DNA of 64,000 bases from positions 382,311 to 446,310 of the forward strand of contig SWDS01000002.1 of NCBI GenBank assembly GCA_005116745.1, in the 5' to 3' direction. Every line of letters starts with the position of its first letter. The stretch's first letter is position 1. Both the position numbers and the translations under genes were made by a program. Positions 1 through 64,000 of the stretch are shown here, piece by piece. Origin of the DNA: Nitrospira sp. GTDB lineage: Bacteria > Nitrospirota > Nitrospiria > Nitrospirales > Nitrospiraceae. Under the pieces are notes generated by a model, which did not search any database, had not been told where the DNA came from, and saw only the letters and a program-made list of their open reading frames with translations.

Positions 1-26
1 AGTTCCATATGCGCAGTATCGCATAA

Positions 27-152
27 ACAGGGTCAGTAGTGTTAACAGGCCCTAGTACGACCAACCCCACGGCGGTGGGCACCGGCGGCACCCCCTTCAT
101 GATGTATCTACAAAAGCACCTGGACGAGACGAAGCAAGCTATCGTGGCCTAA
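27..152 (+). pseudogene. C-terminal remnant resembling indoleamine 2,3-dioxygenase
   Basis: The frame ending at the TAA at 150-152 reads as about 41 residues finishing with GTGGTPFMMYLQKHLDET and a short Ala-rich tail. A GTGGT-x-(F/L)M-x-FL segment close to the C-terminus is typical of the indoleamine 2,3-dioxygenase family of haem enzymes. The same frame is closed upstream by a TAA at 24-26, so within this window only a broken 3' end is left. The gene may continue in another frame outside the window. The assignment rests on one short motif and is tentative. Confidence 0.33.
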
Positions 153-262
153 AGCGAGTAGATACATGTTGAATGCGATTGTTGTTCTTGTTACTCACGA
201 CAGGCGAGAGATTCAGATTTTTGGATAACGGCCCTGGATACTCGCAACGAGAACAGTGGAGG

Positions 263-1150
263 CTACTCAAAAACTTCCCGCGCCACGCGCTGAGCAATGA
301 GACGAAACCCCTGATTAAGCCCATCGATAAGAAGTTTAGCGCCATCCTTGTTCCACTCTGTAACCCGAAGACTTCCCCCTAGATACACCAAGGTGTTGTG
401 CCGAATATAGGACCCATCATCCGTATGAAGAAGGGTCGTCTCAATATGGACGAAGAGCTGATAAGGTCCATCCGGCTCCAAACCACGAAACTCGATCAAT
501 CGAATCTTCATTTTGAGGAGTGTTGCTATCCCTTTATCATGCAGTAGCTGATATTGACTGCCCTCTCTTTTGCCATACATATCTGGTGCCTCGTCGGGCA
601 ATTGTTTTACCAGCTCAAAGCTATACGCCGGGTGTCTCTGGACCACAGTCCAGATCTCATCCCACAACCTTTCCGAAAGCCCGCTTGTGTCGAGAGATTC
701 CTGGACCACTCGGATAGCAGAACTTTGCATTAATCCCATTAACAGTGAGTTTGAATAGATTCTCTCGTCAATGGCTCGGGCACCTCCGCCAGCGCCTCGT
801 GTAAGGACTTGTCCCCCCAAGTGGAAAGGAACTGCTAGCAGACACCCTTGGTTTCTACATTTAAATCCCTCAAACTCCTTAAAAGTCTTCGCTTGCTTAT
901 CACCTTCCAAATCCCCTTGTCCGGAATTATAAAGGCGATCCTGCATTTCTCGTAGCTCACCATCAACAAAAAAAGGGGGGCGTGAATACCAAACCTCTGA
1001 GCCTGATAGCCTAACTATTACTCCTATCGTCCCCAATCCCTGTCGCTCTATCTCTATAAGAGTTGACAACAAGGCCACACCCTTCGTCGTACATGCAGTG
1101 AGAGTGAATTGAGTACCAAGCACTAGAAGAATGAGGAGGAACTTATACAT
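263..1150 (-). CDS. putative outer-membrane lipoprotein, unknown function
   Basis: A 295-residue protein with a lipoprotein signal peptide: a hydrophobic stretch of about 15 residues ends in the lipobox LTAC, so Cys20 would be lipidated after cleavage. The rest is a mixed alpha/beta soluble domain with no motif I recognise. It stands alone, transcribed away from the BolA/glutaredoxin pair, with gene remnants on both sides. The region has slightly AT-richer codon use than its neighbours, which would fit acquired DNA. Start choice: this ATG places the signal peptide directly at the N-terminus. Surface or periplasmic localisation is inferred from the lipobox only. Confidence 0.7.
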   Translation of the reverse strand: MYKFLLILLVLGTQFTLTACTTKGVALLSTLIEIERQGLGTIGVIVRLSGSEVWYSRPPFFVDGELREMQDRLYNSGQGDLEGDKQAKTFKEFEGFKCRNQGCLLAVPFHLGGQVLTRGAGGGARAIDERIYSNSLLMGLMQSSAIRVVQESLDTSGLSERLWDEIWTVVQRHPAYSFELVKQLPDEAPDMYGKREGSQYQLLHDKGIATLLKMKIRLIEFRGLEPDGPYQLFVHIETTLLHTDDGSYIRHNTLVYLGGSLRVTEWNKDGAKLLIDGLNQGFRLIAQRVAREVFE

Positions 1151-1455
1151 GCGTTACCCACGCCTATAGGTTCTGGCCCATGCCCATACCATCCTCTCCA
1201 GCATTGACCTTCAGAAACCATACCCCTTAAGTTGACAGGATGAAAAAAGGCTGCCGAAGCAACCTACTGCGTCACAGGGTTGTTACAATCCTTGGTAGTC
1301 GCAAGAAGAAACAGCAACAGGCTTCATTCTACAAGGTGATGCGGGAGAATAGGGGTGGAGCGATATGACAGGTGCTACGGTGCCTCACCGAGGCTTGATC
1401 ATGTGAGGATTCCGGGAACTGATCAAAAACGCAATCACATTCATGAGACGCTGAC

Positions 1456-1611
1456 TCAGGGCACTGAATCAAACAGCATTCGCACTTCTTGATCAAGTCC
1501 TAATGCATCAGCCTGGGCAACAAGGCTTTCCCGATCTATCCCGTTAGGCTTTCTCACCGCCACAATGCCTCGGGCATCTCAGATGGAACGGATGAGCGAG
1601 TTGGCCCGCAC
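1456..1611 (-). pseudogene. decayed small gene fragment, possibly nucleotidyltransferase C-terminus
   Basis: The 760 bases between the lipoprotein and the glutaredoxin hold no intact gene. Between 1611 and 1456 on the minus strand one frame reads as coherent protein apart from a single TGA at 1579-1581. After it comes DARGIVAVRKPNGIDRES and an acidic, Leu-rich end finishing LFDSVP. The pattern of aspartate-rich strand, basic turn and alanine-leucine helix resembles the tail of small nucleotidyltransferase-type antitoxin or resistance proteins. That resemblance is weak. A one-codon stop inside otherwise protein-like sequence is the evidence for decay. Nothing recognisable was found in the rest of this gap. 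Confidence 0.28.
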
Positions 1612-1858
1612 CTAAACAGAAATTGTCAGATTATTGGGAAGGAATATCACTGCGACGGCATTGCGACGAAGTCGAAGCCATAGAGGCGCATCCGAGAAAT
1701 AACGAAGGGATTCATCACCCGTCTGGCTTCCGAGCGTTATGGCACGACCAGGCTTCACGCGCCGTTCGCCAGCCGAGACTCCTCCACCCCTAAGCAGGAC
1801 GTTCCTGCTGGTCCCACAGCGCCTGTCGAACGAGCACCGCTCTTAATTGTAGATTATT

Positions 1859-1889
1859 CTTGCTCCCGCGTGCGCGCTCGGGGAGCAAG
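1859..1889 (-). terminator. hairpin downstream of the glutaredoxin gene
   Basis: A 9-bp perfect inverted repeat (arms 1859-1867 and 1881-1889, CTTGCTCCC paired with GGGAGCAAG) encloses a 13-base GC-rich loop, 21 bases past the glutaredoxin stop codon. No T-run follows on the minus strand, so intrinsic termination would be weak. An RNA-stability hairpin is equally possible. Confidence 0.35.
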
Positions 1890-1910
1890 AGACGAGCAGG
1901 GATGCCCTAC

Positions 1911-2234
1911 TTACTTCCCGAAAGCTTTTTTCAGCAGTGGTTCGATCTCGCCCTTAGCGGCCATGGGGTCGAGGACGTCGGTATCGCCGTAGAATGTCCC
2001 GTCGATAAACACCTTGGGGAGCGTCGGCCAATTGGTGATCTTCGCCAGCGCTTCCCGTTTCGCCGGTTGCGATAGGACGTCGATCAGTTCGTACGGGTAC
2101 CCATACTTATCGAAAAACTGCATGGTTTCCCTCGTGAACCCGCACATCGGCATGGTCTTCGTTCCCTTGCCGTAGATCAAAATTTTATGGGCTTTCACTT
2201 CGTTTTGGATTTCTTCTTCGATTTGGTCGGCCAT
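1911..2234 (-). CDS. grxD: Grx4-family monothiol glutaredoxin
   Basis: A 107-residue protein of the usual length for bacterial monothiol glutaredoxins. The active-site CGFT motif sits in PMCGFTRETMQFF near residue 32, with the WPTLPKVFIDGTFYG and glutathione-binding segments following. These proteins coordinate a glutathione-ligated [2Fe-2S] cluster with a partner and hand clusters on in the cytoplasm. The bolA-like gene lies 9 bases upstream in the same direction, and Grx4-BolA is an established cluster-binding pair, so the two form one operon. The start codon is preceded by AGGAGG within the intergenic gap. Confidence 0.93.
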   Translation of the reverse strand: MADQIEEEIQNEVKAHKILIYGKGTKTMPMCGFTRETMQFFDKYGYPYELIDVLSQPAKREALAKITNWPTLPKVFIDGTFYGDTDVLDPMAAKGEIEPLLKKAFGK

Positions 2235-2243
2235 AATATCCTC

Positions 2244-2483
2244 CTAAGCCTCATCTCTGGTACGCGCGGTTAATTCGAGCGCATGGATTCGTCCGTCTTT
2301 CATCGGCACGTCTAACGCTTGATAGATCATCCGATGCCGGTCTAAGAGGTTTTTCCCATGAAAACCATCTGAGACAATCACAACCTTGAGGTGGTCCATG
2401 GTTCCTGTACGGTCGGTCACTGTCACCACGGCATCCGGCAAGGACTTACGAACATAGTCAGTTAGTACGTCTGGGGTAATCAC
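2244..2483 (-). CDS. bolA: BolA family protein
   Basis: A 79-residue BolA/IbaG-type protein. It has a variable N-terminus, a central VTVTDRTGTMDHLKVVIVS strand-turn segment, then the helix-turn-helix-like GKNLLDRHRMIYQAL and a C-terminal AIHALELTART strand, all in family order. It is known to form heterodimers with monothiol glutaredoxins that share an Fe-S cluster, with roles in iron-sulphur trafficking and stress response. It is the first gene of a two-gene operon with the glutaredoxin 9 bases downstream. About 250 bases of non-coding sequence separate it from the divergent response-regulator gene and must hold both promoters. Confidence 0.9.
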   Translation of the reverse strand: MITPDVLTDYVRKSLPDAVVTVTDRTGTMDHLKVVIVSDGFHGKNLLDRHRMIYQALDVPMKDGRIHALELTARTRDEA

Positions 2484-2735
2484 CGGCCTCCACTCCTTTT
2501 ATTTAGAGCATACACTAGCTGAAATTGGTTCTGAAACGCAATGTGCATCCTCGCTGGTGGTTTTCCACAATTATGGTGGTGCATGTGAACCAGCCTCCAC
2601 CAGCGACACACGGTTCTGATTGAGCAAGCCGTTGAATTATTTCAGCCTCACCTTCCTCACGTTTCGGTATCAAGCTTGCGATACTTACAATACATACGAA
2701 CACAGATTACCCCGCCATTCACGAAGGAGGTCGTT

Positions 2736-3170
2736 ATGAGCGAATTCAAATCCGGGTTTTTTGTGGGAGGTGAGAGCTGCAATGGCCGCGTCCTCGTTGT
2801 GGATGATGAGCCCGATATCCGCAAGGTCGTCCGCCTGACGTTGCAGAAAGCCGGCTATGATGTCCTCGAGGCAGAGAATGGCGAGAAGGCCATTGAAACC
2901 ATCAACTACGGTGAAAATCGGCTGCTTCTTGACGTCATCATCTGCGACATCCGCATGCCAAAGGTGAATGGGATCGAAGCGATCGCCTACTTCCGCCAGA
3001 ATTATACTCGGGTCCCCTTGATCGTCCTGACCGGATTCCCCGACACCGACATGGCCACGGCCTTACTGCGACAAGGTGTGGTGGATTATCTTGTGAAACC
3101 GGTAGAGGGCGAGAAACTGAAGGCCTCCGTCGCACGTGCCATGGAGCAGCGTGAATTGGCCCATCTCTGA
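2736..3170 (+). CDS. stand-alone response regulator receiver protein
   Basis: A 144-residue single receiver domain with no output domain. The acidic pocket is VVDDEPD (residues 21-27), the phospho-acceptor is Asp71 in IICDIRMPK, the conserved Thr lies in VLTG near residue 99 and Lys121 is in YLVKP. The start at 2736 is chosen because an AAGGAGG ribosome site lies six bases upstream; a longer in-frame version from 2676 would have no such site. Two histidine kinases follow directly, so this protein probably takes phosphate from one or both. A CheY-like or phosphorelay role fits the lack of an effector domain. Confidence 0.9.
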   Translation: MSEFKSGFFVGGESCNGRVLVVDDEPDIRKVVRLTLQKAGYDVLEAENGEKAIETINYGENRLLLDVIICDIRMPKVNGIEAIAYFRQNYTRVPLIVLTGFPDTDMATALLRQGVVDYLVKPVEGEKLKASVARAMEQRELAHL

Positions 3171-3202
3171 GGGAACGGGCCACAGCATCGCAGGGAGCCA
3201 GC

Positions 3203-4300
3203 ATGACGATCATCTCTCCGACCATGTCCCATCCGCAAGCCGACAATCGGGGAATCGAACCAGCTCCCGCCTCGCCTCCGATGAGAGTGGCCATCATTGG
3301 GGCGGGGCGGGGGGGCATGGCCCTGCTCGATGTGCTCCATCAGATCAGCAGGATTCAGATCGTCGGCATCACCGATCAGAATCCCTCGGCTCCCGGGCTC
3401 ACACGCGCCCAAGAGCTCCATGTGCCGGTCTATGACCGGGTGACCGACTTGATCACGCACCAAGAGCTCAACCTTGTGATAGACGTCACCGGTGATCCAG
3501 CCATGGAGTCGGTGCTTCGGGAGGAGGTGCCTGCGGGGGCCGACGTAGTCAATGGCCAGACCGCACGGCTTCTCTGGGTACTCGTGCAACATGAATCGAC
3601 ATTGCAAACTGAATTGCTCCATGCAGAGAAACTTGCTGGAATCGGCTCGTTCGCCGCCGGCATCGCGCATGACATGAACAATCCGCTCCAGCTGATTCTG
3701 GGTCTGGCAGAAAATCTGACGGACGAAACGGACCTGGAAGCCGTGCACCTGCAGGCCCACGATATTATTGAAGCCGTGAAACGGACGACGGCCATTTGTC
3801 GAGACCTTACGTCCTATTCTCGTCGCGCATCGTTACGGCAAGACTGCCTGATTAACGTCAGCGGCAAGTTGGATGAAGCGCTCAAGATTGCTCGCTATGC
3901 GGTGGGGCTCCAAGACATTGAAATTCGAAAACTGTATCAACCCGACGTCGTGGTCAAGGGGAACCCCGATGAGCTTCTCCATGTGTTCGTCAATCTCATT
4001 ACCAACGCCGTGCAGGCCATGGATCACCACGGAACCTTGACGCTGGAAGCCACCGCGATGGCCGACGCGACGCAGATTCGTGTCTCCGATACCGGCAGCG
4101 GCATCGCTCCAGAGCTCCTTGGTCGAATCTTTGAACCCTTCTTCACGACAAAACCACCAGGGAAGGGAACCGGATTGGGTTTGTACAATATTAAAAATGT
4201 CATCCATCACATGAATGGCACGATAGGGGTCGACAGTCAGATCGGCCGAGGCTCAACCTTTACCCTCACATTTCCCGGTGAGAGGAGCACTCAATCGTGA
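3203..4300 (+). CDS. soluble histidine kinase with N-terminal Rossmann domain
   Basis: A 365-residue cytoplasmic protein. Residues about 27-130 form a Rossmann-like fold starting VAIIGAGRGG, with the following helix, acidic strand and DVTG segment of NAD(P)-binding domains. A HisKA-type helix pair follows, with the phosphorylated His156 in AHDMNNPLQ. The HATPase domain has the N box (VNLITNAVQA), DTGSGI and GTGLGL. No membrane segment is present. The Rossmann part suggests sensing of a nucleotide cofactor or redox state, but this is inference. It starts 32 bases after the receiver gene and overlaps the next kinase gene by 4 bases. Confidence 0.88.
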   Translation: MTIISPTMSHPQADNRGIEPAPASPPMRVAIIGAGRGGMALLDVLHQISRIQIVGITDQNPSAPGLTRAQELHVPVYDRVTDLITHQELNLVIDVTGDPAMESVLREEVPAGADVVNGQTARLLWVLVQHESTLQTELLHAEKLAGIGSFAAGIAHDMNNPLQLILGLAENLTDETDLEAVHLQAHDIIEAVKRTTAICRDLTSYSRRASLRQDCLINVSGKLDEALKIARYAVGLQDIEIRKLYQPDVVVKGNPDELLHVFVNLITNAVQAMDHHGTLTLEATAMADATQIRVSDTGSGIAPELLGRIFEPFFTTKPPGKGTGLGLYNIKNVIHHMNGTIGVDSQIGRGSTFTLTFPGERSTQS

Positions 4301-6792
4301 CGGAGACGCCGACATCCTCGCCGTCCGGCACCAGATGGGGGCTCAAGGCGAAAGTCATCCTCTCCATGCTGCTCGTCGGTGTCATCCCGCTCGTCGTCGG
4401 CTTAGGGATGGCATTCTGGCAGGGGTCTCAAGAAATCCGGGAAGTCAGTGGGGAAAGCTTTAAAGCACTAGCAACCGAAGCCGCCCGTAAACTCGACCTC
4501 CTCCTCGCCGAAGAAATCGCGCACACCGCGCGCATTGCGAATGACCCGGCGATCATTCGAGCGTTGGAGCAACGGCGTGATGCGCGGGGAGACCCCAAGA
4601 GTCCGACCACGGCACTCACTGACTTCGAGCAGCGCTGGAAGGAAAAAGACGCTGCCGCCGTCAAGTCCATTGCCGATAATCCTCTCAGCACCTTGCTCCA
4701 TGAATACTTTACCGGCGTCCATAGTGCGCCGGGCCAGTCGCTTCCGCACGTGGTTCGCTCATCGACAAAGATGCTGTTCCTGACCGATGCACAGGGCACA
4801 CTCGTCGGGACCATGACGGGCTATCCCGCGTTCCGCCACCAGAAGTCCCACTGGTGGCAGGGTGCCTTCAATAAAGCGGTAGGCAAGCTCTATATCGAAG
4901 ACATCCGTTTCGACGACCAGGTGAACGCCTATGTCTTCTCCATCTCACTTCCTGTCATGGATAGTCTCCGGTACGAAGTCGTCGGAGTGCTGCACCGCGT
5001 GATCGATGCCAAAGAGTTCTTCTCTCCCGCCACCCATGTCACTCGATTTGGAAAGACCGGCCACGTCATGTTGATTGACACCAACGGGATCGTCGTGAGC
5101 TGCCCGATTCTTCCCACCGGCGTCCCGTTGTCCGATCCGAAGCTCATCCCGCTCGTCACACCGCCACACCCCGGTTGGGTGCAAACCTCAAGCGACGGCC
5201 ACGGCGGACAGTCGACCTCCGTCATCGGCTTTGCCTCTCTGGCAGAGACCAGCCAGGCGACCAACGGCTCGATCGACAATGGGTCATGGCACACCTTCGT
5301 CTGGCAATCGTCCGATGAACTCTTCGCGCCGATTCAACATCTGTTCACCTGGGTGACGGTGTTCGGAGCCGTCGCTGTCGTGCTACTGGCCTCGCTGGGC
5401 TACGTCGCCGCCAGCCGCATCGTGACGCCCGTACGGCAACTGCAACTGGCCGCGCAATCAATCGGGCGCGGTGAATTGCGGACACCGATTCAGATCCACA
5501 CGGGTGACGAATTAGAGGACCTGGCCGAAGAATTCAACCGCATGAACCAGCAGTTGAAAGCGGCCTTCGCCGGATTGACTGACCAGGTCAAGCTGAAAAC
5601 CCAGGAGGTCCAGGTCCTCCAGCAGTCGACGGATCAGATCTTAGACGCCGTCCCCACTCCCATTCTCCTCATTGATGCCCACGAAACTGTACGCTACATC
5701 AATCAGGCGGCCCGCGATTCCTTCAAGGTCCAGGAACCAATGTCAGACGCATCCCTGTTCACGATTCTTCCACTTGACCCAGCCGTTCAGAAACAGCTTC
5801 ACGCAGAGTTCCAAGCCAACGGGGAGACGGCTCTTGCCACAGCCGGCATCACGCGCGAAACAGCGCCGAGGGATCCACTTGCGCCGAGTGCCAATCATGA
5901 ATCGGTGCACCATCGTGCTGAGCTTCATATTGGATCGCGCATCTATCACTATCAATGGTTCCGATTACCCACGAGACCAGGAGAAGAAGATAGCATCGGG
6001 CTGGTGCTTCGAGACACCACGGACGAGAGCCAACTGCAAGATAAGCTGGTCCAGGCTGAAAAAACAGGAAGCCTTGGCGTCCTCACCGCTGGAATCGGCC
6101 ACGAACTCAACAACCCCTTGTTCGGGATCATCGGGTTGGGGGAAGCGATTCAGGATGAGCAGGATTTGGAGCAGATCAAGTCTTGCGCCCAGGACATCGT
6201 GGCCCATGGCCGTCGCATGGCGACGATCGTTCGTGATTTTACCGGCGTGACAAACCGTGAAGCCTTCGACAAACAGGTACCGGTGCCTGTAGAGCAGATA
6301 TTAGACCAAGTGCTGGCGACGGCACAGACCACCGTTGAAATGAAAGACATTGTGATCCACAAGACCTATGCGGGCCATACCCCTGTGCTGGTCTTTCCCG
6401 ACCAACTTCGGCAAGCGTTGGTGAATCTCGTGACCAATGCCACCCAAGCCATGAAGGGGACCGGCACGCTCACGTTGACGACCGCCGTCTCGGACCACAC
6501 GGTGACGACGACGATCGCCGATTCTGGCCCCGGCATCTCCAAACAGCACTTGTCAAAAGTCTTCGATCCATTTTTTACGACCAAGGGACAAGGGGAAGGT
6601 TCTGGACTCGGGCTCACGGTGTCCCGACGGATTATCCGAAAGTTTGGGGGTGATCTCCGTATCGAAAGCGTCGAAGGCCAAGGCACCACCTGCGTCGTTA
6701 CTCTTCCGATCAGTTCTCCACGATCTCCCGAAGGAGGCCCATGGACACCGTCCGCGTCACGTTCCGAGCCGCAACCATCGCACTCTTCGTAG
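4297..6792 (+). CDS. membrane sensor histidine kinase (Cache-HAMP-PAS-HisKA-HATPase)
   Basis: An 831-residue kinase. A first membrane helix (about residues 24-46) is followed by a periplasmic Cache-like region of about 300 residues, a second helix near 350-372 and a HAMP domain (VTPVRQLQLAAQSIGRGEL). A short coiled coil, a PAS domain near 445-560, a HisKA domain with His602 in GHELNNP and an HATPase domain with DSGPGI and GSGLGL complete it. The GTG start is used because it gives the 4-base GTGA overlap typical of translational coupling with the Rossmann kinase. The 3' end overlaps the haem-protein gene by 52 bases. The ligand of the Cache domain cannot be read from sequence. Confidence 0.92.
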   Translation: MTETPTSSPSGTRWGLKAKVILSMLLVGVIPLVVGLGMAFWQGSQEIREVSGESFKALATEAARKLDLLLAEEIAHTARIANDPAIIRALEQRRDARGDPKSPTTALTDFEQRWKEKDAAAVKSIADNPLSTLLHEYFTGVHSAPGQSLPHVVRSSTKMLFLTDAQGTLVGTMTGYPAFRHQKSHWWQGAFNKAVGKLYIEDIRFDDQVNAYVFSISLPVMDSLRYEVVGVLHRVIDAKEFFSPATHVTRFGKTGHVMLIDTNGIVVSCPILPTGVPLSDPKLIPLVTPPHPGWVQTSSDGHGGQSTSVIGFASLAETSQATNGSIDNGSWHTFVWQSSDELFAPIQHLFTWVTVFGAVAVVLLASLGYVAASRIVTPVRQLQLAAQSIGRGELRTPIQIHTGDELEDLAEEFNRMNQQLKAAFAGLTDQVKLKTQEVQVLQQSTDQILDAVPTPILLIDAHETVRYINQAARDSFKVQEPMSDASLFTILPLDPAVQKQLHAEFQANGETALATAGITRETAPRDPLAPSANHESVHHRAELHIGSRIYHYQWFRLPTRPGEEDSIGLVLRDTTDESQLQDKLVQAEKTGSLGVLTAGIGHELNNPLFGIIGLGEAIQDEQDLEQIKSCAQDIVAHGRRMATIVRDFTGVTNREAFDKQVPVPVEQILDQVLATAQTTVEMKDIVIHKTYAGHTPVLVFPDQLRQALVNLVTNATQAMKGTGTLTLTTAVSDHTVTTTIADSGPGISKQHLSKVFDPFFTTKGQGEGSGLGLTVSRRIIRKFGGDLRIESVEGQGTTCVVTLPISSPRSPEGGPWTPSASRSEPQPSHSS

Positions 6793-7334
6793 GGGGACTC
6801 TGGGGCGTGACGTCTCTTGACGCAGCCAAGGAGAACCCACCCATCGGCAGCATCTCTCCGGAGAGAGTCGCCGATTACGTATATGCCATCCTGGAGGCCG
6901 ACCGGACGATCTATACGACCCACATCGTCAACCGCATGCAGGAGAAAGGTATCGTCGCTGCGACCGAACATTGGGAGCAGGACAGCACACTCCTGCTGCC
7001 GGCTCAGTTTCTTCAACATTCAGGCCGGTTGGTCGCCGAGAGTGGGCGGGGCATCCGCTACAGACTGATCGGGTTCTCTCCGATCTATCAACGCAACGCG
7101 CCTGCGACCGAGTTTGAACGCAAAGCGCTGGAGGGGCTCAGGCGACAGCCTGACCGGCCAATTACCGGAGTGGTGTCAAGCGGCAAGAAGCAGTACTTCC
7201 AAGCCATCTATGCAGACCGTGCCGTCTCATCTGCCTGCATCCTGTGCCACAACAGTCATCCGTTAAGCCCGAAGCAGGACTTCAAGTTGAATGATGTGAT
7301 GGGTGGGATCGCCATTACAATTCCGCTGGAGTAG
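6741..7334 (+). CDS. DUF3365 / Tll0287-like periplasmic haem protein
   Basis: A 197-residue exported protein with a signal peptide (hydrophobic core IALFVGGLWGVTSLDA). The body matches the DUF3365 type: an N-terminal helix, a strand region with a YRLIGFSPIY segment, and one c-type haem motif CILCH near residue 176. Members of this family are PAS-like haem sensors or redox proteins in the periplasm. The start at 6741 lies 52 bases inside the kinase gene, behind a GGAGG, implying coupled expression. The context suggests that it conveys redox or gas information to the membrane kinase, which is inference. Confidence 0.83.
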   Translation: MDTVRVTFRAATIALFVGGLWGVTSLDAAKENPPIGSISPERVADYVYAILEADRTIYTTHIVNRMQEKGIVAATEHWEQDSTLLLPAQFLQHSGRLVAESGRGIRYRLIGFSPIYQRNAPATEFERKALEGLRRQPDRPITGVVSSGKKQYFQAIYADRAVSSACILCHNSHPLSPKQDFKLNDVMGGIAITIPLE

Positions 7335-7405
7335 CAGGACACGTGAGCGGTCATTGTCGGCTTGAGAGCCAACATACTGTGCGCGGATGCAGCGTAACAA
7401 GGAAG

Positions 7406-8503
7406 TTACGAAGGCGTGGATGGGTTCATAGAAACGGCCGGTGGCTTGAGGTGGTACTCCTCTCGATAGATCTGCACCGCTGTCATCAGCAGGCTGATAA
7501 GGATCGGGCCGACGAACAGTCCAAGCAACCCGTACAGCGCCAACCCGCCCAACACGCTGAGCACGAGGAGCAACACGGGAATCTGCACATCTTGGCCGAT
7601 CAACCACGGGCGTAGGAACTGGTCGACCATCGACACGACGCCAATTCCCCACACCAGCATAATCAGCGCTTTCCCGCTCGCACCCACCCAGAATAGGTAG
7701 AGCGCCACGGGTCCCCACACCAGTCCCGTTCCGCCGAACGGGATCGGCGCCAACACGGTCGTCAACGCGGTCAGTCCCACCGGAAACGGCACATCGAGCG
7801 CCCAGTAAGCCATCCCAGACAAAAGCCCTTGAACGATCGCCGTGACCAGCATCCCTTTCACCACCGCCCGAATCGTTTGATCCAGCCGGATCAGGATTCT
7901 GGACTTGTGCGACTCCTCCATCGGAATCAAATCGTATAAGACGGTGAGCCACTGCTGACCGTCTTTGAAGAGAAAAAATAACACCAACAGCATAATGAAG
8001 AAATTCGTCACCAGCGCGAAGGTGTTCTTCAGCAAGCCTCCCATTCCTCCGACCAAAAACTGACCCAATTCCGTGACTCCACCGACGAGCGACTGTTCCA
8101 ATGACACGGTGGGACTGCCGGTCCCGGATACCGCCGCCTTCAACCAACCTCCCACCAACGGGATGCCGGCCACTTGATCCGGCAATCGCTGGAGCCCGCC
8201 GGCTGAGATCCATGCTCGGATCTCCTGCTCCGCTGCCCCGGCTTCCCGCACCAACATCACCCCCATGGCAACTAACGGCACAACAACAACCCCCAGCGCG
8301 CCGACGGTCAGCAGAGCGGCAGAGAGCGCGTCCTTCCCACCGAACCACTTGGCTAGCCGGACATGCATGGGGAAGGCCCAATGCGCCAACAGACCGGCCC
8401 ACAGGGCTGAAAAGACAAATGGTTTGAACATCAACCCGATTTGGTAGAGCAGCAAGACCAGAAGGGAAAAAAACACGATGGAAAAGATCTGTTGTCGAGT
8501 CAT
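7406..8503 (-). CDS. AI-2E family transporter / PerM-type permease
   Basis: A 365-residue polytopic inner-membrane protein with about eight hydrophobic segments, of the usual length for this family. The hydrophobic N-terminal pair, the central soluble part and the late LFFLFKDGQQW, PFGGTGLVWGP and LALYGLLGLFVGPI segments are characteristic. Family members have been linked to autoinducer-2 export and, in others, to sodium/proton exchange, so the substrate is uncertain. The gene converges with the sensor operon on the plus strand; 71 bases separate the stop codons and I see no strong terminator there. Confidence 0.88.
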   Translation of the reverse strand: MTRQQIFSIVFFSLLVLLLYQIGLMFKPFVFSALWAGLLAHWAFPMHVRLAKWFGGKDALSAALLTVGALGVVVVPLVAMGVMLVREAGAAEQEIRAWISAGGLQRLPDQVAGIPLVGGWLKAAVSGTGSPTVSLEQSLVGGVTELGQFLVGGMGGLLKNTFALVTNFFIMLLVLFFLFKDGQQWLTVLYDLIPMEESHKSRILIRLDQTIRAVVKGMLVTAIVQGLLSGMAYWALDVPFPVGLTALTTVLAPIPFGGTGLVWGPVALYLFWVGASGKALIMLVWGIGVVSMVDQFLRPWLIGQDVQIPVLLLVLSVLGGLALYGLLGLFVGPILISLLMTAVQIYREEYHLKPPAVSMNPSTPS

Positions 8504-8644
8504 AGCAAACGTCGCAGTCTCTCTGAAGCAGTATCGAGTAAATAGCAGATCTGTCGGCGTCTGTCACGGGAGGAAAGAATGGGATGGAAGGTGCAAGACC
8601 ACCGGACGTGAGGACGACACAACGAACGAGAGGCGGGAGTGCCC

Positions 8645-9088
8645 TTACAGGTCGACTTCCCGTCCGATCAACGCAACCGCTTTCCCACGATGCGCATTCA
8701 TGTCGCGAACATTATTCGGGACTCGAGGGGCTTCTTCTGGCCAGCCTGTGACCCCCATATCGCTGACCCCCTGAAATTTCGCGCCTTCTTCCATCAGCAT
8801 CATCGGACAATGGACTTCGCCGATCAAAATCGCGGTTTTGAGGAGCTGGATCTTCCCGGTTGCCGTGACCGTGGCTTTGATACGTCCACTGCTGATCAGC
8901 GAATCGGCGTGGATAGCTCCCTTCACCACTCCATCTTCCCCGACGATGACTTGCCCCTTCGTGTACACATCCCCTTCGAGTCGCCCATCGATCCGCACCG
9001 TACCATCGACTTTAATTTCCCCTTTGAGCTCAACACCTTTTGCCAACAGCGTAATATTGCCATCGTCGACAGACCCGGTCTTTTTCAT
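8645..9088 (-). CDS. bactofilin (polymer-forming cytoskeletal protein)
   Basis: A 147-residue bactofilin. After a short N-terminus come repeated beta-helix turns (KVDGTVRIDGRLEGDV, GVVKGAIHADSLISSGRI, GKIQLLKTAILIGEVHCP), each with hydrophobic residues at regular spacing, and then a short C-terminal tail. These proteins polymerise without nucleotides at the inner membrane and help position cell-wall enzymes. The start at 9088 is preferred because AGAGGAG lies at ideal spacing. An upstream in-frame extension of 39 residues reads as Arg/Pro-rich non-protein sequence. The next gene upstream is a class A penicillin-binding protein, a sensible functional neighbour. Confidence 0.9.
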   Translation of the reverse strand: MKKTGSVDDGNITLLAKGVELKGEIKVDGTVRIDGRLEGDVYTKGQVIVGEDGVVKGAIHADSLISSGRIKATVTATGKIQLLKTAILIGEVHCPMMLMEEGAKFQGVSDMGVTGWPEEAPRVPNNVRDMNAHRGKAVALIGREVDL

Positions 9089-9188
9089 GGGGACTCCTCT
9101 CAACAGGCCAACCTTCCCCAAGGGTACCCGAGGACCAGGGATACGCCTAACAGTTTGTCGAATCCAGCACCCAGGTACGCGCTCCGCC

Positions 9189-11501
9189 CTATTGCGATAC
9201 ACCAAACGTCTGCTTCATCCGTTCCCAGAGCCCGCCTCCATGCACTTCGCAATAGACCGTCGGCTCCGTTCCAGCGATGAAGAACTCAACTCGCTTCTCC
9301 GGACATTGCGACGTCGCGAGTTGTCCGCTTTTGGGATCAATCTTCCGCTGAATAACCCCAACGGGCGCCTCAAAATCAGGAGAATCACGTGGAATGAGCC
9401 GAAGCGCCAACTCGCTCCATATCGGAAGGGCAGCCAGGGCGCCGGTCAACTTCAGGGCGCGTTCATCGTCAAAACCAACCCACACACCGATCGCCATATC
9501 CGGGGTATAGCCGATGAACCAGGCATCTCGATACCCATCAGTTGTCCCGGTTTTGCCTGCCACCGGACCATGCACTCCCAACACTCTAGCTTTAGCTCCA
9601 GTGCCATGGTCCACCACCCCTTTCAACAACGACGTCACGAGAAATGTCCCTTGTGGGCTTGCCGCCTGACGCCGATCGAGCGGGGGACTCCAGATGGTCT
9701 CTCCTTCTTCGCCCACCATATTGGACAGCGCGACCGGATGGATAACCACACCTCCATTGGCAAGCCCGGCGTAGGCGGACGTGATCTGAAGCAACGAGAC
9801 TGAAGAACTCCCCAACGCCAGGGACAAATCATCCGCCACCGGTGTCGTGACTCCGAACGCGTGCAGCAGACTCGTGAGCGCCGTAATCCCAGTTCGATGT
9901 GCCGTCCGAACGGCGGGAACGTTCAAGGACTGCTCAAGTGCCGTTCGGACCGTCACCGGCCCTCGATACTGCCGATCATAATTCTGAGGTGACCAGGACC
10001 CTGTGCCGGATTCCAAGGTCACCGGCTCATCCACCAGTAATGTTGCCGGAGTCAGTCCGGCCGTACCGTGGTCACGGGCTGCCTCAAATCCGGCCAGGTA
10101 TACAAATGGTTTAAAAAGAGACCCAGCCGATCGATGCGCCTGTACCGCACGGTTGAATTGGCTCAGCTGATAGTTACGACCGCCGACCATCGCACGCACG
10201 TGACCGGTCTTGACATCCAGGACAACCGCTGCCCCCTGAAGCGGAGGCTCGACTCCAGCCAAGGCCGGATAGCTGTTCTCGAGTTTCGTCAATCCATCGT
10301 GTAACACCCGTGCGACGATTCGTTGAGCCCTTGGATCAAGGGTCGAATAGATTCGCGCCCCATCTGGGATATCCATGCCCATCCCCTGCTCGATTTCTCT
10401 GAGCAGGTGATCGACAAAGTACGGCGCATCGGTGAGAATATCCTGATTCAACATGACCTTGACCGGCTGAGTCATGGCCTGCGCCACGGCGTCCCCCGTC
10501 AAGATCCCCTCTTCCTTCAGTCGGCGAAGCACCACATTGCGACGCGCCGTGGCAGACTCAACGCTTTTGACGGGAGAATAGGCATTGGGTCCCTTGATCA
10601 ATCCAACGATCAGCGCGATTTCATCGATCGATAGGTCGTCAAGATCCTTGCTGAAATAGCGATGAGCAGCCTCTCTCACACCGTAGATCGAAACCGGTCC
10701 GGCTTGGCCGAGATAGATCTCATTCACATAGCTCTCTAGAATCTCTTCTTTCCGATACTTGAATTCAAGCGCCATCGCAGCCATCACTTCCCGAAGTTTC
10801 CGCCCAATGGTTCGCTTGGGAGAATAGTAGAGGTTCTTGGCCAATTGTTGAGTGAGCGTGCTGCCTCCCTGCACAAGGACGCCGCGAGTCAGATTGACCC
10901 AAAATGCTCGTCCGATCGCGATGGGGTCAACCCCGAAGTGGGAAAAAAATCGACGATCCTCGATAGTCAACAGCGCCTGAATCAGGGTGGGAGGGACACG
11001 GTTCAGGGGAATCCATTCCCGGACCTGCCTGGAACCGGAACGCATTCCGCTGATCAACACCGGCTCGAGCGAGACCAAAGACAGTGGATGCCCATCGGAC
11101 ACGGACGACACCTCAGCGACAATCCCGTCGGCCAATCTCAAACGGACCGATCGTGCAGGAAGTCGGTTCGCCGCCTGAGCATGAAGGAAAATCTCGATGG
11201 AGTCCTTGGCAGAGAAATACTCACCGGCAACCCGCGGTGCTGTCGTGGCCGGCTTGTACTCCAATCGTTGCAGGTGGTCGAGCAATCCTGAATCGACAAC
11301 ATGAAGCCCCGGCGTCAGAAAAAACGGAGCGCCATAGATCAACAGCGGCGGATGCTCATCGCTTTTGGGCAGAGCCAAACTGGTTGAAAGAAAGACAACA
11401 TACCCGCCCACGAGCGCGACCGCCACTCCACAGACGATCAGGACCAGTAGGAGAAAGCGCCTCGCCCACGAGACGGACCGATCAGACGTTGGAATCGACA
11501 T
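9189..11501 (-). CDS. bifunctional class A penicillin-binding protein (PBP1-type)
   Basis: A 770-residue cell-wall polymerase. One N-terminal membrane anchor (about residues 15-38) is followed by a UB2H-like region of about 110 residues, as in PBP1B. The GT51 glycosyltransferase carries EDRRFFSHFGVDP and GGSTLTQQLAKN. The transpeptidase has the catalytic Ser461 in SLFK (Lys464), an SLN motif and KTGTTDGYRDAWF. It polymerises lipid II and crosslinks peptidoglycan in the periplasm. It lies 100 bases upstream of bactofilin in the same direction. An LpoB-like lipoprotein further along the window (53.9 kb) could be its activator, which is inference. Confidence 0.94.
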   Translation of the reverse strand: MSIPTSDRSVSWARRFLLLVLIVCGVAVALVGGYVVFLSTSLALPKSDEHPPLLIYGAPFFLTPGLHVVDSGLLDHLQRLEYKPATTAPRVAGEYFSAKDSIEIFLHAQAANRLPARSVRLRLADGIVAEVSSVSDGHPLSLVSLEPVLISGMRSGSRQVREWIPLNRVPPTLIQALLTIEDRRFFSHFGVDPIAIGRAFWVNLTRGVLVQGGSTLTQQLAKNLYYSPKRTIGRKLREVMAAMALEFKYRKEEILESYVNEIYLGQAGPVSIYGVREAAHRYFSKDLDDLSIDEIALIVGLIKGPNAYSPVKSVESATARRNVVLRRLKEEGILTGDAVAQAMTQPVKVMLNQDILTDAPYFVDHLLREIEQGMGMDIPDGARIYSTLDPRAQRIVARVLHDGLTKLENSYPALAGVEPPLQGAAVVLDVKTGHVRAMVGGRNYQLSQFNRAVQAHRSAGSLFKPFVYLAGFEAARDHGTAGLTPATLLVDEPVTLESGTGSWSPQNYDRQYRGPVTVRTALEQSLNVPAVRTAHRTGITALTSLLHAFGVTTPVADDLSLALGSSSVSLLQITSAYAGLANGGVVIHPVALSNMVGEEGETIWSPPLDRRQAASPQGTFLVTSLLKGVVDHGTGAKARVLGVHGPVAGKTGTTDGYRDAWFIGYTPDMAIGVWVGFDDERALKLTGALAALPIWSELALRLIPRDSPDFEAPVGVIQRKIDPKSGQLATSQCPEKRVEFFIAGTEPTVYCEVHGGGLWERMKQTFGVSQ

Positions 11502-11571
11502 AGTCTCAGCATGCCCTGTGTATTCAGACGAGAAACACTGTGCAACAGATTACCAAATTCAGGGAATTTAC

Positions 11572-11781
11572 GTGGAAGAACTTGTGATACCTCGAAAAGC
11601 GCACGAACATCCTGAAGCCTGGTGCAATCTGCGCACATGTGGGCGGCTTAAGCGGTACCGTCCCTGTCGGCGTTGCCACACTCCATGCGATGTGTGTCGC
11701 ATCTGGGCCGGTACGGCCTACAGCGCATTCCTGGCGGAAGCAATGCAGTTGAACACAATCTGCACCGCCTCATGGTGCTGA
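11572..11781 (+). CDS. candidate small Cys-rich protein
   Basis: The 343-base gap between the PBP gene and the giant gene contains a possible 69-residue reading frame starting at GTG 11572. It encodes eight cysteines, including CRRC and CDVC separated by HTP, which could bind zinc. The upstream site AGGGA is weak, the frame stays open further upstream across the start of the oppositely transcribed PBP gene, and I recognise no family. It may be chance. Nothing else stands out in this gap. Confidence 0.22.
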   Translation: MEELVIPRKAHEHPEAWCNLRTCGRLKRYRPCRRCHTPCDVCRIWAGTAYSAFLAEAMQLNTICTASWC

Positions 11782-11844
11782 GAGTCGCGGCACGGACTGA
11801 TCACCGGATGATGAGAGCCGGTCCAGATCGTTCTGATCGGCTGG

Positions 11845-14800
11845 TTAGGGCTTGGGGTCAGGTGGAAGTCCAAGGTCGAGCAAATGTTTCAGCCCTTTGA
11901 ATTGGGTGTTTTCCGCTTGCTGATCCTGTTCTGCTTCTTTACGACGGCGTGCCCATTCGCTGCGGCTGCCCCCTAACACCGGCAGAGGATCGAAGTGTCG
12001 CCAGGCCGGCATGGTCGCCATGAAACTCGCCAGCAGGGTGCCGCTGCGGAGAGCCCACGCGATGAACCCGGCCGACAAGGCGGTCCCCGTCACAGCGGCG
12101 ATCCGCACCGTCATCACATGCTGCTCTTGGGACACGCCCATCGCCTGCTCCAACGAGGCCGTCATTTCATCGAGCTTGGAGAATAGGAGATCGCTCACCG
12201 ATTGAGATTTCTCGTCTTGCTCAGATTCTGGCGTTGGAGTTGATTCTCCGAGCAGACCGGTCAAGAGCAGCCTTCTGGCTTCGTCGATCCAGGGGAAGAG
12301 CACCGAATCCTTCGCCTCATCGATCGTGGCTCTCGGTTCCTCAGGCCTGATCACCACCAGGCGCTCCGTCGGCGATGGCAGAACGGTTGCCGGATGAGAT
12401 TCCGCTGGCGCAGAGCGTGACTCTGGCAAGACTGGAGCCTGAGGGAGTGCGTCTGTTGGCGGCTCTACGGGGCCCAATGGACGTGAAGGAACAGGTTCTG
12501 GACCAGTCGGACTGGGGGGTGTCGTCGGCAGCAAGACCGGCGGAGGAGTCGGGGTAGGCAGAACCCCTTCTACTACATCCGCCACGGTGACCTGAATGGT
12601 CTGTGTCGTGCTGGCCCCTTGGCTGTCGGTTACTTGCACTTGGACGACATACACATTGTCGCCGTTCGCGTCGGTGGCCACTTCGAAATCAGGCGGCGCG
12701 GTAAAGTTTAAGGCCCCAGTGGCGGTATTGATCGTGAAGCGCGCCTGATCCGCTCCCCCACTCAGGTTGTAGGTGAGGGCTTGCGCCGGCAGATCCACAT
12801 CCGCCCCCGTCACGATCGTGACGGCACTGACGTTTTCCGCCACATTAATCGCCGCAGTCGGGCCAGCACCGCCACTCGTGATCGTCGGCGTATCATTGAC
12901 CGGCGTGATCGTGAGAGTCATGGTTGTTGAACCCGACACCCCCCCCGCTCCATCATTCACGGTAAAAGTAAAACTGTCGCTGGTGGTTTCCGATCCATCG
13001 TGCACATAGACCAGCTGATTGGCGGCAATATCCGCTTGCGTAAAGGTGGTCGTAGACACGCCGGGTGCAGTCGTCAGTTCCAGTCGCCCATACGCCGGAC
13101 CGGTGCCGATGGTATAGACCAGTTGTGCGGCCGTCTGCTCAATGTCGGTCACCGCCAGCTCACTGCTACCAATCGTATCGGTCCCGCCTTCGGCCACGGT
13201 GCTGCCCGTATTGACGGTAAGCGTTGGTGCATCGTTCACCGGCGTCACGGTGACGCTGATCACCTGCGTGCTACTGTTGCCCGCATCGTCGGTAATCGTC
13301 ACGGTGAAGCTGTCGCTGCCGTTGTAGTCGGCAGTCGGGCTGTAGCTCCACAGCCCCGTCGCCGGATCGATGCTCGCGCTCCCGTTCGTCGCCCCCGTGC
13401 TCACGCTAAACACGCTGCCGTCGCTCAAGCCCTCGGCGTCGGTGGCGGTCAGGGTCCCGGTCACGGTCGTGTCTTCGGCCCCGCTCCCGCTCGTGCCCCC
13501 GGTCACCACGGTCGGATCGTTCACGGCGGTCACATTGACGGTCACCGTCGCAGTCTCGGTCACCCCGCCGCTCGTGATGGTGTAGGTAAAGCTGTCGAGG
13601 CCGGTGAAATTGGCGTTGGGCGTGTAGGTCACGGTGCCGTTCGCGAGGAAGGTCACGCTCCCGTTCGCCCCTTGCGTGACGCTCGTGAGCACCGGGGTGC
13701 CTTCAAAACTATCCGCCGTGGCGCCGTTGGTCCCCGTCAGGACGTTCGCACTGATCGCCGTATCTTCATTCGTCGTGAGGCTGTCGTTGGTGAGGTCCAC
13801 GACGGGGGTCACGGTGACGCTGATCACCTGCGTGCTACTGTTGCCCGCATCATCGGTAATCGTCACGGTGAAGCTGTCGCTGCCGTTCCAGTCCGCATTC
13901 GGGCTGTAGCTCCACAGCCCCGTCGCCGGATCGATGCTCGCCGTCCCGTTCGTCGCCCCCGTGCTCACGCTAAACACCGTGCCGTCGCTCAAGCCCTCGG
14001 CGTCGGTCGCGGTCAGGGTCCCGGTCACGGTCGTGTCTTCGTTGCCGCTCCCGCTCGTGCCGCCGGTGATCGTGGTGGGATCGTTCACCGCAGTCACGAT
14101 GATCGCCACCGTGTCCACGTCGCTGCCGCTGTTGGCATCGGTGCTCGTGACCGTCAATGTGTCACTGCCATTAAAGTTGAGCGTGCCTTGGTAGACCAGG
14201 GTCGCAAGGGTTGCATTGATGTCCACTTGGCTCCCCGACAACGTCAGGGTATTCGTGCCGTTGCTCCCTGCACTGATGGTCGCGCCGCCTTGCAGGGTCA
14301 CGGTCACGGTCCCATTCAGCACGCCCAATTGCACGCTGCTCATGTTGCCGTCTACGTCATTGACGCTCACGCCGCTCAGCGATAGCGGGGTGTCTTCGGT
14401 GACGGTCTGGGCGCCCGGGACCGTGTTCACCGGCGCGTCGTTCGCCCCGCTCACCGTGACCGTCGTGTCGTAGTTGGCGCTGGTGCCGCCATCGCCGTCG
14501 GTCAAGACAAAGCGCACGGTCCGCGCCCCAGTCGTGGGTGCCGTGGTGTCCGTGTTCTCATAGGTGATGTTCTGAGTCAGCGCGGTCACCGCTGCCGGCG
14601 TGGCATTGCTGCTTAGTGTGATGACGAGATTGCTCCCGCTACTGCCACCGGCGTAGGTTCCGATCACCGTTCCGCCGTAGGTGATGTTCGGACCACTGAC
14701 CCCAATCTGCCCAGCCCCGGTGCCTTGATTCCGAATACTCAGCACGTCTTCGGCGCTGTCGCCTCCCACTGGAATGGAGACGGTCAAGGTGCCTGTGTCG

Positions 14801-17800
14801 AGGTTGGTGGAATCCACATCAGCCACCAGCGCATTGCCGCCCTGCTCGATGACCACCGCCCCGTCGCCTTCGCTATAACTCAGGCTGTCGCCACTCAAGC
14901 TCGTGATTGTCGGGGCATCGTTCACCGCTGTCACGGTAATCTGTTTCGACGCAGTGAGAGACGTGCCGCCGTCGCCATCCGTCAAGACCGCCTCAACCGT
15001 GCGGGTTGCAGTAGACGGCGCATCGCCGGCCACCCAGAAGCGGATATTCGCCATCACCGCACCGACGACGCTCGCATCGGCATTGGCATTGAAGGTCACG
15101 ACAAACGGGGCGGCGCCAATACCACCGGACTGCGTCCCGATTAAGGTGCCTCCGTAGTAGACATTGGTCCCACTGACGCCAATTTGGCCTGCGCTCATCC
15201 CGGTATTGAGCAGCTCGACTCGATCATCCACGCTTGGGTTGACGCTGATCGTGATGGTCAGCGTCCCGGTATCAAAATTTGAGGAGTCCAGGTCGCTGAT
15301 GGTCGGGAGGGCATCGATCATCACCGCCAGCGCGCCTTCGGTGAAGTTCTTATCTCCCTCTCCAAAGGTCAGGACCGGCGCATCGTTGGTACCCTGGACA
15401 TAGACCAACTTATTTTGTGGCGTCGCGGTGCCCCCATCGCCGTCGGTCAGGCCGATCGTCAATGTGCGCGTCGCGGTGGACGGATTGTCGCTCACGTTGT
15501 TGAATTGAATACTGCGATAGACTTCCTGAACCGCCGTGGGCATCGCACTGGCATTGAACGTGATGACCAATGAATCCGACCCGCTGGTCCCGCCGCTCAC
15601 AGTGCCGATCACCGTCCCTTCATAGGTCACGTTGCTCCCGGAGACCCCAACCTGGCCTGGGCCAGTGCCGAAGTTCCCCACCATCAATCGGTCATCGGCG
15701 GTACCGTTGGCAGAGATCGAGACAGTCAGCACGCCCCCATCGAAGTTCGCCGAATCCACATCGACAATGGTGCCCGTCGCATCGATCAGCTGCGCAAGCC
15801 CGCCTTCCACGAAGGTCACATCCGGCGCCACAGGCGTGATCACCGGCGCATCGTTTGTGGCGATGATCGTCACGGTAGTGCTGCCGGTCGCCGTGAGCGC
15901 CCCACCGCTGCCTTGCGTACCGCTGTTGCCATCGTTAAACGTCCAATCAACCTGGACGGTAGCAGGCGGCGCATCGCTGGTATTGTGGTAGGTGATTTGC
16001 TGCATCGCCGAGTTCACCAGCGCCTGCGTCGCGTTGCTGTTAAACGTCAGCTCCAGCGTGCCGGCGCCGCTGACATAGGTACCGATGGTGATGCCGCTGA
16101 CATTGACGTTGCCGCCGAACAAGGACAACGTGCCGGCGCCGGAGTAGAAGACGTCTTGCGCATCGGCGCCGCCATTGCGGGTCAGCGTGAGCGTGGCGCC
16201 GTTGAAGTTGTTGGCCGCCGACAGTTCAGCGTCAAAAATGGTGACGTCGGCATCCAGCACGACCGCCGCGCCGCCTTCGGTATAGGTCGGCGTGCCGTTC
16301 AAATTGCTGAAGACCGGTTGGTCGTTATTGGCCGTCGTCAGATTGACGGTGCCAGTACCCGTGTTGCTCGTTCCGCCGTCGCCATCAGTAACCACGACTG
16401 AGATCGTGCGCACACCCAACGTTGGTGTATCCGACGTCGTGGTATAGGTAATGGACTGGTAGACTGCCTGCACCTGCGCCGCTTGCGCGTTGGCATTGAA
16501 ACTCACCGTCAACGGCGTGCCGCCGGTGCCGCCCGCCCATGTACCCACCGTGACTCCGCTCACCAACACGTTTGAACCAGACAGTGACACACCACCAACA
16601 GCTAACAGCGCCAGCCTGTCAGTCGACTCACCACCGGCGCTGATGGTGGCCGTGAGTGTTCCTCCGTTAAAATCAGCACTGTCCGAGTCTGTGACGGTGA
16701 CCACGCCAAAGAATGGATTGCCCCCACTGTCTTCCCCTGCACCGACCGCTCCTCCGTTCGTCAGCACCGGCGCATCGTTCACCGCCGTCACGGTCACCGT
16801 CGTGTCGTAGTTGGCGCTGGTTCCGCCGTCGCCATCGGTGAGCACATAGCGCACTGTTCGTGCCCCAGTCGTGGGCGCTGCGGTATCCGTGTTCTCATAG
16901 GTGATGTTCCGCATCAGCGCCGTCACCGATGTAGGCGTGGCATTACTGTTCAGCGTGATAACGAGATCGCTCCCGCTACTGCCACCGGTGAACGTTCCAA
17001 TCGTCACGCCTTGGTAGGTGATGGTACTGCCGCTCACCCCGATCTGCCCGGCCCCAGTGCCTTGATTCCGAATGCTCAGCACATCTTCAGCACTGTCGCC
17101 GCCCACTGGAATGGAGACGGTCAAGGTCCCGGTGTTGAAGTCAGTGCTATCCACGTCGCCGACCGTGACATTGCCCCCTTGCTCGATCACCACCGCCCCG
17201 GCCCCTTCGCTATACGCCAGGCTATCGCCGCTCAAATTGGTGATCGTCGGTGCGTCGTTGACCGCCGTCACGGTGATGTCCGCCCATGCCGTTGACAGAT
17301 CAGACGCACCAAGATCATCGACCGAGATGTAGGAGAATCCGGTGCTCCCGTTCCAGTTCGACGTCGGCACGAAGTACAGCATCAGCGCGCCCGATGTGGC
17401 CGCATAGTTGGTCGCGATGGCAGCGGGAGTCGTGAGGCCAGCATCGAGATACAAGGTGCCATTCGCTGGCAGGCTGAAGAGCCGGAAGTCGCTGATGGTG
17501 CCATCGACATCGGTGGCGCTCAGCGTGACCGATATCGACGCCGCATCTTCAGCACCGCTGGCGCTTACATCGGCGGTTTCTGGTCTGTCGTTCACGCCGC
17601 TGACCGTCACCGTTGTATCGTAATTGGCACTGATCCCGCCGTCCCCATCGGTGAGCACATAGCGGACGGTTCGGGCGCCGGTCGTGGGCGCATTGGTGTC
17701 GGTGTTCTCGTAGGTGATGTGGTGCACCAGCGCCGTTACTGCGGTCGGCGTCGCGCTGGCGTTGAGCGTGATGACCAGGTTGCTCCCGCCGCTGCCACCG

Positions 17801-20800
17801 GCAAACGTCCCGATGGTCACCCCTCCATAGGTAACGTTACTGCCGCTCACGCCGATCTGCCCCGCCCCCGTCCCCTGGTTGCGGATGCTCAACACGTCTT
17901 CGGCACTGTCCCCTCCCACCGGGATCGAGACGGTGAGGGTGCCGGTATCGAGGTTGGCGCTGTCCACATCCGCTACCAGCGCGTTGCCGCTCTGCTCAAT
18001 GACCACGGCCCCGTCGCCTTCGCTATAGCTCAGGCTGTCGCCAGAGAGATTCGTGATGGTCGGCGCGTCGTTGGTGGCGATGATCGTCACGGTCGTACTG
18101 CCGGTGGCTTGCAAGGCCCCGCCCGTGCCCTGACTGCCGCTGTTGCTATCGTTGAAGGTCCAGGTGATCTGTGCGCTGGCAGGCGGCGTGTCGCTGCTAT
18201 TGCTGTAGGCGATCTGCTGCATCGCCTGATTGACCAGCGTGTTCGTGGCGTTGCTGTTGAAGGTGAATTGCAACGCGCCACCGCTATTCGTGTAGGTGCC
18301 GATGGTGGTACCGCTCACCACGACATTGCCGCCACTCAAACTCAACGTGCCGGTGGCGCTGAAGACGTCTTCGGCGTTGGCGCCGCCGTTCCGCGTTAAC
18401 GTGAGCGTGGCGCCGCTGAAATTATTGGCGGTGGAGAGTTCGGCATCGAAGATCTGCACGTTAGCGTCCAGTACCACTGCAACCCCGCCTTCGGTAAACG
18501 TCGGCGTGCCATCAAGCGTGTTGGTGAGAGTGGCACCAAACTGGCTGTCCAACGTGCCGTCACTGTTCAACCGGGCGGCGGCGAAATCCCAGTTGCCGCT
18601 GTTCGTGCGCCCGCCGATCACAATCTTGCCATCGGGCTGGATGACGACACCCGTCGCGATGTCAGTGCCGGTGCCCATCGCGACGGTGACCTTGCCGGTC
18701 CCGCCAAAGCTCGTATCCAGTGCGCCACTGCTGTTATAGCGCACCACCGCGAAGTCGGTGGTGCTGGCCAGGCCATAGCCAGCCACGACGATCTTGCCGT
18801 CGGACTGCACGGTCAGAGCATTGGCCCCAGCCCCCCCGCCCCCAACGCCAGTCGTCACCTTGCCGGTGCCGTTGAAGCTCGTGTCGAGCGTCCCGTCGGC
18901 GTTGTAACGCACCACCAGAAAATTGTTATTGGTGTAGCCCGACACGAGGATCTTGCCGTCGCTCTGCACCACGACGCCGGTTGCGCGATCGTTCAGTCCG
19001 GCAATGTCGGTGCTCACCTTGCCGGTGCCGTTGAAACTTGTGTCGAGCGTCCCGTCGGCGTTGTAACGCACCACCACCAGGTCTTCGGAGGCGCCGACCG
19101 TATAGCCCGTCACTACGATCTTGCCGTCGGTTTGCACCGCCACGGCGCTGGCCACGTCCGCGCCGGCTCCCACAGCGGTCGTGAGCATGCCCGTCCCATT
19201 GAAGGTGGTATCCAGCGTGCCGTCGCTGTTGTAGCGCACCAGCGCCACGTCGTCATTGGCGCCGTTGTTCGACGAACCGGCGACGACGATCTTGCCGTCT
19301 GGCTGGACCATGAGGGCATAGGCCCGGTCGGCGCCCGCCGCTACCGAGGTGGTGATCTTGCCGTCGCCGCTGAACGTGGTGTCCAGCGTGCCGTCGCTGT
19401 TGTAGCGCACCACCTGGAAGTCGTTGGTCGACCCGTAGCCCGCCAGCAGGATCTTACCATCGCTTTGAACGGTGATGGCCTGGGCCTGGTCGCTACCGGC
19501 GCTGATATCGGTCGTAATTTTTCCCGTCCCACCGCCGAAGGTGGTGTCGAGTGCTCCGCTGGTAGTGAAGCGTGCCACCGCGAACATGTCTGTACCAGAG
19601 ACGCTGGCGTAACCCCCCACGAGCAGCTTGCCGTCAGGCTGGATGGCAACGCCATTTCCGTAATCAACTCCACTGGAAAAGTCGGTGATGGTCGTGCCGG
19701 TGCCGCCATCAAAGCTCGGCGCGTCATTCTGCGCCGTCACCGTCACCGTCGTGTCATAGTTGGCGCTGATGCCGCCATCGCCGTCAGTGAGGACATAGCG
19801 GACCGTGCGGGCACCGGTCGTTGGCGCAGTGGTGTCAGTGTTCTCATAGGTGATGTTCTGAACCAGCGCCGTCACCGCCGTGGGCGTCGCGCTGGCGTTG
19901 AGCGTGATGACGAGACTGTTCCCGCTGCTGCCGCCAGTGAAGGTGCCGATGGTCACGCCAGCATAGGTCACGCTTGACCCACTCACGCCGATCTGACCCG
20001 CGCCGGTGCCTTGGTTCCGGATACTCAGCACGTCTTCCGCGCTGTCGCCTCCGGACGGGATGGACACGGTGAGGGTCCCGGTATCCAAATTGGTCGAATC
20101 CACATCCGCCACCAGCGCGTTGCCGCTCTGCTCAACCACCACAGGCCCGTCGCCTTCGCTGTAGCTCAGGCTGTCACCGCTCAGGTTCGTAATCGTCGGG
20201 GCATCGTTCACCGCAGTGACGGTAAGCAGGATAAATTGGCTGATTGTATTGGCCCCACTGTTGGTCGTCCCGCCTGAGTCATAAACATTAAACTGAAAGG
20301 CTGTGACCCCGCTGGCATTGGCCGTTGGCTGAAACTGCATGCCTTGGATCTCGGCCAGCGTGTATGAGGACAAGGTCACCAGCGTGGTGCCATCAGCCAA
20401 GTAGACATTGCCAATGGTGCCCGACGGCAGGGCCGTCACCGCGTAGGTGAGGGTCTGCCCGCTCTCATCGGCCCCGCCAGCCGGACTGTAGGTCACACTG
20501 CCCAAGCCCAGAGATACCAGACCCGCGTCTTCCGATACGGTCAGATTGCTGACCGTGCCGGTGGTCCGAATCGGCGCATCGTTGACGGCGGTCACGGTGA
20601 TTGCCACGGTATCCACATCCGTCCCGCTATTGCTGTCAGTACTGGTGACGGTGAGCGTGTCGGCCCCGGCAAAGTCCGTAGCCCCTTGATAGATGAGGCT
20701 CGCAAGAGTTGCATTGATGTCCGCTTGGCTGCCCGAGAGTGTCAGGGTATTCGTCCCGTTGCTGCCGCTGCTGATCGTCGCGCCACCGGACAGCGTGACA

Positions 20801-23800
20801 TTGAGCGTCCCGTTGCCCACTGCCACTTGCACCGTGCTCAGGTTGCCGTCCACGTCATTGACAGAAATCCCACTCAGCGCCAGGGGTGTGTCCTCATTGA
20901 CGCTCTGCGCGCCCGGAACTGTGTTGAGAGGCGCATCGTTCATCGCGGTCACGCTCACATCGATCGTGTCGGTCACACTCGAGAACGCCGTGGTCCCGCC
21001 GACACCATCGGTGTACTGGACCTGGACATTGTCGACGTACAGATGTCCGGACGCGCTGCTGGACGGTAAGTAGAAGTTGACCCATATACTCTGGCCGACA
21101 AAGGCACTCACGTCTTGAGTGAAGGTACCGGAACCGGTGTTCGATGTCGTCGAGAACGTTCCCAGGTCGGTGTAAGTGCTGCCGTCAAAGATCTGGATTT
21201 TGAAGGTATCGCCGCTGCCGAGTGAGTTCGTGAAGTCGAACGATAGCGTCGCAGACGTCGCACCGCTCAGATCGACTTGCCGACGAACATACTTGCCGCC
21301 GCCAACGGCCTGCAGATCCAGGCCTCCCCCGCTGACGAGAAACGCACCGCCGCTCGCACCGCCAGTTTCATTTTCGGTCCAGTCTGTCGACCAACTGGCG
21401 GTGCCATCGTTGTTACTGTAGGAGACTGTTGAAAACTGATCCCGAACGGTTTGACTCAAGACGGCCGTACCCCCGTTCGTGCCGCTGGTCTGGTCCCACG
21501 CGCAGAAGGTGATGGCATTGGCGCTCGTGCCGTTGTAGCTCGCACTGGGCTGGAAGTAGAGACGGGTGTTGGCATCGGCGGCCAGCAACCGGGCACTGGC
21601 TTCGCTCACCGCGCCGAGCGCCGTCCACGTCGTCCCCCCATTCGTCGTGTAGTACCAGGTCCCGTTCGTCTCGTCAGTCCCGGTGATCGCGATACCCTTC
21701 GCCGCCCCACTGTCCACGTCGGTGATCCCGCCCGTGAAGGCGCTGATCAGCGAACCAACGGCCCCGCTCGGCAGCCCTGCATCCTCCGCGACTGTCAAGG
21801 TCAACGCCGTGTCCCCCAGCACCGGCGCGTCGTTGACTGCATTCACCATGATGGCGACGCTATCGCTGGTTTCCGTTAGATCATTAGCCAAGGCCGAAAT
21901 TTCGTCGGATGAAAGGGCTCGGGTGTAGATGCGGACGTCGTCGACTTTGCCGTTGAGGTAATAGGTGTCGCCTGGATGTTGGCCAATGTAGGTTGTCGTG
22001 GCGCCTGTCCAGTAGATGCTGTTGGTGTTGGTAGCGCTTGCCGCCAATTGTCCGTCGATGAACAGGTTGTGAATATCGTTCGCGTCGTCAAACACGTACA
22101 TGACGTGATGCCAGCCGGTGCCTGCAATAAAGCGCTGGCTGGTGAGGTCTTGCCAGGATCCTGCTCCGGTTTGAATCGATCCTTTGATTCCATTGCCCGT
22201 TTCGTCGAGCGTGATGTGTACTCGGTCGTGCAATGAAATGAATTCCACTCGACCGCTCGACGAGTTGAGATTCACCCAACCCCCAATAGTGACATTCGTC
22301 GGATTGCCGAAGGTGCTGTTGATCGAAACCGAATCACCAGAGCCGTCGAGCGAAAGAACGGTGCCGCGAGTTGCATCGGAGACGGTGATTGCATTGCCGA
22401 CGAACGTACCGTTTTGCGAAACGCCAACACTTTGGTCGTCGGCGTTGCCACCTTCAAACGTGTAGAAGCCGTCCAGGTTGGCAGCCAACGCGGTTTCAAT
22501 CGACAGGTTCACGTTGCCGTTGAAGTTACTGACGGGCGTAAAGGTCAGGCCGTTCAGTGCTGCGTTAATGTCGCTTTCGGTGCCGACGATCACCATCCCG
22601 CCACTGCCGTTACTGCCACCGGGGAAAGTCAGGCCGGTTGTTTGCGAAAGCGTGAGCGTGCCGGAGGGTATCGACAAGCTGACCTGCATCAAGGCGTTCG
22701 TGGAACCGTTCTGATCCGTGACGGTAAGAGCGTTTCCGTTAGCCGCTGAGAACACCAGATTCGTGTCTTCGTTGGTCGATTGCGAACCAGGAACACCACT
22801 GGTTGGCTCGACAGAGACATCGTTCAGCGCAATTGTAAGGGCTTTATCATACGTGGCTCCGCTTCCGTCAGTGACACGAACAGTAACGGAGTGCGTCGCT
22901 TGCGATTCAAAGTTGAGCAGATTGCGATCGGCTACCGTGATCAATCCGCTATCACTATTGATGGAAAACGCACCGGCGACCGTTTGAGTGGTGATGCTGT
23001 ACGTAACAACGTTGGTCGTATCGAGAATATCGTTGGCATTCCACTGAACGATGTAGCCAAAACTGTTTCCTTCGCCTGCGTCGTACCATAGTCCATCGGT
23101 TGGATCCAATCGAGCAGCATCTTCTGCTCCACCCAGGTCGTTGGGCTGAGTGCTGAACCAATTACTATACTGGCCATCTACTCGATAACCGCTATTGGCA
23201 CCATTCCAGAACGTGTCATCAGCGCTCGTACCTTCATACCATCGCCAGGCACCTTCGCTGAGCGTGTCCGAAGCGCCGAGCCAATAATGTGTCGAGCCAC
23301 CTGAAATCTGGCTAAACAGGAACGCATTCTCTGCGGCGTTTTCGATTCGCACGATACTCCCGTTGACACCCGAGAGCGATGTTCCCGCAGCGTTCGACAG
23401 TGCAGTATTCCAGGTGGTTCCAGTGGAAACCAGCTTGTAGAACTTTCCCGTCTCCGCGCTGTATCGTAAATCCGGGTCGGCAGCCAACAATGCCGCAATT
23501 CGGGTTTCGCGTTCAGCATCGGTACCGTAGACCCTACCAACTACCGTTCCGTTGGCCGCATGTTCATCAACGGCGAGTGTTAGAACCGGCGCGTCGGCGA
23601 CAAAGCCAGCTCCGGTGGCATGTTGTACGGTCAGGTTATTGCCTGACACCGCGTCGGTGATCTCGCCACTGGTTGTCAGATCGTTGAAAGTCCAGTTCGC
23701 CAGCATGCCGCTGGTGTTGTCGGGCAGAGGCGCTCCGTAGGCGCTGGAAATTTCAGCTTGAGTACGCACATCATTGAAAATGCGAGCATCGTAGAGCGTT

Positions 23801-26064
23801 CCTTTAAAGGCCTGTGTCGACTGGAATCCGCCACCGACAGAGTCCTGATCATGACCCAATACTAAAGTCCCGCCGGTCGTCACCGTCGCTCCGGTTTGCA
23901 GGCCCGTTCCACCGGCGAAGGAGGTTCCGTTCAAGAAGAACTGCCACGCTCCGGTGGAATTATCCCAGGTCACTGTCAGCGTATTCTTCCCCGTTCCCAC
24001 CAAACTATTGAAGTTGATTGCACTGGTCGTCAAAGTCGTTCCTTTGACAAACAAGGTCAACGAGCCGTTGCTGGCCGTGCGCAGGCAGACTTCGTTTTCC
24101 TGTGTGCTGGTTGCATAGCTCAGGAACGTGTGTTCCACGTTGGCAGTAGAAAGGGAGAACTGAAACTCCAGCGTAAACTGAGTTCGACCTCCAAGGATCG
24201 CACCGCCATTGTCAGCTACCAGGTAGCTGTCATTGCCCGAGCCCTCGTTGAGAACAAGACCGCCCTCAGAAGTTGCTACGGCTTCGATTGCCGAAGGTGC
24301 ACTGTTGCCCGTCGACGTGACCGTCACAGTCGTATCGTAGTTCGCACTGGTGCCGCCATCGCCATCAGTGAGGACATAGCGCACGGTCCGCGCCCCCGTC
24401 GTGGGCGCAGTGGTGTCGGTGTTCTCATAAGTGATGTTCTGCACCAGCGCCGTCCCCGCTGTCGGCGTGGCACTGGTGTTCAGCGTGATGACCAGGTTGC
24501 TCCCGCCGCTGCCGCCCGTGAACGTGCCGATGGTGGTTCCGCCGTAGGTGATCGTGTTGCTACTCACACCAATCTGCCCAGCGCCGGTCCCCTGGTTGCG
24601 AATGCTGAGCACATCTTCCACGCTGTCACTGCCGGCAGTGATGCTGACCGTGAGAGTCCCCGTATCAAAGTTGGCGTTATCAGAGTCGGCGACCAGCGCG
24701 TTGCCACCTTGCTCGATCACCACCGCCCCATCGCCCTCGTTATAGGCCAGACTGTCACCGCTCAAGCTTGTGATGATCGGCGCGTCGTTGGTTTGGTAGC
24801 TGACCTGCACGTTGTCGACGTAGAGCCGCTCGCCCCCGCCGGTTCCTGTGACGATGAATTGAATTCTGGTGTTGGCACTCATGTATCCGGACAGGTCGAG
24901 GCTCGCTGCGCCACTTCCGATATTGGCGGCGCTGGAGAAGATTCCGCCACCCAAGGTGGAGTAGTTCGCACCTCCGTCGGTCGAGACGCGCACCTCGATG
25001 CGGTCGGCACCAAGGAGGGAGTTCGTGTAATCAAATGTCAGGGTGGCGCTTGTCGCTCCACTGAGGTTGACGCCACGGCTGATGGCGTTCCCGACGGTAT
25101 CGGTGTCGATACGGAGCTGTGAGGAGTTCACTCGCACATCCCCACCACTTGCGCCACCGCCGCCAGCATCCGTTTCAGACCAGCTAGTGGACCATGATTG
25201 TGTCCCGTTGTTATTGCTGTAGGAGTCCGCCGAGAACGTATCCCTCACGGTCTCGATCCCCAGAATTCCGGCCCAGTTCATTTGCGCGTCGTAGCCGACA
25301 GCTAGCGACGTCTCGATAACCCCAGTCTGGACTTCGAATTCCCAATTCCCCCCGAGAGAAATATGTCCGGTCTCGTCGGTGCTCGCCTGCACATCCGCAC
25401 CGGTCATTTCCGCCAGCAAGTTGACTGCGACCTGCCCAGTTTCCCCCTCGGCGAAGTCGCAGCCATAGACGAGGATGTCGGCCTGTTCCGAGAGCACTTG
25501 TTGGATCGTCGCGAGTTCGTCGACGTATTGGCCAGACATCGTGTCCACGTTGAGCGTGCCGGTACCGAGTTGCAACGTACCGGCATCGCCGTGCGAGATG
25601 ATGTGAATGGCATCGATCCCGGTCCGGCCTGCTAGGGCGCCAGCCATCTGCTCGACCCCGTCTTGCGCGCCGTTGAGCATGATCACTTCGATGTTGGGGT
25701 ACATCCCGTTCAGGAGTTCTCGGTAATTGGGCACGGTCGGATCTACGAAGACCACCTCTGTTGTGGACTCGCCAGGGTTATAGGTCGTAATGGCTTGAAG
25801 CAGTTCTGGCGACTCATTCTCTACCGCGGTTGGCTCGCCACTGTCTTCTGCAGACACAGCCGACTCGGCCTGCTCCTGTGCGACTTGTTCTTGATTGACT
25901 TCCGATGCCGTGGCCGTAGCTGCAGCATCAAACATGAGGCGAGATTCAAGGGAGAGAAGCGACAGCTTCGGTCGAGCCGCCCCTGGCGCCTTGGACGCCG
26001 GCTTGGGGGTGCTGCTCGGCTGAGGATTTGTCTGTTGCTGTGGCTTTTTCTTTCGCCAGAACAT
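11845..26064 (-). CDS. giant DUF4347 / LEPRxLL-like surface protein with lectin, LamG and cadherin-type repeats
   Basis: A 4739-residue protein. A basic N-terminus leads to a LEPRxLL-like motif ([12 protein letters not shown], residues 39-50). DUF4347 follows at about 102-258, with IISHGDAG and YGCDFAEG. Then come a ConA-like module (265-430), LamG-type modules (about 590-790 and 1200-1395) and a C-type-lectin-like domain (850-1012, with HYWLGASD and a WxxxQPND loop). Cadherin/VCBS-type repeats occupy most of the rest, with a delta-60 repeat array at about 2122-2512. Near the end are a Pro-rich linker (4500-4570), one membrane helix (about 4650-4675) and a basic tail. It is presumably a secreted or cell-surface adhesin for aggregation or polysaccharide binding. 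No type I secretion genes are in the window. Confidence 0.9.
13235..13520 (-). repeat. VCBS/cadherin-type module, near-identical copy A
   Basis: This stretch of the giant gene encodes a module running from [17 protein letters not shown] to [12 protein letters not shown]. It differs from copy B at 13805-14090 at only a small number of bases by eye. Such similarity within one gene indicates a recent internal duplication or gene conversion. Confidence 0.8.
13805..14090 (-). repeat. VCBS/cadherin-type module, near-identical copy B
   Basis: Second copy of the module at 13235-13520, separated by a different module containing [18 protein letters not shown]. The few differences cluster around the YSPNADWNG / YSPTADYNG loop and the flanks. 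Confidence 0.8.
14455..14915 (-). repeat. [13 protein letters not shown] module, one of five copies in the giant gene
   Basis: Module of about 155 residues beginning [16 protein letters not shown] and ending in a YDTTVTV strand. Other copies lie at about 16790-17255, 17590-18070, 19735-20210 and 24310-24780. One complete and one truncated copy lie in the separate remnant gene at 26.3-28.4 kb. Each carries [20 protein letters not shown] and a TGARTVR-x-VLTDGDGG core. Copies are similar at DNA level, so this array can recombine. Confidence 0.85.
18530..19700 (-). repeat. array of about seven delta-60-type repeats inside the giant gene
   Basis: Residues about 2122-2512 consist of roughly 55-60-residue units with the pattern VxxQxDGKIxVxGY, then an FxVxRYNxDGTLDTxFxGxGK segment. 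This is the delta-60 repeat pattern, probably forming a beta-propeller-like disc of about seven blades. It is inserted between cadherin-type modules and differs from them in sequence style. Confidence 0.8.
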
Positions 26065-27201
26065 CGCTCGATTTCCCCCCGGCCCGCTACAAAATGGGTC
26101 TCATCTTTATCGGCTCAAGATAGCCAGGACTAGAGATCCGGTGCACGGCGTACAGATATTGGTCCAGTAAGAAGCATATGGAGACAGAAAGAACGCGCAT
26201 CAACCGCTAGGAACGACCTGGAAAGAACCTTTAGCTGATGTGGTGAGGGGAACGGAATGTGTTTCGAGGACAAACTACGGCAACCTGGATCGTCGGCCTA
26301 TTTGCTTGATCGTGGAACCGATCCCTCTTCATCTTCATTCGATTTCCCAGGTTTCGTATCGGATGTAGGCCCTTGAGGAAGCCCACGTATTCGCCTGCTC
26401 ATGACCGTCATCTTGTCTTTCATCCCAGTACGTCCGTGCAGCAGCGTCATACCCGCTAACCCAGCGGCCATTGGCATATCCAGTCCGCTGGATTCGTCTG
26501 ATGTCGTTTCCATCCCCTCTGCATGCTGCACAGTCGGGTTGTGTGATTCCAGGCTGGCAACGTCCTGGTTCCCCGTTGCCTCGAGATTTGCTGCGATCCC
26601 CTCCCTCTTGTCGGAAGAGGTAGGTAGATTCTGCTTCCCTCCTACAATAGCCGCCTGTTCAACAACCGCTGTATGAGCAAGGTGTGGAAGATCTTTTGCT
26701 GAAGCAATGATAGCGTCCCCTCTGAATGACGGTTCAGGTCTCACTTCGATCGACATCCCCAAGTCGGCCAGTGGATGGACTTCCACCTCACTGATTGTGT
26801 TCGCGCTCCCCACTACCGGAGCCACCGGCTTCACAGCTCCTAGGACCGCTATCACCGTATTCGACTCCGAAGAACCATCTAAGTTTGGCGCTTCGTTCAC
26901 ATTGGTCAGGTTGATGGTAAAGGTCTCGTCATAGGTGAGGCCCCCCGCATCCGTCACCCGCACCGTCACGCTGTGGATCGTCGCACTCTCGTAATCCAAC
27001 AAGGTGCCATCAGCCACGGTGATCTCACCCGTGACGCTGTTGATCGCAAAGCGCCCGCCGGCCGTGTCGGTTAAACTGTAGCTCTGCGTATCACTGGTAT
27101 CGGGATCGGTTCCCGTGACGATGCCCACGAGCGTCCCATTGGCCGCGTTCTCCGCTACCGTGTTGGCTGACAGAGCCAGATCCGTCGGCGCATCATTGAC
27201 G

Positions 27202-27502
27202 GCACTGACCGTCACCGTTGTGTCATAGTTCGGACTGGTGCCCCCGTCCCCATCGGTCAGCACAAACCGCACGGTACGCGCCCCCGTCGTCGGCGCATTG
27301 GTGTCGGTGTTCAGATAGGTGATGTTGCGCACCAGCGCGGTGACTGCCGTAGGCGTGGCACTGCTGTTCAACGTGATCGCCAAGTGGCTGCCGCTGCTGC
27401 CCCCGGTAAACGTCCCGATGGTCACCCCTTGATAGGTCACCGTGCTGCCGCTCACGCCGATCTGGCCCGCCCCACTGCCTTGGTGCCGGATGCTCAGCAC
27501 AT
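27202..27502. repeat. 301-bp perfect direct repeat, copy A
   Basis: Base-by-base comparison by eye shows 27202-27502 identical to 28126-28426 with a constant offset of 924 and no gap. It encodes the LSIRHQGSGAG module. Perfect identity over 301 bases points to a recent duplication or conversion. Confidence 0.92.
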
Positions 27503-28125
27503 CTTCCGCGCTGTCGCCCCCAACCGGGATGGACACGGTGAGGGTCCCGGTGTCGAAGTTCGTGCTATCCACATCGGCCACCAGCGCGTTGCCACTTTCG
27601 ATCACCACCGCCCCTGCCCCCTCGCTGTACGCCCGGCTGTCCCCGCTCAAGCTCGCAATCGTCGAGGCATCGTTCACGGCCGTCACGGTCACATTCACGG
27701 TGTCGGTCGCACTGGAGAAGGCGGTGATCCCCCCATTGCTCGCCGTGCTCACCTTCGTCCCCGCCGTGCCGCTGCTCTGGTCCCACGCCCGCACCGTCAG
27801 GGCCGCGCTGCTCGTCCCACTGTAGTTGGCCCTTGGGGCAAAATACAGGCGCGTGCTGGCATTGTCCGCCAGGAGCAGCGCCGAGGTGTTGCTCACCGTA
27901 CCCACCGCCGTCCAGGTCGTGCCTCCGTTTCTGGTGTAGTACCAGGTCCCGTTCGTCTGATTGCTCCCCGTGATGGCGAGGCCCTTGGACGCCCCACTGT
28001 CCACATCGGTGATGCCCCCGGTGAAGGTACTGATCACACTCCCTACCGCCCCACTCGGCACCCCCGCATCTTCCGTCACCGTGAGCGTCAACGCCGTATC
28101 CGCCAACACCGGCGCATCATTGACA

Positions 28126-28426
28126 GCACTGACCGTCACCGTTGTGTCATAGTTCGGACTGGTGCCCCCGTCCCCATCGGTCAGCACAAACCGCACGGTA
28201 CGCGCCCCCGTCGTCGGCGCATTGGTGTCGGTGTTCAGATAGGTGATGTTGCGCACCAGCGCGGTGACTGCCGTAGGCGTGGCACTGCTGTTCAACGTGA
28301 TCGCCAAGTGGCTGCCGCTGCTGCCCCCGGTAAACGTCCCGATGGTCACCCCTTGATAGGTCACCGTGCTGCCGCTCACGCCGATCTGGCCCGCCCCACT
28401 GCCTTGGTGCCGGATGCTCAGCACAT
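28126..28426. repeat. 301-bp perfect direct repeat, copy B (ends at the truncation point)
   Basis: Second copy of 27202-27502. Its end at 28426 coincides with the loss of all similarity to the cadherin-type modules, so the repeat boundary and the gene truncation are the same event or adjacent events. Confidence 0.92.
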
Positions 28427-28458
28427 GCGGTGAAAAGGAGAACATTATCAAAACATCC

Positions 28459-28566
28459 TCAAAAGATTATGAACAGACTCTCATACCTCGGATCAAAACC
28501 CATGTCGGCGTCGCTCGTTGTGGTCCACGTCAGAACCAGCATGATCAGCAGCGCCGTCTGTCTCAT
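28459..28566 (-). pseudogene. 5' stub of a small secreted protein gene
   Basis: An ATG at 28566 behind an excellent AAGGAGG site opens a frame of 35 codons that begins MRQTALLIMLVLTW, a clear signal-peptide core. It continues DADMGFDPRYESLF and then hits TGA at 28459-28461. The mature part would be under 20 residues. Because it ends about 30 bases from the truncated cadherin gene, I interpret it as the beginning of a gene cut by the same rearrangement. A genuine tiny secreted peptide cannot be excluded. Confidence 0.45.
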
Positions 28567-28797
28567 GGCCGCCTCCTTGCAACCAGTTCATCGCGGCCTA
28601 GCATACAGGATGACTGTGACATCGGAGGTCCCATCTGAAAAGATTTCCTTGCCGCGCATTGTCCTCGACTCAGGGAAGGGTTTCCGACAGCTGGTGCGGT
28701 CCTCGCGCTGAGCCTGGCGTGACATCCAAGGTCCCTGCCGATGCCGGCGTGCCGCCCGCTCACGATCCGGCCAAGCCCGGCGTTCCAGGGAGAACGA

Positions 28798-28826
28798 TTG
28801 ACATCTGCCTCCTCTATGCATACGAT
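28798..28826 (+). promoter_or_regulatory. sigma-70-type promoter for vapBC
   Basis: A perfect -35 box TTGACA (28798-28803), a 17-base spacer and TACGAT (28821-28826) lie 27 bases upstream of the antitoxin start, which also has an AAAGGTG ribosome site. Confidence 0.6.
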
Positions 28827-28852
28827 ACCGGCATATCAAACAAAGGTGATGG

Positions 28853-29092
28853 ATGCGGACAACCTTGGATCTCAACGAGAAGCTTATTCGAAAACTGATG
28901 GATGTGACCTCCGCCAAAACCAAGACTGATGCCATCCATCAAGCGGCATCGGAATTGATTCGAAGAAAAAAACTGGATGAGCTCAAGTCCTTGAGCGGCA
29001 AGATCCATCTCGACCTGGATTGGAGAACGCTAGAACAGACCGAGATCCACCATCAAGCCTCGTTGAAACGCCGCCGTCATGGTCATCGCTGA
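28853..29092 (+). CDS. vapB: VapB-type antitoxin
   Basis: A 79-residue protein beginning MRTTLDLNEKLI, the ribbon-helix-helix signature of VapB antitoxins. A helix follows (DAIHQAASELIRRKK), then a C-terminal tail of acidic and aromatic residues (HLDLDWRTLEQTE) that would wrap the toxin. The antitoxin neutralises the PIN ribonuclease encoded next and autoregulates the operon. The toxin gene overlaps its 3' end by 14 bases, consistent with coupled translation. A good promoter lies directly upstream. Confidence 0.9.
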   Translation: MRTTLDLNEKLIRKLMDVTSAKTKTDAIHQAASELIRRKKLDELKSLSGKIHLDLDWRTLEQTEIHHQASLKRRRHGHR

Positions 29093-29480
29093 TACCTCCG
29101 TCTGGATTCCATTCTTTAATCGCCCGGATTCGCCTGAAAAAGCCGCCCTCGACTTGCTCATTGACGCCGACGAGGTCGTCCTGGTCGGGGTGGTGCTGGC
29201 TGAATTGCTCCAGGGTTGCCGCGCCTCATCGGAACGGGAGACCCTTTCCGAAGCCTTGCTGGCCTTGCCCTACTATGAAGTGACTCAATCCACTTGGTCA
29301 CAGACGGGTGACCTTTCGGCACAGTTGCTTCGGAAAGGCCTGACCTTGCCGCTGTCGGATCTGATCATCGCCGCGTTGGCGATCGAACACCACTGCCCGG
29401 TGTACAGCCTGGATACCCACTTCAAAAAGATTCCGGGTGTGCGTCTGTATCTGCCCGCATCACGCCGATCGTTCTCATAG
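29079..29480 (+). CDS. vapC: VapC-type PIN-domain ribonuclease toxin
   Basis: A 133-residue PIN-domain protein. It opens VIADTSVWIPFF with the first catalytic Asp, has a conserved Glu in VVLAELLQG, the central DLIIAALAIEHHCPVYSLD with the later acidic residues, and ends in a short strand. PIN toxins are magnesium-dependent endoribonucleases that cleave tRNA or rRNA. The start inside the antitoxin gene is supported by the 14-base overlap common to such pairs. Its 3' end overlaps the convergent WYL fragment by 6 bases. Confidence 0.93.
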   Translation: MVIADTSVWIPFFNRPDSPEKAALDLLIDADEVVLVGVVLAELLQGCRASSERETLSEALLALPYYEVTQSTWSQTGDLSAQLLRKGLTLPLSDLIIAALAIEHHCPVYSLDTHFKKIPGVRLYLPASRRSFS

Positions 29481-30002
29481 CGTTGAGCCGGAGTTCCTTC
29501 GTAGAATAGAGTCGGCCTCTTCCACAACAGCCACTCGAAGACCGTTGGGACGGACGACCCGGACCCCGCTTCCAAAGCTGAGAATCCAGCCGACGAGTTC
29601 CCGGCTGTCGGCGATGGTCATGGCCATCCGCAACTTGCCGCCAGGCACCCGTGTCAGTTGTTGACTCGGATGCCAGACACGATCTTTCGCCCAGGCAGCC
29701 GTCCTTTTCTCAAAGATCAGCTCCACCTCGATGCGTGGCCCCCTCATGACGGTCAACGAGTCTTCGACGAAGGCCTCAAAGTCGAAATGCAAGGGGATTT
29801 GATACGGACGATCGGTGGGCGTGACAGACGTGATTCGCTCGATGGCGAACATGCGCGGTTCTTTCCGAAGATGACAATAGCCGATGAGATACAGGCCGCC
29901 GGAGGCATACCAGAGCCGGTAGGGATCGACCTCCCGCCGGGTCACACGCCCACGTGCGGCAGAATCGTAGCGCATCTGGATCTGCTTCTTTGAGGCTTCC
30001 AC
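29475..30002 (-). pseudogene. WYL-domain regulator lacking its DNA-binding half
   Basis: A 175-residue open frame covers a WYL domain (VTRREVDPYRLWYASGGLYLIGYCH, then MFAIERI) plus a WYL C-terminal extension (WILSFGSGVRVVRPNGL). Typical members are 300-330 residues, with an N-terminal winged-helix of about 150 residues that is missing here. Only a GTG at 30002 can start it, and no clear ribosome site is present. The upstream frame continues with Cys-rich sequence that does not resemble an HTH. I read it as a 5'-truncated transcription factor, though short WYL-only proteins exist. Confidence 0.65.
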
Positions 30003-30182
30003 TCGGGAGCAACAGTTGTCAGGAAAGAAATTCCCACCAATTCTCAGGCAACGCTCGCCTCCACACGACCTACAGGATTCAATAATCAGGGGGTTGTTTT
30101 TTCTATTTCACGCGTACAAAATATCCCCGCGTTGTCAGTCCGGACCTAATCGTCAACCACCATAAGAGAGAGGGGCACAACC

Positions 30183-30599
30183 GTGAGTCTGCGAAATCTT
30201 CTACGGCTTATTCTTGCAGTCGGGGTCTTCGGTACCGCCGGCCCAGTCTGGGCGTATGATCCAAGTCCAAATATCGGTACCGACCTGGCTGCGTGTGACC
30301 TGGTCATCTTTTCTACGTTCACACCGCCTCCCTTTTCCGCAGAGAAGAACAATGTCACCGTGGCACCAAAATCCGAGTTTTCATTCCTTGCATCCAAAGC
30401 CACGACTTCCGCAAGCATCATGGTAAAGATCAAGGAAGAAAAAGTTCCGGTCACCGTCACTTCAGTCGGATACGGATTCCAGGTCAAGGGGAAGCTGCCT
30501 CCCAGCATCAAGGGCAGCTACATCCGACTCGATATTTTCGCCAAAGGACCCGGTGACTGTGACAAAACCGATGGGTGGCTACTCAAGGTAGGGAACTGA
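30183..30599 (+). CDS. small secreted protein, paralogue of the one at 38.8 kb
   Basis: A 138-residue exported protein with a GTG start behind AGAGAGGGG. The signal peptide ends at VWAYD. The mature part has a CDLVIFSTFTPPPF segment, a strand-rich core (VKIKEEKVPVTVTSVGYGFQVKGKLP) and the C-terminal GDCDKTDGWLLKVGN. Two Cys residues could form a disulphide. The gene at 38849 shares the same layout and the ends FSTF, VPVTV and GDGWLLKVGK, so the two are paralogues. I recognise no family; a beta-sandwich in the periplasm or on the surface is a guess from the strand pattern. Confidence 0.8.
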   Translation: MSLRNLLRLILAVGVFGTAGPVWAYDPSPNIGTDLAACDLVIFSTFTPPPFSAEKNNVTVAPKSEFSFLASKATTSASIMVKIKEEKVPVTVTSVGYGFQVKGKLPPSIKGSYIRLDIFAKGPGDCDKTDGWLLKVGN

Positions 30600-30607
30600 C
30601 CGTTGCC

Positions 30608-30646
30608 ACAACGATGTGGGCGGGACTCCCCTGCCCATGTCGTTGT
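30608..30646 (+). terminator. hairpin just after the secreted-protein gene
   Basis: A stem of about 17 bp, including G-T pairs, links ACAACGATGTGGGCGGG with its partner arm ending TCGTTGT, with a short ACTCC loop, nine bases past the stop codon. No T-run follows, so termination would be imperfect. Confidence 0.45.
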
Positions 30647-30672
30647 CCCGACACTCGCCGACATCCTCCTTA

Positions 30673-30819
30673 CTACTCTGCTTCCTCCACAGACTCGATC
30701 GACTCTTGCAACGCCGCCACAAAGGCCTCCGGCTGAGCGAGGGCACGCTCCGTCAGTTGAAATTCACTTACCAGTACCCCATCTCTATCGACCAAGAGTA
30801 ACCGATAACCCGCTTTCAC
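30673..30819 (-). CDS. 48-residue hypothetical protein
   Basis: A short reading frame with GTG start at 30819, preceded by GGGAGGA at good spacing. It encodes a 48-residue acidic protein: a strand-turn-strand (YRLLLVDRDGVLVSEF) followed by a helix rich in Ala and Glu. The regular alternation of hydrophobic residues and the strong ribosome site suggest a real gene. I recognise no family. It is convergent to the secreted-protein gene. Confidence 0.45.
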   Translation of the reverse strand: MKAGYRLLLVDRDGVLVSEFQLTERALAQPEAFVAALQESIESVEEAE

Positions 30820-30891
30820 AGTAGGTCCTCCCTTCTCGCTGTAGGCGATGAGCCCTGACGTGTCGCACGGACCGAGCAGGATCGTAGATGG

Positions 30892-31359
30892 TTAGAAGGG
30901 GAAACGGATGCCCAGCTGAACCTCGTTTGGAATGAGGTGTTGTCCAAACAGGCTCCTCAGCCCGGCATTGGTGGAGCCGGAAGAAGACGAAAAGGATGGC
31001 GACGCATGCAGGGAACGATCAAACTCCGTGAGATAGCCGCCCCCAAACCCTGCACCGATATAGGGCATCAGCTTCGTTCCTCCCACCACAATCTGTTTCG
31101 TCAGGCTCGGAACAGCTCTCAGGAATCCCATGCTCTCCACTGTCAGAAAGGCTGATGGCCCCTGCCCCGTTGCCGCCTCCGTGACCACGACAGCACCCGA
31201 AGATGCCACGACGCTGGAGGTTACCGGCCCGATCACTGTACGTCCATCTCCAATTGGGCCTGCAGAGGAGAGCGACCAGCACAAACTAAAACCGATCGTG
31301 GCGCTGATGCCAAAGACCCATCTCATTCTTAGACAGTGCCGCATAGACTCTTTAACCAT
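30892..31359 (-). CDS. exported protein with possible outer-membrane barrel end
   Basis: About 155 residues with a signal peptide (WVFGISATIGFSLCWSLSSAG). A Val/Thr/Ser-rich region follows, then a Gly-rich segment (PYIGAGFGGGYLTEF) and a C-terminus ending VQLGIRFPF, whose final Phe and alternating hydrophobics resemble the last strand of an outer-membrane barrel. It is too short for a full barrel of common size, so it may be a small or partial one. The start is uncertain: in-frame ATGs at 31359, 31344 and 31329 all keep the signal peptide; the longest frame begins at 31395. Confidence 0.6.
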   Translation of the reverse strand: MVKESMRHCLRMRWVFGISATIGFSLCWSLSSAGPIGDGRTVIGPVTSSVVASSGAVVVTEAATGQGPSAFLTVESMGFLRAVPSLTKQIVVGGTKLMPYIGAGFGGGYLTEFDRSLHASPSFSSSSGSTNAGLRSLFGQHLIPNEVQLGIRFPF

Positions 31360-31521
31360 ACAACCCGTCCGGCACCAGGTCAAGAAACCACACACCCAAA
31401 ACCCGCTACGAGCGGTCGTCGAATTTGACAGCTGGGGCGGGCCCTCTCAGAACAACGGCGACATCAGCGGGTATGGGTCAGCGCTGATCTGTTCACGACG
31501 CGGAAACTGGCCCCCAGTCCG

Positions 31522-32088
31522 TTACTCCATGACGCGTGTGAGCGTATTCTCATCCGTATGGTGAAAGAGATCCGGCCGCCCCGGCATACGGAGTTGAGTA
31601 TCCTCCTTGTAATGAAACCGGTTCTGGTCGAGGACCGTCACCGTCAATTCGTAGCGCACCGTCTTGAATTCCTTGTCGAGAAACCGATTTGAGCAAATCC
31701 CATAGGTGTCCGATCCCGCCTCTGCCACCAACGTAAACGTGGTGGCGGCTGGCGCTGCCGTGCCACCGGCAATCAGCGCCACCCCGCGCGGGACGATAAA
31801 ACAGCGCAACACCTGCCCTTCGCCAGGATCCCAGAGCCAGTAGCCCACCTCCTCGTGGAACGGATCAGCTTCTCCAATACGCCGGGCCACCGTGGCATAC
31901 CGCAAGCCATACAACACCTGCTCGTGATTGCGCACTGGTCCCATCGGCTCAAAGGTCATCCGCTCGCGAAACTGATTCTGCTCCGTACCCCGATCGTCCG
32001 ACGGCGCCACATCCGCGCCTTTGTCTCCCTCCCACACACCCGCCAACGCTGCCAGCGGCCCGAGCTGCTTGATCAGATCCAAATCCAT
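31522..32088 (-). CDS. haem-binding beta-barrel (nitrobindin/THAP4-like) protein
   Basis: A 188-residue soluble protein. It opens with PLAALAGVWEGDKG, the N-terminal strand typical of the nitrobindin-like FABP-fold family. It continues with an MTFEPMG strand, HEEVGYWLWDPGEGQV and the later LDKEFKTVRYEL and NRFHYKEDTQL strands. Family members form ten-stranded barrels that bind haem or fatty acids. The start at 32088 is chosen for the AGGAGG site at ideal distance; an extension of 19 residues upstream looks non-coding. It faces away from the flavoprotein gene, so the gap of about 200 bases holds divergent promoters. Confidence 0.75.
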   Translation of the reverse strand: MDLDLIKQLGPLAALAGVWEGDKGADVAPSDDRGTEQNQFRERMTFEPMGPVRNHEQVLYGLRYATVARRIGEADPFHEEVGYWLWDPGEGQVLRCFIVPRGVALIAGGTAAPAATTFTLVAEAGSDTYGICSNRFLDKEFKTVRYELTVTVLDQNRFHYKEDTQLRMPGRPDLFHHTDENTLTRVME

Positions 32089-32294
32089 GAAGCCTCCTGA
32101 ATAAGACGAGACAGAAGCATGAACGATGCTCCCACCCGCACACAAATAGGCGCAACGAATCAGGGGAGCATTGTAGGAGGTTCACACAGACCGGCGCAAT
32201 CAGGTGGGCAGCTACGCTTCCGACATCCGCTATTTTCTTGGCGAGTCGGGCTCGCCACGATATCGTAGGCGCTGCGCACGGATAAGACGGAGCA

Positions 32295-33710
32295 GTGAAA
32301 TCCTCTATGCGATCCTATGACATGGTGGTCGTCGGCAGTGGACCAGCCGGCCAGAAAGCCGCAGTCCAAGCGGCGAAGCTGTCCAAACGCGTGGTGATCA
32401 TCGAGAAAGCCCGACAACTCGGCGGAACCTCGCTCAATACAGGCACCTTACCCAGCAAGACCCTCAAGGACACGATCGAGTACATTCATGGCTTGGGACG
32501 GCGAGGATTGCACCAGCTAGGCGCAGCGCTCACCAAGCAGCTCACGCTCCCAGACCTGATGACACGCAAAGACCAGGTCATCGAGACCGAAGTGGCTGTG
32601 ATCACCAACCAGCTGCAGCGTAACGGCATCGAGATCATCCAGGGCACAGCCAGTTTTGTCGATCCCCATACCATGAGCGTGGCGAGATCGGATGGGCCTG
32701 TCGATCACGTCCAGGCCTCAGTCATCATCCTAGCCACGGGGTCACGGCCACGCCGCCCCACGGAGGTCCCCTTCGATGACGTCACGGTGTGCGATTCCGA
32801 CTCATTTCTCCGCACGACCAAGAACCCTACCAGTATCATTGTCCTCGGAGGCGGTGTCATCGGAACAGAGTATGCGTCGATGTTGGCCGCCTTTGGGATC
32901 AAGGTCACCCTCATCGACCGGCGAACTCAGCTGTTGCGGTTCCTGGACCAGGAAATTGCGCAGGCGTTGGACTCCCAGATGCTGCAGAATGGCGTCGCGA
33001 TCCGACTCGGAGAGGAGCATCTTGGCATCGCCGTGAATGAAGCTGGGCGCCCGGCGATCCAACTCCACGATGGTGAGATGGTGACCGCCGATATGCTGCT
33101 CTACACCATGGGACGGATCGGCAATACAGAGGCGTTGAACCTCCCCGCAATCGGCCTCTCGACTGACCAGCAAGGGCAGCTCTCCGTCAACAGCCAGTAC
33201 CAAACGGCCATTCCCCATATCTATGCGACAGGTGACGTCATTGGGTTTCCCGCGCTCGCCGCGACGGCCATGGAACAAGGCCGCCTCGCCGCCTGCCACG
33301 CCTTTCAGGTGTCCGAGTCGCACGACATCAAAGTGATTCCCTACGGCATCTACAGCATTCCCGAAGTTTCAATGGTGGGGAAAACCGAGGAAGAGCTCGC
33401 CGCTGCCGGCGTCCCGCACGTTGCCGGAAGGGCTTTGTTTAGGGAAATGGCGAGAGGCCATATCAGTGGCGAGCTCCACGGTCTATTGAAAGTGGTCTTT
33501 CACCGCGACACGCACACGCTCCTGGGCGTCCACATCATCGGCCAGGGATCCACTGAACTCATTCACATTGGCCAATCGGTCCTGACCTATGGGGGAACGG
33601 TGGAGTACTTCGTTCACAACGTCTTCAACTACCCCACGATGGCCGAATGTTACCGCACCGCGGCCCTCGACGGGCTGAATCGGTTACATCGCCAGTCCCC
33701 TCCGCAGTGA
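32295..33710 (+). CDS. sthA: soluble pyridine nucleotide transhydrogenase-like flavoprotein
   Basis: A 471-residue flavoprotein of the pyridine nucleotide-disulphide oxidoreductase family. It has an FAD-binding GSGPAG near residue 14, an NAD(P)-binding GGGVIG in the middle, an ATGDV segment, and the C-terminal dimerisation domain ending with YPTMAECYRTAALDGL. The redox-active CxxxxC of lipoamide dehydrogenases is replaced by Ser46 and Thr51 (TSLNTGTLPSK). SthA likewise lacks the canonical pair, so direct hydride transfer between NADPH and NAD is the likely activity. The GTG start at 32295 or the ATG at 32307 are both possible. Confidence 0.82.
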   Translation: MKSSMRSYDMVVVGSGPAGQKAAVQAAKLSKRVVIIEKARQLGGTSLNTGTLPSKTLKDTIEYIHGLGRRGLHQLGAALTKQLTLPDLMTRKDQVIETEVAVITNQLQRNGIEIIQGTASFVDPHTMSVARSDGPVDHVQASVIILATGSRPRRPTEVPFDDVTVCDSDSFLRTTKNPTSIIVLGGGVIGTEYASMLAAFGIKVTLIDRRTQLLRFLDQEIAQALDSQMLQNGVAIRLGEEHLGIAVNEAGRPAIQLHDGEMVTADMLLYTMGRIGNTEALNLPAIGLSTDQQGQLSVNSQYQTAIPHIYATGDVIGFPALAATAMEQGRLAACHAFQVSESHDIKVIPYGIYSIPEVSMVGKTEEELAAAGVPHVAGRALFREMARGHISGELHGLLKVVFHRDTHTLLGVHIIGQGSTELIHIGQSVLTYGGTVEYFVHNVFNYPTMAECYRTAALDGLNRLHRQSPPQ

Positions 33711-33792
33711 GCAGATACGAAGCTCCCCTCACCAACCAGAGCCCGACACACAGCCTCTCACAGAGAACGGCCTATTGAATTCGCCAGACACA

Positions 33793-33820
33793 TTTGCGCA
33801 TACTTGTAAAAGGGCTATAC
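33793..33820 (+). promoter_or_regulatory. possible sigma-70-type promoter for the YbaK-like gene
   Basis: TTGCGC (33793-33798) and a consensus-like TATACT (33815-33820) are spaced by 16 bases in the 260-base gap after the flavoprotein gene. About 150 bases remain to the start codon. No other element stands out in this gap. Confidence 0.4.
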
Positions 33821-33971
33821 TAATTATGAATTCTTGGGCGTCATGATCGACCTGGAGTCGTAATCATGCACTCTCTCCCAACCATCGTCCCCTCGTTCCC
33901 AAGCAATCTTTCGGCAAGAACACCCACCAACGGTCTCCGTCTGGAGATCGGCTACCAGAGGAGGTCCTCCC

Positions 33972-34454
33972 ATGCCTATTCCACGGACGCTTAAAACTCA
34001 TCTGGATCGTGAGCATGTTCATTACGATGTCTTGCCTCACTCGCAAATGTTCCGAGCGGCTGCCGTCGCTCAGACGCTCCATGTATCAGAGCAAGAAATG
34101 GCAAAGGTGGTGATCGTGAAAGTCAAGGAGCGATTTGTCACGACGGTGCTGCCGGCGACGGCGAAAGTGGACGTCCAGCGTCTACGGAAGATTTTTGGAA
34201 CTCACCGCGTTCGGCTTGCAACTGAAGAGGAAATCTCACACCTCTTCCCCGATTGTGAAGTCGGCGCCATGCCGCCTCTCGGCACACTCTATGGGCTTCC
34301 GGTGTATGTCGATCGGTCACTCACTGGCGACGAGCAAATCGTGTTTGAAGGGGGCACCCACTCAGAGGCGATCCGCATGCGCTACTGGGATTTCGCCGCG
34401 TTGGTGTTTCCCGTGGTCGCTGAGTTCAATCGTCCGCCAATGGCGACCTGTTGA
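33972..34454 (+). CDS. YbaK/ProX-type aminoacyl-tRNA deacylase domain protein
   Basis: A 160-residue single-domain protein of the YbaK/EbsC/ProX family. It opens with a helix, then HVHYDVLPHS, the conserved AKVVIVKVKERFVTTVLPATAKVD segment with the functional lysines, and GAMPPLGTLYGLPVYVD. These enzymes hydrolyse mischarged tRNAs in trans. The length fits a free-standing domain. Substrate (Cys- or Ala-tRNA(Pro) or other) cannot be told from the sequence. The start has a GAGGAGG site seven bases upstream. Confidence 0.87.
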   Translation: MPIPRTLKTHLDREHVHYDVLPHSQMFRAAAVAQTLHVSEQEMAKVVIVKVKERFVTTVLPATAKVDVQRLRKIFGTHRVRLATEEEISHLFPDCEVGAMPPLGTLYGLPVYVDRSLTGDEQIVFEGGTHSEAIRMRYWDFAALVFPVVAEFNRPPMATC

Positions 34455-34668
34455 CGGAATGAGCTCAGTAGTCCGCGAATACCTTTGTTCTCGCCCTCTG
34501 CCAGTACCCGTGGTCAGTTGTTCACATCACCGCGTGAACAACTGACCCAACTCAAGAGTCAACCACTGACTTCATCCAAGGAACACGCCTCAGGCTTTTC
34601 ATACTCAAAGCTGCTAAGATGGGGCTTGTGCTGATTGACGCGTGCCACCCTGTTGCGAAAGGAAACCC

Positions 34669-35679
34669 ATGGTCAAGAGTTCACAGCTCATAGCGGTCTG
34701 TATCATTGCCTCACTCATCGGCCTCCCGACCCTCTCGTTTGCAAAGGCCCGCGGGGGATCAGGCGGAGGATTTTCAAGCGGCTCACGAGGGGGGGGCTAC
34801 GGAAGCATGGGCAGCCGTGGATCCCGCACCCATCAAGACAACGGCGCGAAGCCGATTGAACAGTCCACTACCGCCAAGCCGTCGACGGCCCCGCCGTCAA
34901 CCGCCGCCAACAGCCCCATGGGCCAGCCTGCTCCCACCACATCACCATCATGGTTGCAACGCAACCCCCTGCTCGCTGGAATCGCCGGTGGTCTGGCCGG
35001 AAGCTGGATCGGGCATATGCTCTTCGGCGCGACGGAAAGCAGCGCCAAAACGACGGACACCGAAGAGCCAGCTTCGTCATCCAACTCATTTGGGCTGATC
35101 CTCCTGCTCATGTTGGTCGGAGGCGGTGCGCTCTACTATTTCAAAAGATTCCGCCAAACACCTGCTCCCGTGTTCACCGGACTCTCGCGCAGCACAGCGA
35201 CGAGGGGTAGCCTCCTCGACATCTCGTCCACCAACGGCAGCGCCAACAGGCCAACCACTGATACGACCTACACGGTGACCACCGAAGATAAAGCCACCTT
35301 TCAGCAACTGCTGACCGATATTCAGTCTGCCTGGAGTGCGCAAGAGGTGACAGGACTACGACGCTGTCTGACGCCGGAAATGTTAAGTTATTTCAGCACC
35401 GCCTTGGCCGAGGATCACAGTCGAGGGGTACACAATCACGTTGAAGGCGTGGAGTTGCTCAAGGGAGATGTGCGTGAAGCCTGGTCCGAAGATACAACCG
35501 ACTATGCCACCGTGGACCTACGCTGGAATGCCCGTGACTATACGGTCTCCACAACAATCCCGCGCGGAGAACCAGGCTACCTGGTCGAAGGCAGCGACGA
35601 CACATCGACCGAATCGGGCGAAGTCTGGACCTTCATGCGCGTGCGTGATGGACGCTGGCTTTTGTCGGCCATCCAGTAA
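34669..35679 (+). CDS. Tim44-like domain membrane protein
   Basis: A 336-residue protein. A signal-like segment (LIAVCIIASLIGLPTLSFA) is followed by a Gly/Ser-rich stretch, a low-complexity Pro/Ala/Thr region, a hydrophobic segment (LLAGIAGGLAGSWIGHML) and a second one (FGLILLLMLVGGGALYYF). The C-terminal Tim44-like domain spans about 200-336 (FQQLLTDIQSAWSAQEV to VRDGRWLLSAIQ). Similar bacterial proteins sit in the inner membrane with the Tim44-like domain facing a soluble compartment; their role is poorly known. The start at 34669 is chosen because AAAGGAAA precedes it and it opens the signal directly. Confidence 0.85.
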   Translation: MVKSSQLIAVCIIASLIGLPTLSFAKARGGSGGGFSSGSRGGGYGSMGSRGSRTHQDNGAKPIEQSTTAKPSTAPPSTAANSPMGQPAPTTSPSWLQRNPLLAGIAGGLAGSWIGHMLFGATESSAKTTDTEEPASSSNSFGLILLLMLVGGGALYYFKRFRQTPAPVFTGLSRSTATRGSLLDISSTNGSANRPTTDTTYTVTTEDKATFQQLLTDIQSAWSAQEVTGLRRCLTPEMLSYFSTALAEDHSRGVHNHVEGVELLKGDVREAWSEDTTDYATVDLRWNARDYTVSTTIPRGEPGYLVEGSDDTSTESGEVWTFMRVRDGRWLLSAIQ

Positions 35680-35712
35680 TAATCCCCGAAGGAAGGCGGC
35701 TGACTCACAAGG

Positions 35713-35934
35713 TCAGCCGCCAATCCACTTCCAGACAGAGGGTGTGAGTACATAGGCCGCAGCCGAGACCAACACCCCCACCACCACACCAAGCAATCCA
35801 GCCACATAGAGCCCTGCAAACGGTGCCGCACACACAACCAGAAGCATGAACAGGGCCAGCGACCGATGACCTTCGTAGAAGGTTCGGCGGGACTCAGTTG
35901 AGAAAGAAGCAGTAGAGTTAGATCGATAAGGCAT
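35713..35934 (-). CDS. small membrane protein
   Basis: A protein of about 73 residues with two adjacent hydrophobic helices (LALFMLLVVCAAPFAGLYVAG and GVVVGVLVSAAAYVL) after a polar N-terminus. It looks like a small inner-membrane hairpin protein. I recognise no family. The longer frame from 36012 adds a Cys-rich N-terminus that does not look like protein; the ATG at 35934 is preferred although no strong ribosome site is seen. Confidence 0.55.
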   Translation of the reverse strand: MPYRSNSTASFSTESRRTFYEGHRSLALFMLLVVCAAPFAGLYVAGLLGVVVGVLVSAAAYVLTPSVWKWIGG

Positions 35935-36013
35935 GTGCCGAGTATAAACGAAGCCCACCACCGCTGTCTGTCTCAGGAGTCCTGAACACACACATCCACA
36001 GCAACAGGGCATG

Positions 36014-36772
36014 TCAGTGGAAAACCGGATCAGAACCTGTGCCTACCTTTGCGCTACAGCACTTCTTAAACTTCTTCCCGCTGCCACAGGGACAGGGATC
36101 ATTGCGTCCAATCTTCAGAGAGCCTGACGATGCGAGATCGAGGTCGCCCGTTTCGAGCCGCGCTTGATAGATCGCACGTCCCAGATGCGCATATTCACGC
36201 ATCGCATCAGGAAAGATCTCGATCACCGATTGAGCAAGCTGCTCCAGACTCCCCGTTCCCTTTGTTTCCTGATGGTAGACTTCGGCAAGTGTCGGAGACG
36301 TAAAGAAGCTGAGCGTCATCAGCAACGCTCCAAAATCCTCATCAAGTTCATCAGGCCTGTACTCGTTCCATACCTCAGCAAGATAGTCATAGCCCATTCC
36401 AAATCCTTGCGCCCATTGACTCATCGGTGCGCCAGCACTCAGGTTATCCATCGGCCAGGGTCTGATCTCGCACCCTGGTGGGAGAGACACGATCCCCCCA
36501 GTTCGTTCACGAATACAATCATTGTAGAGCGTCAGCATCGCTTCGAGCACCCGCTCCGCCTCGTCGTTGGTCTCATACAGCGCTTCCTGGTCATTGAAGA
36601 CGAGCGGAATCCATTCCGACGGCGGGATTAACTCCGGCCCATTCGCGAGACTGAACAAGAACCCGGCCAATTGAGGATAGGTCAGTGTATCTTTGGGTCG
36701 CTGGGGCGAAGACAAGAAACGCGTGAGGAGCATGGCCTGAGCATTCGTGAATGGTGAGACAGTGTCCATCAT
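36014..36772 (-). CDS. UPF0149/YecA-type protein with C-terminal SEC-C metal-binding motif
   Basis: A 252-residue protein with the helical UPF0149/YgfB-like domain ([10 protein letters not shown], then [25 protein letters not shown], and [10 protein letters not shown]). The C-terminal zinc motif [19 protein letters not shown] is the SEC-C signature also found at the end of SecA. Such proteins are linked to ribosome or SecB interaction and quality control in the cytoplasm. Double ATG at the start (36772, 36769). The length agrees with the family. Confidence 0.88.
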
Positions 36773-37047
36773 AGCCTGAGCAGTGTGTCAGGTGTGGCTC
36801 ATGCATTTCAATCCTTCCTTGATCCTGGCTGACTCAGCTTCATAGCTTCATCGGTCGTTTGAGATACCTCATATGTGACCACAGAAAGACTCCAAGACCA
36901 TTCTCTTCTCTCAAAGCAATCCTCGCTGAAGAATCGGTCCCACAGTTCACGGTTGATGTCACGCTGGATATCCGTATGACCGGACTGGTACAAGATGGTG
37001 ATGATCTGGTGGTGGCTCCCCCGCCCCGAAGGAAATGTGGCGAGATG

Positions 37048-37767
37048 ATGTCAATCCTCAGAATGATCAGGATACGCACTCCTGTACCGCAAGATACCGC
37101 ATCGGAACGCACAAGGAGCACACAGCGCCTCGTGCGCCGCGCCTGCCTTGCGACGGCGTTACTGGTGACAATCACCATCGTAGCTCAGGGCGTATACGCC
37201 GCAGGCGAGCGCCAGACGAAGTTCACACGCATCTCGACGCAGTACATCGCGGCTTTGGGCACTCCAGATGCGACCTCGGGAAACGGCGCGCAATTGTGGG
37301 GTCTGTGGCCGCTGGACCCAGGTCCTCGAGGCGTGAAGCTGAGCCGATATCAATCACTAAAACTTTCCGGTGGCGTCGCCCCGGCGCGCTGGAAATTCAA
37401 CGAGACAGACTGGTGGCTTGAGGAACACGGCTTGATCATGGAGCAACCAACCATTCCACTCCCTCCAGGGAAATATGTGGTCACGGGCGCCCGCAAAGTG
37501 ACGGCTGTGCTGACGATTCATCCGGCCGACAGCCGCGGCGACAGGCGCTGGGAGCTCGATCAAGGCGCGACACTCTACGACGTGACCCACCTCGCCTGCC
37601 GTTCCGCGCGCTATATACCGGCGGCAGTGGGTAGTTCATGCTCGCCAGCTAATGCAAAGCAGGCGGCATTTCCAGTTGCGCCAGGAGGCGCGATGCCCCC
37701 AGTCGAGGGCTGCACGAAGCAAGACTATGCGGTGTTCATCGTGATCGGTATGGGCGTGGAAGACTGA
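37048..37767 (+). CDS. exported protein, intact member of a duplicated 3' module
   Basis: About 239 residues from the likely start at 37048. A basic N-terminus and hydrophobic core (ACLATALLVTITIVAQGVYA) form a signal peptide. The mature part contains WGLWPLDPGPRGVKL, WKFNETDWWLEEHG and a C-terminal Cys-containing stretch ending DYAVFIVIGMGVED. I recognise no family. Its last part is repeated twice downstream as decayed copies (38300-38545, 39421-39666). The frame stays open back to 36859, but that upstream part has no good ribosome site and reads as non-protein. The start is uncertain. Confidence 0.6.
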   Translation: MSILRMIRIRTPVPQDTASERTRSTQRLVRRACLATALLVTITIVAQGVYAAGERQTKFTRISTQYIAALGTPDATSGNGAQLWGLWPLDPGPRGVKLSRYQSLKLSGGVAPARWKFNETDWWLEEHGLIMEQPTIPLPPGKYVVTGARKVTAVLTIHPADSRGDRRWELDQGATLYDVTHLACRSARYIPAAVGSSCSPANAKQAAFPVAPGGAMPPVEGCTKQDYAVFIVIGMGVED

Positions 37768-37929
37768 ACCGTGGTGGCGCATCGACAGCTTGCGCGGCGA
37801 CCTCGACGAAGGATTCCTAGCTCATCTCCAACCTCTCTGTGACGAACCAGAAATAGCGAGTGCAAGGGATAGCTGATTCAACAACTGACACAATGATGTC
37901 ATAAAAATATTCCCGACCCCTTAATTATC

Positions 37930-38046
37930 TGACACAACCTGACAAATCATTGACAGATTCCTGTCTTCGCACCGTCAATTTTGACAACACTCCATGCTCA
38001 GTTTAACTACGTATGTATTGAATCCTTAAGATACTGACATCTGACA
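37930..38046 (+). promoter_or_regulatory. array of six TGACA boxes upstream of a sigma-54-type promoter
   Basis: TGACA occurs at 37930, 37940, 37951, 37982, 38035 and 38042, the first three at 10-11-base (helical-turn) spacing, and an inverted TGTC lies at 37962. The placement up to 120 bases upstream of the -24/-12 element suits binding of an enhancer-binding activator. This 343-base gap has no gene. Confidence 0.45.
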
Positions 38047-38049
38047 ATT

Positions 38050-38065
38050 TGGCGCAGCTCTTGCT
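38050..38065 (+). promoter_or_regulatory. sigma-54-type (-24/-12) promoter
   Basis: TTGGCGCAGCTCTTGCTT has GG at 38051-38052 and GC at 38063-38064, separated by exactly 10 bases, with matches across the consensus. Transcription would start near 38076, 35 bases before the zinc-ribbon gene, which has a GGAGGA ribosome site. Confidence 0.65.
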
Positions 38066-38110
38066 TCACATCGCTGATAGCAATGCGCCTAACCACCTGA
38101 GGAGGAATCA

Positions 38111-38284
38111 ATGAAATGTCCGAAGTGTACAGGGATGATGATGTTAGAGCGGTTCTCAGATTTCTTTCTGGTGTTCTATGCATGGAAATGCATCAACTGC
38201 GGGGCCATGATCGACCGTACCATTTCCAACAATCGCCGAAAGAGTCTGGCAGCCCGTGAGTCCCGGACCGTCGCCGCGCGGTAA
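38111..38284 (+). CDS. 57-residue zinc-ribbon protein
   Basis: A small protein opening MKCPKCTGMMML, with a second pair CINC at residues 27-30 and an aromatic-rich segment between them (FSDFFLVFYAWK). The tail is basic. The two CxxC knuckles indicate one zinc site; the basic tail suggests nucleic-acid or protein binding. The GGAGGAATCA-ATG start is near ideal. It lies behind a sigma-54-type promoter with TGACA boxes, so it is probably tightly regulated. Similar two-knuckle proteins are common in environmental Gram-negatives, with no known function that I can name. Confidence 0.75.
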   Translation: MKCPKCTGMMMLERFSDFFLVFYAWKCINCGAMIDRTISNNRRKSLAARESRTVAAR

Positions 38285-38299
38285 GAAGTTTCAGCAAAG

Positions 38300-38545
38300 G
38301 GGTCGGGACTCTTTATTTATTCTCGGTTGACCATGTAGCAACCCACCGGCCCACGCGCTAGACACCGGCGGCAGTGGGTAGTGCATGCTCACCGGCCGAC
38401 GCAAAGCAGGCTGCGTTTCGCGTTGCGCCTGGAGGAGCTATGCTTCAGGCCAAGGGCTGCACGAAGCATGACTATGCGGTGCTCATTGTGATCAGTATGG
38501 GCGTGGACAACTGAACCGCGGTGGCACGCCAACGACTTGCGCGGC
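38300..38545 (+). pseudogene. decayed 3' copy 1 of the exported-protein gene at 37.0 kb
   Basis: Begins with GGGTCGGGACTC and a TTATTCTCGGTTGACCATG stretch. It then matches the 3' end of the 37048-37767 gene (ACCGGCGGCAGTGGGTAG, then GGGCTGCACGAAGCA, then GACTATGCGGTG) up to about 20 bases past the stop. A segment equal to about 150 bases of the parent (37454-37603) is missing. The reading frame is lost. Confidence 0.75.
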
Positions 38546-38588
38546 GCGCTGCAATACAAGACTCCCGGTATATTCTATCCATCCGAAG

Positions 38589-38729
38589 CTACACGTCGCA
38601 TCCGCCGCACGGTTTGATCTGCCAGCGGATTCGCCACCGTCGAGGGTTGGTTCGAAGGAAACTGTCAGCCAGATTCGCGATGCTCCCGTCGGCAAAGTGC
38701 AGGGTCTCCACAACGAGCGAGCCGCTCAC
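38589..38729 (-). CDS. possible small ORF or gene remnant
   Basis: A frame of 46 codons on the minus strand (GTG 38729, TAG 38589-38591) reads as plausible protein (ETLHFADGSIANLADSFL, then RRWRIRWQIKPCGGC). No convincing ribosome site is present. It lies between the decayed copy 1 and the second small secreted-protein gene and may be a piece of a lost gene. Confidence 0.22.
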   Translation of the reverse strand: MSGSLVVETLHFADGSIANLADSFLRTNPRRWRIRWQIKPCGGCDV

Positions 38730-38848
38730 CTCGGTCTTTGCGAGTCATCCAAGGTTTGCTTTTTGTCCCTCAGGGATTACACAATAGAAAATATGTATTA
38801 ATCTCCGCCATCCCGGCCACTATCAACAATCAACAACGAGGTATTATC

Positions 38849-39265
38849 GTGAATATTCGACATGCCCTAGCGATCGTTATGGTACTAAGTGCCTTCGGCA
38901 ACATCGGCGATGTCCGAGCCGGCTATGATTCAGCCCCTTCCGGTGGCAGCGTAGATGGTTGTGACGGCGTATCGTTTTCCACGTTCCTGCCAAAGCCATA
39001 CTCACAAATAGACAACAATGTAGAAGTCGCGCCGCAATCGGCATTTTCGTTTGTGGCATCCAATTCGACGTTTCCCAAAACCATTACGGTGATGATCAAG
39101 GACGAAAACGTCCCGGTCACCGTGACGCCTCACTTCGGTGGATTTCTCGTCAGCGGCAAGATCCCCGCCTCGGCCAAAGGCACCTTCATCAGAGTTGCTA
39201 TTACGGGGAAAGGCCCCAGCCTCTGTGAGCGAGGCGACGGATGGCTCTTGAAAGTAGGAAAATGA
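38849..39265 (+). CDS. small secreted protein, paralogue of the one at 30.2 kb
   Basis: A 138-residue exported protein from the GTG at 38849: signal peptide ending DVRAGYD, then CDGVSFSTFLPKPY, VEVAPQSAFSFVASN, a strand region with DENVPVTVTPHFGGFLVSGK and the C-terminal CERGDGWLLKVGK. Its length, order of motifs and end match the protein at 30183. GTG is preferred because it starts the signal directly; the frame is open further upstream to 38738 but reads as non-protein. The upstream site ACGAGGT is weak. A perfect 13-bp hairpin follows 75 bases downstream. Confidence 0.78.
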   Translation: MNIRHALAIVMVLSAFGNIGDVRAGYDSAPSGGSVDGCDGVSFSTFLPKPYSQIDNNVEVAPQSAFSFVASNSTFPKTITVMIKDENVPVTVTPHFGGFLVSGKIPASAKGTFIRVAITGKGPSLCERGDGWLLKVGK

Positions 39266-39340
39266 TCGATGGCAGGATAGAGGTGGCTCCAGTTGGTTGG
39301 ACAGTGTAGGCCATTCCTAACCTGGCACCTGGTAGATTGC

Positions 39341-39369
39341 TGACGACACGGCGGTGCGCCGTGTCGTCA
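39341..39369. terminator. perfect 13-bp hairpin
   Basis: TGACGACACGGCG (39341-39353) pairs without mismatch with 39357-39369 around a GTG loop. No T-run follows on either strand. It may terminate the secreted-protein transcript, or mark the duplicated module that begins about 50 bases further on. Confidence 0.5.
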
Positions 39370-39420
39370 GAGTGTCATCTCCGCAATCTGAGAAGTTGAA
39401 TTAAGGTGGTCGAATAAAAT

Positions 39421-39666
39421 GGGTCGGGAGTCTTTCTTTATTCTCGGTTGACCATGGAGCAACCAACCGGCCCACGCGCGATACACCGGCGACGGTGGGT
39501 GGCTCGTGTTCGCTGGCCAACGCAAAGCAGACGGCGTTTCCCGTCACACTAGGAGTGTGTGATGCCTCCGGTCGAGGGCTGCACGAAACAAAACTATGCG
39601 GTGCTCATCGTGATCGGTATGGAAGTGAAGGGGTGAACCGCGGCGACGCACAGACGACTTGCGTGT
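39421..39666 (+). pseudogene. decayed 3' copy 2 of the exported-protein gene at 37.0 kb
   Basis: Second decayed copy, collinear with copy 1. It has the same upstream stretch (GGGTCGGGAGTC, then TTATTCTCGGTTGACCATG), the same internal deletion relative to the parent, and the same end (GGGCTGCACGAAACAAAAC, then GTGAACCGCGGCGACGCA). Sharing of the deletion shows that the two decayed copies descend from one another rather than independently from the intact gene. The 463-base gap before the NACHT gene holds only this copy and the hairpin. Confidence 0.75.
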
Positions 39667-39728
39667 CGGTATCAAGAAAAACGTATCGTTAAATTTTCTT
39701 CCCCAGCGTTCGGTTTTATTCTTTGGGC

Positions 39729-42224
39729 CTATGAAGCGGCGCACGGTGAGCTTTTCTTCACAGTGTTACCCTCCGGAGGAAGAGCCGCAAAATATTCGAG
39801 GAGGCTTCGGTGGATGAACATGTAGCCACCACCGACCTTCTTGAGGAGGATAAGCTTGGCGCAGTGGTCCAGGAATGGAATGAAGCGAAAAGGTGTGGCC
39901 CCAGTCAGCCAGAGAACTAGTCGTAGTGCATAGTGTTTCAGCACGGCTGAACCACCACGGTTGAGCCCTAGTAACAGTCCAAAGAACAGGGGGAAGGTCA
40001 GCCAGTTATCTTTCACGTAAAGGGATAGCAAGCCAACTGGCCCAAAAATCAATAGGCCGATCGCTAGCGCTACCAGACCATTTTTCAAAGAAAATATAAT
40101 ACCTTGATTTGGAGAGGATTTGTTAGCCCTAACTGAATCGACGAGTCCAAAGAGCAACCCAGAGATCAGTCCGAAGAGCAGCCCAAACATCACTCCGGAG
40201 GATAACCAATAAACGAAACCGTCTCTCACCCCGTCAACCAACCTGGCAACCAGCCAGTATAGTTCCCCAAAGAGCCAACCGCTTATCAATCCTGTAATTG
40301 CCTTTGCTCTGAAACGCTTAGTTTGCCAACCCATTGTTTCAACAAGATGTATTTCCTTTAGTGATTGTATACCCGCACCAGCAAGGAGACCTCCAAGCGA
40401 CCCAATGACCAGTACGCTAGGTCTAAACTCAAATAGCCCGAAGAAGATCCCAATTACCAGACCAGTCACGGCGATATTCTTCCATGGCGATGCCCAGTGA
40501 CAACCGACTATGATGCTCGCCGCGAAGACCAGCCCATAAGCTAGTCCTGGAATCAGCACTTCGTACAACCCAAGACTCGATCCAAGATTCAGTATGACGA
40601 TTAGCCAGACTACGAGTAACCCGCTGCTCAAGGCCGCCACAGCTTCATAGGCGAACTGTTGTCCCGCTAAGCTGAGCCATTGAGGCTGGAGTGCTTCCAC
40701 CATGAAGACCGACTGCGACTGCTCCTTCATCTTTCGGGCCAACCACGAAAGCCAGCGAATGGCTTCATCCTGAGAAAAGCGACTCGTGATTGATTTCTTC
40801 CGTTGGAACATCCGCTCAACATAAAGCTGGAAGATGTGCTCTCGACGCGCTTGTGGTGAATCATCCTTGGGGCTCATCAGGGCTTTTCCATCAGCTCCCT
40901 CGCAGGCCAGGCTCATAACGCTCAACATCAACGGCGTCTGTGCCAGTTCCTGCAAGACAGGATCGTTGTTCATAACTTGTTGAAGGCCAGCCAATTGTGG
41001 ACCGCCAGCTGCCAGAAAGTTATTCACATCGTCAAGGCTAAGCGGCTCAAGGCAGACCGCACCGTTCATTTTGAGCTTCCTAGGGAGCCAGTGATACTCC
41101 ATCCAGCGACTACAGACCACCATCCCAGATGAGTTATGGGTCTCGATGAATGCATTGATGGCCGCGACGCAATCCGGTTGGATGGCAGGTTGAACTTCAT
41201 CCAATCCATCCAACAGCGGCACGAGATAGCCTTTCACCAGCCACGCTCTCGCGATCTTCACCGGAATGCGATACTTGGCTGACAGCTCAGCTGCGATCCA
41301 CTCCTCAAGAGACTGTTTCTTTTGCCAACTCGATAGATTCAGGACAATGGGGACTCGTTCTTTAGGGTCGTCTTTTGCTCTGTTGATCAGGACAGCCGCA
41401 AGTTCCAGCAGACTCGTCGTCTTCCCAGATCCTGGCTCTCCTAAGATGAGAAGAAGACCCGTCGCATCAAAGACGGTGTTGATGGTGTAATCTTGAGGGA
41501 GAACATCGCGGCAGCGACTCGGCAGGTCTACGAGATCACATTTCCAGGGAGGCCGTTCTACCGCCTCATCCATCGTGCGTTTGCCCAGCGAGATCAGCAC
41601 CTCATGGTAGAGCGACTGCCTGAGTACGCCATCGACCCAATATTCTTGCACCCGATCCCGGAGAATCCCGAGTTGTTCTTGCTGCCTTTGGTCCGGCGGG
41701 TTCGCGATAGGAGAATGTAACCGCTCCTCTGCATTGTCTTGACCCGGGTCCAATAAAACACTGGCCGAGGCCTTTTCCATCTCAGGGCCAGATTTCTTTC
41801 CTGCGATTCCGTTTATTAGCTGCTCATATGGATCTGGATGATTCTTTCGGAAATCCACCCAATGGAAGTTCTGGAGAAAGATAGGAAGCTCGGGCGTTCC
41901 AGTCGCCGACGACAAAATTACTGGAATGATAGGACAGGCTCGCTTGACAAATTGATTGAGGAAGGACCGTACTTCCATCTGCTGCCAAGGGCTGATACCA
42001 CTCTTCCCGACAAAAACCGCCGCGGCTTTAATGGTTTTTATCTGCTCTTCAAGAGCAACTTGCCATAGTTGCCCAGGCCGTATTTCCAGCTCGTCCAACC
42101 ATGGCTTGAGACCTCTGCGAGACAACTCGTCCGCAATCTGACGGATCTCGGCTTTGTCTTCGCTGTTGTGACAGAGGAAGACGTCAAAGTGTTCAGCGTT
42201 GGGATTGGGCTCGTTGTTGCTCAT
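39729..42224 (-). CDS. TIR-NACHT NTPase with polytopic membrane region (candidate anti-phage protein)
   Basis: An 831-residue protein. The N-terminal TIR domain (about 11-140) shows FDVFLCHNSEDK, the loop GLKPWLDELEIRPG and SPWQQMEV with a candidate catalytic Glu84. The NACHT-type NTPase has Walker A GEPGSGKTT (Lys268), Walker B LLDGLDEV (337-344) and a following sensor region. About 530-760 holds many hydrophobic segments rich in Gly, likely membrane helices. The C-terminus KKVGGGYMFIHRSLLEYFAA is a recurrent end of bacterial NACHT proteins. TIR domains often degrade NAD in immunity. It is a single gene with no obvious partner. Defence is inferred, not shown. Confidence 0.88.
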   Translation of the reverse strand: MSNNEPNPNAEHFDVFLCHNSEDKAEIRQIADELSRRGLKPWLDELEIRPGQLWQVALEEQIKTIKAAAVFVGKSGISPWQQMEVRSFLNQFVKRACPIIPVILSSATGTPELPIFLQNFHWVDFRKNHPDPYEQLINGIAGKKSGPEMEKASASVLLDPGQDNAEERLHSPIANPPDQRQQEQLGILRDRVQEYWVDGVLRQSLYHEVLISLGKRTMDEAVERPPWKCDLVDLPSRCRDVLPQDYTINTVFDATGLLLILGEPGSGKTTSLLELAAVLINRAKDDPKERVPIVLNLSSWQKKQSLEEWIAAELSAKYRIPVKIARAWLVKGYLVPLLDGLDEVQPAIQPDCVAAINAFIETHNSSGMVVCSRWMEYHWLPRKLKMNGAVCLEPLSLDDVNNFLAAGGPQLAGLQQVMNNDPVLQELAQTPLMLSVMSLACEGADGKALMSPKDDSPQARREHIFQLYVERMFQRKKSITSRFSQDEAIRWLSWLARKMKEQSQSVFMVEALQPQWLSLAGQQFAYEAVAALSSGLLVVWLIVILNLGSSLGLYEVLIPGLAYGLVFAASIIVGCHWASPWKNIAVTGLVIGIFFGLFEFRPSVLVIGSLGGLLAGAGIQSLKEIHLVETMGWQTKRFRAKAITGLISGWLFGELYWLVARLVDGVRDGFVYWLSSGVMFGLLFGLISGLLFGLVDSVRANKSSPNQGIIFSLKNGLVALAIGLLIFGPVGLLSLYVKDNWLTFPLFFGLLLGLNRGGSAVLKHYALRLVLWLTGATPFRFIPFLDHCAKLILLKKVGGGYMFIHRSLLEYFAALPPEGNTVKKSSPCAAS

Positions 42225-42389
42225 GCCTAAGCGGTCAGCAATTGAAGCTATCTAATTCACTTCAACCCATAAAACGCGGACATTCTACGTATTCTGGCCC
42301 AGTAGGTCTACTCGGGCGTGAAGAAAGAAACATCGGAGGTGTTGACTTGTTACCGTTAAAAATCGAGGCAGTTCAGCAGTGGCCGCCCT

Positions 42390-42605
42390 CTACAACACCT
42401 GCACGATAAAACACTTGAGATACCGTGTCTCCGGCATGCTGGCGAGGATGGGATGATCGGCGCTCTGGCCTCGTTGTTCGATCAATCGAATCTCTCGCTT
42501 GGCGTCGTGGGCTGCAAGGCGGATGCTCTTCCAGAGATCTTCTTCAGAGACAGGATGGGAGCAAGAGCTCGTGACCAGAAATCCTTCTGGCTTCAGCAGC
42601 TTCAA
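42390..42605 (-). pseudogene. 3' fragment duplicate of the rlmI-like gene
   Basis: This 216-base stretch encodes the last 71 residues of the methyltransferase at 42953-44128 (KLLKPEGFLVTSSCSHPVSEEDLW to the CFIVQVL end), with roughly nine in ten bases identical by eye. Similarity stops at about 42605. Without the PUA and SAM-binding parts it cannot be functional. It shows a partial tandem duplication around the Phd-like gene. Confidence 0.85.
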
Positions 42606-42691
42606 ATTAGAGAGATATGATCAAACCAGGAGATCCGTGCCACACACCGCTCGACAGGTCATGAGGGGCTGGCGTCCCTCGGAATCCATAG

Positions 42692-42892
42692 TTAAGATTT
42701 CTTTTTCAATCCTAATGTTGCGGCAACGAGAGCCAGTGGTCTTCCCTGTCGATTTTTGGGATCTGCCTTGGCTCTGCGCAGGTCGCGAAAATCATGATAG
42801 TCCTCAACCTCTTCTTGCAATCGAAGAAAATCCTTGTGCGGCATGACGGCAAATTCTTTCTTGCCGTGTTTTTCGATGATTTGCGCTTTCAT
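42692..42892 (-). CDS. Phd/YefM-like antitoxin (orphan)
   Basis: A small protein of 66 residues (72 if the ATG at 42910 is used): MKAQIIEKHGKKEFAVMPHKDFLRLQEEVEDY is the Phd/YefM-type N-terminus, followed by a basic helical tail ending TLGLKKKS. Such antitoxins neutralise Doc, YoeB or other toxins and repress their operon. No toxin gene lies next to it; downstream is the rlmI fragment. An orphan antitoxin or the survivor of a broken pair is likely. The start is uncertain between 42910 and 42892. Confidence 0.65.
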   Translation of the reverse strand: MKAQIIEKHGKKEFAVMPHKDFLRLQEEVEDYHDFRDLRRAKADPKNRQGRPLALVAATLGLKKKS

Positions 42893-42952
42893 AGGTCTAC
42901 CAGTAGCCATTCTTCCGATGGAGAGTTTGATAAATTCAGAGAGGGTCGTCCT

Positions 42953-44128
42953 CTACAACACCTGCACAATAAAACACTTCAGATACCGCGTCTCTGGCAT
43001 GCTGGCGAGGATCGGATGGTCGGCGCTTTGGCCTCGTTGTTCAATGAGCCGAATCTCTCGCTTGGCGTCGCGGGCTGCGAGGCGGATGCTCTTCCAAAGA
43101 TCCTCTTCAGAGACAGGATGGGAACAGGAGCTCGTGACCAAAAATCCTTCTGGCTTCAGCAGCTTCAAGCCCAAGAGGTTAACATCCTTATACCCAGTCA
43201 ATGCCCCAGCTAAGGCCTGTTGGCTCCGAGCGAAGGCCGGAGGATCGAGGATCACCAGATCATAGCGTCTCCCCGCCTTCACCAGCTTGCGCATTTCCTC
43301 GAACGCATCAGCTTGGCGATAGGTACAGCGATCCGCGACCTTGTTCATCGTGGCCTGTGTTCGGGCCATGGCCAGTGTGTCCAGACTGACATCGAGGCCT
43401 TCTACCGATACGGCTCCAGCGAGCGCGGCATGAATGCCGAACGCGCCGGTGTGGCAAAACACTTCCAGCACCTCGGCGCCTGCCGCCAGCTTGGCCATTG
43501 CCAACCGATTTTCCCGTTGATCGCAAAACCAGCCGGTCTTCTGCCCCTTCTCGACATCCACGAGAAACTTTGCTGCCCCTTCGTGAATCTCCACTTGCGT
43601 CGAGCCGCTACCGAAGAGAAACCTCCGTTCGAGAGGCAGCCCTTCGAGTTGGCGGCTCTTGGCCTCATTCCGTAGATAGACCCTCGTCAGATTCAATTCC
43701 TTCATCAGTATGTCGGCTAAGAGTTCCTTCCGGCTATCCATGCCAAACGACAAGCACTGCATGACCAGCAGCTGATCGTACCGATCCACGATCAACCCCG
43801 GCAGTCGATCACCTTCAGCGTAAATGAGCCGATAGGCATTGGACTGGGCGACCACTCGCTGTCGAAGACGGATCGCCTGTTGGATTCGCCCCCGCCAAAA
43901 CGCCTCGTCGATGGGTTCATCCTCGAATGTCAGGAGACGGACACGGATTTTTGAAGCAGGGTTATAGAGACCACGGCCGTAGAATTGCCCGTCGGGTGTC
44001 AGGACATCGACCAGATCCCCAGCGGCTGCTTGACCGACGAGCGGTCCGACATGACCGGCAAAGAGCCAGAGCGGTCGCCCCTCCGGGATCCGTAGTGTCG
44101 TAAGGCGAACCTGGGCCATCGGTGTCAT
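42953..44128 (-). CDS. rlmI: class I SAM-dependent rRNA methyltransferase (RlmI-like)
   Basis: A 391-residue protein of the RlmI/RlmO family. It has an N-terminal PUA domain (GRPLWLFAGHVGPLVGQAAAGDLVDV) and a middle linker domain with AEGDRLPGLIVDRY. The Rossmann methyltransferase follows, with VLEVFCHTGAFGIHAA, motif IV DPPAFARSQ and the C-terminal SSCSHPVSEEDLW with a cysteine typical of m5C enzymes. RlmI methylates C1962 of 23S rRNA; the target here is inferred. A 3' fragment of the gene is duplicated downstream. The length agrees with the family. Confidence 0.88.
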   Translation of the reverse strand: MTPMAQVRLTTLRIPEGRPLWLFAGHVGPLVGQAAAGDLVDVLTPDGQFYGRGLYNPASKIRVRLLTFEDEPIDEAFWRGRIQQAIRLRQRVVAQSNAYRLIYAEGDRLPGLIVDRYDQLLVMQCLSFGMDSRKELLADILMKELNLTRVYLRNEAKSRQLEGLPLERRFLFGSGSTQVEIHEGAAKFLVDVEKGQKTGWFCDQRENRLAMAKLAAGAEVLEVFCHTGAFGIHAALAGAVSVEGLDVSLDTLAMARTQATMNKVADRCTYRQADAFEEMRKLVKAGRRYDLVILDPPAFARSQQALAGALTGYKDVNLLGLKLLKPEGFLVTSSCSHPVSEEDLWKSIRLAARDAKREIRLIEQRGQSADHPILASMPETRYLKCFIVQVL

Positions 44129-44291
44129 CGTCGTATCTCCTGTAACATGGTGCAGCGAACTCTATGCGAGAGTGGTCACATGCCGGCTGTCGTCAGCCCG
44201 ATCATCACACGCTCATTGCTTGACGAACCCCGGTCAGTATGTTTTCCTGACACCAGAGCAGTACAATCGTTCCTGTGAGGATAAATGAAGA

Positions 44292-45953
44292 ATGGGCGAC
44301 AAAGCTACCATTGGTTCTGCCGTGTTGGATCGCCTGTATCGCCTGGGCGTTCGCCATATTTTTGGCATTCCCGGTGACTATGTCCTGTCTCTCTATCAAC
44401 TGATCGAGGCCTCGCCGATCACGCACATCGGAACCACGCGGGAGGATTGCGCCGGCTTCGCGGCAGACGCCTATGCTCGCATCAACGGCATTGGAGCCGT
44501 CTGCGTGACCTACTGCGTCGGCGGGCTCAATACCGTCAACGCCATCGCCTGCGCCTATGCGGAACGCTCGCCGGTGGTCCTACTGACAGGCTCACCTGGT
44601 CTGTCTGAACGAACTCGCACTCCCTACTTGCATCATATGGTTCGGGATTTTGCCACGCAACGAGAAGTCTTCGAGCGGATGACCGTGGCCGCCGTGACGT
44701 TGGATGATCCGTTAACCGCCGAACGCGAGATGGATCGGGCCTTTGCCGCCCTGCTTCGCTACCGCCGTCCGATCTATATCGAAATCCCTAGAGACATGGT
44801 CCACTGTCCCCTCATGGGTGGCCTGAATCCAATCTGTATCGAGGACACGCCGAGTGACCCGGCGGCCCTGGAAGAAGCGATCAGTGAAGTACGACTCATG
44901 CTCGCGTCGGCCAAGAAGCCGGCCATGCTGGTGGGCGCGGAGGTCGGCCGCTTCGGGCTCCAGGATGATCTGGCTCGCTTAGTGGAGCGACTCAACATTC
45001 CCATCGCCTCGACCCTACTTGGTAAATCGATTATCCGAGAGGATCACCCGCTCTATGTCGGTGTCTATGGCGGGCTCATTGGACGTGATGAAGTGCAGCA
45101 CTTCATCAACGATTCCGACTGCCTCCTGATCCTGGGATCTGTTCTGTCTGATGTGGAAGACCTCGATGCCACGTCACCCTTACTATCAGAAGGCCGCACT
45201 ATCCATGCCACCGCCGACCGCGTCGCCATCAAACACCATCGGTATGAATCAATTCGATTCCAGGACTTTGTCCAGGGCCTTGTGAAATCTCCACTGCCCT
45301 CATTTTCTCATGCTCAGCGAGCGCTTCCTGCGCAAACTGTTGCAGTTCCAGCTACACCTGACCTCGATGCACCGGTCACACTGAGTGGACTCTTCCGACA
45401 TCTCGATACGGTCCTGACTGAGAAAACAGTCGTCATTGCCGATGTCGGGGAATCGCTTTTTGCCGCCGCTGACCTCCATGTGCGCCACCGGTTTGAGTTT
45501 CTGTCACCGGCCTATTACACCTCGATGGGGTTTGCCGTTCCCGCAGCCTTAGGCGCCTCATTTGCCGACCCCAGCCTGCGACCCATCGTCTTAGTAGGAG
45601 ACGGAGCCTTTCAAATGACTGGGACTGAATTAGCCAGCTGCGTGCGCTATGGACAAGCTCCAATTGTCATTATTTTGAATAATCGAGGCTATTCGACGGA
45701 GCGAGAGATCTTGGAGGGCCCCTTTAACGATGTGCATGAATGGCAGTATGACAAAGTGTGCAACCTAATCGGAGGCGGAAGAGGCTCGCGCGTAGGGACG
45801 CAGCGGGAATTTGAACAGACCCTTGCCGCTGCCTTTACCGATCACAGCCAGCTGCATGTCCTGAACGTGCTCCTCAACCCCAGCGATCGATCGCCCGGCA
45901 TGGTGCGATTGGCGAGGCGGCTAGGGAAGAAGCTGTCGACGGATAAGCCATAG
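44292..45953 (+). CDS. thiamine-diphosphate-dependent 2-oxo acid decarboxylase
   Basis: A 553-residue enzyme of the pyruvate/indolepyruvate decarboxylase type. The N-terminal Pyr domain has HIFGIPGDYVLSLYQ and TREDCAGFAADAYAR with the activating Glu. A middle Rossmann-like domain follows, then the PP domain with GDGAFQMTGTELASCVRYG and ILNNRGYSTEREI, the magnesium/ThDP motif. The C-terminal EWQYDKV is also characteristic. It would decarboxylate a 2-oxo acid to the aldehyde. Substrate is uncertain. Monocistronic by appearance; the next operon begins about 240 bases later with its own promoters. Confidence 0.86.
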   Translation: MGDKATIGSAVLDRLYRLGVRHIFGIPGDYVLSLYQLIEASPITHIGTTREDCAGFAADAYARINGIGAVCVTYCVGGLNTVNAIACAYAERSPVVLLTGSPGLSERTRTPYLHHMVRDFATQREVFERMTVAAVTLDDPLTAEREMDRAFAALLRYRRPIYIEIPRDMVHCPLMGGLNPICIEDTPSDPAALEEAISEVRLMLASAKKPAMLVGAEVGRFGLQDDLARLVERLNIPIASTLLGKSIIREDHPLYVGVYGGLIGRDEVQHFINDSDCLLILGSVLSDVEDLDATSPLLSEGRTIHATADRVAIKHHRYESIRFQDFVQGLVKSPLPSFSHAQRALPAQTVAVPATPDLDAPVTLSGLFRHLDTVLTEKTVVIADVGESLFAAADLHVRHRFEFLSPAYYTSMGFAVPAALGASFADPSLRPIVLVGDGAFQMTGTELASCVRYGQAPIVIILNNRGYSTEREILEGPFNDVHEWQYDKVCNLIGGGRGSRVGTQREFEQTLAAAFTDHSQLHVLNVLLNPSDRSPGMVRLARRLGKKLSTDKP

Positions 45954-46035
45954 GGGAAACCCTCCACTCCTGTCTGCTTTTCCCTGCACCCCTGCGAGAT
46001 ATTTTCTCAAAATTCGAGCAAACCCCCGGCACAAA

Positions 46036-46065
46036 GTGACAAGAGTCTTCGCCTTTCGTTATACT
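46036..46065 (+). promoter_or_regulatory. sigma-70-type promoter of the solute operon
   Basis: GTGACA (46036-46041) and TATACT (46060-46065) with an 18-base spacer, 127 bases upstream of the first gene of the operon. Confidence 0.55.
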
Positions 46066-46071
46066 GAGCGA

Positions 46072-46087
46072 TGGCACATCCCCTGCA
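46072..46087 (+). promoter_or_regulatory. sigma-54-type (-24/-12) element upstream of the solute operon
   Basis: TGGCACATCCCCTGCA has GG at 46073-46074 and GC at 46085-46086 with exactly 10 bases between, matching the sigma-54 consensus well (TGGCAC, then TGCA). It directly follows the sigma-70-type element, so the operon may have two promoters. Confidence 0.55.
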
Positions 46088-46191
46088 TTCTTCAGCGTAG
46101 AATCGGTTGAGAAGCATCCGCTCTCTTCGCTCCCCCGGCTTTACACGGGATCGACGTTCAGCAATAATCATCGATCCGCAGAGAGGTCATC

Positions 46192-47436
46192 GTGTCTGAT
46201 TTTTATCAAAATGGGGTCGTGACCGTTCTCCACCGTCTTGGTCAGCCCAATACGGAGCAGCTTGAGCACGAGCTTGAGCGGTATGCGAAAACGACGCCGA
46301 TCGCGCTGGTCCTCCCCTCACTGTATTCTGAACTGGAGCGTCCCGCCCTCAAGCGCATCGTGGAAATCCTGGGTGAGGTTCGCTATATCAATGAGATCGT
46401 TATTTCTTTGGATCAGGCCTCTGCATTGGAATTCCGGCTGGCCAAGCAATTCTTTGCTCAGCTCCCCCAACGAGTCCGCGTCGTCTGGAACGACGGGACT
46501 CGTATCCAGGCACTGTTGAACACCTTGGTCTCGCATGAGATCGACATCGGACACCAGGGCAAAGGACGCGGGTGCTGGACGGCCTACGGCTATGTGCTGG
46601 CCCGTGGGCAAAGCCAGGTCATCGCCCTTCATGACTGCGACATCGTGAGCTACGACCGCCAGTACCTCGCTCGCCTCTGTTACCCCGTCGCCAATCCGAA
46701 CCTGGCCTACGAATTTTGTAAGGGGTATTACAGCCGCGTGACAGACCGTATGCATGGACGGGTGACCCGTCTTTTCATCACTCCGCTAATCCGGAGCTTG
46801 AAACTGCTGGTCGGGGCACACCCTCTCCTCTCATTTCTGGATAGTTTTCGGTACCCGCTGGCCGGTGAATTCGCGATGGTGCGAGATCTTGCTTGGATCA
46901 ACCGTATTCCCGGCGACTGGGGGTTGGAGGTCGGCATGCTGGCCGAGGTGTACCGCAATTGCGCGCTCCGTCGTATTTGCCAAGCCGATATCGCCGATGC
47001 CTATGAGCACAAGCATCAAACGCTGTCGACGCACAATCCGGACGCGGGCCTCTTGAAAATGTGCGTCGATATCACCAAATCGCTTTTCCGCAACCTGGCG
47101 AGCGAAGGGCTGGTCCTCTCGGAAAGCACTCTTAAGACGTTGCGGGCCACCTATCTCCAGGCCGCGCAAGAAGCGATTAGTCGGTACGAAAATGACGCGG
47201 CGATCAACAGTTTGCGCTTTGACCGCCATGAGGAGCGGCGTGCTGTCGAAGTGTTTCTGCGCGGCATGACGTTGGCCACGGACAGCTTCCTCGGCGACCC
47301 GTTGGGCGTCCCCATGATCTCGAACTGGAGCCGGGTGACCCATGCTGTCCCAGATATTTTTCATCGGCTCATGGACGCCGTCGAACAGGACCATGCCTGG
47401 GATCCTACGGCGGAAACCAGGCAGACTGTCTCATGA
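46192..47436 (+). CDS. gpgS: glucosyl-3-phosphoglycerate synthase-like glycosyltransferase
   Basis: A 414-residue GT-A-fold glycosyltransferase. A first strand ALVLPSLYSELERPAL leads to a nucleotide-sugar region, the metal-binding DCD motif (IALHDCDIVSYD), the acceptor region FRYPLAGEFAMVRDL and GDWGLEVGMLAE. The C-terminal helices (DAYEHKHQTLS, then a DRHEERRAVEVF segment) match the ends of bacterial GpgS proteins. GpgS joins glucose from a nucleotide sugar to 3-phosphoglycerate; a phosphatase then releases glucosylglycerate. The matching phosphatase is encoded three genes downstream. GTG start with AGAGAGGT upstream. Overlaps the next gene by 4 bases. Confidence 0.72.
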   Translation: MSDFYQNGVVTVLHRLGQPNTEQLEHELERYAKTTPIALVLPSLYSELERPALKRIVEILGEVRYINEIVISLDQASALEFRLAKQFFAQLPQRVRVVWNDGTRIQALLNTLVSHEIDIGHQGKGRGCWTAYGYVLARGQSQVIALHDCDIVSYDRQYLARLCYPVANPNLAYEFCKGYYSRVTDRMHGRVTRLFITPLIRSLKLLVGAHPLLSFLDSFRYPLAGEFAMVRDLAWINRIPGDWGLEVGMLAEVYRNCALRRICQADIADAYEHKHQTLSTHNPDAGLLKMCVDITKSLFRNLASEGLVLSESTLKTLRATYLQAAQEAISRYENDAAINSLRFDRHEERRAVEVFLRGMTLATDSFLGDPLGVPMISNWSRVTHAVPDIFHRLMDAVEQDHAWDPTAETRQTVS

Positions 47437-48758
47437 ACAATAGCGTGATTCCACTCACCGCTGAAACCGAGGACCTGCTGGAAGCCGTGCGCAGTGCCGA
47501 CATCTTGGTCGGCATTCCCAGCTTCAACAATGCAAGGACCGTCGGCCACGTCGTCCGCGCCGTCGGAGCGGGGCTGGCAAAATACTTTCACGGCCATCGT
47601 GCCGTCCTGGTCAACGCCGACGGCGGCTCCACCGACGACACCCCTACCATCGTCGCCCATACCATGGTTGATCTGGAACCTCTCTTTATCAGCGATCGAC
47701 AGAGCACGCTTCACCGGATTATCACGCCCTATCATGGGATCCCAGGCAAAGGCAGCGCGTTTCGCACGATTTTTGAGATCGCTCGACGGCTCAAAGTCAA
47801 AGCCTGTGCCGTCGTTGATTCGGACGTCCGCAGCATCACCCCTGAGTGGATGGAACTGCTCCTTCATCCGATTCTCAAAGAAGGCTACGACTATGTGGCC
47901 CCGTACTATCGACGCCACAAGTACGACGGAACGATCACCAACAGCATCGCCTATCCTCTGACCCGAGCCCTCTACGGGCAGGAGGTTCGTCAGCCGATCG
48001 GCGGAGATTTTGGATTCACCGGCGAACTGGCCCAACACTATCTCGAAAAGCACGTCTGGGAGTCCGATGTCGCGCGCTTCGGGATCGATATTTGGATGAC
48101 GACCGAGGCCATCACGAGCGGAGCGAAGGTGTGTCAGAGTTTTCTCGGGGCCAAGATTCATGATCCCAAAGACCCTGCCGCCGACCTCTCCTCCATGTTG
48201 CGACAGGTCGTGGGAGCCTTGTTCGCCTTGATGGATGCCCATGCCCCCACCTGGCTCCCCGTCACAGACTCGCGAAAGGTGCCTCTCTTCGGCTTCCAAT
48301 ATGAGGTGGGCGTTGAGCCGGTGAATGTCAACGTCGAACGGATGGTGGACTTGTTTCAGCTCGGACTGACGGACCTGCACGATATTTGGGCACGCATGCT
48401 CTCGGAAGACGCCCTGGATCAGCTGTCCAGCCTTCGGAACGTCCCCCTCCGGGATTTCCGTATTCCAGATTCGCTCTGGGCTCAAATTATTTATGACGCC
48501 GCCCTCGCGCATCATCGGAACGTGCTCCCACAAGAACATCTCCTGAAAGCGCTGACCCCTCTCTATTTAGGAAAGACCGCGTCATTCGTGCTGGATAGCC
48601 AAGGGTTGACCACGGTGGAAGCCGAGCAGCTCATCGAAACGCTCTGCCGGACGTTCGAGAAACAGAAAGAGTATCTAATCGCACGTTGGCCTCAGTCTCA
48701 TGACTCGCGCGAAGTCATCGGGGCTGCTCGCGGAAAGTCTGAAAGGAGCGAGCCATGA
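47433..48758 (+). CDS. GT-A glycosyltransferase, possible glucosylglycerate/mannosylglycerate synthase relative
   Basis: A 441-residue protein with a GT2-like start (ADILVGIPSFNNARTV), GGSTDDT, PGKGSAFRTIFEIAR, the DSDVRS metal motif, QPIGGDFGFTGEL and FGIDIWMTTEA. The pattern PGKG, DSD, P-x-GG, GID resembles single-step mannosyl- or glucosylglycerate synthases (GT78-like) and related enzymes. It could make glucosylglycerate directly or add a second sugar to the product of the first enzyme. ATGA overlap at both ends shows coupled translation in the operon. Substrates are inferred. Confidence 0.65.
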   Translation: MNNSVIPLTAETEDLLEAVRSADILVGIPSFNNARTVGHVVRAVGAGLAKYFHGHRAVLVNADGGSTDDTPTIVAHTMVDLEPLFISDRQSTLHRIITPYHGIPGKGSAFRTIFEIARRLKVKACAVVDSDVRSITPEWMELLLHPILKEGYDYVAPYYRRHKYDGTITNSIAYPLTRALYGQEVRQPIGGDFGFTGELAQHYLEKHVWESDVARFGIDIWMTTEAITSGAKVCQSFLGAKIHDPKDPAADLSSMLRQVVGALFALMDAHAPTWLPVTDSRKVPLFGFQYEVGVEPVNVNVERMVDLFQLGLTDLHDIWARMLSEDALDQLSSLRNVPLRDFRIPDSLWAQIIYDAALAHHRNVLPQEHLLKALTPLYLGKTASFVLDSQGLTTVEAEQLIETLCRTFEKQKEYLIARWPQSHDSREVIGAARGKSERSEP

Positions 48759-49462
48759 CCTCAAGCTGGGAACATACGTTACTCGGACCAGTGACCGCAC
48801 TTGGCGAGCGCGTCTTTGCCATCCTTCCCAATGTCCTGGCCATGCTGATTCTCTTGCTGGTTGGTCTGGGCGCAGCCTGGGGCATGGGGCATTTGATGGA
48901 ACGGCTGCTGCGCGTCATTGGCCTGGATCGACTCTGTGATCGAATCGGTATCGCGGCCGCCCTCCTGCGGGGAGGCATCAAAGCCGATCCGTCGTATATT
49001 ATCGGCCGCATTACCTACTGGTTGATCGTGATCTTCGCCACCACGGCATCACTGGGCGCGCTCGATGTGGCCCCGATCAATGAAGCTGCCCACTCACTCT
49101 TGTCCTATATTCCTCATTTGGTCACCGCGGCCGTGATCGGGATCATCGGGTACCTCGTCTCGAATTTCGTGTCGCAGGCCGTCCTCATCGCGGCGGTGAA
49201 CGCGGGGTTACCTCCGGCCCGCTGGATCGCAGCCGGAACGCGCTGGGGCATTCAGCTCTTGACCGTGGCCATGGCGTTTGAACAGTTGGGGATTGCTCAG
49301 CACATCGTCGTGGTCGGATTCGGCATTACCTGGGGAGGACTCGTCCTTGCGGCTGCATTAGCCCTGGGGTTGGGTGGCAAGGATCTGGCGAAGGATTTCC
49401 TGGAACGACGTCTGGCCGGACATTCCCGGTCGCAGATCAACGAGGACCTCCGACATCTTTAA
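48755..49462 (+). CDS. mechanosensitive-channel-type membrane protein (TM-helix repeat)
   Basis: A 235-residue membrane protein with about five hydrophobic segments (LAMLILLLVGLGAAWGMG, LIVIFATTASLGAL, TAAVIGIIGYLVS and others). It has the Gly-rich signature LAAALALGLGGKDLAKDFL seen in the conserved TM-helix region of MscS-related proteins. The cytoplasmic beta and alpha/beta domains of full MscS are absent. Position between the sugar transferases and the phosphatase, with a 4-base overlap upstream, suggests a role in solute release or osmotic sensing, which is inference. Confidence 0.72.
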   Translation: MTSSWEHTLLGPVTALGERVFAILPNVLAMLILLLVGLGAAWGMGHLMERLLRVIGLDRLCDRIGIAAALLRGGIKADPSYIIGRITYWLIVIFATTASLGALDVAPINEAAHSLLSYIPHLVTAAVIGIIGYLVSNFVSQAVLIAAVNAGLPPARWIAAGTRWGIQLLTVAMAFEQLGIAQHIVVVGFGITWGGLVLAAALALGLGGKDLAKDFLERRLAGHSRSQINEDLRHL

Positions 49463-49466
49463 GCCT

Positions 49467-50342
49467 ATGTCACGCTATCTACTCTTCACAGACCTGGACG
49501 GTTGTCTCTTAGACAACGATACCTATTCCTTTGACGAGGCGAGACCGGCGCTCGACGCCCTCCGTGCGGAGAGCATTCCGGTCATTATCGTCTCCGGAAA
49601 GACCCGCGCGGAAATCGAACCGCTTCGAGAGCGTCTTGATCACCACAATCCCTTCATCGTCGAGAATGGCGCGGCAGTGTTTGTGCCCCTCAATACCTTT
49701 GACTTTCCCTTGGAACGATCACGACGCCGCTCCAGCTATCAAATCATTGAACTCGGCACACCCTATGCCCTCCTCCGGGATGTGCTTCGGCAAATTGAAG
49801 AAGCAGTGGGCACGCCGCTCCAAGGGTTCGGCGACCTATCGGTCGACGAAGTCATGGCGAACACAGGACTCGCCCGAGAAGATGCCCTGCGGGCGATGCT
49901 GCGGGAGTTCGATGAGCCGTTTTTGGTCAACGGCCCCACTAAACTGATCGAGGAAGTCTGCCGTCAAATCGTGACGCGAGGGCTGAATTGGACCAGAGGG
50001 GGACGGTTCTTTCACTTGACGGGAAATAACGACAAAGGTCGGGCCGCAGAAATCCTTCTTCGCTGCTATAAACGACAAGAACGACTGGCCAACCTGCCAG
50101 ACGACATCGAAACCATCGGCATCGGCGATAGCTTGAACGATCTCCCGCTCCTACTGACGGTGGATCATCCGGTCTTGGTACAAAAACCGGACGGCTCGTA
50201 TGACCCCGACATCAACCTGCCGAATCTCATTCGCGCGCCAGGCATCGGCCCAACCGGATGGAATCAGGCTGTCTTGGAATTACTCAAACAAGCCTCGGAA
50301 GAACCATCCCATGGCCGATCAGTCAATATCCAAGCCACTTGA
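49467..50342 (+). CDS. MpgP/GpgP-type HAD phosphatase
   Basis: A 291-residue HAD-IIB phosphatase. It opens LLFTDLDGCLLDNDTY with the nucleophile Asp and general acid Asp, has IIVSGKTRAEIE (motif II Ser), PFIVENGAAVFVP, a cap domain and the late IGIGDSLNDLPLL with the acidic metal ligands. It matches mannosyl-3-phosphoglycerate and glucosyl-3-phosphoglycerate phosphatases. It would dephosphorylate the product of the first gene of the operon. The start at 49467 lies 4 bases past the preceding stop; a frame open to 49374 overlaps the channel gene and is not used. Confidence 0.85.
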   Translation: MSRYLLFTDLDGCLLDNDTYSFDEARPALDALRAESIPVIIVSGKTRAEIEPLRERLDHHNPFIVENGAAVFVPLNTFDFPLERSRRRSSYQIIELGTPYALLRDVLRQIEEAVGTPLQGFGDLSVDEVMANTGLAREDALRAMLREFDEPFLVNGPTKLIEEVCRQIVTRGLNWTRGGRFFHLTGNNDKGRAAEILLRCYKRQERLANLPDDIETIGIGDSLNDLPLLLTVDHPVLVQKPDGSYDPDINLPNLIRAPGIGPTGWNQAVLELLKQASEEPSHGRSVNIQAT

Positions 50343-50370
50343 ACGCACACATTCCGACAGACGAGGCAGG

Positions 50371-50814
50371 CTAGTCTTCGGCCGGATTAATAATGTGCAG
50401 TCCTGCAGTTTTTGATGCCGCCAACAGCTGTGGATCCGCGCTGACGACGGTCAATCGCAACGGCTTCAACTCCAACGCCAGCGCCAGATGCATCACTTGT
50501 GGCGAGCGAAGGAACGGATACTCCAAGGCCAATTCCTTGGTTGCCAGGTAGGTCTCCATCTTCGGTTCAATAAACTGGTAGAGTCCCTGTTTGGACTCAA
50601 TCTCGAACTTATACAAAACAGAGTAGCAATCATCCCGCGTAATCTGCCCCTCGTGAGCGCGTGCGCACAAGACCGAATAGAAGTCCGTCACGGACCATGT
50701 CGGGACAATCGCAACTTTACCGCGCTTCACCATCAGCCTATTCACGATCCTCGTGCCCCGCTCCATGCTATAGCGCTTAATGAGTGCGGTTGAGTCAAAA
50801 TAGTAATATGGCAT
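50371..50814 (-). CDS. PIN-domain toxin (VapC-like)
   Basis: A 147-residue PIN-domain protein: YYYFDSTALIKRY carries the first Asp, a later Glu is in LALEYPF, and SPQVMHLALALELKPLRLTVVSADPQLLAAS includes the later acidic residue. It is the likely RNase toxin of a pair with the small basic protein encoded 4 bases upstream. The antitoxin type differs from VapB at 28.9 kb, so this is a second, unrelated PIN module. It converges with the solute operon. Confidence 0.8.
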   Translation of the reverse strand: MPYYYFDSTALIKRYSMERGTRIVNRLMVKRGKVAIVPTWSVTDFYSVLCARAHEGQITRDDCYSVLYKFEIESKQGLYQFIEPKMETYLATKELALEYPFLRSPQVMHLALALELKPLRLTVVSADPQLLAASKTAGLHIINPAED

Positions 50815-50818
50815 CCCT

Positions 50819-51094
50819 TTACACCCTCCCCTTCAGAATGATTTCCGCGAGTGGCCCTTGAAGCTTGGAGAGCCGATCTTGTAGTTCATCGAGTGGCACC
50901 TCTTCATACCCCTCTTTTCGCAAGGTGTCGGCAAGATTCCCGCTATTGAAGGACGCCGTGTCTTCCTTCAGCCGGTCGCCCAATCGCCGCTTGGCCACAC
51001 GACTTGAAAGTTTTTGCCCAGATTTGGTCAACCCCCGCCCACGGCTGCGTGGAGCTCGGCTGACGGAGAGTTCGTCTGTCTTTTTCACGATCAA
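50819..51094 (-). CDS. probable antitoxin of the PIN pair
   Basis: A 91-residue basic protein: an Arg/Lys-rich N-terminus (SRAPRSRGRGLTKSGQKLSSRVAKRRLGDRL) and an acidic-Leu C-terminus (LDELQDRLSKLQGPLAEIIL). The gene precedes the PIN toxin gene by 4 bases, as usual for antitoxins. I recognise no established antitoxin family. AGGAGG lies upstream. It also follows the last lipoprotein gene by 25 bases in the same direction. Confidence 0.6.
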   Translation of the reverse strand: MIVKKTDELSVSRAPRSRGRGLTKSGQKLSSRVAKRRLGDRLKEDTASFNSGNLADTLRKEGYEEVPLDELQDRLSKLQGPLAEIILKGRV

Positions 51095-51119
51095 TACCTC
51101 CTCATGAAAGAACGTCCAT

Positions 51120-52259
51120 TTACCGCCTCACCCCTGATTCTTCTCGTGGGCAACTCGCTGGCATCGTCGCCGTCTCAGGCAGCACAATCTCGCCGAAAAT
51201 ATGCGCGGCAATCGCCTTCGCGACATCCGACGACAACGCTTGTTGCATGACACGCAACGTCTTCGCCGTGGCTTCTCGCTCCGTCAGGTGCCCTTCCCTC
51301 CCACCATGCGCCGTTGCCCCGACAACCCGCCGCGTCCCCGGCTCCACGACCTCGAAATCACTGCACCACCGAACGTACTTGAAATGTGGGTCCCGCACCT
51401 CGATGGGGAACAGACGGACGGTGCCTCGGACGATCAATTCAGGAGCACCACCTTCTTTACCTTCCATCTTTGTGGTCACACGAAGTCCTTCTCGAATCAG
51501 CCCTTCCGCCAACGCACGTCCAACCGGTTCTGCATGGTCACCGGACACTTGTACCGCAAGCACCAGATTCGTAGCAAGAAATTGCTCCAACTCACTAGAT
51601 AATTCGTTTACCTGATAGGCAGACGGGGTCCCTTGCCCGCTGGGACGGATCACTCGCAAATCCGTGTTATACACCTCGCGCAGAACCAGATTTCGACCGG
51701 CTCGGCGAAGGGCGCGAACCTTGGCAAGCTTGTCGAGTGCTTGCCGAGACTCAGTGACATCCGTGTCAATCATGCGATCCAAGGCCACGACCTTCTCCAT
51801 CAATGACCCTTCGGCCTGAGAACGATTCATCATACTCAAGGCGTAGTACACCCGGCTCTCCGAGTCGTACCACACATCCACGATCCTGACGTTTTCCAGC
51901 ACTTTGTCGGTGGAGACTTTCGTCACACTGTCGATCGTGAGCCGCCGCTCGGTGTTGGAGACCCCGCGATTCTCAACGACCAAATACGATTCCCAGTCCT
52001 TCGCTTGCGCCGCGACTTCTGCCTTGAAGATACGAGCCACGGCCGCATACGCCTGATCCTCTGCATTGCTTCGAGTATCTGCTTGGCCGACCCCGGTCAG
52101 GTATTGACTCGATGGATAGTCCGCACTCCGGCCATCCACCCACCCCGGCTTCCCTTTTCCAGTGAACCAGGTACAGCCAGTCGATGCAGACATCATCAAC
52201 CCCAGACAGAGGAAAACCGCGACGCCTTGTCCGAAAGCAGGCCCGCCGACACGCCTCAT
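51120..52259 (-). CDS. LPP20-like lipoprotein
   Basis: A 379-residue lipoprotein: signal peptide with lipobox STGC (Cys29). An LPP20-type domain follows (PGWVDGRSADYPSSQYLTGVG, then EDQAYAAVARIFKAEV). After a coiled-coil-like helix (LMEKVVALDRMIDTDVTESRQALDKLAKV) comes a second domain with RALAEGLIREGLRVT and PELIVRGTVRLFPIE, resembling the LPP20/LpoB-like alpha/beta fold. The protein is likely anchored in the outer membrane facing the periplasm. ATGA overlap with the preceding COG3014-like gene shows coupling. Confidence 0.75.
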   Translation of the reverse strand: MRRVGGPAFGQGVAVFLCLGLMMSASTGCTWFTGKGKPGWVDGRSADYPSSQYLTGVGQADTRSNAEDQAYAAVARIFKAEVAAQAKDWESYLVVENRGVSNTERRLTIDSVTKVSTDKVLENVRIVDVWYDSESRVYYALSMMNRSQAEGSLMEKVVALDRMIDTDVTESRQALDKLAKVRALRRAGRNLVLREVYNTDLRVIRPSGQGTPSAYQVNELSSELEQFLATNLVLAVQVSGDHAEPVGRALAEGLIREGLRVTTKMEGKEGGAPELIVRGTVRLFPIEVRDPHFKYVRWCSDFEVVEPGTRRVVGATAHGGREGHLTEREATAKTLRVMQQALSSDVAKAIAAHIFGEIVLPETATMPASCPREESGVRR

Positions 52260-53743
52260 TGCATCACACGCTGGACAATGAACATCGTCTGGCCTTCAGC
52301 CAGCACGATCGTTTGTCCATCTTTCGCTGTCGTCGCCCCTAGTCCCGACGGTCGAACGGACAGGTTGTACTGGCCTGGCGGGACCCACGCTCGAGCCACG
52401 TGAATTTCGTCGGGCAACGTCTGCCAGCTCCTCTTGTCGGCTTCTTCGGATGCCACTGCCATTCCATGAGCCACCAGCCCGACCAACAGTCCGACCCAGG
52501 GGGCAGCATCCTTTCCAGCGGCATATTGCGCTCCGATCATGGCTCCTTCCGCCGCCGCATATTTCGTCGCGGCTCGCGCGAGCGCTTTCACTGTGATCGA
52601 CGGCAGACGTTCCGAAAGGCTTTTTTCAGCCAGCGCGGTCACATTGTGTGCCCGTTCAGACCGAACCGTGACTGACTGGCCGATCAAATCCGTCAATGTC
52701 ATACTTTCAGATGTGACCTGCGTCTTCTGTGGAACTAACTGCGGAAGTGCAACACGAACCACGCGCCCATTGAGTCCGTAGAGTACGCTGTCTGCGACAC
52801 GATCTCGTTGATAGGGCGACCTGAAGACCCCCCTATTCAGCAAGACTAACTGTGCGGCATCAAGACTAATAGGTAAGTCCAAGAAAAGATCCTCTTTGCG
52901 CGGAGCCCGACCATTATAGCTGATCATCACGACTTGAGCGAGTCGCTCCTGGGATGAAAGAGGCTGCCAGACGACATCAGGGAATGCTTGTCGATATTCA
53001 GCAAATTCCGTTGTGAGATCGAGCGCCTCCGCCGTCCGCAGCAGATCGGCGCGCAACGCCGGAGGAGCGGACATTTTCATCCACCCGCTCATGGCTCCAT
53101 ACACTTCATAGGCATTGCGGTAGGCGATAAACGCGTTGTTCAGATCCCCAACCGCTTCGTACAAGATACCGCAGACATACCGCGCAAACCCGTCATTCCG
53201 ATACTTGGTTGCATCCTTCACTCTGTCACTGAGCACATTCAACCGATGGTCGATTCGTCGTGCCTCCACGAGTGCGCCCTGAAGCTGCCCCTGAACCGCG
53301 TAGTTGATGGCCTTGATCACGTTGATCATGACGTGTTCGTAGGCGTCCCCTTCGTACGGCAGAGCATTATCATTGGTCAGAAATGCAGCGGTTTCAGAAC
53401 GGATGGTTCTGGTATAGAGCCGTTCGACCTCTTCTTCCGCTCGCTCCAATACCGCACTGCTTTGCTGATAGTCCCCTGCTAACTGCAGCACCATTCCACG
53501 ATCCATTGCATACAGTAGGCGCGCCTTCGTTCCATACTCTTTCTCGGTCTGCGCGACGATCGCCGCGGCCCGTTGCGGATCACCGGCAAAGAGGCTTTGT
53601 TCAATGAGGAGATAGTGATTGACTGAAGGACCACAACCGGCCAACAACACAAGAATGGCAAGAAACGGCCACAACGAGATCGGGGTGACAACGCCCCACC
53701 GCACAGAAGCCCCGTGGGCAAAGCGTGGGAAGATTGAGTTCAA
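52256..53743 (-). CDS. COG3014-like lipoprotein
   Basis: A 495-residue lipoprotein: the lipobox LAGC ends the signal peptide (Cys37). An N-terminal TPR-like helical part follows (LFAGDPQRAAAIVAQTEKEYG, then QLAGDYQQSSAVLERAEEE) and then a domain with YEHVMINVIKAINYAVQGQ and ALVEARRIDHRLNVL, the pattern of COG3014 proteins. The C-terminal part is rich in beta strands. Such proteins often neighbour LpoB and LPP20 genes, as here. The function is unknown; an envelope role is inferred. The gap upstream to the LpoB-like gene contains an intergenic repeat. Confidence 0.78.
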   Translation of the reverse strand: MNSIFPRFAHGASVRWGVVTPISLWPFLAILVLLAGCGPSVNHYLLIEQSLFAGDPQRAAAIVAQTEKEYGTKARLLYAMDRGMVLQLAGDYQQSSAVLERAEEEVERLYTRTIRSETAAFLTNDNALPYEGDAYEHVMINVIKAINYAVQGQLQGALVEARRIDHRLNVLSDRVKDATKYRNDGFARYVCGILYEAVGDLNNAFIAYRNAYEVYGAMSGWMKMSAPPALRADLLRTAEALDLTTEFAEYRQAFPDVVWQPLSSQERLAQVVMISYNGRAPRKEDLFLDLPISLDAAQLVLLNRGVFRSPYQRDRVADSVLYGLNGRVVRVALPQLVPQKTQVTSESMTLTDLIGQSVTVRSERAHNVTALAEKSLSERLPSITVKALARAATKYAAAEGAMIGAQYAAGKDAAPWVGLLVGLVAHGMAVASEEADKRSWQTLPDEIHVARAWVPPGQYNLSVRPSGLGATTAKDGQTIVLAEGQTMFIVQRVMQ

Positions 53744-53764
53744 CAGCGTTCGCGGAACCTAACC

Positions 53765-53881
53765 GGATGCCAAAAAGTCCGCCAGCAGTGTTCTCGCATC
53801 ACTTAGAGTCTCAACGTACGGAAGCGTGCGCTTCGCCTCTTCGCTCGTTGCAACCTTGCTGGGCAGTTTTCTTGAGCATCC
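53765..53881. repeat. intergenic inverted-end repeat, copy 1
   Basis: A 117-base element that begins GGATGC-CAAAAAGTCCGCC and ends CTTGAGCATCC. The ends are inverted repeats of each other (GGATGC against GCATCC), and the interior reads TTCTCGC, then TCAACGTAC and GCCTCTTCGCTC. Copy 2 at 55505-55679 has the same order of blocks. Confidence 0.75.
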
Positions 53882-53947
53882 TGAAGTGATTCTGACATTG
53901 GCACTGTACAGACAAGCCGGCTACATTGTCGGCATCAACCGCAGCGA

Positions 53948-54562
53948 CTAAAAGACGGTACGCTTCTTTTCAACCACCTTCTTAATCTTCTTTTGCCCGT
54001 ACCAGACTTTCGCATTGTTCTCCAGATCGATCATCTGAAGATCAACCTGGTAGAAAACCGCTTTGGTCCCATCGGCTTCGTCAAGGATGGTGGCAATCGT
54101 GCCCTTCATCATGAAATCGGCACCGATCTCTTTCCCAGGGGCTTTCTGCGTGTCCTCGCGAGCGTACATCGCTTGCTCTTTCCGCTCGGTTCGAACCTCG
54201 TCGCGTTCACCTTTCCCAGCCACGAACGTGACTTTCTGGGAATTGGTGAGTTCTCGCTCCAAATCCGTAATGAAGGTTTGCACGCTGATATGTTCATGAC
54301 TGCTATTCAGGACCGTCCCCACGACAACAACGGGCTGCCGTTGATTCGATTTTTCAAACCCCCCTAGCCACGGATATTGCAGCGCATCCTTGACCATCGC
54401 TTCGGCGACCATTCGAGAATCTGTGTCGTTCCAGCGTCCACTCAAATCGGTCACGACCCCGGCATCAACACGCGTCACCTTTGTTTCGTGTCCACATCCA
54501 GACAATGCGAGAACGACACTCGCCGTGGCGACAAGCAAAGAGCCAAACTTCTTGATCACCAT
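53948..54562 (-). CDS. LpoB-like lipoprotein (putative PBP activator)
   Basis: About 204 residues. A lipobox LSGC ends the signal peptide, and the body shows the LpoB order: VTDLSGRWNDTDSRMVAEAMVKDAL, VVVVGTVLNSSHEHI, a helix, then a GADFMMKGTIATILDE strand and a VDLQMIDLENNAKVWYGQK strand. LpoB activates PBP1B from the outer membrane in Escherichia coli; the fold is shared by wider families. The start at 54562 is preferred (GGAGG just upstream; GTG at 54559 also possible). A longer frame from 54598 lacks a ribosome site. A class A PBP is encoded at 9.2-11.5 kb, far from here. Confidence 0.78.
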   Translation of the reverse strand: MVIKKFGSLLVATASVVLALSGCGHETKVTRVDAGVVTDLSGRWNDTDSRMVAEAMVKDALQYPWLGGFEKSNQRQPVVVVGTVLNSSHEHISVQTFITDLERELTNSQKVTFVAGKGERDEVRTERKEQAMYAREDTQKAPGKEIGADFMMKGTIATILDEADGTKAVFYQVDLQMIDLENNAKVWYGQKKIKKVVEKKRTVF

Positions 54563-54604
54563 AAGCCTCCGAGAAGGGGTAGACAGCTCACTCTTCATTG
54601 AGAT

Positions 54605-55168
54605 TTAGCGAACGCCTCGCTTTTCCTCTTCGGTCTCCAAGCGCTCGAACAGGCGGTCAGCATTCTTCCTGACGAAGTCCCGCACTTGCGAATTCAGCTC
54701 TTTGGCCTGCTCCAAGTTGTTCTTCATATCCTCCAAGCTCAGCTTGGTCAATACGTAATAGGTGTTGGTCTTGGAATCCATATACTGATCAATTTTCCGG
54801 ACTCCGCTGAGTGTCGTCGTCGTGATGGTCTTGATGGCTCGCTCGATATTCTGCTCTTCCGTATTTCGGGTGAAATCTCCGGCGGTCGTCGAGGCCGCAT
54901 AGTCTCTCATCAGATACCCGCTGTAGGTCTCAAACGTCTTGGCGATCTCAGCCCTCCCGCGATTCTCAGCCGTATCCCAGGCAAGCGGCGCATTCCGGAC
55001 GCCCGCGACAGCCCCCACCCCGTAAAACGCTTTGCTGTCTTTTTCATTAAACGCTCCGGACCCCTTTTCAACCCATTTAGGAGGACCGCCACAAGCCGCC
55101 AGCCCCACGATGAGAATAATAAGAGCAGGACCGACCAGCTTTGAGTGAAGCGATTGTGACCGGATCAT
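54605..55168 (-). CDS. LPP20-family lipoprotein
   Basis: A 187-residue lipoprotein: the lipobox LAAC (Cys26) is followed by PPKWVEKGSGAF, the LPP20 start, AFYGVGAV, and a helix (WDTAENRGRAEIAKTF). Strands with YVLTKLSLEDMK follow, and a long C-terminal helix ends the protein. LPP20 proteins are outer-membrane-associated. It is the first gene of the lipoprotein cluster; AAGGAGGAG precedes the ATG. The LpoB-like gene follows closely. The upstream gap has a palindromic TACGTA pair (near 55193 and 55207) that could be an operator. Confidence 0.82.
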   Translation of the reverse strand: MIRSQSLHSKLVGPALIILIVGLAACGGPPKWVEKGSGAFNEKDSKAFYGVGAVAGVRNAPLAWDTAENRGRAEIAKTFETYSGYLMRDYAASTTAGDFTRNTEEQNIERAIKTITTTTLSGVRKIDQYMDSKTNTYYVLTKLSLEDMKNNLEQAKELNSQVRDFVRKNADRLFERLETEEEKRGVR

Positions 55169-55330
55169 ACACTCCTCCTTGGAGGTGGTTAATACGTATA
55201 TTTACCGTACGTAGAACATCCCGAGAAAAAACGTTGGATTCATGCTAACATGGGTTCAGAGATCAGTCAACGCACCGCCCGCTTTGAGCGGTATTCTCAG
55301 CAGTGTTCCCATAGACAAGGAGGATGGTTA

Positions 55331-55501
55331 GTGGCAGACATTCAGATTGACGACGGCATCTTGAGAATTCTGAACCTTGAGATCCAGGATCCCAAGGCTG
55401 CGGCGGTCCTCTCGGCCTACCCCCAAGCACGTTGGGCGGAAATCACCCGTCGAGCGGTCAAGATCGGACTTGGATACCTGAAAGGTGGTGAGAGTAATTA
55501 G
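55331..55501 (+). CDS. 56-residue hypothetical protein
   Basis: A small protein from GTG 55331, preceded by AAGGAGG at proper spacing: ADIQIDDGILRILNLEIQDPKAAAVLSAY is followed by ARWAEITRRAVKIGLGYL. It has a strand-strand-helix-helix look. I recognise no family. The longer frame to 55250 adds non-protein-like sequence. It is divergent from the lipoprotein cluster and followed directly by the second copy of the intergenic repeat. Confidence 0.5.
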   Translation: MADIQIDDGILRILNLEIQDPKAAAVLSAYPQARWAEITRRAVKIGLGYLKGGESN

Positions 55502-55504
55502 GCA

Positions 55505-55679
55505 GGAGGCTTAAAAAGTCCGCCAGCGGCGTTCTCGCGTCGCTCAGAAGCTCAACGTACTAAAGAAGGCGAAGGCAAGATACCTATCTGCTCGCATGTG
55601 ATCGAAGCGAGCAGTTCAATATGCACATCCTCGCCTCTTCGCTCACTGCGGCCTTGCGGGGCTGCCTTTTTGAGCATCC
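55505..55679. repeat. intergenic inverted-end repeat, copy 2
   Basis: Same element as 53765-53881: AAAAAGTCCGCCAGC, TTCTCGC, TCAACGTAC, then an extra stretch of about 65 bases not in copy 1, GCCTCTTCGCTC and the end TTTTTGAGCATCC. The similarity is strong in the outer blocks. Confidence 0.78.
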
Positions 55680-55808
55680 CACGACGCTTCGGGTGTGAGC
55701 ACATTGAGCCCATCCCAGTCTATACGCCAAGCTGTCCACTGGATAGCCAGTTGCTTTCGCCCTATATGTTCAGTACGGTGGCGTGGAACTGTCGCAACAG
55801 GTTCGGTT

Positions 55809-56700
55809 GTGCCCCCTTACAGTAAGACACCTTCACTCCAATCATTCTCCGCTGCACATCTGATCCTGGCCGGATGTACCGTCCTGCTGAGCCCCGGATG
55901 CGCCTGGCACCTGGGAGTTCCTCCCAAGGGAGAAACACTGCCCTCTACGGTCACCCTCGAGTCATCTCCTTCCAAAACCACCTCTGCGTCGCTGTCGAAA
56001 CTTCGCTTCAAAGCCCTGCTGCTCGATGGGAACGGCAATTTGTTTCTGGAGAGTGGCGAAGAGGTTCGGGTGCGCGTGGAAGTTGTCAATACCGGCTCAA
56101 GCCCGATCCAGAATGCCTCGGCCTCCCTCACCGGCACACCATCGGTTATCGAACAATTCCCGTCGACGACGCTGACGATCCCCTCGCTACAACCGGGAGA
56201 AACCAAGTCGCTGGAGTTCGTGGCAACCTTGCCCTCAAGCCTTCAACCGCAACAGGTCGAGATCCGTGTGTCCGTCACCGAATCAGGGGGAGCCGCTGCA
56301 CGGCGTCAGACGCTGCTGTTCATCATTCAGCCGGCTGGCGCGGGAGCCAACGGCATGGACCAGATCCCTGCTCCAGTCTCGGAGTTTCACCAACCCCAGG
56401 CCTACGTAGTCTCCATGGGAGCCAGTGTCTATCGCGATACGCACATCGCCTCCCGGCCCTATGCATCGAGAGAGCACCGCCACGGCCTATTCACCTAGCG
56501 ACCTCTTGAAAGGACTCCGAGGAGAAGCTGATACCAACCGCCGGCGAACTTGCCGGCTATGTGCGCCAAAAAGTCGCCTGGGCGGCGAAGACTCGGTTCA
56601 ATCAGGAGCAACGCCCCTGACTGCTTCCCCCACTCAAGCCGGATGACCGCCGCATCACTCATCTTAACCTCACTTCCTTTGCTCACCTCTTCCAAAGCGC
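55809..56700 (+). pseudogene. caspase-family (peptidase C14) lipoprotein gene, decayed
   Basis: The start (GTG 55809) encodes a lipobox LSPGC and a CARDB-like beta domain (SLSKLRFKALLLDGNGNLFLESGEEVRV onward). A caspase-like beginning follows (AYVVSMGASVYRDTHIASRPYAS). Directly after it the sequence jumps to EHRHGLFT, a segment that in caspase-family proteins lies near the end, then a TAG at 56496-56498. The other frames continue with LLKGLRGEAD and AGELAGYVRQKVAWAAKTRFNQEQRP. The region with the catalytic His and Cys is therefore gone and frames are shifted. This is a dead gene. Confidence 0.72.
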
Positions 56701-56769
56701 CCTAAATCTCTTCCACTATGCTGAACATATTGCCCGCCCTAACATCATGCCCATCATTATTTCGTGACA

Positions 56770-56802
56770 AAAAAGAGGGTGAGAAGTTACCTTCCCACCC
56801 TC
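56770..56802 (-). terminator. intrinsic terminator of the secreted repeat-protein gene
   Basis: On the minus strand a 12-bp stem (arms 56775-56786 and 56791-56802, 11 pairs matched) with a 4-base loop is followed by a run of six T. It lies about 60 bases past the stop of the gene ending at 56861. Confidence 0.88.
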
Positions 56803-56860
56803 CTTCAATCTGTCATCATCTCAGCAGAGGCGATGACTCGCCCCTGCTGAATCTCCACCC

Positions 56861-58699
56861 CTATGGGTTGGTGACTTGTAGCTGAATACTCCCTGTGTCG
56901 GTCATCGCTGGATTGATCGTGATCGTGTAGGTGTCCGTAGTCGCCAGGGTCACCGGACTCAGATTGAAGCTCCCAGCTGAGCTCGTGGCCCCAGCCTGTA
57001 AGACTCCACTCGGCGTGTAGAGGTTCACGGTCACGTTACCGAACTTATTGTTAGTGGCCTTGATCGTGACCTGTTGGTTCGCCGTGCCAGCAAACGTATA
57101 GCGGCCATTCTGACCGGCCCGGCTGATCATGATCATCCGAGACGCGGCATTCATCTTCAGCGAGTCCGCAACTTCTGTTGAGAGGGTCACCGTCATATTG
57201 CCAGTATAGGGTCCACCTGGACGGACGAGGACGGTATAGATCCCGGTCGTCGGCAAGGGATTGGGGACTTCGAGCGATCCACCCGCCGTACCAATCGCAG
57301 CTGAAGCGAGTGTGGTGCCCTCCTGACTCAAAACCGAAATGCTGCTCGACGTGAGCCCCACAGATGTGAGTCCGAGGCTCACCCATTGCCCGGCACTACC
57401 ATTAAACGTATACCGTGCTGTCTTGCCTGGCTTGTTGAGACTGACGATCGCCGGCGCTCCATCGAGCGCAATTGTGCCAGTGACTGGAGAAGACAGGGCG
57501 AGCGTGACGCTGCCTGTGTGGTTGCTGACTGGATCTACCACGATCGTGTAGCTACCCGACTCTGGCAATGCTGTGCTCGGATCGAGACTGCCGCCACTTG
57601 GACCAATCGTTGTTGACGCCAACTTGGTGCCATCCGGCTTCAACATCGACACGGTGCTCGATGCGATCGAGACCCCCGTGAGACCGAGATTCACCCACTG
57701 GCCCGCCGTCCCATTGAACGTATAGATCGCTCGTTGGCCCGGCACGGTCACTGTCGGCGTCACGGCCACTTGGTCGGTCATGATGGTACCGGTGAGGTCC
57801 GGCGCGTTGTAGAGCGCAAGCTTCACATTGCCCGTGTAACTCAGCTCCGGATCGATCAGGATGGCGTAAGTTCCGGAAGTCGGAAGAACTTGAGTATCGA
57901 GGACAGCCCCTGCACCTGCGAATGAGGTTGGCTGGCTTAGTGGGCTTCCGTCTGGTTTCAGGATGGCGACGTGCCCACTCCGGATGGTCACATCACTCAA
58001 CTGTAAGCTGACCGCTTGTCCGCCTGTGCCCGAGAAGGTATACCGTGCATTCTGGCCGCTGCGGCTGATGGGAATCGATACTGCCGATCCCTGAGGAACG
58101 ATTTCGCCCCCCAACTCGTTTGAAACCGTGATCGTGACTTTTCCTGTGTACCCACTCATCGGATCGAGGAAAATCGTATACGTGCCTGTCGCGGGCAATT
58201 CTTTGAGATCAACACTACTGCCGTTGATCTCGCTGGACGAAATCCAGGCAGCCCCTGAATCACCGGTCAGCTGATAGGATGACGTGGAGGTCTGGACCTG
58301 CGTCAGGGAGGAAGGTTCCCGATACATGGTCGCATAATAGTGTTTTACCGCAGAAGGCTGAGTGGCCACCGCCGTACCATCCGGCCCATGGACGAGGACT
58401 CTGAACTGTGTGAGGGTGACGCCACTGAAGCCGATATTGATCCGCTGGCCTGCCGTGCCATCAAAGGTCACTGAGCCTTTTTTACTTGGAGTCGAAATAG
58501 TCGCCGTCGTGGATTCTCCATTCACAGCGATGCGACCGTTGTACTCGATGTCCGCTGCCGCGACGCCGGACGGTGGAGCAGGATCTCCGGCGTAACTCCT
58601 CTCGGTAGCAGGACTGGAAATGATTCCCGCTGACGCAAGCAGAAAAGTCGCTGTTGCCACTGGTACTCGGCACTTCACCCACGGCCATAGGCTGTCCAT
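56861..58699 (-). CDS. secreted protein of five PPC-like repeats
   Basis: A 612-residue exported protein. The signal peptide (VATATFLLASAGIISSPATE) is followed by about five repeats of roughly 105 residues, each with a TARYTFNGTAGQWVSLGL-type strand, a VSMLKPDGTKLAS segment and an SGSYTIVVDPVSNHTG ending. The pattern resembles pre-peptidase C-terminal (PPC) domains. Each repeat is likely a beta-sandwich, and no catalytic domain is present. An adhesion or scaffold role is a guess. The start at 58699 is used because AGGAGGG lies seven bases upstream; the frame extends to 58747 without such a site. Confidence 0.78.
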   Translation of the reverse strand: MDSLWPWVKCRVPVATATFLLASAGIISSPATERSYAGDPAPPSGVAAADIEYNGRIAVNGESTTATISTPSKKGSVTFDGTAGQRINIGFSGVTLTQFRVLVHGPDGTAVATQPSAVKHYYATMYREPSSLTQVQTSTSSYQLTGDSGAAWISSSEINGSSVDLKELPATGTYTIFLDPMSGYTGKVTITVSNELGGEIVPQGSAVSIPISRSGQNARYTFSGTGGQAVSLQLSDVTIRSGHVAILKPDGSPLSQPTSFAGAGAVLDTQVLPTSGTYAILIDPELSYTGNVKLALYNAPDLTGTIMTDQVAVTPTVTVPGQRAIYTFNGTAGQWVNLGLTGVSIASSTVSMLKPDGTKLASTTIGPSGGSLDPSTALPESGSYTIVVDPVSNHTGSVTLALSSPVTGTIALDGAPAIVSLNKPGKTARYTFNGSAGQWVSLGLTSVGLTSSSISVLSQEGTTLASAAIGTAGGSLEVPNPLPTTGIYTVLVRPGGPYTGNMTVTLSTEVADSLKMNAASRMIMISRAGQNGRYTFAGTANQQVTIKATNNKFGNVTVNLYTPSGVLQAGATSSAGSFNLSPVTLATTDTYTITINPAMTDTGSIQLQVTNP

Positions 58700-58994
58700 A
58701 GTCGCCCTCCTATTGATAAAAACCGACGGCTCTTGGTGGTATGTCACCTCGTGTGAGTTGGTATACAGATATGTAGGCTAACGCGCGAACTCTACCCTCT
58801 TTTGTGTCCATGACGCAATCCCCTTAGGCTCCTATTCAATGATTGTCTGTACCATCCCCCCAAATGAGGGGATCAGATCCATGGAGGTTCTGCACGTCAC
58901 TTCCATCAGATGTAGAGGAACTATATGGGGCTAGCCAAGCAAAGAAGAACGAGACCGGGATAGACAGCTGTGCGCATGCAATCAGACTGGGAGC

Positions 58995-59032
58995 AAAAAA
59001 AAGAGGGTGGAGAGTTGCCTCTCCACCCTTCT
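58995..59032 (-). terminator. intrinsic terminator of the cytochrome c gene
   Basis: On the minus strand a 12-bp stem (arms 59003-59014 and 59019-59030) with a 4-base loop is followed by eight T. It is close in sequence to the terminator at 56770-56802. Confidence 0.88.
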
Positions 59033-59061
59033 CTTGTGACTCACCAGAAGCTTCTCAGCAA

Positions 59062-59508
59062 CTACTCGCCCTTACAGAAGCTCCGCTCATAGTTGATGAC
59101 CGACCAGGCTTCTTCTTCCGTGATCGCAGCAGGGATCAAGGACACCATCCCCGTTCCGGGGCTGCCGTTCTTAATAACCCAGAAGAGTTCACCATCTTTC
59201 CGTTTCTTATGGAACTTGCAGTTGGTGAAATCCCGCGGGCTTGGACTCAGGATCTTCCCAGCTTCACCTTGACCGTCCCCGAGCTTACCATGACAATTGA
59301 AGCATGTGCCCTTCCCCTCGTAAATCGCCTTGCCTTTGGCAAGACTCTCGGGAGTGGACGCAACCGGATTCTTCACCGCTTTGGCATCGGCCATCTGATC
59401 CGGCGGAACGCGAGGCTTCAACGGCTCTTTTTCTTCAGCCCCAACGACTGAGACCGAGAGAAACATCACTGCTGCTGCGATACTTAAAAACTTGGACAGA
59501 TACCCCAT
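59062..59508 (-). CDS. periplasmic monohaem cytochrome c
   Basis: A 148-residue exported protein: a signal peptide ends at VVGAEE, then GKAIYEGKGTCFNCHGKLGDGQG carries the single haem motif CFNCH. A later SPGTGMVSLIPAAI segment supplies a methionine as the likely sixth ligand, and the C-terminal helix EEEAWSVINYERSF is typical of class I cytochromes c. It would shuttle electrons in the periplasm. AGGAGG precedes the start; a strong promoter and a terminator bracket it as a single-gene unit. Confidence 0.92.
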   Translation of the reverse strand: MGYLSKFLSIAAAVMFLSVSVVGAEEKEPLKPRVPPDQMADAKAVKNPVASTPESLAKGKAIYEGKGTCFNCHGKLGDGQGEAGKILSPSPRDFTNCKFHKKRKDGELFWVIKNGSPGTGMVSLIPAAITEEEAWSVINYERSFCKGE

Positions 59509-59604
59509 TACACGTCCTCCTTTGTGTTGGACCCACTGAGCTGGAGTGACACCCCAGATTGCCGACTCGTCTTCGCAATTTTCAAGAGCCAGTTAAACGC
59601 TCGA

Positions 59605-59634
59605 ACTATACCAATGCCCTTGAATTTCTGTCAA
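59605..59634 (-). promoter_or_regulatory. sigma-70-type promoter of the cytochrome c gene
   Basis: On the minus strand TTGACA (59629-59634), an 18-base spacer and TATAGT (59605-59610). Transcription would start near 59598, leaving a leader of about 90 bases. The remaining 270 bases toward the RodZ-like gene hold no convincing gene. Confidence 0.68.
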
Positions 59635-59905
59635 GAAAACATCCCCCTCTCTATCGCTCATCTTGCACTCACTCCCGTCTCCTTCTGACCGAAAGAAGAT
59701 CAAACCTCGTGCCAATATGAACTCAAAAAGAGACAAGCAAATGTCGGCACTTATGTGGTTCACCGTAGGCTCATTCCAGATTTTCATGGATTTCGTGACA
59801 CCTTTGCGCCTCACCCACTCCATCCACGCCTCATGGGCATCGGTGGCAACACAAGCGTGCTTTATTGACGGGAAACAGAAATGACGAAAGAGGTGAGACG
59901 AAGGG

Positions 59906-60826
59906 CTACCGCTTTAGCACGATGTCCCGAGCGACTTTGCCGCTTGGGCCGAAGGGCTTTTGAGGTTTGCCGTTGAGTTCGGCCTTGACTCCCCCGGCGT
60001 TCCCAAGGGTCAAGATGAATTGGTCCTGTCCCTTCCAATGAGCTTTTTCGCCAGGCCGGAGCAATGACTCTTGAGGACTCCCGTTATCAATCTGCACAAC
60101 GACCCAGCTCAACTCCGTCGCTTCCAGGTCTAATGCCAGCTGGCCGTCCACAACAGTCTCCGTTGCGTTCAATGCTATTCCAGCTAACGGGCCATCGCTT
60201 CCGGGAGAGGCCATCACAACCGTTTCCGGCTCTGATCGTGAGACTGCACTAGCAGATGCGACAGGTTCCTGTCTCGGCAGGGTGTCAACTGTTGTCTTTG
60301 GGGCTCCGGCATGCATCTCGGTCGGTTTCGGAACCTCGGCGGGACGTTCGGGCTCACGGGCCGTTGCGGACGGAATTTCTTTCGCCGATTGGGTCGTGCG
60401 TTTCGTCGCCGAACCTTGCTCAGCAGTCCCACGCCGAAAGACCGATGATTGCTCTCGGCTGAGGAGAAAAATCAGCGTCAGAACGGCGATACTGATCGCA
60501 ATCGTCACGGCTTTCCGATTAGACTGGCGTTTCCGGTCTTCTTCAATCTGTCGCACCTTGAGCCGCTCACGCTCATCCTGTTTTTCGTAAAAAGATCCGG
60601 CAGATTGGATAAAGCGATGAATCGCATCTTCCTCATCCAAGCCCAGCGATCGGGCGTAGGAACGGACAAACCCCTTTGCGAAGACTTGATCGGGTAACTT
60701 GGCGAAATTCCCGTCCTCGAGCGCCTTGACGAAATCCGTGCGAATGCGGGTTTTCGAGGCCACCTCGTCAACCGTCAACCCTTTCGTCTCTCGGACTTGC
60801 TTGAAAAATTCTCCAACCGACTCCAT
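59906..60826 (-). CDS. RodZ-like protein with N-terminal HTH
   Basis: A 306-residue protein: an N-terminal helix-turn-helix (GEFFKQVRETKGLTVDEVASKTRI, then PDQVFAKGFVRSYARSLGLD) is followed by a charged stretch, one membrane helix (VTIAISIAVLTLIFLLS, about 112-128), a Pro/Thr-rich periplasmic linker and a C-terminal beta domain (DUF4115-like, LELEATELSWVVVQID onward). RodZ links MreB to the membrane and cell-wall machinery. The start has a GGAG site; it is last in the operon, seven bases after the TPR gene. Confidence 0.88.
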   Translation of the reverse strand: MESVGEFFKQVRETKGLTVDEVASKTRIRTDFVKALEDGNFAKLPDQVFAKGFVRSYARSLGLDEEDAIHRFIQSAGSFYEKQDERERLKVRQIEEDRKRQSNRKAVTIAISIAVLTLIFLLSREQSSVFRRGTAEQGSATKRTTQSAKEIPSATAREPERPAEVPKPTEMHAGAPKTTVDTLPRQEPVASASAVSRSEPETVVMASPGSDGPLAGIALNATETVVDGQLALDLEATELSWVVVQIDNGSPQESLLRPGEKAHWKGQDQFILTLGNAGGVKAELNGKPQKPFGPSGKVARDIVLKR

Positions 60827-60833
60827 AAGTCTC

Positions 60834-61517
60834 CTACTTCACTCGCGTCAAGAGCTCCGCTGCCGCCACCGCCAGCTCTCCACCACTCTTATCTAAGGTT
60901 GCTACTTTCTTGAGAATGTCACGGGCTCTGGTCATATAGCCCATTTTATAGTACACCCGACCGAGCTCAAGGTGCGTCATCGCAGGTGGGACACTTGGAG
61001 GACTCGCTGATACGGCATCTTCCAACGCCTCCATCGAACCCTGAAGATCACCCTGGTGAGCCAGCGCACGGCCGAGATGAAACCGAGCGAGGTCCGGTGT
61101 CGGATAGAGAGGATTGGCCAGCGCCTGCCGGTAGAATTGAATCGCCTCGTCCCACCGATCCTGATTGGCCAACACTTGCCCTAGATACGTCTGCGCTTCG
61201 GAGTAGGTTTCATCGGCCTTGATCGCCGCCCGGAATTGCTCTTCTGCGTAAGACAACTTGCCTTGCAGCGCATACACGTGTCCCAGCGCGTACCGCGCCT
61301 CCTTATTGGCCGGATTCAACTGGACGGACTTCTGAAACGAGACGAAGGCCTGTTGGCGATCTCCCGGGAGACTCGCAACACCTTCTTGATAATGCCCTTG
61401 CGATTTTTGCATCAGGTCTTTGTCGGTCGCGCAGCCACCTAGGAGACTGAGGAGGCCTACACAGACCAGCAAGCGATAGGCTCGCTGCCGACCGAAGATC
61501 CAATTGCCTCTGATCAT
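60834..61517 (-). CDS. TPR-repeat lipoprotein
   Basis: A 227-residue lipoprotein: lipobox LGGC (Cys29). About four to five TPR units follow: QAFVSFQKSVQLNPANKEARYALGHVY, LSYAEEQFRAAIKADETYSEAQTYLGQVL, and so on, ending with a helix. It resembles PilF/PilW- or NlpI-type lipoproteins but no specific family can be named. It overlaps the PfkB gene by 4 bases (ATGA), indicating coupled translation. Confidence 0.82.
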   Translation of the reverse strand: MIRGNWIFGRQRAYRLLVCVGLLSLLGGCATDKDLMQKSQGHYQEGVASLPGDRQQAFVSFQKSVQLNPANKEARYALGHVYALQGKLSYAEEQFRAAIKADETYSEAQTYLGQVLANQDRWDEAIQFYRQALANPLYPTPDLARFHLGRALAHQGDLQGSMEALEDAVSASPPSVPPAMTHLELGRVYYKMGYMTRARDILKKVATLDKSGGELAVAAAELLTRVK

Positions 61518-62428
61518 CGAACATCCTCAAAATGCGTGAGCCGCTTAAACTCGGCGAACCGGGCCTGAATCTCTTTGTAATCCAGGATTCGTAATCGGTC
61601 AAGACTAAAGGATTCTACGGTAAATGACGCCATCACACTCCCAAAGATAATGGCTTGTCGCATGGCCTCCGGAGACCGGTTTCCTGTCGCCGCCAAGTAG
61701 CCCAAAAATCCACCGGCAAAGGTATCTCCGGCGCCGGTCGGATCCCGTACGTCTTCGAGCGGAAAGGCTGGCGCACCGAAAATCTGTTGTTCGTTGAACA
61801 TGAGCACACCATACTCGCCCCGCTTGACGATGAGATGCTTCGGCCCTCGGGAAAGCACGAGCTTGGCCACTTTCATCAGATTGGAATTCTGGCCCAATGC
61901 GCGCGCCTCACCATCGTTGATGATCAGCACATCCACCTTCTCCAATACCTTCCAAAGCGCATCGCGCTGGCCGTTGATCCAAAAATTCATGGTGTCGCAG
62001 GCTACCAACCCAGGACGTTTCACTTTATGCAACACGTCGAGTTGAAGCTCCGGGTGGATATTCCCCAGGAACAGCACGTCCGGCGAGAGATAGGCTTCAG
62101 GAATCTGAGGACGAAATGTTTCGAACACGTTGAGTTGCGTATCCAAGGTATGCGCTTCGTTCAGCTGATGCGTGTATTCCCCCTTCCAACGAAAGGTGGC
62201 CCCGGGGCGCTGTTCAAGACCCGTGAGATCAATCCCACGGCTTTTCAGAAACGCAATATGCTGTTGGGGGAAATCCTCTCCGACGACGGCAATGAGCGCG
62301 ACGGACGTGAAGAAACTGGCCGCCGTCGAAAAATAGGTGGCTGACCCCCCAAGAATCTCGGTTCCTTCGCCGAACGGCGTTTTGACCGTATCAAGCGCAA
62401 CTGATCCCACGACTAACAGCTTCCCCAT
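61514..62428 (-). CDS. PfkB-family carbohydrate/nucleoside kinase
   Basis: A 304-residue kinase: N-terminal LLVVGSVALDTVKTPFG and GGSATYFSTAASFF, and the C-terminal signature DPTGAGDTFAGGFLGYLA with the catalytic Asp. It phosphorylates a sugar or nucleoside. It is encoded 2 bases after the mtnP gene, so a role in salvage of adenosine or a pentose related to methylthioadenosine metabolism is possible, which is inference. Confidence 0.87.
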   Translation of the reverse strand: MGKLLVVGSVALDTVKTPFGEGTEILGGSATYFSTAASFFTSVALIAVVGEDFPQQHIAFLKSRGIDLTGLEQRPGATFRWKGEYTHQLNEAHTLDTQLNVFETFRPQIPEAYLSPDVLFLGNIHPELQLDVLHKVKRPGLVACDTMNFWINGQRDALWKVLEKVDVLIINDGEARALGQNSNLMKVAKLVLSRGPKHLIVKRGEYGVLMFNEQQIFGAPAFPLEDVRDPTGAGDTFAGGFLGYLAATGNRSPEAMRQAIIFGSVMASFTVESFSLDRLRILDYKEIQARFAEFKRLTHFEDVR

Positions 62429-62430
62429 GG

Positions 62431-63330
62431 CTAACGAACTCCTTTCTTTAGTGACAGCGCACGGTCAATGAGCAGGGAGAGTTTCTTCCTGGCAGCTGAA
62501 GAAATTCGATTCGGCGCCGTCAGAATGGCACTATCCAATGCCCGATGACAAGGGCACTCGATAGGGTTGGTGAATGCGGGCATCACCGCGCGCAGGATCT
62601 GTTTGGCCAACACGACGTTCCGATGAAGCGTCCCCAACACCGCCTCCACGGTGACCGCTTCTTCTGTCTCATGCCAACAATCATAATCGGTCACCAGCGC
62701 CAAGGTCGCGTAACAGAGCTCTGCCTCACGGGCCAATTTCGCTTCGGGCATATTGGTCATCCCGATTACATCGACGCCCCATTGCCGATAGAGGCGTGAT
62801 TCGGCTTTCGTTGAAAACTGCGGACCTTCCATGCAGAGATAGGTCCCACCGCGATGCAGATGGGCGCCGACGTGTTCTCCAGCCGTCAGAAGAGCCTGTC
62901 TCAGTTCGGCACAGATCGGCTCACCGAAGGCGACGTGCGCCACGATTCCGTCGTCAAAGAATGTCGAGACACGCCGTTTGGTCAGGTCGATAAACTGGTC
63001 TGGGACAGCGACGTCGCCCGGCTGAATCGATTCCTTCATGCTACCGACCGCGCTGACCGAAATCACATGGGATACCCCCAGAGACTTGAGCGCAAAAATG
63101 TTCGCACGGTAGTTGATCTCGCTCGGATTCAACACATGGCCGCGCCCATGCCGTGAAAGAAAGGCAACTCGAATCCCTTCAAGTGACCCCACAGTAATCG
63201 CATCGGACGGCGCTCCAAAAGGCGTACGAACTCGGACTGACCGAGCGGAAGTGAGCCCTTCAATGTCATAGAGTCCACTGCCTCCGATCACCCCAACGGT
63301 CACCCGCTTATCCTGTTTTTTTGTCTTCAT
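62431..63330 (-). CDS. mtnP: S-methyl-5'-thioadenosine phosphorylase
   Basis: A 299-residue enzyme: it opens VGVIGGSGLYDIEGL, with RVRTPFGAPSDAI, FLSRHGRGHVLNPSEINYRANI, YLCMEGPQFSTKAESRLYRQWGVDVIGMTNMPEAKLAREAELCY and ALVTDYDCWHETEE, all in the order of MTA phosphorylases. It splits methylthioadenosine into adenine and methylthioribose-1-phosphate in the cytoplasm. It lies 13 bases after miaA, both linked to tRNA modification or adenosine-derived metabolism. Confidence 0.95.
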   Translation of the reverse strand: MKTKKQDKRVTVGVIGGSGLYDIEGLTSARSVRVRTPFGAPSDAITVGSLEGIRVAFLSRHGRGHVLNPSEINYRANIFALKSLGVSHVISVSAVGSMKESIQPGDVAVPDQFIDLTKRRVSTFFDDGIVAHVAFGEPICAELRQALLTAGEHVGAHLHRGGTYLCMEGPQFSTKAESRLYRQWGVDVIGMTNMPEAKLAREAELCYATLALVTDYDCWHETEEAVTVEAVLGTLHRNVVLAKQILRAVMPAFTNPIECPCHRALDSAILTAPNRISSAARKKLSLLIDRALSLKKGVR

Positions 63331-63343
63331 GCTGATCCTTTTA

Positions 63344-64000
63344 CTAAGAGGCTGGCGGCACTACAGCAAGCGGTTTCTGTTGTCCCAGTGTGCACATAAA
63401 TTGCTCGATACGTGCGATCACTCGTTCCGCCGTCCGCTCATAGGGCTCATTGTCGTCGATCAATAGCCACGCAACTCCCACTTCGCTTCGAAACCAGGTC
63501 ATCTGCCGTTTCGCAAAATGTCTCGTGTCGCGCTTGAACCGACGCACCATTTCGGCGTAATCGTACTCATTCGCCAAATAGGCTCCGATCTGGCGATAGC
63601 CGAGACCTTTCATCGAACCGAGCTCGCGCCCATATCCCCGATCAAGCAATGCTCGAGTCTCTTCTACCATTCCATGCGTCAACTGCCAATCGATTCGTTC
63701 CTCGATCCTTCGATACAGGGTCTCTTTTCTACGCTCAAGGCCGATCAGAAGAGCGGAAAACGAAGCCTCCTGAAACCTGTGTTCGGCCTGCATGGTCGAC
63801 AGGGGGCGGCCCGATAGCCGATAGACTTCTATCGCCCGCATGACTTTGGATTCATCGTTTGGGTGTAATCGTGCTGCTGTTTCGGGGTCAATGCGCATCA
63901 GCTCTGCATAGAGACCGTCTCGCCCCCGTTCATCTCTCAATTTCTTGAGATCTCCCCGTACCTGAAGATCGGCCTGGGGCGCTGGACATAACCCCCGCAC
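63344..64000 (-). CDS. miaA: tRNA dimethylallyltransferase (partial, 5' end outside the window)
   Basis: The last 218 residues of MiaA: LRDERGRDGLYAELMRIDPETAARLHPNDESKVMRAIEVYRLSGRPLS is the conserved substrate-tRNA region. DRGYGRELGSMKGLGYRQIGAYL and the end region KRDTRHFAKRQMTWFRSE complete it. The enzyme adds a dimethylallyl group to A37 of tRNAs. The N-terminal ATP-binding part lies beyond position 64000. It is the first visible gene of the operon that runs to the RodZ-like gene. Confidence 0.94.
   Translation of the reverse strand: MRGLCPAPQADLQVRGDLKKLRDERGRDGLYAELMRIDPETAARLHPNDESKVMRAIEVYRLSGRPLSTMQAEHRFQEASFSALLIGLERRKETLYRRIEERIDWQLTHGMVEETRALLDRGYGRELGSMKGLGYRQIGAYLANEYDYAEMVRRFKRDTRHFAKRQMTWFRSEVGVAWLLIDDNEPYERTAERVIARIEQFMCTLGQQKPLAVVPPAS

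Follow-up and report, generated by a model that had tools for sequence, protein, structure and literature searches.

Protection against phage by a single gene is proven for a soluble TIR-STAND-TPR protein of P4-like satellites (Rousset et al. 2022, PMC9122126), and a gene of Nitrospira sp. raises the question of what a large membrane-embedded region might do in a protein that shares the TIR domain and the NTPase. The gene lies in a stretch of 64,000 nucleotides (the window) from a genome of 3.86 Mb whose relatives are Nitrospira. An initial annotation, made from the sequence alone, had offered two possible roles for the membrane region, namely a depolarising effector acting in addition to NAD degradation, or membrane sensing of phage.

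An intact TIR domain and NACHT switch

The open reading frame comprises 831 codons without an internal stop, and its parts are listed in Table 1. Pfam TIR_2 matches residues 15-137 (E 6.9e-25; 88 bits against a cut-off of 28), phmmer aligned the domain with AbTIR and other TIRs, and its structural Z to the SPARTA TIR, SARM1, AbTir and TRR-2 was 12-14. E84, which is invariant across the eight TIR-bearing proteins aligned, is matched by phmmer to the W-x3-E Glu of AbTIR. The initial annotation had named a TIR lacking the NADase fold as a finding that would refute its proposal; since both the TIR fold and the conserved catalytic Glu are present, we infer that the domain is of the NADase type and predict that it hydrolyses NAD+. 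Most TIR-bearing relatives (L025:72-2696 (+), L024, L026, L028, and L039) carry roughly 100 additional residues that separate TIR from NACHT, with the pattern LRLxGNxDxFS...GSxRVFLELxxExADK; this stretch is absent from the window protein and has no Pfam match.

Pfam NACHT was found at residues 258-350 (E 8.4e-7; 29.4 bits against a cut-off of 26.7), and G262, P264, G265, G267, and K268 of Walker A are invariant in the family. The P-loop domain with Walker A and B, HD1, and a winged-helix domain (WHD), which define NACHT-clade STAND proteins, are all present, and the solved structures that best matched the AlphaFold2 (AF2) model were NOD2, NLRC4, NAIP5, and NLRP3. Thus, the TIR, the intact Walker A/B NTPase, and the membrane region of the initial annotation are all borne out (by Pfam, motifs, hydropathy, and AF2), and its residues 84 and 268 are indeed Glu and Lys. 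PADLOC and NCBIfam contained no full-length system model for the protein, only partial TIR or P-loop matches.

Table 1. Features of the TIR-NACHT-TM gene and of its surroundings, in window positions.
Feature	Position	Strand	Basis
TIR-NACHT-TM gene, 831 aa	39729..42224	-	intact ORF; Pfam TIR_2 and NACHT above cut-offs
TIR domain, residues 12-144, putative catalytic E84	41793..42191	-	Pfam, phmmer, structural Z 12-14
Pre-NACHT helix region, NACHT NTPase, and helical domain, residues 178-450	40875..41693	-	Pfam NACHT; alignment to NLRP3/NLRC4/NOD2; conservation across 81 aligned sequences
Walker A, GEPGSGKT (262-269), K268	41418..41441	-	family-invariant residues
Walker B, LLDGLDE (337-343)	41196..41216	-	
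WHD first half, residues 457-519	40668..40856	-	AF2 helices 457-475 and 485-501; aligned with soluble NACHTs
Inserted block, eight predicted TM helices, residues 520-773	39906..40667	-	AF2; gap in soluble NACHTs; low conservation; higher dN/dS
WHD second half (helix, wing hairpin, FIHRSLLEYFA), residues 781-815	39780..39884	-	AF2 and alignment
rlmI-like methyltransferase gene, fixed slot flank	42953..44128	-	match in 59/59 genus genomes searched
rlmI 3'-end copy, 91%, 225 bp, between rlmI and the TIR-NACHT-TM gene	42381..42605	-	blastn
72-codon ORF between the two rlmI ends	42692..42910	-	Pfam PF02604, E 0.0039, below cut-off
3'-part repeat of the 36859-37767 gene	39417..39663	+	blastn, 79%

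The C-terminal element of the protein, GGGYMFIHRSLLEYFA, carries the WHD-closing YxFxHxxxxEYxA motif and aligns with YSFSHLTFQEYFA and comparable termini of soluble NACHTs. The FIHRSLLEYFA end, noted earlier as conserved, stands opposite YxFxHxTFQEYFA of these soluble proteins and, judged by this alignment, is the ordinary NACHT WHD terminus, which the initial annotation had not noticed. Its conservation is strong: no segment of the protein exceeds 774-815 in mean information (3.35 bits), and VGGGYxFxH is invariant in 81 sequences, with the relatives partly selected by a KVGGGYxF pattern. The protein ends about 16 residues beyond the motif, and a C-terminal repeat domain or sensor is absent, that is, the tripartite layout of effector, NACHT, and C-terminal sensor is not found.

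Membrane helices predicted within the winged helix

In the AF2 model (81-row alignment; pLDDT 81.7), eight helices of transmembrane (TM) length span residues 520-545, 553-575, 580-597, 602-618, 635-664, 670-693, 707-736, and 743-773, a number within the "seven to ten" hydrophobic segments proposed at the outset, and a TM-only model agreed with them. Beyond the block, residues 781-814 form a helix, a beta hairpin, and the final helix. Hydropathy analysis gave five 19-residue segments of at least 1.6 KD, all within residues 520-780 and none within 1-519. Since composition shuffles gave a mean of 3.0 and a maximum of 8 such segments, the count of five alone is not significant, and the weight of the TM call lies in the clustering of the segments and in the hydrophobicity kept across family columns.

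Model residues 182-819 aligned with the NACHT of NLRP3 (7alv, 134-537) at Z 15.4 over 319 residues (4.8 A), and residues 180-825 with NLRC4 93-465 at Z 15.9. The NLR counterpart is a contiguous 370-430 residues, of which about 315-340 aligned; about 640 model residues were spanned with only about 320 aligned, so that the TM block can be accommodated as an insertion. For comparison with soluble proteins we used cyanobacterial soluble NACHTs, in which the P-loop lies 275-322 aa from the YxFxHxxFQEYxA motif with 0-1 hydrophobic segments between them, versus 492-586 aa and 5-10 hydrophobic segments up to the closing motif in the TM family, a distance longer by about 200-250 aa. In a joint MAFFT alignment the soluble NACHTs were nearly empty opposite residues 520-664 and 761-790 (unoccupied at 520-619 and 761-790) and placed about 40 linker residues opposite 665-760, resuming at the KVGGGYMFIHR wing. 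A global hhalign of the TM and soluble NACHT sets did not bridge the insertion, whereas MAFFT and the structural alignment did. Because the NLR alignment is a single discontinuous one, soluble NACHTs show a gap, and the P-loop-to-motif distance is longer, the TM helices are, according to the model, spliced inside the NACHT WHD rather than appended to the switch.

Two candidate comparators from the same genome were rejected, a C8 match that falls in a rho-like gene, and the product of G000:C10 (L151:1198-4122, -), which has no YxFxH...EYFA motif. The latter is a second TIR-STAND protein, apparently soluble and with C-terminal repeat-like sequence by eye, and its gene adjoins one that we annotated by eye as small-GTPase-like.

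With an even number of TM helices, both ends of the block are predicted to lie on one side. The loops 619-634 (TM4-TM5) and 694-706 (TM6-TM7) are predicted on the NACHT side, I625, E629, W633, and P705-N706-Q707-G708 are strongly conserved loop residues, and the predicted non-cytosolic loops have only 4-7 residues. In the last helix H764 is invariant and R768 nearly so. TM2 and TM3 are missing in most relatives (column occupancy 0.15 and 0.35), and the common family core thus has fewer helices than the window protein.

When searched alone, the TM block had no Foldseek match with E below 0.1, and its best VIA-align Z of 6.1 was under the level given as meaningful, with no convincing channel or transporter. 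Weak similarities concerned Tim22 and complex I subunits (Z about 6), the Tim17 profile (3/71 members, best E 0.0036), and the Romo1 profile (7/71 members, best E 1.2e-6). The TM5-TM8 half (residues 635-773; 39906-40322, -) weakly resembles glycine-rich bundles of the Tim17/Tim22 type; the Tim17/Romo1-like resemblance may perhaps just reflect a glycine-rich TM composition.

A family with exchangeable N-terminal domains

Two conserved peptide patterns, scanned against GTDB genomes, yielded 306 relatives; for the best 80 of these, 79 loci were fetched. The fetched loci were mostly cyanobacterial, the others coming from Chloroflexota, Pseudomonadota (Methylococcales and Nitrosomonas), Nitrospira, and ANME archaea. 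Of these 79 loci, 78 had an ORF carrying the C-terminal motif, and where a P-loop was in frame with it, 3-8 hydrophobic segments lay between the two. All 57 full-length members had a NACHT match, and their N-termini included Pkinase (11), TIR (7), cyclase (5), CHAT (4), and AAA_35 (4), with the TM insert retained across these swapped effectors. The cyanobacterial proteins share the NACHT, the TM insertion, and the KVGGGYxFxH terminus with the window protein but differ from it in their kinase, cyclase, CHAT, or AAA_35 N-termini and usually have fewer helices, TM2-TM3 being missing in most. The membrane region is thus exceptional among tested TIR-NLRs, as the initial annotation had supposed, but not peculiar to this gene, since a large TM-NACHT family exists in cyanobacteria and other phyla. 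XssQ, a STAND regulator with a helix-turn-helix, was not counted as a member.

In a NACHT/WHD tree, the TIR-bearing proteins of Nitrospira, Methylococcales, and Nitrosomonas formed one clade (SH-aLRT 100), and this joining of different phyla suggests horizontal transfer. The TIR label changed at least twice on the tree, the second case being a Ktedonobacteraceae protein. Relatives were present on 59 plasmid records; no relative was found in the phage collection, nor, by the patterns used, in IMG/VR.

A variable genomic slot

The gene is flanked by an rlmI-like gene, a name that is our own annotation, and by a small gene at 36859-37767. Between the flanking genes, the 3' part of this small gene occurs in two diverged copies, one at 38296-38541 and the other as in Table 1. 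Many genomes of the genus have fragments of the rlmI tail downstream of rlmI, and the DNA stretch of the short ORF between the rlmI ends, whose Phd/YefM similarity is weak, is likewise recurrent. The rlmI 3' end is a recurrent insertion point in the genus (42381-43168 and 37604-39663 in the window, and in other genomes), and the gene-end copies of rlmI and of the opposite flank gene pile up between variable cargo, as if duplicated or brought in with each insertion.

In the 11 genomes with both flanks on one contig, the interval measured about 2.5 to 14.6 kb and its contents varied: an nSTAND3 NTPase in G078 (L135:10274-11422, -), an FRG-domain protein matching PADLOC PDC-S15 in G080 (L139:11719-12579, -), a DNA methylase with a NotI-like enzyme and an integrase in G065 (L146:7274-10819, -), an HNH protein in G006, and a PemK-like toxin in G012. 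A TIR-NACHT-TM gene adjoins the same small gene in G018, where it is split into three frames, and in G031. Overall, the family was matched in 9 of 79 genomes of the genus, with several of the copies broken. The neighbourhood search for defence islands that the initial annotation had recommended yielded a variable rlmI-adjacent slot, which in other Nitrospira holds restriction-modification (R-M), nSTAND3, and FRG genes and which, from its gene content, looks like a defence slot. At the TIR-bearing loci of Methylococcales and Nitrosomonas the neighbours were housekeeping-like, as judged by eye.

Elsewhere in the window, a giant ORF (11845-26064, -; 4739 aa) has DUF4347, DUF5122 propeller repeats, and laminin-G, cadherin, and lectin domains, and its product is a probable surface or secreted protein. 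Its "minimal CRISPR polymerase" match was weak and likely spurious.

Uneven selection along the gene

Compared with the orthologue of Nitrospira sp. LK70, dN/dS was 0.09-0.11 for NACHT and the WHD first half, 0.03-0.05 for the WHD second half, 0.14-0.24 for TIR, and 0.31-0.84 for the TM block (about 0.15-0.18 for the whole gene), where ranges depend on the estimator and ratios are rough because dS is high and near saturation. Identity to this orthologue was 47% in the TM block versus 71-91% elsewhere, and a second Nitrospira orthologue gave a similar pattern of dN/dS where computable. The TM block is the fastest-evolving part of the protein, while TIR, NACHT, and the C-terminal WHD half are under purifying selection, which is strong for the latter two. 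A fast-evolving TM block can be where a sensor is expected; alternatively, it can reflect relaxed constraint, with hydrophobic swaps being tolerated.

Relation to known systems

The P4-satellite TIR-NLR resembles the window protein in being a single protein with an N-terminal TIR and a central STAND NTPase, for which NAD+ depletion following NTP-driven oligomerisation was proposed; it differs in its C-terminal TPRs, the likely sensor (PMC9122126), where the window protein has eight TM helices in the WHD and no C-terminal repeats. The bNACHT proteins, such as bNACHT25, likewise combine a bacterial NACHT switch with an N-terminal effector, but those described have nuclease or no recognised effectors and C-terminal NCH1 or SNaCT domains, unlike the window protein, and the word transmembrane is absent from the main text of the bNACHT25 paper (PMC12169576). 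The animal NLRs NLRP3, NLRC4, and NOD2 share the NBD-HD1-WHD core (315-340 alignable residues, Z 14-16, ending in the WHD), yet their winged helix is contiguous and without TM insertion, and they have C-terminal LRRs and other N-terminal domains.

The open papers that we searched contained no description of TM-bearing NACHTs or of a TM insertion in the winged helix. To our knowledge, KAP P-loop NTPases (Aravind et al. 2004) are the only precedent in which TM segments interrupt a P-loop NTPase module. These belong to a different NTPase clade and have a different insertion point. Each part of the protein is known, while a TIR output joined to TM helices in the NACHT WHD, as well as the size and modularity of the family, is undescribed in those open papers, which does not prove that no description exists. 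Because the TM insertion replaces a C-terminal sensor, we judge the protein to be a variant, and not a plain member, of the bacterial TIR-NLR and bNACHT proteins.

A proposed membrane-integral switch and its alternatives

We consider it somewhat better than an even bet (roughly 0.55) that the protein is a membrane-integral, NLR-like (STAND) switch with a TIR NADase as output and the TM block as a sensor or coupler in the WHD. At rest, the winged helix would keep ADP-bound NACHT closed. Infection would alter the state of the TM bundle, whether by perturbing the membrane, by injection, or through a membrane partner from phage or host, and since the bundle sits between the two halves of the winged helix, this change would move the winged helix, allow nucleotides to exchange, and permit oligomerisation within the membrane plane. 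The TIR domains would thereby be brought together, hydrolyse NAD+, and cause abortive infection. The TM block would take the role that LRR or TPR repeats have in soluble NLRs rather than that of a second effector. The defence logic of this switch is inferred for the window protein from the parallels with TIR-STAND-TPR (PMC9122126) and bNACHT proteins (PMC12169576), and near-membrane sensing also has a parallel, as the soluble STAND protein Avs5 collects at phage entry sites associated with the membrane (PMC12931631). A role in defence is plausible, and the anti-phage activity is presumed by analogy. We know of no member with this architecture that has been tested against phage.

Depolarisation, the other role initially proposed, would require that the activated TM bundle opens a pore while TIR drains NAD+. 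In known anti-phage systems, TM proteins are considered effectors of cell suicide (PMC9122126), and the glycine-rich block has its weak Romo1, Tim17, Tim22, and complex I similarities. However, it lies inside the switch domain, is kept with the non-toxic N-termini of kinases and cyclases, and matches no channel fold convincingly, so that we regard such a dual effector as improbable. Its location in the WHD, its retention with kinase, cyclase, and CHAT domains, and its fast evolution weaken the depolarisation proposal and favour sensing, coupling, or anchoring; a membrane-coupled sensor or anchor is the more likely role. That the block serves as an anchor only, with sensing left to a partner or to the pre-NACHT region, is consistent with non-cytosolic loops too short for an outside ligand domain, with the differing number of TM helices among members, and with the finding that Avs5 gathers at phage entry sites independently of its sensing function (PMC12931631). 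A single helix would suffice for anchoring, though, a position inside a moving domain would be unneeded, and conserved residues are found in both NACHT-side loops, which makes this reading quite unlikely.

The cyanobacterial kinase and cyclase fusions could mean general signalling and so speak against defence. NACHT-TM would then be a general sensor of membrane state or nutrients that drives cyanobacterial kinases and cyclases, with TIR as one signalling output. In line with this, kinase (11/57) and cyclase (5/57) fusions combined outnumber TIR (7/57) in the sample, four cyanobacterial genomes have 25-38 NACHT matches each, and the flanks in Nitrosomonas and Methylococcales resemble housekeeping loci by eye. 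On the other hand, TIR, CHAT, and effector-associated domains are typical parts of conflict systems (PMC7159879, PMC8195603), presence in Nitrospira is patchy with broken copies, and the slot is shared with R-M, nSTAND3, and FRG genes; we hold a general sensor to be rather unlikely, if worth keeping in mind. Finally, the copies in G018, G108, and G065 are frameshift-split or fragmented, some breaks being maybe assembly errors, as would be expected of a decaying remnant without function, but for the intact window copy, with its low whole-gene dN/dS against LK70, we give this hardly any credence.

Implications

Beyond this gene, we tentatively entertain a prokaryotic NLR-like family in which a polytopic membrane domain sits in the winged helix, the membrane itself thereby controlling nucleotide exchange and setting off the effector that each protein carries, as a membrane-gated resistosome. 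What the gate reads could, equally tentatively, be membrane potential, tension, or the phage entry event. Known NLR-type sensors read infection through soluble repeat domains; if the membrane-integral switch is correct, a WHD interrupted by TM helices would be a route to sensing infection at the membrane. One core with TIR, kinase, cyclase, or CHAT outputs would make this testable by output swaps, with the prediction that the TM block, and not the N-terminal effector, determines what is sensed.
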